Source: Actinomycetes bacterium
Lineage (GTDB): Bacteria; Actinomycetota; Acidimicrobiia; Acidimicrobiales; Acidimicrobiaceae
Assembly: GCA_021810525.1 (NCBI GenBank)
Contig: JAJZIP010000010.1
Location: 3,060-36,436 of the forward strand
Length of the DNA: 33,377 nt
Direction: 5' to 3'
Within the stretch, counting starts at the first letter, position 1. Each line of letters starts with the position of its first letter. Below are positions 1-33,377 of the stretch, piece by piece. The position numbers were made by a program, and so were the translations under genes. The notes beneath the pieces are model-generated. The model made no database searches. It saw only the letters and a list, made by a program, of their open reading frames with translations, and was not told where the DNA came from.

Positions 1-350
1 GGACTAGAGAGATCGACGAGGCCATCTCCGCATGGACCCTCACCCGCACACCGAACGACGTTATGAAAACATGCCAGAAACACGGCATACCTGCTGGAGT
101 CGTAGCAAATGGCGAAGACGTTGCTAGTGATCCAAACCTGAATTTCACCAATTTCTTTGTCAATACGAATCATCCCAGACAACCTGATCTGATTCTGCCC
201 GGCGTTGCCGTACATCTGAGCAGTACACCGGGTCAAGTACATTCACCGGCTCCATTACTTGGTCAGCACACTACAGAAGTTTTAACACGATTATTGGACA
301 TGGATACGACAGAAATAGCGTCCCTCGAAATTGACGGCGTACTGTCCTGA
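1..350 (+). CDS. Family III (CaiB/BaiF) CoA-transferase, C-terminal part (5' end outside window)
   Basis: This is the last ~115 residues of a formyl-CoA transferase-like (family III) CoA-transferase, an enzyme that moves CoA between carboxylic acids. The reading frame is open from base 3 and runs into the window edge, so the start lies upstream. The segment LTRTPNDVMKTCQKHGIPAG followed by VVANGEDVASDPNL is the usual C-terminal part of these enzymes (the 'Q..GIPAG.V' turn, then 'D.L' before the last strands), and PAPLLGQHTTEVL is their typical tail. The stop at 348-350 is followed 18 bases later by an enoyl-CoA hydratase, and a second CoA-transferase comes next, so it is probably part of one acyl-CoA operon. 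The catalytic Asp lies outside the window, so activity cannot be judged. Confidence 0.85.
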   Translation, partial: TREIDEAISAWTLTRTPNDVMKTCQKHGIPAGVVANGEDVASDPNLNFTNFFVNTNHPRQPDLILPGVAVHLSSTPGQVHSPAPLLGQHTTEVLTRLLDMDTTEIASLEIDGVLS

Positions 351-368
351 AATCATAGGAGCATATGC

Positions 369-1151
369 ATGACTGCTGAAACGAATACCCAACCCGAAGT
401 CTTGTGGCAAAAGCGCGAAAAGGTTCGGATCATGACTTTGAATAGGCCCCACAAGAAGAACGCCCTCTCGCTCGAAGGCCAGGAGCTACAGTCGCACTAT
501 CTTTTCGAATTTGCCAACGATGACGAAGCTTGGGTTCTCATCATTACTGGAGCAGGAGGCACATTTTCGACAGGGCTCGATCTCACACAGGCGGCAGTCG
601 CAGTGGGTAGAGCAGAACGTCCTCCAGCACTCACTGGACACAATCCGATCGTGACATGGAAGCCGATTATCGCAGCTATCAACGGATACGCTCTGGGTGG
701 TGGCCTGGAACTCGCATTGGCGTGTGATATACGCATTGCAAGTGAGGATGCACGCCTGGGGTTCCCTGAAGTGAAACGCTCCATGATTGCAGGAGCAGGA
801 GGTTGTCAGCGGCTTGCCAGAATTGCTCCGCTCGGAAGTGCTTTTTGGATGCTTTTCACCGGAGACTGGGTCAGCGCCGAGGAGGCCTTTCGTCTTGGGA
901 TTGTTGACAGGGTCGTTTCCGTTGATAATCATCTTCAGGAAGCATTGGATCTTGCCGTCCGCATTTGCGAAAACGGCCCTCTTGCCGTGCGGGCTGCTAA
1001 AGAGGCGGTGTACAGGGGGCTTGATCTTCCTCTCAATGCCGCATTAGTCCAAGATAACCTCATCGCATTTCGAAATCGCCAGTCTAGTGATGCCAAAGAG
1101 GGCCCGGCGGCATTTTTGGAGCACCGAGCGCCGAACTTCAAAGGAATATGA
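369..1151 (+). CDS. Enoyl-CoA hydratase/isomerase family protein (crotonase fold)
   Basis: This 260-residue protein has the normal crotonase length. The oxyanion-hole segments are visible (GAGGTFSTGLDL near residues 61-72, and GYALGGGLELALACD near 106-120). Both acidic residues used by true hydratases are present: Glu114 in GGLE and Glu134 in GFPEVK. A hydratase adding water to an alpha,beta-unsaturated acyl-CoA is therefore more likely than an isomerase or dehalogenase. AGGAG at 357-361 supports the ATG at 369. The stop overlaps the next start (ATGA at 1148-1151), so translation is probably coupled to the second CoA-transferase. With CoA-transferases on both sides and a ring-cleavage block downstream, a cinnamoyl-CoA-type substrate is plausible but not proven. 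Confidence 0.9.
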   Translation: MTAETNTQPEVLWQKREKVRIMTLNRPHKKNALSLEGQELQSHYLFEFANDDEAWVLIITGAGGTFSTGLDLTQAAVAVGRAERPPALTGHNPIVTWKPIIAAINGYALGGGLELALACDIRIASEDARLGFPEVKRSMIAGAGGCQRLARIAPLGSAFWMLFTGDWVSAEEAFRLGIVDRVVSVDNHLQEALDLAVRICENGPLAVRAAKEAVYRGLDLPLNAALVQDNLIAFRNRQSSDAKEGPAAFLEHRAPNFKGI

Positions 1152-2350
1152 AATTGGTTGAGAAGCGCAAAATCATACCTTCACAATCCAGCAATGTACC
1201 AAGTCCTCTTCAAGGACTGCTGGTAGTGGAGGTTGCCGATGAACTAGTGGCTTACTGTGGAAGGCTCTTGGCATCTCTTGGCGCCGAAGTGGTTCTGGTT
1301 GAACCACCGGGCGGTTGTCAGCTTCGCAAAGGACCTGACGAGCAAGCGATTTCAGATATCACGCCTTCATTTGCTTGGCTCCACACCGGAAAGAGTTCGA
1401 TCGTAATCGACCCGAGGAATGATTCTGACTTAGTAGACTTCAAGGCATTAATTGCTAGGGCGGATATAGTATTACAGGGTCCGGGAGACGAGTGGGATCG
1501 GCGAATGACCCTTGCCTGCGAAGGTCTTCCCAACGACAATCCACGTCTAGTTGTTGCATCAATATTGCCATTCGGTTCTACTGGCCCATACCGGAACTAT
1601 CGGTCCACCAAGTCAGTTGACTTCGCCATGAGCGGTCTACTGAACTTATCCGGCAAACCCGAGGAGCCACCAGTGCTTGCTCCGTGTAACCAATCCACAG
1701 TGGTTGCTGGAGCCCAAACGTCAGTAGGAATCCTAATTGCAATAAGAGTTCGCGAACAAACTGGACTGGGTCAATGCGTAGAAGTTTCAGTGCAGGAAGC
1801 CTTCACTGCGCAGGAAAATATAGTATCGAGCTTCACGGGAGATGGCTGGCGAGGCGAGAGAACTGGAAGCCAGCATCGAGTTGCGGCCCCTGGACGCATT
1901 TATCCATGTAAAGACGGGTTCATTCACCTTTTCGTAAGCCCAGTTCAAAAAGGTGCTTGGGACCGACTGTTGGACTGGATGGGAAGTTCCGCTGGAATTT
2001 TATCGCAGGAGGAGTGGTCTAATCCCCGATATCGCCGATCCCACGTGACAGTACTAGATGAAGTGGTTCGAGACTGGACCAAAACTTGGCCAAAACAGGA
2101 CCTCTACGTCGAGGCACAAAAAAGACATATTCCATGTGCTCCAGTGAATTCTATGGCAGATTTTGTAAGAGATCCACAAACTGTTTCAAGGGGTTTCTTT
2201 CAGCAAGCCCGTGACAACGGAGAACCCAGTTACATCTTTCCATCATCCACCATCTTATTGAACGGTGTGAGAATGCACGGCGAGCGGAGGGCTCCGGAAC
2301 TTGGTGTCGACAACTCAACGTATCTGGCAAAATCAAGTCGACCCGACTGA
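1148..2350 (+). CDS. Family III (CaiB/BaiF) CoA-transferase
   Basis: This 400-residue protein is a full-length family III CoA-transferase. The N-terminal part has the usual Rossmann-type start (LLVVEVADELVAYCGRLLAS, then LGAEVVLVEPPGG near residues 46-56), and the catalytic aspartate is most likely Asp158 in KSVDFAMSGLL. The C-terminal region has the typical AQKRHIPCAPVNSMADFVRD stretch. It overlaps the hydratase by four bases. Two CoA-transferases of this family flanking a hydratase could form a heteromeric transferase like BbsEF (benzylsuccinate CoA-transferase), or act on two different acids. The acid substrate cannot be read from the sequence. It would activate a carboxylate without ATP, which would explain why no acyl-CoA ligase is seen in the window. 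Confidence 0.88.
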   Translation: MKLVEKRKIIPSQSSNVPSPLQGLLVVEVADELVAYCGRLLASLGAEVVLVEPPGGCQLRKGPDEQAISDITPSFAWLHTGKSSIVIDPRNDSDLVDFKALIARADIVLQGPGDEWDRRMTLACEGLPNDNPRLVVASILPFGSTGPYRNYRSTKSVDFAMSGLLNLSGKPEEPPVLAPCNQSTVVAGAQTSVGILIAIRVREQTGLGQCVEVSVQEAFTAQENIVSSFTGDGWRGERTGSQHRVAAPGRIYPCKDGFIHLFVSPVQKGAWDRLLDWMGSSAGILSQEEWSNPRYRRSHVTVLDEVVRDWTKTWPKQDLYVEAQKRHIPCAPVNSMADFVRDPQTVSRGFFQQARDNGEPSYIFPSSTILLNGVRMHGERRAPELGVDNSTYLAKSSRPD

Positions 2351-2733
2351 TTAGACCAATGATGGTGACCTCCTAGCCAAACTGAGATATACGCCATTCA
2401 GGTTGAGTGGCCAACAGAAGTCCAGTTTCAGCTCGCCAGATAACTTATGGCATTGATGGCGGTAATTCGTTGTCCGCTCTCGACGATAAGAATGCGGATT
2501 TAACTAACCTTGAATTCATCGCAATGACTCCGCGAAGCTAGATCTTGTCAGATAAATTCACCCAAATAATCATAATTTCATTTGAGATAACTAGTCCAAA
2601 CACCGTGCTTATCGAGCTACGGCCAATTAATTTACAGCCGAAGTTATGTTTGACCCGGTATGAATGTCTTGCTATCCTTACTTTGTAATCAGAATTGTAG
2701 ACAATCTTGATGATTCCTAGGAGGACTCGAAAT
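2351..2733 (+). other. Intergenic region upstream of the ring-cleavage operon
   Basis: This is 383 bases without a convincing gene. The one supportable feature is a sigma70-like promoter near its right end (2650-2678). I see no strong terminator hairpin after the CoA-transferase stop. The AT-rich stretch around 2550-2640 may hold regulator sites, but no clear symmetric operator stands out. Confidence 0.5.
2650..2678 (+). promoter_or_regulatory. Predicted sigma70-type promoter of the DUF6282-galB-galC-ligB block
   Basis: A -35 box TTGACC (2650-2655) and a -10 box TATCCT (2673-2678) are separated by exactly 17 bases. Transcription would start near 2685, giving a leader of about 50 bases before the ATG at 2734. 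Confidence 0.5.
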
Positions 2734-3681
2734 ATGGATCAGCTTCAGAAACAAGTGACGGAACAAACAGAGGAGGTGGAAATTGAACCCACTGACGAAG
2801 CTTGGGAGTCCATAAAAGGTGCATATGACCTTCAGCTGCACGTGGCGCCAGACGTCATGCCGAGACGAATCGACGATATTGATGTCGCTCACGAATTCTT
2901 GAAGCGAGGTCTTTCGGGTTTCGTTCTTAAATCTCACTATTTCATGACAGCCGAACGTGCTGCTGTTGTCACAAAAGCTGTACCAGGCATCAAAGCATAC
3001 GGTGCTGTAACGCTGAACCACAGCATGGGAGGACTGAATCCTGTTGCAGTCGATCTTGCCGGAAGAGCCGGGGCTCGCTTGGTCTGGATGCCCACAGTTG
3101 ATGCTCTAAACGAGACAGCTGGGCGGTCTCCAGACGCAATACATCCACCGTTTTGGGCAACTTTCCAGCGTGAACTCAGTGCAAGAGGTATTTCTCCTGA
3201 TCCCATCACCGTTTTGAACGACAAAGGGGAAATATCAGCCTCAGCGAAGCAGTGCCTGGAAATAATTGCGGAACATAACATGGTGCTTTGTACCGGCCAC
3301 CTGGGTCGCAAAGAAATATTTCCGCTTGTGGACGAGGCCAAGAAGCTTGGCGTGCAAAAGATCGTAGTCACCCATGCTGAATTTCCTTCACAAAACCTTT
3401 CGCAGGGAGAACAATATGAGCTCGCAGCAAGAGGAGCGATCATTGAGCACTGTTTTACTACAACCCATACCAACAAGGCCCCATGGCAGTTGCTGTTTGC
3501 CAATGTTGCCGCTGTTGGACCCGAACGTGTGATCCTCTCAAGCGACTTAGGCCAGCCTTCAAATCCACCTGTATCACTTGGGCTTGCAATCTACGCCCAA
3601 CGATTTCTCGATGCGGGTTTCTCCGCAGCCAATATTCAGTCAATGTTTGTACAAAACCCTGCGAAATTAGTTGAGCACTAA
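2734..3681 (+). CDS. DUF6282 family protein, amidohydrolase-like
   Basis: The protein has 315 residues from the ATG at 2734, which is chosen because AGGAGG sits at 2719-2724, nine bases upstream; earlier TTG/ATG codons at 2707 and 2710 lie in front of this site. It matches the DUF6282 pattern (YDLQLHVAPDVMPR, SGFVLKSHYFMTAERAA, MGGLNPVAVD, LVWMPTVDA), a family resembling metal-dependent TIM-barrel hydrolases. Candidate metal or catalytic residues are His36, the His in CTGHLGRKE, the His in VVTHAEFP, and the Asp in LSSDLGQP. The usual HxH pair reads Gln34-Leu-His36 here, so one expected ligand is replaced. The function of this family is not established. Its place at the head of a 4-oxalomesaconate block suggests a step such as lactone opening or tautomerisation (the role of LigI or GalD elsewhere), which is inference only. 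Confidence 0.8.
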   Translation: MDQLQKQVTEQTEEVEIEPTDEAWESIKGAYDLQLHVAPDVMPRRIDDIDVAHEFLKRGLSGFVLKSHYFMTAERAAVVTKAVPGIKAYGAVTLNHSMGGLNPVAVDLAGRAGARLVWMPTVDALNETAGRSPDAIHPPFWATFQRELSARGISPDPITVLNDKGEISASAKQCLEIIAEHNMVLCTGHLGRKEIFPLVDEAKKLGVQKIVVTHAEFPSQNLSQGEQYELAARGAIIEHCFTTTHTNKAPWQLLFANVAAVGPERVILSSDLGQPSNPPVSLGLAIYAQRFLDAGFSAANIQSMFVQNPAKLVEH

Positions 3682-3719
3682 TCTAACGGGTTCACTGCGG
3701 ACGAAAAGAACGAAGAATA

Positions 3720-3739
3720 GACGAACAATCTAGTTCGTC
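3720..3739 (+). repeat. Inverted repeat between the DUF6282 gene and galB
   Basis: Perfect 7-base arms GACGAAC (3720-3726) and GTTCGTC (3733-3739) flank a 6-base loop. It lies in the 76-base gap just upstream of the galB ribosome binding site (AAGGAG at 3747-3752). There is no T-run after it, so it is more likely an operator or an RNA processing/stability hairpin than a terminator. Confidence 0.45.
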
Positions 3740-3757
3740 CTGTGATAAGGAGACTTA

Positions 3758-4474
3758 ATGAACAAGTCAGTTTTAGTCATCAGCGCACATACAGCAGATT
3801 TCGTTTGGCGTGCGGGTGGAGCGATAGCTGTTGCAAGCGAAGCGGGGCTTAACGTACGCGTGGTCTGTCTTTCATATGGTGAGCGAGGTGAATCAGCAAG
3901 TCTTTGGCGTGAAAATGGCATGACGGTCGATAGAGTGAAGCAGGTGCGTCGCAAAGAAGCGGAGGCTGCTGCCGAAATATTAGGCGCTGAAATTGCCTTT
4001 CTCGATGCCGGTGATTACCCACTCTTGGAAACAACCGAGTTACTAGATGCATTGGTTCGTGAATTTCGTACATTCCGTCCGTCAATTGTATTGACTCACT
4101 CACTGGAAGACCCCTATAACATGGATCATCCCAAAGCAGGCCAACTCGCAATACAGGCGAGGGTTCTAGCACAAGCAGCAGGCTATCCCACGGAGGGAAA
4201 AATTATTGGTACTCCCCCCGTATACCTTTTCGAACCTCATCAGCCTGAGATGTGCAAGTTCCATCCAGATGTGTTCTTGGATATCACGTCAGCATTTGAA
4301 CTCAAACGTAAGGCAATGCAGTGCATGGAAGCCCAAGAGCACCTTTGGAAATACTATACAGAGCTTGCATACCGCCGCGGAGTTCAATCCGTTCGTAATT
4401 CAGGCAGAAACACGATCGAATATGCGGAGGCATTTGAAACTGTTTATCCTTCGGTGGTGGAAGCACTATGGTAG
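3758..4474 (+). CDS. galB: 4-oxalomesaconate hydratase, PIG-L/LmbE-like (GalB type)
   Basis: This 238-residue protein belongs to the PIG-L (LmbE-like) zinc family. The first metal motif, normally AHPDD, reads SAHTADFVWRAGGAI (His11, Asp14), the form I recall for GalB, the 4-oxalomesaconate hydratase of the Pseudomonas putida gallate pathway. A later THSLEDPYNMDHP segment supplies His114, Asp118 and His124. The C-terminal KRKAMQCMEAQEHLW and RGVQSVRNSGRN stretches also look GalB-like rather than like sugar deacetylases. The enzyme would hydrate 4-oxalomesaconate to 4-carboxy-4-hydroxy-2-oxoadipate. AAGGAG sits 6 bases before the ATG. Its stop overlaps the start of the aldolase gene for the next pathway step (4468), which strongly supports the assignment. 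Confidence 0.82.
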   Translation: MNKSVLVISAHTADFVWRAGGAIAVASEAGLNVRVVCLSYGERGESASLWRENGMTVDRVKQVRRKEAEAAAEILGAEIAFLDAGDYPLLETTELLDALVREFRTFRPSIVLTHSLEDPYNMDHPKAGQLAIQARVLAQAAGYPTEGKIIGTPPVYLFEPHQPEMCKFHPDVFLDITSAFELKRKAMQCMEAQEHLWKYYTELAYRRGVQSVRNSGRNTIEYAEAFETVYPSVVEALW

Positions 4475-5187
4475 ACAATCGTGTATATCGATCAATCGAA
4501 CGACCTGACTCTAAGTTAATGGATGAACTCGGGAATTATGGAGTTGCGACAGTCCACGAGTCTCAAAACAAAACCGGTCTCCTGAATTCATATATTCACC
4601 CGATAAGAAATAACTTGTCTATCGCTGGCCCAGCAGTCACGGTTCTTGCACATCCAGGGGATAATTTAATGATTCATGCTGCCATTGCCGTAGCAAGTCC
4701 TGGAGACATCCTGGTTGTCTCGGTTAGTTCCGAAATAGACGACGGAATGTTTGGTGAACTAATGGCTACATCGGCGATCGCACGGGGTATCCGTGGACTC
4801 ATAATCGATGCCGGGGTACGAGACGTAGCAGCACTAAGGGAGATGAACTTCCCGGTATGGTCAAAGGCAATATGCGCGAAGGGTACCGTCAAGTTGCGTG
4901 GAGGATCGGTGAACGTGCCCATAGTGTGTGCTGGCAGATACATATGCCCCGGTGATGCAATTGTTGCCGATGATGACGGAGTCGTTTGTGTGCGGCGCGA
5001 GCATGTTGAACGTGTCATTGACGCAGCGCACGAACGCGAAACACGTGAGGCCAAAGTGCGTGAGCGCTTGAGTAACGGGGAGTTGGGAATGGACTTCTAT
5101 GGACTCTGGGCTCTACTCGATGCGCAAGGAGTATGGGTGGAAGGTCTTGATGCCAGCTCTGTAAATCGTTCTGAGGGAGTGTACTAG
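4468..5187 (+). CDS. galC: 4-carboxy-4-hydroxy-2-oxoadipate (CHA) aldolase / oxaloacetate decarboxylase, RraA-fold
   Basis: This 239-residue protein has the RraA-like fold of class II HMG/CHA aldolases (LigK, GalC, ProA). The substrate-binding sequence is complete: AGPAVTVLAHPGDNLM, then FGELMATSAIARGIRGLIID and GVRD with Arg118-Asp119, the pair that binds pyruvate and the divalent metal in this family. PVWSKAICAKGTVK and ADDDGVVCV match the aldolase branch rather than RNase E inhibitor RraA. It cleaves CHA to pyruvate and oxaloacetate. It overlaps galB by 7 bases and ends two bases before the dioxygenase start, so the three genes are tightly coupled. Confidence 0.88.
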   Translation: MVDNRVYRSIERPDSKLMDELGNYGVATVHESQNKTGLLNSYIHPIRNNLSIAGPAVTVLAHPGDNLMIHAAIAVASPGDILVVSVSSEIDDGMFGELMATSAIARGIRGLIIDAGVRDVAALREMNFPVWSKAICAKGTVKLRGGSVNVPIVCAGRYICPGDAIVADDDGVVCVRREHVERVIDAAHERETREAKVRERLSNGELGMDFYGLWALLDAQGVWVEGLDASSVNRSEGVY

Positions 5188-5189
5188 GT

Positions 5190-6182
5190 GTGGCCACACT
5201 AACTCGTGGGTTTGGAACCTCTCACAGCCCGTTGCTTAGCATTCCGCCTGGGTTATGGAGTGAGTGGACGAAATTTCGGGATTATCCAAATCGGGCTTTA
5301 CTCGATAATCAGGGCATTGTTCGGACGTACCCAGAGTTGGCTGCGACTGTGCAAGATCGATTTTTTAGCGAGATCCAACCAGAGGTTATTCTGGAAAGAT
5401 ACTCTAGCTGCCAGCGTGCTATTGGGCGCTTGGCAGCGGAGATAGATAGAAGTGGTATCGACACACTTATCATTCTTGGTGATGATCAGGTGGGTGAGGT
5501 GTTTGACCCTTCGAACATGCCAGCGATCTACATCTACTGCGGTGAAGAGGTACTGAACAGGCATTGTGATCCTTCTCCAGACCTTCCAGATGCAGTCAAC
5601 ATTGGTAGGTGGGGTTCAGCTGGCGATAGGGACCGCCATTATCCTGTTGCCCAGGAATTGGCAGTCCACCTTGTATCTCAACTGGTTGAGGGAGGATTTG
5701 ACATCGCTCAGGGTAAAGAATTGCCGAAAGAAAAGAACATAGGTCATGCCTTTGGTTTCGTAATTAACCGACTAATCCCACATCGTGCCTTACCTATCGT
5801 ACCGATAATGATCAATAGTTACTTTCCACCCAACCAACCAACACCGATGCGCTGTTTCAGCCTGGGCCAAGCGCTGCGTAGGGCAGTCGAATCCTTCCCC
5901 CCGTCATGGAAAGTGGGCATTATGGCCTCTGGAGGATGGAGTCATTTCGTGGTCGACGAAGAAATCGATAGACTCACACTTTCAGCGCTTTCCGAAAAAC
6001 GTACTCGCGACCTCATCAATTTGCCCATTGAACGCCTCAACTCAGGCACTTCTGAAATCCGTAATTGGATCGCGGCTGGGGCAGCATTCGAAGATCTTGA
6101 GTTAGAGTGGATTGACTATATTCCCTGCTATCGCTCGGAAGCTGGAACGGGATTGGGTGCAGCGTTTGCGGTTTGGCGCTAG
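5190..6182 (+). CDS. Class III extradiol ring-cleavage dioxygenase, LigB-type catalytic subunit
   Basis: This 330-residue protein belongs to the LigB family of non-haem Fe(II) ring-opening dioxygenases (protocatechuate 4,5-dioxygenase beta subunit, gallate dioxygenase). It starts with GTG at 5190, preceded by GAGGGAG at 5173-5179. His12 in GTSHSPLL matches the first iron ligand of LigB. His198 in RLIPHRALPIVPIMINSY fits the catalytic base, and Glu257/Glu258 in WSHFVVDEEID the acidic ligand. The second histidine ligand, normally in an NDH motif, falls on LGDDQVGEVFD, so that position reads Gln100. No LigA-type alpha domain is encoded beside it. Neighbouring galB and galC point to a gallate- or protocatechuate-like diacid-yielding substrate. 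The Gln suggests a divergent subgroup, so the substrate stays open. Confidence 0.8.
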   Translation: MATLTRGFGTSHSPLLSIPPGLWSEWTKFRDYPNRALLDNQGIVRTYPELAATVQDRFFSEIQPEVILERYSSCQRAIGRLAAEIDRSGIDTLIILGDDQVGEVFDPSNMPAIYIYCGEEVLNRHCDPSPDLPDAVNIGRWGSAGDRDRHYPVAQELAVHLVSQLVEGGFDIAQGKELPKEKNIGHAFGFVINRLIPHRALPIVPIMINSYFPPNQPTPMRCFSLGQALRRAVESFPPSWKVGIMASGGWSHFVVDEEIDRLTLSALSEKRTRDLINLPIERLNSGTSEIRNWIAAGAAFEDLELEWIDYIPCYRSEAGTGLGAAFAVWR

Positions 6183-6401
6183 ATCAGGCACCGTTTGAAA
6201 TAAGCGATCTCCCATAACTGCGAGATCAACGGCTAGAGATTTGCCAGTCCACACTGAATTCGCTGCACGACTGAACCAATGAGACAATGCAATCACGTAC
6301 GCCCAGACGTGTGGCGTCAACGAGAGACCGCATGAAAGCAACCTGACTTCGTGAAATCATAACTGCTTTTTTCTGTTGCTCAGAACTTTTAGAAGCATGA
6401 C

Positions 6402-6430
6402 TTGACAGAATCAGCACGGCAAGTAATAAT
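6402..6430 (+). promoter_or_regulatory. Predicted strong sigma70 promoter of the ammonia-lyase gene
   Basis: A consensus -35 box TTGACA (6402-6407) and a -10 box AATAAT (6425-6430) are separated by 17 bases. Start of transcription would be near 6437. The TTG that could serve as an upstream start codon for the lyase is part of the -35 box, which argues for starting translation further downstream. Confidence 0.6.
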
Positions 6431-6452
6431 TGTTGGCAAGGTTGGCGACAAT

Positions 6453-8114
6453 ATGTACTACACCATTCCTTTAGGGAATTGCGCCGTGACCACTGAAATG
6501 GGGGCTGTAGTGGATCGTACTGTACTACTTGATGGGGAAAACCTGACACTTGAAGAGGTCGATGCGGTTGCCCGCCATGGTGCTGCAGTAGAACTTCACC
6601 CGAATCCCAAGGTGCGGGAACGGATCCAGGCTTCATGCGATCTTAATGAAAGAATGCTGCAAGCAGGGTTACCGGTATATGGTGTTACAACCGGTTTTGG
6701 CGACTCGGTCAATCGCCAAGTGGGTCTAGACAAGGCCTACCGCGTTCCGGAATTCGAAATAAGAAAGAATGGCTGTGGTCGGGGGCCTTACCTTCCGGAG
6801 CAGCAAGCTCGCGCAGTTGTCCTTGCGAGAACAAACTGCCTAGTTCGGGGGAATTCAGCAGTGCGTCTCAAGCTGATTGAGAACCTCTTAGCACTGCTAA
6901 ATAGGCGCATTACGCCTTGCATCAGAGAAATCGGATCCGTGGGAGCCAGTGGTGATCTAATCCCAGGCTCATACATCGCAGCCACGCTCATGGGAACCCG
7001 CGAAGTTTATTATAACGGTGACATAGTTCCTGCCATCGACGCCCTTACCGCCGAGGGTATCGACCCTTTAGTACTAGGTCCCAAAGAGGGACTGGCTATG
7101 ACGAATGGTACCCAGTTCATGACCGGGCTGGGTTCACTCGTTGCCTGGGATGCAGCTGAAGTAGCCCGAGTCGCAGATATATGTTCCGCAATGGCAGTTG
7201 AGGTACTCGGTGGTGTCACTGGACCATTTCACCCATTTTTACAACGACAAAAACCTCACCCTGGACAATCGCAATCTGCAGAACACATCCTTCGCTTACT
7301 TGAAGGAAGTTCGTTGGCACGTGATTACAGCAAAGTTGTCCAGGGATTAGGAACAATGGAAAAAGGATTCCGAATCTTGCCTATTCGGATCCAGGATCGT
7401 TACTCATTGCGATGCGCACCTCAGTTTATTGGCGCTCTTTATGACTGTATTGAATGGGTCGATCGCTGGCTTAAAGTGGAGCTGAACTCAAGTAATGATA
7501 ACCCTCTTTATGATGTCGAAACTGGAACCGTCCATAGTGGAGGGAACTTTACTGGCGGGCATGTAAGCCTGGCAATGGACACTTTACGTACAGCATTGGC
7601 CAGTGTGGGGGATCTGATTGATCGCCAGTTTGCGCAGTTGGTAGATGATAAATTCAGCAATGGGCTCCCTCCCGGGCTTATCCATCCGTTGCCACTAGGG
7701 CATGTCGACGAGGGCATCTATCATGGTTTTAAAGGCATGCAGCTTCTAATGTCTTCCTTGGTTGCTGAAGCTCTCCAGCGCTGCGTTCCCATGACTATAT
7801 TTTCACGCTCCACCGCCGCACACAACCAAGACAAGGTGAGCATGGGAACAACATCAGCACGGATAAGTCGCGAAGTTCTTGCGCTGGTGGAAGAGGCGCT
7901 TGCCGTGCATCTGATCGGATTATGTCAGGCTGCTGACATAAGGGGTGCGAAAGGATTGGGAAGAACCAGACCTGTTTACGAGTTGGTTAGGTCTGTAAGT
8001 GCATACGTCGAGACCGACCGTGAACTTGAAGAAGACATCTCATCTGTACTCGCTTTAATTCGTTCGCGACGAATTACAGGTTCTGTTTCTGGATTGCTTA
8101 GTAACGCTTCATGA
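6453..8114 (+). CDS. MIO-dependent aromatic amino acid ammonia-lyase family protein (HAL/PAL/TAL superfamily)
   Basis: The protein has 553 residues from ATG 6453; GTG 6486 and ATG 6498 are alternatives. The frame is open back to a TTG at 6402, but that codon lies in a promoter -35 box. The MIO cofactor triad Ala-Ser-Gly is in GSVGASGDLIPGSY (about residues 165-167), the catalytic tyrosine in PVYGVTTGFGDS (Tyr76), and the PAL-like HNQDKVSMG segment is present. The superfamily removes ammonia from L-His, L-Phe or L-Tyr to give an acrylate, or acts as an aminomutase. The substrate-selectivity pair (SH in histidine lyases, FL in phenylalanine lyases, HL in tyrosine lyases) appears as Lys105-Asn106 in my alignment by eye. 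No other hut genes are nearby, so histidine use is unlikely; a polar or phenolic amino acid is more plausible. Confidence 0.85.
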   Translation: MYYTIPLGNCAVTTEMGAVVDRTVLLDGENLTLEEVDAVARHGAAVELHPNPKVRERIQASCDLNERMLQAGLPVYGVTTGFGDSVNRQVGLDKAYRVPEFEIRKNGCGRGPYLPEQQARAVVLARTNCLVRGNSAVRLKLIENLLALLNRRITPCIREIGSVGASGDLIPGSYIAATLMGTREVYYNGDIVPAIDALTAEGIDPLVLGPKEGLAMTNGTQFMTGLGSLVAWDAAEVARVADICSAMAVEVLGGVTGPFHPFLQRQKPHPGQSQSAEHILRLLEGSSLARDYSKVVQGLGTMEKGFRILPIRIQDRYSLRCAPQFIGALYDCIEWVDRWLKVELNSSNDNPLYDVETGTVHSGGNFTGGHVSLAMDTLRTALASVGDLIDRQFAQLVDDKFSNGLPPGLIHPLPLGHVDEGIYHGFKGMQLLMSSLVAEALQRCVPMTIFSRSTAAHNQDKVSMGTTSARISREVLALVEEALAVHLIGLCQAADIRGAKGLGRTRPVYELVRSVSAYVETDRELEEDISSVLALIRSRRITGSVSGLLSNAS

Positions 8115-8231
8115 GGAATCCCACTTCATGCATTTCTTGAGTGGAATCCGCAGCGAACACCTCTATTCAACTGACTGGCTGCAACAGGAACGTCGCAAAG
8201 AAACAACCCACACCCTAGGAAGGGATAATAC

Positions 8232-9392
8232 GTGAGTCTGGCAGGACAATATGCAATTGTTGGCGTAGGCGACACCAAAGTTGGGCGCGTACCCGAATAT
8301 AGTAAGACGGGATTAGCGCTCCTAGCTGCGGCAAGGGCTATCGATGACAGTGGCCTTAGTAGAGATGACGTAGATGGTGTCCTGACCTCCCAAATGGGTG
8401 GGACATTCATATATAGCCTTGAGATCGCGACGAAACTTGGCATTCAGCCAAGATATACGACGGTTATGGAGCTTGGCGGAGCTACATCTGTGTGTATGGC
8501 TCAGCAAGCTGCTGTGGCGATAGAAGCTGGACTAGCCAATGCTGTCTTGTGTGTTCACGCCCAGAAACAGGCCACAGAGGGACAGAGGCCTCGTCATGGT
8601 GGAGCATTGCTACGAGGATTCGATGAATTTGACCGCCCATTTGGACATCCGGGAGCTACCGCAGTACACGCACTTGCCGCACGTCGACATATGCATTTGT
8701 ATGGTTCGACGAGCGAAGACTTCGCCCGTATCGCAGTAGCGGAGCGCCTACACGCATCACTCAATGCAAATGCTCAACGCCGAGAACCAATAACCCTAGA
8801 GGACCATCAGGCCTCGCGATGGGTAATAGAGCCATTTCGCCTCCTCGATTGCTGCCAAGTCAGTGACGGGGCTGGCGCATTTATAGTCACGAGCGCCAAG
8901 AGAGCTCGCAATCTCCAAAAACCTCCGGTTTACTTGCTTGGGTTCTCCCAATTCCATCCTCATCGCTTCATATCAGATCAAAACGCTGACCTGACTTCAA
9001 CGGGAGCGGTAGTTTCGGGACCTAGAGCGTTCGCCATGGCGGGTCTAAGCCCCAAAGATGTGGACGCCGCAGAGCTATACGACTGTTTTACATATGTCGT
9101 ATTGACCGAACTCGAAGACTACGGCTTTTGTGGGAAAGGCGAGGGGCGTGAGTTCATTAAAGATGGCCGAATCGAAATTGGAGGCAGCCTTCCTGTTAAT
9201 ACTCATGGAGGACTATTGTCACAAGGCCACGTTGAAGGAATGATGCATGTGGTCGAGGCAGTTAGACAGCTTCGAGGAAACGAGGTTGAGCCGGCACGGC
9301 AGGTAGAGGGTGCGAAAGTGGTTCTCGTATCGGGGCACGGAGGACAAATGAGCACACACGGGTCTTTAATCCTAGGGACCGAAAGACCGTGA
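8232..9392 (+). CDS. Thiolase-like protein (SCP2/Ltp2-type lipid-transfer family)
   Basis: This 386-residue thiolase-fold protein starts with GTG at 8232, preceded by AGGAAGGGA at 8217-8225. It has the family landmarks YAIVGVGDTKVGR, VMELGGATSVCMAQQAAVAI, AAELYDCFTYVVL, and VNTHGGLLSQGHVEGM, whose His corresponds to the thiolase CoA-site histidine. The C-terminal catalytic cysteine motif of degradative thiolases (CxG) reads SGHGGQMSTHG instead. Such proteins always travel with a DUF35 protein, and in steroid side-chain degradation the pair (Ltp2 with its DUF35 partner) is a retro-aldolase. I therefore prefer an acyl-CoA retro-aldolase or non-classical thiolase over beta-ketothiolase. Acting after the enoyl-CoA hydratase, it could release an aromatic aldehyde and acetyl-CoA. 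Confidence 0.82.
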   Translation: MSLAGQYAIVGVGDTKVGRVPEYSKTGLALLAAARAIDDSGLSRDDVDGVLTSQMGGTFIYSLEIATKLGIQPRYTTVMELGGATSVCMAQQAAVAIEAGLANAVLCVHAQKQATEGQRPRHGGALLRGFDEFDRPFGHPGATAVHALAARRHMHLYGSTSEDFARIAVAERLHASLNANAQRREPITLEDHQASRWVIEPFRLLDCCQVSDGAGAFIVTSAKRARNLQKPPVYLLGFSQFHPHRFISDQNADLTSTGAVVSGPRAFAMAGLSPKDVDAAELYDCFTYVVLTELEDYGFCGKGEGREFIKDGRIEIGGSLPVNTHGGLLSQGHVEGMMHVVEAVRQLRGNEVEPARQVEGAKVVLVSGHGGQMSTHGSLILGTERP

Positions 9393-9406
9393 TCAAGAAA
9401 CAATAA

Positions 9407-9865
9407 ATGACCGCGAAACATTCTTTAAAAGGAAGCGAATTGGTAGATATGACCTCAACCAACAGACCGTTACCTAAACCAGATGAGGATTCAGACGAGT
9501 TCTGGCGATATTGCTCATTGCATGAACTGCGCATGCAACGCTGCAATACTTGTGGGCATTTTCGTTTTAGGCCCTCGGTGATATGTCCAAACTGCCTTTC
9601 GACCGAGGCAAGCTGGGAACGATTATCCGGTACTGCCCAGATTCACAGCTTTGTGGTCGTACATCAGCAAATGGTCGTTGGATATGATCAGGTTCCATAT
9701 GTCATAGCGTTAGTAGACCTCGATGAAGGGCCAAGAATGACGACAAGAATCGTCGATTGTGAAGCCAACGACCTGAGCATTGGTTTGCAAGTTCAAGTCA
9801 CATTTGAAGATTACACCGATGACATATCGTTACCGGTATTTGTTCCGTCTAAATCCCGCGTGTGA
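9407..9865 (+). CDS. Zn-ribbon/OB-fold (DUF35) partner of the thiolase-like protein
   Basis: This 152-residue protein has a rubredoxin-like zinc ribbon with Cys46, Cys49, Cys60 and Cys63 (CNTCGHFRFRPSVICPNC), followed by an OB-fold (WERLSGTAQIHSFVVVHQ and later strands). This is the standard DUF35 architecture. These proteins bind the adjacent SCP2/Ltp2-type thiolase and help form the acyl-CoA site. The gene lies 14 bases after the thiolase stop. An in-frame ATG at 9449 with AAAAGGA upstream is an alternative start and would leave the fold intact. Confidence 0.87.
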   Translation: MTAKHSLKGSELVDMTSTNRPLPKPDEDSDEFWRYCSLHELRMQRCNTCGHFRFRPSVICPNCLSTEASWERLSGTAQIHSFVVVHQQMVVGYDQVPYVIALVDLDEGPRMTTRIVDCEANDLSIGLQVQVTFEDYTDDISLPVFVPSKSRV

Positions 9866-9912
9866 AATATTCATATTGGTAGCGTCACCTATTCAAAGAT
9901 CAGGAGGCATCC

Positions 9913-10926
9913 GTGATGTCCGCAAAAAATAGGGTCGATGTGAGGCGACCCAAGAAGGTTGCTATATTGGGTGGCCTAGCAGCGGCGACCATGCTCATGG
10001 CTGCATGCTCTTCCACCTCAAGTACTACATCGACTTCAACAACCGCACCGTCTACGACGACAACGTCTGTTTCTCTGTCATCACTACTTCCCGCTAGTAT
10101 AAAGTCCTCTGGAATCATCAAGAATGGAACACCAGAGGCAAATCCACCGCTAATATTTCTCACACCAAATCAAAGTCTCACTGGAATTGACTACGAGCTG
10201 AGCAATGCGGTCGGAAAAGAACTTGGAGTCAAGTTTCAGTATACGCAGATACCTTTCCCTGGTGACATCCCGGCAATACTGTCTGGGCGGATCGACACGA
10301 GCTGGGGGATCTTTAGTGACACTCCGCAGCGTGAATCAGAGGTGACTTTTGTCGACTATATCATCGATGGCGTAACGTTTCTTACAAAGTACGGCAATCC
10401 CGATAATATAAGCACGCTCTCCGATCTCTGTGGAAAATCAGTGGGAGCCACCCAAGGGGCAATCGAGAGTGCCTTTATTACGCAGCTCACGACGACCTAT
10501 TGCACACCCAATGGAAAGCCAGCTATTACTCCGGCACTTTATAGCAGTGCAGCCGCATCGTTGCTCGCACTTACCAGTGGACGGGTTGCCGCAATTGTGC
10601 ATCCTGGTGCAGCCAGTCAGTACATTGCGAGTACCGCAGGCGGCGGTAAGACCTACCAAATCCTTTTCCCAGGTCAACTCTTTCTTGCCAATTATGGTGG
10701 TATAGGTGTTGCCAAAGGCGATACCCAATTAGCCAATGCCTTGGTTACCGCGTTAAGAGCCCTCCAAGCAAACGGTACTTACGGTAAAATCCTTGCAAAA
10801 TACGGATTAAGCCGCATGGCGCTTACCGCAAATCAGATTTCTCTAAATGCGGCGTCGAAAATACCGCTGACACCAGCACAGCAAAAAATCTACGGTACCA
10901 GCTCGCCCTACATAACTGCAAAATAG
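9913..10926 (+). CDS. Amino acid ABC transporter substrate-binding lipoprotein
   Basis: This is a periplasmic-type binding protein of the polar amino acid family (SBP_bac_3). AGGAGG at 9902-9907 precedes GTG 9913 and ATG 9916, and either could start the protein. A signal peptide with lipobox LMAAC ends at Cys32 (Cys31 from the ATG), followed by a long Ser/Thr tail typical of actinobacterial lipoproteins. The mature part shows SGIIKNGTPEANPPLIF, GIDYELSNAVGKELGVKFQY and an internal GRIDTSWGIFSDTPQRE segment, matching the family's Dxx(D/E) amino acid-binding layout. The gene is followed by its permease and ATPase. The lyase, amidohydrolase and PLP aldolase alongside suggest an amino acid or amino-acid derivative as ligand. 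Confidence 0.87.
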   Translation: MMSAKNRVDVRRPKKVAILGGLAAATMLMAACSSTSSTTSTSTTAPSTTTTSVSLSSLLPASIKSSGIIKNGTPEANPPLIFLTPNQSLTGIDYELSNAVGKELGVKFQYTQIPFPGDIPAILSGRIDTSWGIFSDTPQRESEVTFVDYIIDGVTFLTKYGNPDNISTLSDLCGKSVGATQGAIESAFITQLTTTYCTPNGKPAITPALYSSAAASLLALTSGRVAAIVHPGAASQYIASTAGGGKTYQILFPGQLFLANYGGIGVAKGDTQLANALVTALRALQANGTYGKILAKYGLSRMALTANQISLNAASKIPLTPAQQKIYGTSSPYITAK

Positions 10927-10939
10927 TTAGTACATTGGC

Positions 10940-11908
10940 ATGGGTGACATGAAAATGTTGGGACAACGGGGGCAGAAGCTCATCGAATCGAGTCAAGAAA
11001 AACGAACTCATAACACAGCCTCTGATGAATCTCGCAAATCTTACGAAGAGATGCCAGTCGGTTCCCGGCGAAAATATGGTCAGATCCTGAGTGGCATCAT
11101 AGCAACGATACTTATCGCAGCAGTAATGGTTTCGCTCTACCGAAACCATTACATCAATCACAGCACCATTGCACATTACCTATTCAGTGCGCCTATTTTG
11201 AGTGGGCTTAGGGTCACCATTGAATTGGCTATTGCTGCCGAAGTTGTTGGCATCGTTTTTGGAATAGTATTGGCGCTGGCGCGGCAATCGCACAATCGTG
11301 TTTGGGCCATTTTGAGCTGGCTTTATATCTGGGGATTCAGAGGCACTCCTCTACTAGTTCAAATCATATTCTGGGGCAATATAGCTCTCCTCTTTCCTCA
11401 CTTAGCAGTGAGGATACCTGGCACTTCGATTACCTTTTGGTCAGTACACACTAACAGCGTAGTTACACCATTTCTGGCCGCGATACTGGCCCTGGGATTG
11501 AACGAGGCTGCATACCAAGCGGAAGTGTTTCGGGGAGGACTACTGGCTGTAGGACAAGGGCAACGTGATGCGGCACTTGCACTTGGTATGCATAACTGGC
11601 AGGTCAACAGGTATATTGTCTTCCCTCAAGCTCTTCGCATAGTTATTCCACCAACTGGAAATCAATTCATATCGTTGTTAAAGGCGAGTTCCCTAGTGTC
11701 AGTAATTGCGGGAGGCGATCTCCTCAGTCAAGTTGAGAACATCTATGCTACAAATTACAAGACAATCGAGTTGCTAATAGTGGCAGCAATTTGGTATATC
11801 ACGCTTACTTCCGTCACCTATGTCGGCCAGCACTTCCTCGAAGTTCGTGCAAGCCGAGGTGCTCCAGCCACAAAACTAGGAAATCCGATGACTCGGGGCT
11901 TGGCATGA
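10940..11908 (+). CDS. Amino acid ABC transporter permease (HisM/GlnP family)
   Basis: This 322-residue inner membrane permease has a long hydrophilic N-terminus (about 50 residues), a membrane segment at GIIATILIAAVMVSL, and a second block of membrane helices starting with VTIELAIAAEVVGIVFG. The family loop that docks the ATPase (EAA motif) is clear: LNEAAYQAEVFRGGLLAVG followed by QGQRDAALALGM. FRGTPLLVQIIFWG is the usual HisM/GlnP signature. It probably forms a homodimer, since only one permease gene is present. The start is uncertain; ATGs at 10949 and 10955 are possible. The stop overlaps the ATPase start (ATGA at 11905). Confidence 0.9.
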   Translation: MGDMKMLGQRGQKLIESSQEKRTHNTASDESRKSYEEMPVGSRRKYGQILSGIIATILIAAVMVSLYRNHYINHSTIAHYLFSAPILSGLRVTIELAIAAEVVGIVFGIVLALARQSHNRVWAILSWLYIWGFRGTPLLVQIIFWGNIALLFPHLAVRIPGTSITFWSVHTNSVVTPFLAAILALGLNEAAYQAEVFRGGLLAVGQGQRDAALALGMHNWQVNRYIVFPQALRIVIPPTGNQFISLLKASSLVSVIAGGDLLSQVENIYATNYKTIELLIVAAIWYITLTSVTYVGQHFLEVRASRGAPATKLGNPMTRGLA

Positions 11909-12711
11909 AACAACAAGAGAGCACACCCTTCGACCTGGGTAATGGATCTCAATCTCTACTGAGTGTTCATAAAGTTCTAAAACGTTTTGGTGAGAAGACG
12001 ATTCTCGATGAAGTTTCATTCGAAGTAGAAAAAGGCCAAGTATTTTGTCTGCTGGGACCATCTGGCTCAGGGAAGAGCACATTGCTGAGATGCATTGACC
12101 ATTTGGAACCAATCCATGGAGGCGAAATCAGGCTCAATGGTGAACGGCTCGGTTATCGCGAACGAAGGGGCAAACTCGTCGCGATGAATGACCGAGAGGC
12201 GTCGAAAATGAGAATGCATATTGGCATGGTCTTTCAGCACTTCAACTTATTTCCCCATTTGACTGCTCTTGAAAATGTGGCCTTGGCACCGAGACAGGTC
12301 AAGAAGTTGAATAAATCCGACGCTGAAGCTCGGGCGCAAGAAGTCCTTGCAACAGTCGGCTTGGCTGAGTTTTTCTCGTCCTTTCCAAGTCAGTTATCGG
12401 GCGGCCAGCAGCAGCGAGTGGCGATTGCCCGCGCAGTCGTCATGGAACCCTCGGTTGTTCTGTTTGACGAGCCAACCTCAGCATTAGACCCCGAGTTGGT
12501 TGGAGAAGTTCTTCTAGCAATGAAACGGCTAGCTGAGAGTGGAATGACCATGATCATAGTTAGCCATGAGGTTGGCTTCGCGAGAGATGTCGGAGACATG
12601 GTCGCCTTAATGGAGTGTGGTCGGATTGTTGAGTCGGGGCCACCGCACGAGGTATTCGGAAAAGGAGAGGGCTTCGCTCGAACACGCGAATTCGTGAAGC
12701 GTATCATCTAG
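11905..12711 (+). CDS. Amino acid ABC transporter ATP-binding protein (GlnQ/HisP family)
   Basis: This 268-residue ATPase starts at the ATG overlapping the permease stop; the frame is open further upstream, but that part lies inside the permease gene. It has Walker A GPSGSGKST (about 51-59), Q-loop MVFQHFNLFPHLTALENV, signature LSGGQQQR, Walker B VVLFDEPTSALDPE, and H-loop IIVSHEVGFA. The FQHFNLFPHLT wording is characteristic of polar amino acid importers. It energises uptake with the two preceding genes. The amidohydrolase gene begins 15 bases after its stop. Confidence 0.93.
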   Translation: MKQQESTPFDLGNGSQSLLSVHKVLKRFGEKTILDEVSFEVEKGQVFCLLGPSGSGKSTLLRCIDHLEPIHGGEIRLNGERLGYRERRGKLVAMNDREASKMRMHIGMVFQHFNLFPHLTALENVALAPRQVKKLNKSDAEARAQEVLATVGLAEFFSSFPSQLSGGQQQRVAIARAVVMEPSVVLFDEPTSALDPELVGEVLLAMKRLAESGMTMIIVSHEVGFARDVGDMVALMECGRIVESGPPHEVFGKGEGFARTREFVKRII

Positions 12712-12726
12712 AGAAAGGCCGATTCG

Positions 12727-13959
12727 ATGTCTGACCACAATCCTGAATCCCTAATCATTGTTGAGGCAAAAAGGATTCTCTTTGAGGCTGAAGCAGCCGT
12801 TCTAGAAAATAGTGCCGTGCTGGTAGATGGTGAAACCATCTTGGCAGTCGATACTCCAGACAAACTTATGAATATGAGCAACAGGTCGATCCCTCGAATT
12901 CATCTAGGTGATCTAACACTGCTACCAGGGATGATCGATTGTCACGTGCATCTTGGCTATGAAGAGGCTCAAGACCGCAGGTCTCTCATGGAGGGGAGCA
13001 CTCAACAAGCACTTCTCACCGCGTTGATGCTGTACAATGCCAGAAAGCTACTGAGAACAGGCGTCACTACCATCAGAGAACTTGGGTCCAGTGGCCAGCT
13101 TGGATCAACCGTGAGAGCTGTGATTTCTAAGGGGTGGAGCCCGGGACCTCGCGTTCTTGCTGCAAATGAACCCCTGACTACCACGGGAGGCCATGCATGG
13201 TTCCTTGGAGGTGAGTGTGACAGCGTTGAAGAGATAAGAAAGGCAGTTCGAAATCGTCATAAATCCGGTGCGGACTTAGTAAAGATCATGGTCACGGGTG
13301 GCGGGTTGACTTCTGGATCAGTACCTTGGCTCGCTCAGTTCTCCCAGCAGGAAGTTGACACAGCAGTAGAAGAGGCATCAAGACTTGGAATGCCAGTGGC
13401 TGCACATGTTCACGGTACTGAGGGAATAGCAATCGCAGTTAACTCGGGTGTGACAACACTTGAACATTGCACGTGGATGGGCGAAGGTGGCAGAATAGGC
13501 AATCATTTGGATACCGACGTAGTGCAGGAAATCGTAGATAGAGGTATCTTCGTATGCCCAACCGCCAGTTCACGTTGGGGAACGATGGACTCTGAACGTA
13601 GAGACTCAAAGATCCGAACGGTCGCAATCATGCATGAAGCTGGCGTCCGCCTTATTGCTGGCACTGATGCTGGAATCGAGCATGTACCCCATGACAGCTA
13701 TGCGCAAGGACTAAGTTGGCTGCAGCGGTGCGGCATGTCGACGTTAGACGTCTTGGCTGCAGCCACCTCCAACGCTGCCGAATCATGTGGAATTGCCAAT
13801 ATCACTGGAACTCTTGCCGTAGGCAAGGTCGCAGACATGATCGCAGTAACAGGAGATCCACGTGAAGACCTAGAGGTTCTCAGCAAACCCGTGTGGGTCA
13901 TGGCCCGAGGCAAACAAGTGCTGGACCATAACCTGGTAATCTTTCGACCCCAATTATGA
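12727..13959 (+). CDS. Metal-dependent amidohydrolase (prolidase/imidazolonepropionase-like subfamily)
   Basis: This 410-residue amidohydrolase has a beta-sandwich plus TIM-barrel layout. Metal-site residues can be followed in order: His73 and His75 in [10 protein letters not shown], Lys186 in [13 protein letters not shown] (the expected carboxylated lysine), His227/His229 in [10 protein letters not shown], His247 in TTLEHCTW, and Asp314 in IAGTDAG. Together they describe a binuclear zinc site. This subfamily includes Xaa-Arg/Xaa-Lys dipeptidases and enzymes that hydrolyse N-acyl amino acids; the exact substrate is not predictable. The coupling to an amino acid importer upstream and a PLP aldolase downstream (ATGA overlap at 13956) suggests release of an amino acid from an amide. 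Confidence 0.85.
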
Positions 13960-15020
13960 ACAGAGGAACCACATCTCCAGTCCAAATAGACCTTATAAGT
14001 GACACTGCCACCCGACCAAGCGCGGGCATGAGAGCGGCTATGGCTAGTGCCGAGGTGGGAGACGAACAGCGAGGTGAGGACCCCACTGTAAACGCCTTGT
14101 GCGACCGAGTAGCCGAGTTGCTTGGTAAAGAAGCCGCAGTGTTCTTACCTTCTGGTACCATGTGCAATCAAATTTCGATTGCAGTCCATTGTCAGCCAGG
14201 TGACGAAGTAATTATGGACGCTCTAGCTCACCCAGTTCACTTCGAAGCGGGAGGACCCTCGGCGCTCGGAGGCGTAATGATTCGGTGCGTTGAAGGACGA
14301 CATGGCGTATTTTCCGCCGACCAGGTCCAAAGCTCTGTCAGAATGCCCGATAGGCACGCACCACGCAGCGCTTTGGTGTGGATCGAACAAACGGTAAACC
14401 TCACAGGCGGCCACTGTTGGCAACTTAATGAAATACGCGAAGTCCTCGACGCCGCTCGACGCTTCAACCTCGCTACACACATGGATGGAGCTCGCCTTTT
14501 CAATGCGGTGGTGGCCACAAATACCTCAGCTTCTGAATTCTCTGAAGGATTTGACTCAGTTTGCATAGACCTGACAAAAGGGCTCGGTGCTCCTGTTGGA
14601 GCTGTGCTGGCAGGCAGCACTTCATTCATAAACGATGCCTGGCGAATAAAGCAACGGTGGGGAGGCGCGATGCGCCAAGCGGGAATCATTGCCGCAGCCG
14701 GGCTTTACGCACTGGAGCACAATATTCAGCGACTTCAGCAGGACCACGAAAACGCCGCTTTGTTCGCGCAAATTGTTGCGTCTCACCCGCAGGTGGAGTT
14801 GAGTGTTGATTCAGTAGACACAAATATCGTCATTCTTGATGTTGCACATACTGACTTTGATGCGTTACTCTGTGGGCGGTATTTAATGGACAAGCATGGA
14901 ATCAGAATCGGAACCTTAGGCCCTCGAAAAATAAGGGTGGTCACCCACCTAGATATTACAAATGAAGACGTTCGCCTTGTGGCGGAGGCGTTCTTAGAAT
15001 TCCTATCCAATATTGGGTGA
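13956..15020 (+). CDS. Threonine aldolase family PLP enzyme (beta-hydroxy amino acid / phenylserine aldolase type)
   Basis: This 354-residue fold-type I PLP enzyme belongs to the L-threonine aldolase/GntG family. The opening [20 protein letters not shown], the active-site [11 protein letters not shown] stretch, the cofactor aspartate Asp177 in [11 protein letters not shown] and the Schiff-base lysine Lys208 in [14 protein letters not shown] are all in place. The family splits beta-hydroxy-alpha-amino acids into glycine and an aldehyde, and several members prefer phenylserines. An aromatic aldehyde dehydrogenase of the benzaldehyde type is encoded about 2.6 kb away, which makes an arylserine substrate attractive but unproven. 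It overlaps the amidohydrolase stop by four bases and converges on the GntR gene, whose stop is only 9 bases away. Confidence 0.87.
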
Positions 15021-15029
15021 AACGTCGCC

Positions 15030-15824
15030 TCACGGTGCAAAGTCAGCCAGCTGAAAGTTATCCTGGCCATTCCTAAGGGACTTCGCTACGCTCCTTAGAT
15101 GGAATTGAACAGCTTTTTCGGCTGCATCTGGGTTACCGCTACAGATTGCCTCAACCATCGCCTCGTGCTCGGACAAAGAATGATCAGGTCGTCCCGGGGT
15201 GAGAATTGTTCTGTACTGGAATCTCACGCTTTGTGCCTTCAACATGTCTACCAAGTTACGAACGGTTTCATGTCCTGAACATTCAATTATGAAACGGTGT
15301 AACCTGGCATTGCCATCAGAGTACCCAAGCAAATCTCCCTCTTTGTGGCGGATCCGCATCTCTTCGAGGATTGCTCTTAACGATTCTCCCTGTTGAGCAG
15401 TAATTTTTTCTGCTGCCTTACGAGCTGCGAGCCCCTCTAGTACCATGCGAACCTCAATAATTTCATAGGCCTCATCCTCACTAATCAAACGGACACGTGC
15501 TCCCCGATTTGCCTCCCGAATAACGAGCCCCTCTTGCTCAAGCCTGGCTAGTGCAGTCCTAACGACCGAGCGGCCTACGCCCAGCTTTTCCACTAATTCC
15601 GACTCGACAAGGCGCTCATTCGGATGATGCTTACCACTAATTATCGCCTCTCTAAGCAGCAGATATCCATGTTCTCCACCGTTTCCTCTCACCGGTCGAA
15701 AGATCTCTGCTGCACGTTGCGAAACTTGAGCGTCCTCGATTGATTGAGATTCAAGAGAGTCCGACAAAGGCAACCGCTTCGTGCCGACGGATTTGGCGCT
15801 CGAACTTTTAGACTTTTTAGCCAT
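15030..15824 (-). CDS. GntR family transcriptional regulator, FadR/FCD subfamily
   Basis: This 264-residue regulator has a variable basic N-terminus of ~50 residues, a winged helix (LREAIISGKHHPNERLVESE to ANRGARVRL, about 56-115, with recognition-helix segment LGVGRSVVRTAL), and a C-terminal FCD effector domain (about 120-250) with candidate metal ligands in HRFIIECSGH and LSEHEAMVEA. A GAGGAAAGGG site precedes the ATG. FCD proteins bind carboxylic acids or aromatic acids and usually repress nearby catabolic genes. It is the last gene of a minus-strand run (tctCBA, aldehyde dehydrogenase, ETF) and is the only regulator seen in the window, so it is the first candidate for the GTCGAC-type operators described here. 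Confidence 0.92.
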   Translation of the reverse strand: MAKKSKSSSAKSVGTKRLPLSDSLESQSIEDAQVSQRAAEIFRPVRGNGGEHGYLLLREAIISGKHHPNERLVESELVEKLGVGRSVVRTALARLEQEGLVIREANRGARVRLISEDEAYEIIEVRMVLEGLAARKAAEKITAQQGESLRAILEEMRIRHKEGDLLGYSDGNARLHRFIIECSGHETVRNLVDMLKAQSVRFQYRTILTPGRPDHSLSEHEAMVEAICSGNPDAAEKAVQFHLRSVAKSLRNGQDNFQLADFAP

Positions 15825-15860
15825 TACCCTTTCCTCTCGATAACCTAATGTCGGTCCATA

Positions 15861-17660
15861 TCATCCTGATAAAGCACCATTCTCTCGTTCATATTCTAAC
15901 TTGACAAGCGATTGAATAAGATAAGGTGCCACTGCTCCCCATTCATAGACGATGCCAATATCTGACTGATCGAATACTGGAGCGGTTTCGTCCGGATTGA
16001 TGGCAACAACTGTGCCAGCACGTCGAATCCCAACCATGTGGTTAAAGCTTCCACTCACGCCAATTGCTACATAAAGTTCAGGGGCAATACTCAGACCTGT
16101 AATCCCAATTTGAGTACCACGAGCCATCCAGCTACGGTCCGTTACTTTCCGAGTTGATGCTAATTCCGCGCCCAGATATCCACAAAAGGCGCGAACCTGA
16201 GGGTACTCTCCAGGATAAACTCCGAGACCCAGGCCCACTACCCTACGCGCACTCGCCAAGGACCCTATGTCCTCATTTACTTCGTGCTTTACGATCTTTA
16301 CGCGGCCTGTATCCAAAATAGGGAGGTCCACAATCTCAGCCGCAGCAATTCGAGGTTCAAGAATAGGTAAAATCCCGGGTCTAACAGTTACCATCTGAAT
16401 TGGTGACGCAGAGGTGACAGCAGCCACAAGTTGACCGCCAAAGGCAGGCTTCCAACATGTCAAAGTGTCGGATGTCAGCTCTAAGTCCACGGCGTCACCA
16501 GTTAGTCCTGCACCCAAACGTGCCGCAACCCGCCCCATTACCTCACGTCCCCAAGTAGTGCTTGGTCCAATAATGCAAAATGGCTCGGTTCTAAGCGCCC
16601 AATCAGCAACTAGTCGGCCTGCCAATTCTTCGAGTCCATTCGACATGGACCGTGCGACTTCATCTGCGCCCCAACTGGCAAAGTCCATCGAATTGGTGTC
16701 ATCAAAGATGAGAGCTACCACATTTGCATTCCGGCGTGCAGCGATTTCTGCTGCCTTACCGAGGAGCTCTCGAGCCAACTGGGTTTTACCTGGCTCAATC
16801 ACAACGGCAATCGGATATCGATCAGACACATTAGATGAACTCTGCACTCGCCCAATATTTTGGCGCTGATCCTCTTCAAAAAGCCCCTTCTCGAGCAATA
16901 GCTGAATAAGCTGTTCCGACACCATTTCAGCGGTGCCGGATAGGCGGATCTGCCCCCGATTACTGGTGAGTATGCGGGTCTTTCCTACTCTGGTTGGGCT
17001 TCCCTCACTTCCCCAGGGTCCACCCCCCAGTGAGGCAGCATCAAGGCGCCGAATTTGATCATTCGCAATTGTTTGGAATATCTCTGGTTTTGCCTTCGCG
17101 GGCGAACAGAGCCGCTCCGACACAGAAATTACTGCTGGCAATTCAACTACCACCTCTCGCCAACCATCGTCACGCTCGCACCCCAAGTACAGTTCCCGTT
17201 CCCTGAGATCCAGAGTACGTACTCCAGCAACGAACGGCAGGCCAATTAGTTCTGCAACCTCTGGGCCAATTTGGCCCGTGTCGGCATCCACCGAATTGAG
17301 ACCGCACAGTACTATGTCAAAAGGCCCAATGATTCGTAGAGCAGCTACAAGTGCACGTGCTGTAGCTAATGTATCAGAACCAGCGAATTTAGGATCTGTT
17401 ATCAACACAGCCTCATCAGCTCCAGCCGCAAGCATCTCCTTCAGTGCGTCTGCCGCTTGAGGGGGACCAAGAGTAACGACTGTGCTCTTTCCTCCAGTCT
17501 CCCGCGCCAGATTAATTGCCATCGACGCAGCGCGGCGGCAATAAGGGTTTATTTCTAAAGATGAGTCGTCTCGTATCATCCGCCCATCATCACCTAGGCG
17601 CATCTCTTCAAACCTGGGAATTTGCTTTATGAGCGCAGCGACTTGTAACTCACCTGTCAT
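15861..17660 (-). CDS. Fused electron transfer flavoprotein (EtfB-EtfA in one chain)
   Basis: This 599-residue protein joins two proteins that are normally separate. Residues ~1-250 are EtfB-like: VAALIKQIPRFEEMRL, then INPYCRRAASMAI and DTGQIGPEVAELIGLPFV. Residues ~275-599 are EtfA-like, ending in the FAD-binding part SIAPELYVAIGVSGSFNHM and VAINPDETAPVFDQSDIGIV. It carries electrons from a flavin or acyl-CoA dehydrogenase to a membrane oxidoreductase. It overlaps the aldehyde dehydrogenase by four bases (17657-17660), so the two are co-translated. No acyl-CoA dehydrogenase or ETF:quinone oxidoreductase is in the window, so its electron donor is unknown. Confidence 0.88.
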   Translation of the reverse strand: MTGELQVAALIKQIPRFEEMRLGDDGRMIRDDSSLEINPYCRRAASMAINLARETGGKSTVVTLGPPQAADALKEMLAAGADEAVLITDPKFAGSDTLATARALVAALRIIGPFDIVLCGLNSVDADTGQIGPEVAELIGLPFVAGVRTLDLRERELYLGCERDDGWREVVVELPAVISVSERLCSPAKAKPEIFQTIANDQIRRLDAASLGGGPWGSEGSPTRVGKTRILTSNRGQIRLSGTAEMVSEQLIQLLLEKGLFEEDQRQNIGRVQSSSNVSDRYPIAVVIEPGKTQLARELLGKAAEIAARRNANVVALIFDDTNSMDFASWGADEVARSMSNGLEELAGRLVADWALRTEPFCIIGPSTTWGREVMGRVAARLGAGLTGDAVDLELTSDTLTCWKPAFGGQLVAAVTSASPIQMVTVRPGILPILEPRIAAAEIVDLPILDTGRVKIVKHEVNEDIGSLASARRVVGLGLGVYPGEYPQVRAFCGYLGAELASTRKVTDRSWMARGTQIGITGLSIAPELYVAIGVSGSFNHMVGIRRAGTVVAINPDETAPVFDQSDIGIVYEWGAVAPYLIQSLVKLEYERENGALSG

Positions 17661-19171
17661 CCCTTACCGCCTCTTTCGGATGTAGATTTCGGAACGACAT
17701 TCGCTGAATCCCGTTTCTCGACACTTGTCTCACGGATCGTCCGCCAACGCCATGTAGAAAATTCGTCAAGATCGGCTACTTCGCCGTAGCGTGAGCCATT
17801 GCCAGAGCAGCCCAATCCTCCGAATGGAGCCCTGACATCTGATTTCACTGTCCGATCGTTGACATGCCCTACGCCTGTCCTCAACTGATCCAGTACGGCA
17901 CCTCCTCGTACCAAATCGGATGTGAACACTGAAGCAACCAAACCGTATGAAGTCATGTTGGCCAAATTTATCGCCTCATCTTCATCTCGTACGACCGTCA
18001 CAGGTGCCACTGGTCCAAAAATCTCCTCTGTGTACACGGGCATGGATGGATCGACGTTCCCGAGAACGGTAGGCCAATAAAAGCGACCTTCGCGTCTGGC
18101 ACCTGTTCGAATCACCGCACCAGCGCTGACACTTGAATTGACTAGACGTTCGACTCGATCTGCCTGTGATTCGCTGATGAGCGGTCCAATGTCAACCTTG
18201 TCAGTAGCCGGATCGCCAACCCTCAACTTTTCAGCCAGCTCAACCAAAGTTGTGACGTACCTTTCTGCAACGTCAACATGCACTATATGCCGTCCGGTAG
18301 CCATGCATATCTGCCCTTGATGCCCGAACGACCCCCTTGCACCCGCATTTGCCGCCTGGCCCACCTCAGCATCGTCTAAGACAATCAGTGCATTATTTCC
18401 CCCAAGCTCCAGGGAAATGCTCTTGAGCGACTCGCCCGCCAACATACCAACTCTGCGCCCAACAGCTGTCGACCCAGTAAAGCTCACCTTAGCTATGTTT
18501 GGATCTAAGATAAGAGCTTCACCAACATCGGCGCCCCCTGGTATAACTTGGAGAACACCCGCTGGTAGCCCCGCTTTTTCAAACACCATTGCCAGTATAA
18601 CTCCGCCACTTACCGGAGTTCGTGGATCAGGCTTGAGAACGACTGCATTACCTGCAGCGAGTGCTGGTGCAATCGCTCGAACGCCCAAGACGAGTGGCGA
18701 ATTCCAGGGAGTTATAACTGCAACTACACCATAGGCAATACGCTCCGCAAAACTTTGCTCAAACCTAGTCCCAGTGTTGATGACGACGCTATTGATCATC
18801 TCACGAGCTATGCGAGCACCTGACATTAGCTTTTCGGAGGTAAGTCGAACGCTATCCTCTGCCCTCCCCTGGGTCGACCCCGTTTCGTGGACGAGCCACC
18901 AAGCCACCTCATCAATGCTGTCAATAAGAACTTCAGCAGCCTTTTCAAGAATATTGGCCCTAGCCGCACCAGAGTAACTTGACCATACTTTTGATGCACC
19001 AGCTGCTTGGCTAGCAGCTAAAGTCACATCATCGAGAGAAGCTTGACCTCCTCTAGCTAAGACTCTTCCTGACGCCGGAGAGATTATTTCCAAAATGCTC
19101 CCTCCGCCCGTTTCCCATGATCCTCCGGTCCAAATACATCCCTCCCAGCTTCGGTCTTGCATTAGCCTCAT
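17657..19171 (-). CDS. Aldehyde dehydrogenase, benzaldehyde/vanillin dehydrogenase-like
   Basis: This 504-residue NAD(P)-dependent aldehyde dehydrogenase has all catalytic residues: Asn156 in TPWNSPL, Glu255 in SLELGGNN, and nucleophile Cys289 in HQGQICMATGRH. The HQGQICM context is that of benzaldehyde, salicylaldehyde and vanillin dehydrogenases, so an aromatic aldehyde is the likely substrate, oxidised to the benzoate. A GGAAGG site lies about 8 bases before the ATG. It follows tctA after 107 bases and is coupled to the fused ETF gene. In the context of this window it would link side-chain cleavage (thiolase/DUF35 or PLP aldolase) to the extradiol ring-cleavage block. Confidence 0.9.
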   Translation of the reverse strand: MRLMQDRSWEGCIWTGGSWETGGGSILEIISPASGRVLARGGQASLDDVTLAASQAAGASKVWSSYSGAARANILEKAAEVLIDSIDEVAWWLVHETGSTQGRAEDSVRLTSEKLMSGARIAREMINSVVINTGTRFEQSFAERIAYGVVAVITPWNSPLVLGVRAIAPALAAGNAVVLKPDPRTPVSGGVILAMVFEKAGLPAGVLQVIPGGADVGEALILDPNIAKVSFTGSTAVGRRVGMLAGESLKSISLELGGNNALIVLDDAEVGQAANAGARGSFGHQGQICMATGRHIVHVDVAERYVTTLVELAEKLRVGDPATDKVDIGPLISESQADRVERLVNSSVSAGAVIRTGARREGRFYWPTVLGNVDPSMPVYTEEIFGPVAPVTVVRDEDEAINLANMTSYGLVASVFTSDLVRGGAVLDQLRTGVGHVNDRTVKSDVRAPFGGLGCSGNGSRYGEVADLDEFSTWRWRTIRETSVEKRDSANVVPKSTSERGGKG

Positions 19172-19218
19172 TTTGATCTTCCTTCCACTTCATTGCGATA
19201 TCGAATAAATCATTTTTC

Positions 19219-19230
19219 AACCATGTGGTT
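19219..19230. promoter_or_regulatory. Small palindrome between tctA and the aldehyde dehydrogenase gene
   Basis: AACCA and TGGTT arms flank two bases (AACCATGTGGTT). The arms resemble an inside-out FadR-type half-site pair. It sits about 50 bases upstream of the dehydrogenase start. It is short and could be chance. Confidence 0.25.
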
Positions 19231-19278
19231 CGTAAGAGACACCAGTTGAAATGTCCGAAAAACGCAAACCGACAGCTT

Positions 19279-20859
19279 CTACTCTTTACCCTCTACCACC
19301 ATTGTGGCTTGGCTATCGTCGACCATTCTTTCTACGTCTACTCCCGGATTCCTAAGCGTTCTTGCGCCCGGCACTAGATAGCCCTTCACCTTTACCACGT
19401 GTCTAAAATAAGGGCCCGTAAAGACGATAAATGCAAGGACGGCAAGAATCATTGCCATCGGCTGGAAAAATGCAAAAGTGTGAGTGGCTTTATCGAGAAT
19501 CCGGACCCTGCCCAAACTTTCTTCAGCCAATGGTCCAAGCAATGTACCCATCACTATAGGGGCTAAAGGAAGCTTCAATTTCACAATTGCATACCCAATG
19601 ACTCCAAAGATCAGTCCTATCACGACATCAGCAATTACACCATTAACGACATACGCCCCGACTGAACCAATTACTATGAGAGCCGGACCTATTATCTGTG
19701 GAGATATGCGAGCCATGCGTACAACTACTGGAGCACTCGCTATTCCCAAAACAGCTATCAGTATTTGCGCTAAAGGGATTGCCAACAAGAAGGCCGCAAC
19801 CGTAGATCCACTTTGAAAGAAGCCGGGTCCAGCTGTCAATCCATGAAGTGAAAGTGCCTCCAACATGAGTGCGGAAGTCGCCGCTCCAGGAATACCAAGG
19901 GTGAATGCCGGTATCAATTCAGCGATAAGCGTTGCGCCATCGGCCGCCTCTGGTGCCATTACACCAATAACGTTACCTGTACCCCAACTAAGGTGCCGTC
20001 CAATCTTCGACTCCATAGCATATGCAGCAATGTTAGAAAGCGTTACCCCTAGCCCAGGAATGACTCCGATGACGACACCCAACAAACTCGAACGCAGGAT
20101 CGATATTGGATGAGAAACTGCCGCATTCAAACCTTGTTTGATTCCTCCCCGAATTCTCACATCGTCAAGAGTGCGAGTACGGTTCTTCCAACTTTCTTCC
20201 ATCATCACGAATCCACTACCGATCGCAAAAACGCCCACGGCAACAAGTGCCAATGGAACTCCGTTTGATTTCAGAAAACTTGAACCAAAGCTGAAACGGT
20301 TAGTTCCCGTTATCACATCCGGACCAATAGTGGACAGGAGCACGCCCAGCCCGCCGAGAACTAAGCCAACTAGTACCTTGCCTCGCGAGGCGGCAGCAAC
20401 CATGGAAAGTCCGAAAATGGCAAGCATAAAATAGTCCACGGGCTGAAGCTTAAGGGCCGCATTTAATATAAGCGGTGCCACAAAGACGAGGAATCCCGTG
20501 GCGACAATGCCGCCAACTGCTCCTGCAATACCGATCGCCACCACGGCCTCTCCTGCACGACCTTGGCGAGCCATAGCAGGTCCCTCAAATGTAGTAGCAA
20601 TGTTGCCCGGGTGTCCGGGAACATTAAACACTACAGCAGTAATTGCGCCACCATATACCCCGCCCGTGTAACCAGCTACGAGCATTACCAAGGCATCAAT
20701 AGTCTGCAGGTGAATTGTTAATGGAAGCATTACGGTAAGAATGAATACTGGACCAAGGCCGGGGAGTGCTCCGAGAAAAATTCCGAGCAGACATCCGATG
20801 AGCAAGCTGAACATCGGGCCACTAGCAAAGAGTAGTTTAACACCTCCGGCCCAATCCAT
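19279..20859 (-). CDS. tctA: Tripartite tricarboxylate transporter, large membrane subunit TctA
   Basis: This 526-residue integral membrane protein has about 10-12 predicted helices. The TctA signature GALPGLGP is at residues 30-37 and its internal repeat GVIPGLG at 264-270. VFNVPGHPGNIATTFEGPAMAR and the EAADGATLIAELIPAFTLGIPG segment also match the family. TctA is the translocating subunit of secondary, ion-gradient-driven importers of carboxylates (citrate, and aromatic acids such as terephthalate or protocatechuate-type compounds in other bacteria). It lies two bases after tctB and is transcribed with tctC and tctB. In this setting an aromatic or side-chain carboxylic acid is a sensible cargo. 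Confidence 0.93.
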   Translation of the reverse strand: MDWAGGVKLLFASGPMFSLLIGCLLGIFLGALPGLGPVFILTVMLPLTIHLQTIDALVMLVAGYTGGVYGGAITAVVFNVPGHPGNIATTFEGPAMARQGRAGEAVVAIGIAGAVGGIVATGFLVFVAPLILNAALKLQPVDYFMLAIFGLSMVAAASRGKVLVGLVLGGLGVLLSTIGPDVITGTNRFSFGSSFLKSNGVPLALVAVGVFAIGSGFVMMEESWKNRTRTLDDVRIRGGIKQGLNAAVSHPISILRSSLLGVVIGVIPGLGVTLSNIAAYAMESKIGRHLSWGTGNVIGVMAPEAADGATLIAELIPAFTLGIPGAATSALMLEALSLHGLTAGPGFFQSGSTVAAFLLAIPLAQILIAVLGIASAPVVVRMARISPQIIGPALIVIGSVGAYVVNGVIADVVIGLIFGVIGYAIVKLKLPLAPIVMGTLLGPLAEESLGRVRILDKATHTFAFFQPMAMILAVLAFIVFTGPYFRHVVKVKGYLVPGARTLRNPGVDVERMVDDSQATMVVEGKE

Positions 20860-20861
20860 GT

Positions 20862-21506
20862 CTAGGACACTCCGATGTGGAAAATACCAGTTGATAGCGG
20901 TATTACTCCACTCAGATGGATGAGAACACTCAAAATTACAGCTAGAGCAGTGCCGGCAACTAATAGGACTGGAACGGCACGAATAGGCTGACCAAAAAGA
21001 AGGGGGCCACCGACAACCAAGGCGATACTGTCAATAAGAAATCCTACGACACCGAGCAAAGCGACATACAGAACTGCAAGGCCGACTGCAAGACCAAGGC
21101 CGACAATCCGAGTTTGTGCTACTGTATTTATAGGTCGTGACCCAAGAAGAAGCTCTACGGACTCTTTGGCGGTCGGCTGCTCATGACTTGGCAGCGGGAC
21201 CGTAACTTTAGGTACATTTGAGTTTTCAGCGGTACTTTTCAAATTTTGCGTAGACTTGGCAAGTTTTACCAGTTCTTTTACTAGATATGCGATGGCTAAT
21301 ACAAGAGTTGGTAGACCTATCACGCGTGGAAACAGGGTAACCCCTGCTGGATAATGACTTATACGTGAATCATAAAGACCTAATATGACCACGAGAACTG
21401 CGGCAAAAATAACGCCCAATAATCTTACGGATATAACAGTCGTTGGCTGCTTGTTCGATTGAGAGTCATCCAGTTCTATCCCTAATCCAGTCACCGGCTT
21501 GCCCAC
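20862..21506 (-). CDS. tctB: Tripartite tricarboxylate transporter, small membrane subunit TctB
   Basis: This 214-residue protein has four membrane segments (around VRLLGVIFAAVLVVILGLY, VIGLPTLVLAIAYLVK, VGLGLAVGLAVLYVALLGVVGF and PVLLVAGTALAVILSVLIHL), separated after the second by a hydrophilic loop of ~60 residues. This is the TctB (DUF1468) layout, longer than the usual 150-170 residues because of the N-terminus and loop. Sequence conservation in TctB is low, so the call rests on topology plus position between tctC and tctA, with gaps of 11 and 2 bases. Confidence 0.85.
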   Translation of the reverse strand: MGKPVTGLGIELDDSQSNKQPTTVISVRLLGVIFAAVLVVILGLYDSRISHYPAGVTLFPRVIGLPTLVLAIAYLVKELVKLAKSTQNLKSTAENSNVPKVTVPLPSHEQPTAKESVELLLGSRPINTVAQTRIVGLGLAVGLAVLYVALLGVVGFLIDSIALVVGGPLLFGQPIRAVPVLLVAGTALAVILSVLIHLSGVIPLSTGIFHIGVS

Positions 21507-21517
21507 TTTTGACCTCC

Positions 21518-22537
21518 CTATCCATCCAACGTAGATAAGTGTGACTTCACCAGGTTGTAGGCGTTTGTTTCCGAAGCCATCCAGGCTGAAGCGTCTTCAT
21601 ATGTCGGAGTCAGTGAGACTTTTTTCGCACTGGCTTGATAAGAAGGAGCCTTTTCGACAAGTGAGAGAGCCTGAGTCAGCACTCGGACAGCAGCGGAGGA
21701 CATGTTTGGTGGACCATCCAACCCCATAAGGTTAAAGAAGGCCTCATTTGGCGAACCTACCTGAGCTATTGACTCTGTTCCAGGCAGGTATGAAAGTGCC
21801 CTGGGAGCAAACTCAACCACTGGCTGAATCTTCTTTGCCGCAATTAGAGGAAGGGCCTGGGCACTTGTCACAGAAGCGAGATCAACGGCTCCGCTTAACA
21901 CCCCGTCAACTGATTGCGCGGCATTCGCGTACGGTACTGTGGCCACCTTGATGTGATTTACGTTCGCAAGGAACTGGGCGCTCATCCAACCAGCTGAGCT
22001 TTTCACCCCAAATACTCCAATTGTAACCGTTGACTTGCTATCCCGCAGGCTCGCAAAGTTCTGATATTGTGAGCCATACTTCGAGACGTATATTGAAGTG
22101 TCATTTCCAAAGAGACCAGCTAAGGGGGTATATTTGAGAGTCTTATATGCACCGTTGCCAACGAGTTCACCAACGGGCAGCTGTGGCAGATAGGACATCA
22201 TTAATATCCCGGAGTTAGGCGAACTATTATATACGTACTGTGCGGCAGTATTTCCCCCTCCTCCCAACACCGGCCGCACCGTAACAGGTACATCTAGAAC
22301 GGACTGCAGGTAGGGCTGAAGTACACTGGCAGAGGTGTAATTCGGCCCTCCCGGTCCTAGATTGGAAACCAAGGTTATACCCTGGGGAAATAGGTTCTTG
22401 GCTGCAGTCGATAACGATGTACTTGAAGTTGGTGCAGCTTTCGTCTGTGAGGATTTCGTACTTGTCGTACCCCCGCAACCAGCTGCGATCAAGCCTACAA
22501 CGACTAACGCTGCCTGAAGTTTTGCTATCTCCCTCAC
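21518..22537 (-). CDS. tctC: Tripartite tricarboxylate transporter substrate-binding lipoprotein TctC (copy 1)
   Basis: This 339-residue binding protein starts with GTG, preceded by AAGGGGGAAC. A signal peptide ends in lipobox IAAGC (Cys21), so it is a lipoprotein. FPQGITLVSNLGPGGPN corresponds to the TctC 'P.GPGG' loop, and RPVLGGGGNTAAQYV and VDGVLSGAVDLASV match the carboxylate-binding parts. It heads the tctCBA genes. A second copy, about three-quarters identical by eye over the mature region, is encoded at 26212-27273 without its own membrane subunits. Confidence 0.9.
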   Translation of the reverse strand: MREIAKLQAALVVVGLIAAGCGGTTSTKSSQTKAAPTSSTSLSTAAKNLFPQGITLVSNLGPGGPNYTSASVLQPYLQSVLDVPVTVRPVLGGGGNTAAQYVYNSSPNSGILMMSYLPQLPVGELVGNGAYKTLKYTPLAGLFGNDTSIYVSKYGSQYQNFASLRDSKSTVTIGVFGVKSSAGWMSAQFLANVNHIKVATVPYANAAQSVDGVLSGAVDLASVTSAQALPLIAAKKIQPVVEFAPRALSYLPGTESIAQVGSPNEAFFNLMGLDGPPNMSSAAVRVLTQALSLVEKAPSYQASAKKVSLTPTYEDASAWMASETNAYNLVKSHLSTLDG

Positions 22538-22653
22538 TTATTTGTTCCCCCTTGATAGATCATCTGTATTGACTGTTGCCTTTTGAATCAGCATCCACGG
22601 AGCTGCTGGCCCAAGAGCTATCCCCCGCACACCTCGTAGTCTTCTGGGAAACG

Positions 22654-23415
22654 CTACTTGCGGATGGGATTGGACCCATTGACATACCGGTTCATCACGC
22701 CATCGAACAGCGTCCATTTGACGCCAAGACCAAGTCGAACGGCCCGTCTGACTACGAACTCGTCATCCTCACTCTTGATAATACGTGCTAGTACTTCACG
22801 AGAGCGGCGTCCATGTTCAACGTCTACCTCGCCATGCAAGCTGAACCAGCGGACTGCCTTATCGCTCAAGTCATAGTGAGTCTTCAAGGCTTCAGCAACT
22901 TTCGGATAGCCAAGAACGTTTGCGACATCATTCACAAAATTGTGAGACGATAGAATTTCCAATAGCGAGAGGTGGAGAGCCGTTGTCGTCCAGACATACA
23001 TCACCATCATTGCCTCTGGCGATAAGATGTCAGGGTTTCCCACTTCATCCCGCGGAATTCCAAGCTCATCTACCAGATCGAAGTAGCACGAGTAGTGATC
23101 AACCGGAGAAACCTCTGTTTTACCCATCTCGTCATCCACGGACTCACCTAACAGTTCCCTGATCTCCATATCATAAGGACTCCCATAAAGCTGCTGAAGG
23201 AATGGGCCTCGCAGAAGTTGACCATGCGCCAGCTTGCCTGCATTGTTGATAAGATGGGTGTGAGGAAGCACCCAAAACTCTCGTACAAAACCTGAAACTT
23301 GCTCACGTGTCAATTCGCCCGCAAATAGCCCTTTCATTAGGGGATGGTGGATATTCGCGTGTTCATCTATCACCTGCTGACGCAGCTCATCAAGTAACGC
23401 CCTCGGATCCGTCAT
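22654..23415 (-). CDS. Heme-oxygenase-fold protein, CADD/PqqC/TenA-like (iron-containing redox enzyme family)
   Basis: The protein has 253 residues from the ATG at 23415, chosen because AAAGGAA lies about 9 bases upstream; a longer frame begins at 23475, inside the promoter/operator. It is all-alpha and begins in the CADD/PqqC manner (HHPLMKGLFAGELTREQV, then FVREFWVLPHTHLINNAG). Likely metal ligands are Glu96, His107 and Glu153, and the triad His194, Asp198, His201 in FSLHGEVDVEH, which fits the HxxxDxxH spacing of CADD-type diiron enzymes. Members of this fold perform oxidative tailoring, such as p-aminobenzoate formation (CADD), PQQ ring closure (PqqC, cofactor-free) or oxidative C-C or N-oxidation. 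The role here is unknown. It is transcribed toward tctCBA and has its own operator-bearing promoter. Confidence 0.78.
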   Translation of the reverse strand: MTDPRALLDELRQQVIDEHANIHHPLMKGLFAGELTREQVSGFVREFWVLPHTHLINNAGKLAHGQLLRGPFLQQLYGSPYDMEIRELLGESVDDEMGKTEVSPVDHYSCYFDLVDELGIPRDEVGNPDILSPEAMMVMYVWTTTALHLSLLEILSSHNFVNDVANVLGYPKVAEALKTHYDLSDKAVRWFSLHGEVDVEHGRRSREVLARIIKSEDDEFVVRRAVRLGLGVKWTLFDGVMNRYVNGSNPIRK

Positions 23416-23465
23416 CTTGCTATATTCCTTTCCATTCACTTTCCATAACCTAACTATTCCCACTT

Positions 23466-23487
23466 TAGTCGACATGATTGTCGACTA
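23466..23487. promoter_or_regulatory. Operator-like perfect inverted repeat at the promoter of the heme-oxygenase-fold gene
   Basis: Nine-base arms TAGTCGACA (23466-23474) and TGTCGACTA (23479-23487) are perfectly complementary around a 4-base spacer. The repeat begins at the last base of the -10 box on the minus strand and covers the probable transcription start, where a repressor would block initiation. Related sites lie at 27496-27517 and 29081-29100. Confidence 0.7.
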
Positions 23488-23514
23488 TCCTACACTCTGA
23501 TCGACCATTGTCAA
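23487..23514 (-). promoter_or_regulatory. Predicted sigma70 promoter of the heme-oxygenase-fold gene
   Basis: On the minus strand a consensus TTGACA (23514-23509) and TAGGAT (23492-23487) are separated by 16 bases. Transcription would begin near 23480, inside the inverted repeat, leaving a leader of about 65 bases. The downstream tctCBA genes may be read from it, as the gap to tctC is only 116 bases and shows no terminator. Confidence 0.6.
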
Positions 23515-23640
23515 GAGATTTGGTTGTGATTTTCAACGTTCCATCATCCGATTCACACATGGTGACCGGCCCCCAATAAGTTGATCAAACCGCGAATGTG
23601 AGTTTTGCCTCGATAATTATGAATGGATCGATACACATGA

Positions 23641-23874
23641 AGTCCAAAAGACGCCACTCCGGAGCAGGTAATCAAAAAAACTCTCCCCAGAGACAAACTG
23701 GCTATTGGGCGAATTCAATTAGGCAACACGGTTGCCCGGCGCATGAAAGACCTTGGCGTCACCGGAGTTTCGTCACCTCTGTATGAGAAAACTACAGTCG
23801 CTGATCCAACGGCCAGCTATCCAGAAGACCTGGTGAACCGCTAGTTCGCCCAAGAGCCGCCAGATACGCTTTGA
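23641..23874 (+). pseudogene. Decayed transposase fragment (IS3-type OrfB-like)
   Basis: One plus-strand frame between 23641 and 23874 reads like the middle of an IS3-family OrfB transposase: GNTVARRMKDLGVTGVSSPL, then YEKTTVADPTASYPEDLVNR, a stop at 23842-23844, and in the same frame FAQEPPDTL followed by TGA, where the family usually has a D after LVNR and LW after the D. Both stops fall at positions explained by point mutations. There is no start, no DDE region and no terminal repeats that I can find. The reading rests on recalled family wording, so the exact IS family is uncertain. Confidence 0.5.
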
Positions 23875-23961
23875 ATTATGACCCGGATCAATCACAACTG
23901 TCGTTCGCCAGCCCGCCACCCTGGTATGAGCACGGCTATACAAGGTTACAACTGTTGTATC

Positions 23962-25713
23962 TCAGTCGCCACATTCCAAGTGAACATCGACAACCGCGCA
24001 ACAACCCCCATCCAAAACGGAAAAAGCCTCTTGTAATGCTGGTAGGAGATCAGACAGCGTGTCGACACGTCTTCCGTAAGCACCACACGCTCTCGCGACG
24101 GCTGAGAAATCTGGAGGCTGAATGAATTGAGTACCGATGACCTCTCCTGCCATGGCCGAAGCGCCATTCGGAAAGAGTTCATAAACTGGCAAACGACTTG
24201 CACGATAGCCGTCATTATTCAAGACCACTGTGACAAATGGAGCTCTCGCCTCTGCGGCAAGACATAACGCGGAGGTTGGCACTCCAAACATAAATGCACC
24301 GTCTCCAACTACCGCCAGAACACGCTGCCGTGAACTTGCAAGCTTAACTCCGACTGACGCTCCAAGAGCCCAGCCTAAGCCAGGGCCACCAGAAAAACAT
24401 ACGTTACCAGGTTCGAGTCTTTCCAAAGAATGCAACACTATAGGATTGTTTGTAACGGCTTCGAGAACGACAATGTCCTCAGGCGTTAGAACGGAGTTGA
24501 TCTTTGAAATGACATCCTCAAGCGTGGGTCTTTCCATCACTGATCCTGCTGGGCAAACGGCCTCTTCGGTTCGATCGCTGTTGTTGAGGTTCAACTTCTT
24601 ATTTCGATCAGGCCTTCTGTTCCGAGCTTTACGAATTCGTGCGGACACGTCTTTGTAAAGCTGTTTCAAGGCAAGGTCGCCGTTAGCCACAACTCCAATA
24701 TCAACAGGGAAAACCCAAAGTGGCATGTTTGCTTTGACAGGATCACTATCGATTTGAACCACAACAGCCTCGGGCCGCACTGTGATCCGACTTGGTACCC
24801 AAGGTACGTCGCATTCAATCACCAACAATAAGTCGGAATCCTCTATTACCTCCTTGGCAATTTTTTCGGATCGAATCTGCATTGGGTGGCTAGATGATAA
24901 CATTGTGCCCGGATGTCTTGAAATCACAGGTATGGAACCCAGTGCAGATAGCTTGCCCAGAACATCCAATCCTCCGAGCCCCAACCGTCCCGTAATAATG
25001 ACTGGGCTCCTAGCGCTCATTAGTAAATCTACGATTCTTCGCAAGGCTTCGATATCCATGGCCGCAGGTATCGGACGTGCAAATCTATCAATTCGTCTCT
25101 GTGTGTTCTTACTCGGAGGATCCATTAACACGTCACGTGAGAGCATCAGGTACGCGAGCCCTGGTATACCACCAGCGGCAATTTGTACCGATCGCCCTAT
25201 CACCTGGCTTGTCTCACTACTTCTCGAGAGCTCAAACGTCCATTTTGCGTAAGACCGTAAGATTCCCGCTTGATCCGGCACATCCTGTTGCCAATGAATC
25301 ATACTGGAACGCGAACCTGGAACATCTCGATCATCGCTATATGGTGTCTTGCCTGCCAACACTAAAACGCCCGCCCGATCTCGTAAAATATTGTGTACCA
25401 TCGCACCGAGATTCTGGGTTCCAACATCAACGTGCACAAAAACAGCCTGAGGAATTCCCGTTCGCTGCCAATATCCGTGCGCCGCAGCAAGGGCCACACT
25501 TTCAAAAGAACAGGCGATAATTTTTGGAATACTTACGCCTCGGTCTTGTAGTGCTAGAGCCGCCTCTTGCAGCGGAGCTGAGTCGGTCCCAGGATTCAGG
25601 AACAAATAGTCGACTCCATGGACTTTTAACAGATACAGTATCTCCTCCGCACAATTACTGAAATCAATTAAACCCCCGCAGTAGTCTGCTGACTCCACAC
25701 TTTCAACTGTCAT
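23962..25713 (-). CDS. Thiamine diphosphate-dependent enzyme (acetolactate synthase-like fold)
   Basis: This 583-residue ThDP enzyme has the three domains of the pyruvate oxidase/acetolactate synthase group. Glu71 in ACSFESVALAAAHGYW is the cofactor-activating glutamate. The ThDP/Mg motif begins with VVGDGAFMFG (~470) and ends at NNDGY (~499). The central domain has GRLGLGGLDVLGKL. GGAGG lies 5 bases before the ATG. The ALS-specific FAD and small-subunit context is missing, so biosynthetic acetolactate synthase is unlikely. Decarboxylation or carboligation of a 2-oxo acid such as an arylpyruvate or benzoylformate would fit the region. A hydrophilic insertion (KARNRRPDRNKKLNLNN) separates domains two and three. 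The 546 bases to the next gene on this strand contain the transposase relic. Confidence 0.82.
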   Translation of the reverse strand: MTVESVESADYCGGLIDFSNCAEEILYLLKVHGVDYLFLNPGTDSAPLQEAALALQDRGVSIPKIIACSFESVALAAAHGYWQRTGIPQAVFVHVDVGTQNLGAMVHNILRDRAGVLVLAGKTPYSDDRDVPGSRSSMIHWQQDVPDQAGILRSYAKWTFELSRSSETSQVIGRSVQIAAGGIPGLAYLMLSRDVLMDPPSKNTQRRIDRFARPIPAAMDIEALRRIVDLLMSARSPVIITGRLGLGGLDVLGKLSALGSIPVISRHPGTMLSSSHPMQIRSEKIAKEVIEDSDLLLVIECDVPWVPSRITVRPEAVVVQIDSDPVKANMPLWVFPVDIGVVANGDLALKQLYKDVSARIRKARNRRPDRNKKLNLNNSDRTEEAVCPAGSVMERPTLEDVISKINSVLTPEDIVVLEAVTNNPIVLHSLERLEPGNVCFSGGPGLGWALGASVGVKLASSRQRVLAVVGDGAFMFGVPTSALCLAAEARAPFVTVVLNNDGYRASRLPVYELFPNGASAMAGEVIGTQFIQPPDFSAVARACGAYGRRVDTLSDLLPALQEAFSVLDGGCCAVVDVHLECGD

Positions 25714-25920
25714 GTAACCTCCGAAATCTTTCGAATTCAGAACGAACCTAATTAATGAGCTTGCAATTTATTAGTTAAGATATTCCACATCATTGTTCCA
25801 CAATTCGGCCAGGTGAATCGACGTCTCGCATTTGCGCCACTTCCACGCCTTATTTTACGTACGCGGGGCCACATTAAAGATTCTGCGAACAGAGCACCGA
25901 CCCCGTCAGTCTGACTCCCA

Positions 25921-25950
25921 CCTTATAAGAATTCAGATAACATTATAAGG
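25921..25950. repeat. Inverted repeat CCTTATAA...TTATAAGG
   Basis: Perfect 8-base arms (25921-25928 and 25943-25950) flank a 14-base spacer containing GAATTC. AT-rich arms with a medium spacer fit a protein-binding site better than a terminator. It lies about 210 bases upstream of the ThDP enzyme start. Confidence 0.4.
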
Positions 25951-26158
25951 TCAAGCACTTCCTGAGGAACTAGCACCTGACACCAAGTTGCAACCATTTG
26001 GACTTTCAGATTGATGATTCGGCACTCTCTGAACACACACATTAATGCACCGATCCCAATACGACTCGAAGAGGCATGGGGAGGCAGTGACGTACAACTA
26101 ACGATCACGTCAAGCCAACCAAATTCCCCCGTTGATATTCCTTAATGTTATCACCTGA

Positions 26159-26178
26159 CCTGTAGCTGACTGTACAGG
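26159..26178 (-). repeat. Short inverted repeat just downstream of the orphan tctC
   Basis: Arms CCTGTA (26159-26164) and TACAGG (26173-26178) flank an 8-base loop, about 34 bases past the tctC copy 2 stop in the direction of transcription. No T-tract follows, so it is at most a weak or protein-dependent transcript end. Confidence 0.3.
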
Positions 26179-26211
26179 ACGATGGCCAAGATAACTGATC
26201 CAACCGTGCAA

Positions 26212-27273
26212 CTACCCATTCAGCGTTGACAAGTGGGTCCGAACAAAATTGTACGCACTTGACTCCGAAGCTGCCCATGCAGTTGAATCCTCGTAAATTG
26301 GGGCGAGACTGAGCTTCTTGGCCTGCGCAATATAGGAGGGTTCCTTTCCGATCATTGCTAATGCCTGTCTGAGCACCTGCTCGGCAGCACTCGACATGTT
26401 TGGGGGTCCATCAATCCCCATGACATTATAGAAGGCCTCGTTAGAAGCGCCAACCTGGGCGATGGAATCAACGCCTGGCAAGAATGATAATGGCTCAGGA
26501 GCGAATTCAACAACCGCTTGTATGCGCTTTTCCGCAATCAACGGTAGTGCCTGAGCTCTGGTAACTGATGCTAAGTCGACCGCGCCGCTCAGTACTCCAT
26601 CAATAGACTGTGCCGCATTTGCATATGGCACGGTTGCCGTCCTAATATGGTTAACCTTCGAAAGAAATTCGGCACTCATCCACCCAGCGGAGGTCTTAAC
26701 GCCAAACACACCGATCGTAACAGTTCGATTTGCGGTCTTAAGGCTTGCGAAGCTCTTGAAAGGCGAGCCGTATTTTGATACATAAATAGAAGTGTCATCA
26801 CCGAATAAGCCCGCTAAAGGCGTGTACTTGAGCAACTTGTAGCTACCATTTCCAACGATCTCTCCAATGGCCATTTGAGGCAGATATGTGATGTGTAGTA
26901 CTCCCGAATTTGGTGCGCTATTGTACACATATTGCGAGCCGGTATTTCCACCGCCACCAAGTACCGGACGAATCGTCACAGGTATTTGCAAAGTTTCTTG
27001 GAGAAACGGCTGAATCGCTTGGGCGCCACTATAAGTGGCACCACCAGGTGGTAGATCAGACACAATCGTGATGCCCTGCGGAAACAAGCGCTTGGCAGCA
27101 GTCGCGAGAACCACAGATGAAGGCACCACAATTTTTGAACCCACGACGGTAGTCGACGTGTTGCCGGTTGCGACAGCTGTCGCCGACCCACATGCTGAAG
27201 CCGAGAAACCCACTATGACAAGGGCGTAAAGATTTCTTACGTTGAGATGTTTCAGCAACCTTTGACGTTTCAT
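26212..27273 (-). CDS. Orphan TctC-type substrate-binding lipoprotein (copy 2)
   Basis: The protein has 353 residues from ATG 27273; a GTG at 27300 is in frame but leaves the signal peptide with an odd extension. The signal peptide ends at lipobox FSASAC (Cys28). From FPQGITIVSDLPPGG onward the sequence runs in parallel with TctC copy 1: RPVLGGGGNTGSQYVYNS, LKYTPLAGLFGDDTSIYVSK and DGVLSGAVDLASVT are nearly the same, about three-quarters identity by eye. No tctA or tctB accompanies it, so it probably feeds the TctAB encoded at 19279-21506 with a related carboxylate. It has its own consensus promoter with a GTCGAC-type operator and a leader of about 240 bases. Confidence 0.88.
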   Translation of the reverse strand: MKRQRLLKHLNVRNLYALVIVGFSASACGSATAVATGNTSTTVVGSKIVVPSSVVLATAAKRLFPQGITIVSDLPPGGATYSGAQAIQPFLQETLQIPVTIRPVLGGGGNTGSQYVYNSAPNSGVLHITYLPQMAIGEIVGNGSYKLLKYTPLAGLFGDDTSIYVSKYGSPFKSFASLKTANRTVTIGVFGVKTSAGWMSAEFLSKVNHIRTATVPYANAAQSIDGVLSGAVDLASVTRAQALPLIAEKRIQAVVEFAPEPLSFLPGVDSIAQVGASNEAFYNVMGIDGPPNMSSAAEQVLRQALAMIGKEPSYIAQAKKLSLAPIYEDSTAWAASESSAYNFVRTHLSTLNG

Positions 27274-27439
27274 TTCGCATTCCGGTATGTCGGATCTCAC
27301 AAACTGCCACGCTTAACGTATCCCCTGAAACAGGATCCATCGGGAAACCTTCTAAATTGCGTGCCCCTAATCGTCGAAGAAAGTCAATCCGAAATCCAAC
27401 CAGCCCCCTCTCCGTTCATTCATAAGGACCTACAACAGA

Positions 27440-27464
27440 TGGCAACCTTTCACCATCGTTGCCA
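27440..27464 (-). repeat. Hairpin in the leader of the orphan tctC
   Basis: Arms TGGCAAC (27440-27446) and GTTGCCA (27458-27464) form a perfect 7-base stem with an 11-base loop. An overlapping alternative pairing exists between GATGG (27438-27442) and CCATC (27453-27457), so the RNA could switch between two hairpins. It lies about 50-70 bases after the predicted transcription start. Confidence 0.35.
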
Positions 27465-27495
27465 GAACAACTACCACCTTTTCAATGCAGATCCA

Positions 27496-27517
27496 TCGTC
27501 GACAATATCGTCGTCTA
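27496..27517. promoter_or_regulatory. Operator-like site at the orphan tctC promoter
   Basis: TCGTCGACA (27496-27504), a 4-base spacer and CGTCGTCTA (27509-27517) match the perfect repeat at 23466-23487 at 15 of 18 arm positions, with the same spacing (GTCGAC-like cores 12 bases apart) and the same place directly after the -10 box. Confidence 0.6.
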
Positions 27518-27518
27518 A

Positions 27519-27546
27519 ATTATAGTCGTTATCACTTACATGTCAA
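27519..27546 (-). promoter_or_regulatory. Consensus sigma70 promoter of the orphan tctC
   Basis: On the minus strand TTGACA (27546-27541) and TATAAT (27524-27519) are both perfect consensus hexamers, 16 bases apart. Such a strong promoter overlapped by an operator is the usual design of a repressed, inducible gene. Confidence 0.7.
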
Positions 27547-27709
27547 TAAATCTGAAATTTCGCCGTGCTGCAGATCACGTTTGAGACGCGCCCATATCCT
27601 GTATTTTCTTGGCACATAATTCCAACGGACGCTATTCTTTCGCTTTTTTGGCACCCTTTGAATAGAAAAGTTCATCTATACACTAATTACTAATCATTAA
27701 CCTCTTGAC

Positions 27710-27738
27710 TTGACATTGATTTGCCAAAAGCATATAGT
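27710..27738 (+). promoter_or_regulatory. Strong sigma70 promoter reading toward the NitT/TauT-type ABC genes
   Basis: TTGACA (27710-27715), a 17-base spacer and TATAGT (27733-27738) on the plus strand. Transcription would start near 27745, about 470 bases before the permease start at 28213. Confidence 0.65.
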
Positions 27739-27744
27739 GACTTT

Positions 27745-27777
27745 CATAGACAGATTGTGAATACGTATTTCACTATG
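27745..27777. promoter_or_regulatory. Palindromic operator-like element at the transcription start of the ABC genes
   Basis: The core GTGAATACGTATTTCAC (27757-27773) is palindromic apart from one extra T, and outer CATAG (27745-27749) and CTATG (27773-27777) extend the symmetry. It differs from the GTCGAC-type sites, so a second regulator may act here. Confidence 0.45.
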
Positions 27778-27852
27778 TGGCAAGAGTTTAGCTCGTTATG
27801 TCTATTTGATTGGTAGACGGCGTTAAGCAACTCGTCCGGGGGTGGGGCCGAT

Positions 27853-28209
27853 ATGACAAAAAGCGTCGGGTTTTCCGTCAGACCAGCGAAGCGTGTTTTT
27901 TCGCTTTCTGAGGCGATCGGTAATGATCAAATGACGTGTGTACGTTCTGTCATAACAGCAGGGATGCGATCACATCAGGCCATTCGCTTGTCCATCTTTC
28001 AATTACGAGATACCCACTATTTTGAGTCAATGCAGCAAATACCTATGTGGGTGGGCAAAGGCTCAGCAGTTTGTTGTAATGCAAAAATATGTCTCGCTGG
28101 CACCTATTGCCTCTGCAATGCGCTTCGGATCCACCGCAGTGATGAACATGCTCTTAATGAATGTACCTTCCGCTACAGCCACCTTGATCTCCCTAAGGTT
28201 GGTGAATGA
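27853..28209 (+). CDS. Doubtful hypothetical protein in the leader of the ABC genes
   Basis: A 118-codon frame starts with ATG after a G-rich stretch (27838-27847) that could act as a ribosome binding site. I do not recognise the product. It is rich in Cys, His and Met and has no clear domain. A second, overlapping frame, open from 27956 to 28216 with possible starts at TTG 28022 or ATG 28079, ends in an ATGA overlap with the permease start and would be the better candidate for a coupled leader peptide. Either frame could be a chance opening in a decayed or regulatory stretch. Confidence 0.2.
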   Translation: MTKSVGFSVRPAKRVFSLSEAIGNDQMTCVRSVITAGMRSHQAIRLSIFQLRDTHYFESMQQIPMWVGKGSAVCCNAKICLAGTYCLCNALRIHRSDEHALNECTFRYSHLDLPKVGE

Positions 28210-28212
28210 GCA

Positions 28213-29046
28213 ATGAGGAAAAGATGGCTCGTTTGCCGACAAAGGATGCGGCTCCTTCAGTCAACTGACAGTAGGGCGGGCAAAATAAGATCACTTATTA
28301 TACCGCTCGTCTTGCTGTTGGGCTGGGAAACTCTGTCTGTTTCCGGCACGGTGTCTAGTGTGTTTCTGCCGGGACCCGTTGCCGTAATTGAGGCACTATT
28401 GAATCAGCTTACAACCGGCACCTTAGTCGCTAACTTGATGCCCACAATGCAAAGGTACCTTCTTGGATTTGCACTGTCATGCATATTTGGTATACCGATA
28501 GGGTTATTATGCGGCGTAAGTGCACGAGTTCGCGGATATATCAACGCAGCACTTGAATTCTTGAGACCAATTCCTCCGATAGCTTTGATACCAGTATTAA
28601 TACTTTGGCTCGGTATTGGAGATGCATCAAAGGTGGCGATCGTAGCATATGGTGCCTTCTGGCCAATATGGCTGAATACCATGCTAGGGGTGCAGGAAAT
28701 CCCCGTTCTTTTACGTCGATCCGCTCGTGTAATGGGCATACACGGAACTCGCTACTTCACTAAGGTCGCCCTCCCGGCAGCCTTGCCCAAAATACTTGCC
28801 GGGATACGAATTAGCGCTGCACTTGCTCTCATAGTGGTGATTGCGGCGGAAATGATCGAGGCGACCAGTGGGATTGGCTACGAAATAGTAAATGCCGAGC
28901 AGACATTCCATTCAGCGAACATGCTTGCCTACATTGTGGTGATTTCAGTTGTGGGATATATCGTAAACGGCTTCCTCAGGCTAGCCGAGCATCGTGTTTA
29001 CGCAGGGCGGGGACTAAGTGACACTTCGATTGAAACTTTGGAGTAA
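28213..29046 (+). CDS. ABC transporter permease, NitT/TauT/SsuC family
   Basis: This 277-residue permease has about six membrane helices. The start of the domain (LIIPLVLLLGWETLSVSG), the FLPGPVAVIEALLNQL segment, LRPIPPIALIPVLILWLGIG and the ATPase-docking loop EIPVLLRRSARVMGIHG are typical of SsuC/TauC-type permeases for sulfonates, nitrate, thiamine precursors or aromatic acids such as phthalate. It is followed by the binding protein and, after a 289-base gap, the ATPase. The start overlaps the end of a short upstream frame (ATGA at 28213-28216). Confidence 0.9.
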   Translation: MRKRWLVCRQRMRLLQSTDSRAGKIRSLIIPLVLLLGWETLSVSGTVSSVFLPGPVAVIEALLNQLTTGTLVANLMPTMQRYLLGFALSCIFGIPIGLLCGVSARVRGYINAALEFLRPIPPIALIPVLILWLGIGDASKVAIVAYGAFWPIWLNTMLGVQEIPVLLRRSARVMGIHGTRYFTKVALPAALPKILAGIRISAALALIVVIAAEMIEATSGIGYEIVNAEQTFHSANMLAYIVVISVVGYIVNGFLRLAEHRVYAGRGLSDTSIETLE

Positions 29047-29074
29047 GGGCGCAATCTCAACTGCAATTTCGAAT

Positions 29075-29100
29075 TATAAATAGTCGACAAAAACCGACTT
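29075..29100 (+). promoter_or_regulatory. -10 box with GTCGAC-type half-operator before the ABC binding protein
   Basis: TATAAA (29075-29080) is followed at once by TAGTCGACA (29081-29089), identical to the left arm of the perfect site at 23466, and then a degenerate inverted arm around CCGACT (29094-29099). No good -35 hexamer is visible, so promoter strength is doubtful; the motif's repeated position after a -10 box is the main evidence. Confidence 0.45.
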
Positions 29101-29119
29101 CAACTTTTAGGGGGACTAA

Positions 29120-30136
29120 ATGAAATTCCATCAGTTGCGTTCAGCCAGGGCGGCCTTGGCATTAGGTGCAACGTCCATAGTTTTGGCAGCATGTGGTGGA
29201 ACATCCAACTCAGCTGCAGCTGTTTCTAGCGCTACTTCTGCAACTAAAACAAGCCTGGGAGCAATCAGTTACGGGGTTCTTCCTGCTACAAACGATGCTC
29301 CAGTCATAGTTGCAGCACACTTGGGTTACTATTCGCAGCTCGGCCTGAATGTAACTCTCAAGAAATTTAACGGTGGCCCGCTTTTGATGCAAGCGGTTAC
29401 AGCTGGTGCGATAGACGGTGGTCTCAGTGGCGCTCCACCCGTGATAGATGCCCTTAGCGGAGGCGTGGCTGTGAAAATTGTAAATGGCCCAGGAACTATG
29501 ATGCCGGCATCTATGGATATGAATGGCCTTGTGGTAAGTAAAGCAAGTGGGATAACAACCCTGAAGCAACTGAAGGGGCAGACGATTGCTGTTCAATCTC
29601 TTGGCGGGGTTGGATCCTTGCTACTTCAGCAGTACATTCTACCGAGTGTCGGACTCACGAGAGCGGATGTACATATTCAAGAACTCCCGTGGTCCAGTAT
29701 GGCTGCGGCTTTTGCTGCGGGAAAGATTGCTGCAGGAACGCCGTTTACTCCATTCCTACAACAGATTTTGAGTACAGAAAGTAGCAAGGTGAGTGTGCTG
29801 GCAGACCCGGCCGCATTTTTTCCGGGCAAGTCGTTTCCTTTGGGTATAAATGTGTTCAATAGTAAAGATCTAACCAGGCTCGGTAGCACAACCATTAAGG
29901 CCTTCCTTGCTGGTACACAGAAAGGTGTCACATTTGTTCAAAACCATCCAAATCAGGCCAGGCAGATCTTCGCAACGTATGTTGGTTTAGCTCCCTCAGC
30001 GATACAAAATGCACCATTTGGGCAATTTGTGCCAACTATTGATGTACATGCTTTGCAGCAAGTGGCTGACGGTCTATTTGCTCTAAAGCAGACCACAACT
30101 GATGTCAACGTATCTTCATATATTGTCTCGCCGTAG
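29120..30136 (+). CDS. ABC transporter substrate-binding lipoprotein, NMT1/TauA/SsuA-like
   Basis: This 338-residue lipoprotein has a signal peptide ending in VLAAC (Cys25) and an Ala/Ser-rich linker. The mature part starts YGVLPATNDAPVIVAAHLGY, followed by the family's GGPLLMQAVTAGAIDGGLSG, which forms the ligand cleft, and LKQLKGQTIAVQSLGGVGS. This is the NMT1/SsuA-like group that binds sulfonates, nitrate, pyrimidines or aromatic acids. An AGGGGGAC site precedes the ATG. It has a possible promoter and half-operator of its own just upstream, inside the ABC gene set. Confidence 0.88.
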   Translation: MKFHQLRSARAALALGATSIVLAACGGTSNSAAAVSSATSATKTSLGAISYGVLPATNDAPVIVAAHLGYYSQLGLNVTLKKFNGGPLLMQAVTAGAIDGGLSGAPPVIDALSGGVAVKIVNGPGTMMPASMDMNGLVVSKASGITTLKQLKGQTIAVQSLGGVGSLLLQQYILPSVGLTRADVHIQELPWSSMAAAFAAGKIAAGTPFTPFLQQILSTESSKVSVLADPAAFFPGKSFPLGINVFNSKDLTRLGSTTIKAFLAGTQKGVTFVQNHPNQARQIFATYVGLAPSAIQNAPFGQFVPTIDVHALQQVADGLFALKQTTTDVNVSSYIVSP

Positions 30137-30425
30137 TAGGCAAGCGGCAAGAATCATGGAATCATGTAGGTGTCCCAGCTCCAAAGTCCACGGAGACCCA
30201 GACCAAGTGTCAATAACAAAAAGTACTTGTCTTATTCAGAAACATAGAATTCGAATTAGGTTTCAGGAAATTTGCGGGAGGGGTCGTCACATACCCATGA
30301 GCCGTCATCAGAGTTTCCAGAAGAGATATCCGGCCCTTTCTTCTTCGCTCTAAGCAACGAGTTTAAAGACAAGTGAGAGTTTCTATGAGAAGAAGTATTC
30401 CCCAGCAATTACAGAGGTTGACAAA

Positions 30426-31313
30426 ATGATAAAAAATCATCATCCAGGTGAAATGGCAGAACTGAAAGTTAGATCCGGCCAAAATGTTCGCGAGCAAGAG
30501 CTGGGGCGAGTCGAACAAGATCTCGGTGAATATTCCGAAAAAGGACGGGTATCCTTTGAAAATATCGGAAAGTCATACAAGACAGTTCGAGGACAAATTC
30601 CGATCATTTCTGGGATTACAGCAGATTTGGAAGCCGGTACTTTTACTTCTATCCTTGGACCAAGCGGCTGCGGTAAGAGCACCTTGTTGAACCTGGTAGC
30701 TGGCCTGGACCATCCAACTGAAGGAGTCTTGCGAGTACATGGTCGCCCGAGTCGGGGAATTCCTGACTCAGTTGGTTTTGTATTTCAAGAGCCAGCCCTG
30801 TATCCCTGGCGCACCGCGTTGGAAAATGTGGTTATGCCGTTAGAAGGGAGAATCCCAAAGGCAGAACTTCGAGATCGTGGTTTACAGCAGTTAGATAGAG
30901 TTGGTCTTCTCGCATGCCGTGATAGACGACCCCATGAGCTATCTGGCGGTATGAAACAACGTGTCATGCTCGCTCGAGTATTTCTCACAAGGCCAGCAGT
31001 TCTCTTGCTTGATGAGCCATTTGGTGCACTTGACGCATTAACCAGAGAAGCAATGCAGGCATCTTTGTTGGATCTGTGGATTTGTGATAGGCCAACGGTC
31101 ATCTTTGTCACGCACGCGGTAGATGAGGCAGTCTACTTGTCTCAGCGAGTCATCGTATTGTCACACAATCCAGCTAGAGTCGCAACTGACACGGTTATTG
31201 ACGAAGACTACCCTCGAAATCAGACATTTAGGTTTTGTCAACGTTTCTCTGATTGGTGCAAAAACCTGCACAGTTATCTTGCACCAAGTTTCGAGCGGGA
31301 AAACGTCGGCTAG
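30426..31313 (+). CDS. ABC transporter ATP-binding protein, SsuB/TauB/NrtD-like
   Basis: This 295-residue ATPase has a ~40-residue polar N-terminal extension, then Walker A GPSGCGKST (~78-86), Q-loop FVFQEPALYPWRTALENV, signature ELSGGMKQR, Walker B VLLLDEPFGALD, and H-loop IFVTHAVDEAVYLS. The PWRTALENV and FGALDALTR wording is typical of NitT/TauT importers, matching the permease and binding protein before it. The 289 bases between the binding protein stop and this start show no gene I can support. Confidence 0.9.
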   Translation: MIKNHHPGEMAELKVRSGQNVREQELGRVEQDLGEYSEKGRVSFENIGKSYKTVRGQIPIISGITADLEAGTFTSILGPSGCGKSTLLNLVAGLDHPTEGVLRVHGRPSRGIPDSVGFVFQEPALYPWRTALENVVMPLEGRIPKAELRDRGLQQLDRVGLLACRDRRPHELSGGMKQRVMLARVFLTRPAVLLLDEPFGALDALTREAMQASLLDLWICDRPTVIFVTHAVDEAVYLSQRVIVLSHNPARVATDTVIDEDYPRNQTFRFCQRFSDWCKNLHSYLAPSFERENVG

Positions 31314-31552
31314 GTCCCTTCAAACGCACCGACGTGATGGCTCACTGAACTCATGAATTCACTATATAGGAGCAAGGACTATTTGGCTCAATTTATTTCG
31401 TGTTTTACCCGTGAGAGCAGCATGGGTCAGACAGACGACACGAGATTGCCTGATATGCGTCAGATAACAACTTTTGGCTGGAATTAGACCTAATCCCGGA
31501 ATCATTGATTGAGGAGCTTGAATCATTAGAGGTAGCTGAAAGAGGGGGAACA

Positions 31553-32263
31553 ATGGCACGATGGGCAATGGTAATTGACCTTACCCGATGCACCGGGTGT
31601 ACAGGCTGCGAAATGGCCTGTAAGGCTGAGAACGCAACTCCGCCTGGCGTTACCTGGTGTAGAGTTGAGTTTTTAGAAATGGGTAGCTACCCAGATTCAA
31701 ACCGTCTTTCGATTCCACTTTCCTGCATGCAATGTGAGAAACCTGAATGTGAGCGAGTATGTCCAACAGGGGCGACACATCAACGCAAAGATGGCATTGT
31801 AGAAGTAGATGCAAACAAATGCATAGGATGCGGATCCTGTATCATCGCTTGCCCATATGGAGCACGGTACCTGCTTGAGGAAAAGCGCACTTACTTTCCA
31901 GGCTATACCACCCCGTTCGAAGAACAAGGGTACAAAAGATTTCAGGTGGGAACCGTCTCCAAATGTGACTTCTGCGCGCACCGGATCGACGAAGGACTGA
32001 GCAAGGGGCTTGTTCCGGGAGTCGACCGCGAGGCAACACCAGCGTGTGTCATTAATTGCTGGGCCAAGGCACGCATATTTGGTGATCTCAATGACCCTAA
32101 CTCAGAGGTCAGTCGTCTAGTCCAAACAGGTCAGGCTGTGCAACTAAAGTCTGAAGCGAGCTTGGATCCACGCGTCTTTTACTTAGCACCTGGTAGAACG
32201 GCCGTCCGAAATGGTCTGCGCATGAACAGCCCGAAGCCAGCTGAACTGGAAGGGGTGGAGTAG
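31553..32263 (+). CDS. Four-cluster ferredoxin subunit of a DMSO reductase-type oxidoreductase (DmsB/TtrB/PsrB-like)
   Basis: The protein has 236 residues from ATG 31553, chosen because GGGGGAA sits just upstream; the frame is open 48 bases earlier. Sixteen cysteines in four groups bind four [4Fe-4S] clusters: Cys13/16/19/23, Cys58/61/66/70, Cys90/93/96/100 and Cys138/141/165/169. CEKPECERVCPTGAT and CIGCGSCIIACPYGARY are the family motifs. The subunit relays electrons between a molybdopterin catalytic subunit and the membrane anchor encoded next. No Tat signal is visible, as expected for a subunit carried by its partner or held inside the cell. Confidence 0.92.
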   Translation: MARWAMVIDLTRCTGCTGCEMACKAENATPPGVTWCRVEFLEMGSYPDSNRLSIPLSCMQCEKPECERVCPTGATHQRKDGIVEVDANKCIGCGSCIIACPYGARYLLEEKRTYFPGYTTPFEEQGYKRFQVGTVSKCDFCAHRIDEGLSKGLVPGVDREATPACVINCWAKARIFGDLNDPNSEVSRLVQTGQAVQLKSEASLDPRVFYLAPGRTAVRNGLRMNSPKPAELEGVE

Positions 32264-32267
32264 GTTG

Positions 32268-33179
32268 ATGTCTGGAACTAGAAGTATCGTCCCAGTAAGA
32301 CAAGAGATGTGGGGATGGAAGATCGCTGCGTATCTTTTCGGAGCTGGAATGGGTGCCGGAGCATATGCAGCCAGCTGTACTGAAAAGTTGGTCAGCAGCC
32401 TTGCTGGCTCGACTATTGCAGAACAAGGCATGTGGCTCGGTGCTATCGTCGCCGTTGTCTCGCCAAGCTTTTTGATTTGGGAACTAGGAAAGCCAAAACG
32501 ATTTCTTTATGTGTTTAGAAGGCCGCAACGATCATGGCTCTCCAGGGGTGCCATCATCCTTGTGACATTCGGCGTCTTCGCAGCAGTCACCTTACTTCTT
32601 GGGGCTCCTAAACCTTTAGTTGAAACTAGCCTTTTAGTTGCCCTGATAGTCGCTACTTACACTGGAATCCTACTGGGCACAATGTTAGCCAGACCGGTAT
32701 GGAATAACTCCGTCCTACCGGGAATATTCTTGGTGTCCGGTCTCTCTACTGGCATTGCACTTCTGGATTTGTGGAGACTATTGTTGGCTCCGATCACTGG
32801 GAATTCGGTCATCGTGACCAGGGCCACCGACAAACTGTTATCAACACATGTGGCTCTACTCTTAATTGAATTAGTCCTTGTTTATTTTCTGCTTTATATT
32901 GCCCACAGCCGAGCACCTAAAGCCGTTGACATGATTGTTAAAGGTACTCTTTCGACCGGTTTTTGGTCAGTCGTTATTGGAATCGGACTTGTGATTCCAA
33001 TGGCACTTTTGGCTATTGCCAGTTCGACATCTGGGACCCTGGACAGTGTCTTAACAGAAATTAGCGATGCCGGAGTTATTTTAGGTGGCTATTGGCTTCG
33101 TCGGGTAGTCCTCTATGCCGGAGCCCGTGGCTCAGTACAGATGGGGTTAGTTCCTTTTGTGAATCGTCCAGGAATCTAA
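32268..33179 (+). CDS. NrfD/PsrC/TtrC-type membrane anchor (quinone-interacting subunit)
   Basis: The protein has 303 residues from ATG 32268, four bases after the ferredoxin stop (a TTG one codon earlier is also possible). It has about eight hydrophobic helices, the first being IAAYLFGAGMGAGAYAASC. LIWELGKPKRFLYVFRRPQR is the NrfD family hallmark, with the loop that touches the iron-sulfur subunit. The gene order iron-sulfur subunit, NrfD subunit, then another gene with its own ribosome binding site is like ttrBCA of tetrathionate reductase, though the substrate cannot be inferred from these two subunits. Confidence 0.88.
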   Translation: MSGTRSIVPVRQEMWGWKIAAYLFGAGMGAGAYAASCTEKLVSSLAGSTIAEQGMWLGAIVAVVSPSFLIWELGKPKRFLYVFRRPQRSWLSRGAIILVTFGVFAAVTLLLGAPKPLVETSLLVALIVATYTGILLGTMLARPVWNNSVLPGIFLVSGLSTGIALLDLWRLLLAPITGNSVIVTRATDKLLSTHVALLLIELVLVYFLLYIAHSRAPKAVDMIVKGTLSTGFWSVVIGIGLVIPMALLAIASSTSGTLDSVLTEISDAGVILGGYWLRRVVLYAGARGSVQMGLVPFVNRPGI

Positions 33180-33297
33180 AGGGTATGAAGCTGGTGGAGA
33201 GTTATCTGAGCAAGTTGCTCAGTTGTATTGAGATAACACAAGGAAGCTCTAAAGGGCTCGTGTATTGCCTACCACGTTATGAAAACAAGGAGTCAAA

Positions 33298-33377
33298 ATG
33301 GCAATCAAGCTGAATAGAAGGGCTGAAGCGTCAATCGAACGACGACATACGCACGACGCAAATGAGATAACTGCAAA
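33298..33377 (+). CDS. Start of a further gene, possibly the molybdopterin catalytic subunit (truncated by window end)
   Basis: AAGGAG at 33287-33292 precedes ATG 33298, and the frame stays open for 26 codons to the window edge (MAIKLNRRAEASIERRHTHD and on). No domain is visible in so few residues. Its position after the ferredoxin and NrfD subunits makes a DMSO reductase-family catalytic subunit the most likely product, by context only. The residues seen contain no twin-arginine motif followed by a hydrophobic stretch. Confidence 0.5.
   Translation, partial: MAIKLNRRAEASIERRHTHDANEITA

Follow-up and report, generated by a model that had tools for sequence, protein, structure and literature searches.

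Candidate genes for the catabolism of an aromatic amino acid with a polar ring in an uncultured actinobacterium

Introduction

In the known routes of hydroxycinnamate degradation the substrate is activated by a CoA ligase, and its side chain is then removed by a hydratase-lyase or in a way resembling beta-oxidation. The enterocin starter pathway combines the PAL EncP with a CoA ligase, a hydratase and a thiolase. Retro-aldol cleavage is known from steroid side chains, where Ltp2-ChsH2 and Sal-Shy pair a thiolase fold with a DUF35 protein.

Here we describe a stretch of 33,377 nucleotides (the window) from an uncultured actinobacterium, which carries candidate genes for aromatic amino-acid catabolism in two facing runs, one on the plus and one on the minus strand. 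An earlier note on this DNA had proposed a complete route from an aromatic amino acid or hydroxycinnamate to pyruvate and oxaloacetate. All gene families that it named were found where it had placed them, mostly with the expected catalytic residues. It knew of no described cluster with such a combination, and our searches of the open-access literature agree: no paper was found on lyase, thiolase, DUF35 and hydroxycinnamate together and, among the matches listed, none described a cluster joining a lyase and a gallate dioxygenase. The locus is a real and conserved, and probably a new, combination of pathway genes.

Results

Layout and conservation of the gene set

The plus-strand run extends past DUF35 up to position 15020, further than the earlier note had recorded. 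An ABC transporter of the polar amino-acid type (9913..12711; solute-binding protein, permease and ATPase; PF00497, PF00528, PF00005) starts 47 bases behind DUF35 and is followed by a prolidase-like amidohydrolase (12727..13959; PF01979), possibly a dipeptide or amide hydrolase, whose match to NF051886 (249 bits) is under the cut-off, and by a GntG-type PLP aldolase. The minus strand carries a GntR/FCD regulator (15030..15824; PF00392, PF07729), a fused beta-alpha electron-transfer flavoprotein (ETF; 15861..17660; PF01012 twice, PF00766), an aldehyde dehydrogenase, a TctABC-type carboxylate transporter (19279..22537; PF01970, PF03401), whose middle ORF has no Pfam match and is TctB-like from its position only, and an HDO/TENA homologue.

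The window was compared with a second genome, G179, of the same order and a different family. There, a run on a single strand comprises genes for a DUF6282 protein (72% identity to that of the window), a GalB-like hydratase (71%), a CHA aldolase (63%), a LigB-type protein (60%), an HDO/TENA protein (81%), an aldehyde dehydrogenase (57%), a fused ETF (55%), a CoA-transferase, an enoyl-CoA hydratase (71%), a second CoA-transferase, a GntG-type PLP aldolase (41%) and an MIO lyase (77%); for the transferases CaiB0 and CaiB1 of the window, identities were 61% (over 112 residues only) and 59%. Since these 12 genes stand together in G179 too, their grouping is not due to chance. The aldehyde dehydrogenase (17657..19171, minus strand; PF00171, 458 bits; catalytic Cys289 and Glu255 present) lies opposite to the main run in the window; its place within the main run of G179 ties it to the cluster independently, in line with the part that it had been given in the pathway. 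Both clusters also keep four genes absent from the earlier note's list: DUF6282, which stands in the middle of the set, HDO/TENA, the PLP aldolase and the fused ETF.

Co-occurrence was confirmed for the 12 genes, but not for the thiolase/DUF35 pair, which was not seen in the G179 cluster. As the G179 contig stops at the lyase, the link of this pair to the other genes is based on the window. The best thiolase elsewhere in G179 shows only about 31-32% identity and carries HDCF, a motif of true thiolases. The MIO lyase was detected in only two of 397 genomes of the order, that of the window and G179 (E below 1e-110). A contig search with the LigB protein retrieved one short contig of the near relative FK2.bin13 and nothing else; it has the same gene order, DUF6282-GalB-LigK-LigB, and nothing further. 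A scan for the HDO protein in 395 genomes sampled from the class, evidently without G179, turned up no further genome with it.

Genes for the amino-acid side chain

The product of the lyase gene (6402..8114, plus strand, start codon uncertain; PF00221, 512 bits) has the full catalytic set of an MIO ammonia-lyase, A182-S183-G184, Y93, N235, Y334 and R337, invariant in the alignment, which bears out its identification. The residues at PcPAL positions 137-138, a pair with a role in substrate selectivity (PMC9002059), are Lys122-Asn123 in the window and likewise Lys-Asn in G179, thus neither the Phe-Leu of PAL nor the His-Leu of TAL; in relatives from other genomes the pair is Phe-Leu or Tyr-His. 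The pocket also contains Gly189. With Lys-Asn in place of Phe-Leu or His-Leu, plain Phe or Tyr is an unlikely substrate, and the plain hydroxycinnamate entry that had been considered is not supported either.

Of the catalytic-type subunit CaiB0 of a family III CoA-transferase, the window holds the 3' end (3..350, plus strand; PF02515); the body lies upstream on the same contig and is interrupted by a run of N. CaiB0 has its catalytic Asp within a PDYVVG motif, and its best solved match is 9fn0_B, a subunit of benzylsuccinate CoA-transferase. CaiB1 (1148..2350, plus strand; PF02515, 226 bits) has Thr184 at the position of the catalytic Asp and best matches the other subunit, 9fn0_A. With two family III subunits, each matching a different chain, and a catalytic Asp in only one, they look like a catalytic/non-catalytic pair of the heteromeric BbsEF type, in agreement with the proposal that CoA is loaded by transfer and not by ligation. 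The hydration step is likewise supported by the crotonase-type enoyl-CoA hydratase (369..1151, plus strand; PF00378, 170 bits), which has both catalytic Glu residues, E114 and E134.

The thiolase-fold protein (8232..9392, plus strand) has Y283-D-C285-F (YDCF, 283-286), Gly at the nucleophile position and no nucleophilic Cys, and its gene is followed after 14 bases by that for a DUF35/ChsH2-C protein, the aldolase partner (9407..9865, plus strand; PF01796, PF12172). The Tyr of YDxF, the loss of the nucleophile Cys and the adjoining DUF35 gene are the sequence marks of Ltp2/Sal retro-aldolases. Strong matches were obtained to Ltp2 (6ok1) and to 9myr, in which the motif is YDCY, as in CtSal (PMC12329534). 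The pair therefore carries the retro-aldolase signature that had been claimed for it, and is predicted to cleave a 3-hydroxyacyl-CoA.

Genes for the aromatic ring

The DUF6282 protein (2707..3681, plus strand, true start likely near 2734; PF19799) is a predicted metal enzyme of amidohydrolase fold. Its AlphaFold2 model (pLDDT 87) matches the amidohydrolase superfamily with Z about 21; Foldseek and VIA-align place it in this broad superfamily only, with no specific function readable. The next gene (3758..4474, plus strand) encodes a PIG-L family protein with 295 bits to the 4-oxalmesaconate hydratase 5cgz and 49 bits to the next best match. This similarity is full-length and far above that to other PIG-L proteins; the protein is a close homologue of 4-oxalmesaconate hydratase (GalB). 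The putative CHA aldolase of LigK/PcmE type (4468..5187, plus strand) scores 314.9 bits with NCBIfam PRK09262 (cut-off 179), yet 285.2 with TIGR02798, below the cut-off of 304.5. Both enzymes fit pyruvate and oxaloacetate as the end products first suggested.

The LigB-type protein of the GDDQ subfamily (5190..6182, plus strand; PF02900, only 48 bits) had been taken for an extradiol dioxygenase. Its model has the class III extradiol dioxygenase fold and is nearest to the gallate dioxygenase DesB (3wku; Z 29.7, rmsd 2.3, 253 residues). The reference LigB binds iron through His12, His61 and Glu242, with His195 as the catalytic residue; the window protein keeps His12, His252 and Glu289, but has Gln100 at the position of His61 and hence lacks one of the two His ligands of the 2-His-1-carboxylate iron site. 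This Gln is present in 7/7 GDDQ members aligned. With an iron ligand exchanged, as throughout the subfamily, ordinary extradiol activity cannot be assumed.

No canonical ring hydroxylase was found in the cluster of the window or of G179; FAD monooxygenases are encoded elsewhere in both genomes, none within the cluster, and a candidate GalD-type (PrpF) tautomerase lies outside the cluster in both. Therefore, the claim of a complete route is not supported. The only candidate for ring hydroxylation in the cluster is the homologue of heme-oxygenase-like dimetal oxygenases (HDO; 22654..23475, minus strand; PF14518), with weak matches to CADD/4-aminobenzoate synthase. Its residues E116, H127, H214, D218 and H221 may correspond to five CADD ligand positions. 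Such oxygenases have a 3 His/3 carboxylate ligand set (PMC13108848); a weak pairwise alignment places Asn opposite the third carboxylate.

Discussion

We think there is about an even chance that the gene set serves the catabolism of an aromatic amino acid with a polar or anionic ring substituent, most likely of the di- or trihydroxyphenylalanine type. Gene content, key residues and conservation in the second genome can be read from the sequences; we infer all substrates, the order of steps, the preparation of the ring for opening and the parts played by DUF6282, ETF and HDO. The amino acid would be supplied by the family-3 amino-acid transporter and the prolidase-like amidohydrolase. The lyase would strip ammonia to give an aryl acrylate, onto which the two family III subunits would jointly transfer CoA in the manner of BbsEF, so that no ATP-dependent ligase would be involved. 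The crotonase would hydrate the product to a 3-aryl-3-hydroxypropionyl-CoA, the thiolase-fold/DUF35 pair would split this into aryl aldehyde and acetyl-CoA, and the aldehyde dehydrogenase would yield the aryl carboxylate; the GntG-type aldolase may add aryl aldehyde from beta-hydroxy amino acids. The ring, unless already there, would be raised to the catechol or pyrogallol level, perhaps by the HDO protein, and opened by the LigB-type enzyme. The GalB-type enzyme would hydrate the ring-opening product, 4-oxalmesaconate or a tautomer, of which an isomer, lactone or ester might be the substrate of DUF6282, and the CHA aldolase would release pyruvate and oxaloacetate. The fused ETF may also take part; with no acyl-CoA dehydrogenase in the gene set, the proposed route leaves it unexplained, which counts against this route. 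The full account, an undescribed bacterial route in which a polar-ring amino acid is mineralised to pyruvate and oxaloacetate through a Lys-Asn lyase, ATP-free BbsEF-like CoA loading, DUF35 retro-aldol cleavage, HDO hydroxylation and a Gln-ligated LigB, is tentative and on the doubtful side.

It is rather unlikely that two modules lie side by side and share no intermediate, one for the amino-acid side chain (lyase, CoA-transferase, hydratase, retro-aldolase and aldehyde dehydrogenase) and one for the ring of an aromatic acid imported by TctABC (DUF6282, GalB, CHA aldolase and GDDQ-LigB). Such a division would account for the gap of 356 bases ahead of DUF6282, for the position of TctABC between the aldehyde dehydrogenase and HDO genes in the window, and for the plasmids of Rhodococcus, Bradyrhizobium and Polymorphobacter on which GDDQ-LigB occurs with RraA aldolases and no adjoining lyase. 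However, the G179 cluster is on one strand and interleaved, with HDO, aldehyde dehydrogenase and ETF between the ring and the CoA/lyase genes, and contains no TctABC.

A smaller chance is left for a ring of heterocycle or aminophenol type, to which the Gln site of GDDQ-LigB would be suited and whose product DUF6282 or other amidohydrolases would process. RidA-type enzymes act in aminomuconate deamination, and relatives of GDDQ-LigB adjoin genes for amidohydrolases, RraA and RidA. A mimosine degrader has a protein, PydA, that is also assigned to PF02900 (PMC7356986), and the changed lyase pocket (Lys-Asn and Gly189) would be compatible with such a ring. Against it, GalB and the CHA aldolase strongly match enzymes of the gallate/protocatechuate branch, and the LigB model is closest to DesB.

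We regard it as improbable that the PLP-dependent beta-hydroxy-amino-acid aldolase (13956..15020, plus strand; NF041359, 364 bits, cut-off 230) is the main entry, splitting beta-hydroxy aromatic amino acids into aryl aldehyde and glycine with the lyase arm secondary. It exceeds the curated cut-off and has a homologue in G179, between the CoA-transferase and lyase genes, but at 41% the two are the least alike of all shared genes, and the conserved CoA-transferases, hydratase and lyase would be left unexplained. A biosynthetic lyase or aminomutase in an operon that builds an aromatic compound is very improbable: the closest curated lyase model is BagA/FevW, from natural-product clusters, and the closest plasmid lyase (Pseudonocardia, 55%) has a biosynthetic-looking neighbourhood, but the latter enzyme has Phe-Leu and not Lys-Asn, and genes of ring-opening type, a hydratase, a CHA aldolase and uptake transporters suggest catabolism. 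The Pseudonocardia plasmid neighbours were dropped as a clue to the substrate, being biosynthetic-looking and next to an enzyme with the PAL pair.

If catabolism of a polar-ring amino acid is correct, deamination, CoA transfer, retro-aldol chemistry and ring opening would be united in one gene set, a DUF35-partnered retro-aldolase would gain a role in aromatic catabolism, and the uncharacterised GDDQ LigB subfamily and DUF6282 would have a testable substrate class.

Compared with known systems, the window would share with hydroxycinnamate catabolism (Fcs/Ech; the Rhodococcus cou and pip genes, PMC12753220) a step in which an aryl-acrylyl-CoA loses C2 and an aryl aldehyde or acid is formed, but it has an ammonia-lyase entry, a CoA-transferase for the ligase and a separate, DUF35-partnered retro-aldolase. 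With the enterocin pathway it would have in common a bacterial lyase followed by CoA-dependent shortening of the side chain; that pathway, in contrast, is biosynthetic and thiolytic, with benzoyl-CoA as product and no ring cleavage. As in BbsEF, there are two family III subunits with the catalytic Asp in one, although here the crotonase gene separates them and toluene-activation genes are absent. The thiolase-fold protein resembles Ltp2-ChsH2 and Sal-Shy in the Tyr of YDxF, in the Cys as in Sal, in the absent nucleophilic Cys and in the DUF35 gene next door; the differences are His333 where TcLtp2 has Tyr344, a crotonase and not MaoC as the hydratase, and a cluster devoid of steroid genes. Finally, the lower pathway of gallate/protocatechuate 4,5-cleavage (GalA-DesB, GalB, LigK) differs from the set described here, which has Gln for a His iron ligand, a LigB-type protein without a LigA domain, no GalD, and a coupling to an amino-acid side-chain module, whereas the GalB-type hydratase, the putative CHA aldolase and the DesB-like LigB fold are alike in both.

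Gene layout and a second genome

The window (contig positions 3060-36436) runs to one end of its contig, which is 36.4 kb long and belongs to a draft genome of 3.57 Mb, and all gene families listed in the earlier note were found in it. FK2.bin13, a metagenome-assembled Actinomycetes bacterium, shows 93-95% identity over DUF6282, GalB, CHA aldolase and LigB. The plus-strand genes, which extend from the CoA-transferase as far as the PLP aldolase (ending at 15020), mostly overlap or are separated by small gaps; because of three larger gaps, with 356 bases ahead of DUF6282, 219 ahead of the lyase and 117 between the lyase and the thiolase, the run may form two or three transcription units instead of one. 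On the same contig, a PF04909 amidohydrolase gene upstream of the window (864-1835 of stretch L022) lies just 5' of the CoA-transferase gene and may be part of the operon. This CoA-transferase gene is broken by an N run near L022 3050-3060, just before the window, where its frame is unreadable. The facing strand holds an aldehyde dehydrogenase with a fused electron-transfer flavoprotein (ETF), TctABC and an HDO/TENA protein. A second TctC-like binding protein adjoins a TPP-dependent enzyme (26212-27300 and 23962-25713), and a membrane pair, Fer4 and NrfD, lies at the contig end (31505-33179).

In G179, a genome from another family of the order, 12 counterpart genes all lie on a single strand. 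Identities are 72% for DUF6282, 71% for GalB, 63% for the CHA aldolase, 60% for LigB, 61% for the CoA-transferase (over the available part), 71% for the enoyl-CoA hydratase, 59% for the second CoA-transferase, 41% for the GntG-type PLP aldolase and 77% for the lyase; for facing-strand genes of the window they are 57% (aldehyde dehydrogenase), 55% (fused ETF) and 81% (HDO, the most conserved of all shared genes). Among 397 genomes of the order, no others than these two gave a match to the lyase (E < 1e-110), and LigB at 60% identity was found only in G179 among 198 genomes. This rare and shared gene content suggests that the set has been maintained, and perhaps transferred, as a unit. The G179 contig stops within about 65 bases of the lyase match end, and the window thiolase starts 117 bases past the lyase, so that a thiolase/DUF35 pair placed as in the window would lie beyond the G179 contig end.

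Lyase and proposed side-chain removal

All catalytic residues of the lyase are kept in the alignment, and among solved structures it is closest to tyrosine aminomutase, AdmH and cyanobacterial PAL. Substrate choice is set by a residue pair (His89 in RsTAL; 137-138 in PAL numbering; PMC9002059), which here is Lys122-Asn123, and the Leu after the MIO loop (DLIPL) is replaced by Gly189. Both features are common to the window and G179 lyases and missing in relatives from other genomes. From this alignment, the residues favour a substrate whose ring is larger, polar or anionic over plain Phe or Tyr; a standard hydroxycinnamate or Tyr substrate finds no support. Lyase relatives of 47-49% identity are widespread in one other family of the phylum, and both aligned members (L045 8935-10632, L049 3484-5094) carry the Phe-Leu (PAL) pair.

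Of the two CoA-transferases, the one encoded upstream retains the catalytic Asp, and the position is taken by Thr184 in the one encoded downstream; their top matches are 9fn0_B and 9fn0_A respectively, which together make up benzylsuccinate CoA-transferase. For both reasons, the two genes probably encode one heteromeric enzyme and not two transferases.

The crotonase keeps both Glu residues. In the thiolase-fold protein, the motif Y283-D-C-F and a Gly at the nucleophile position make retro-aldol cleavage, at the level of residues, a well supported reading of the predicted side-chain split. The closest G179 thiolase has HDCF. Two paralogous sets of CoA-transferase, YDCF thiolase and DUF35 occur elsewhere in the genome of the window among different neighbours, beside hydantoinase-like genes (L088 5412-8202, L089 4371-7157).

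Proposed ring opening and oxygenase candidates

The GalB-type protein resembles 4-oxalmesaconate hydratase very closely, and the CHA aldolase exceeds one of two curated cut-offs. Gln100 occupies the His61 position in every aligned member of the GDDQ subfamily of LigB, a subfamily whose conservation is high enough for it to be functional. Another LigB of the window's genome, adjoining a LigA-like match, keeps a His (SDH). Plasmid-borne GDDQ relatives adjoin amidohydrolase, RraA and RidA genes and FAD or P450 oxygenases. The genome's second GDDQ-type LigB (L040 1329-2315, contig C13) lies beside a PF04909 amidohydrolase (L040 225-1328) and an SsuBC/NMT1-type ABC transporter, partners that differ from the window set.

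No canonical ring hydroxylase was found in the window or G179 cluster. HDO/TENA, for which a weak alignment gives candidate residues for five of the six HDO ligands, is the sole oxygenase candidate besides LigB. With protocatechuate as the aryl acid, the aldehyde dehydrogenase might act on the semialdehyde formed by ring opening instead of on the aryl aldehyde; the data do not tell the two roles apart. The gene set contains no dehydrogenase partner for the ETF. DUF6282 is predicted to have an amidohydrolase fold; in both clusters Gln replaces the first His of its metal site. A PrpF/GalD-family protein is present elsewhere in both genomes.

Comparison with known systems

The core of the route proposed in the earlier note stands and is strengthened by the G179 set, by the residues of the predicted retro-aldolase and by the pairing of the two CoA-transferases; its completeness is not supported, as neither cluster has a canonical ring hydroxylase. 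The CoA-transferase pair resembles benzylsuccinate CoA-transferase in that each subunit best matches a different chain. In CtSal, Tyr and Cys of YDCY catalyse retro-aldol cleavage, and SCP-2 thiolases have HDCF (PMC12329534); the window YDCF shares both the Tyr and the Cys with CtSal. The predicted LigB-type model is closest in structure to DesB and LigAB, from which the protein differs by Gln100 for His61.
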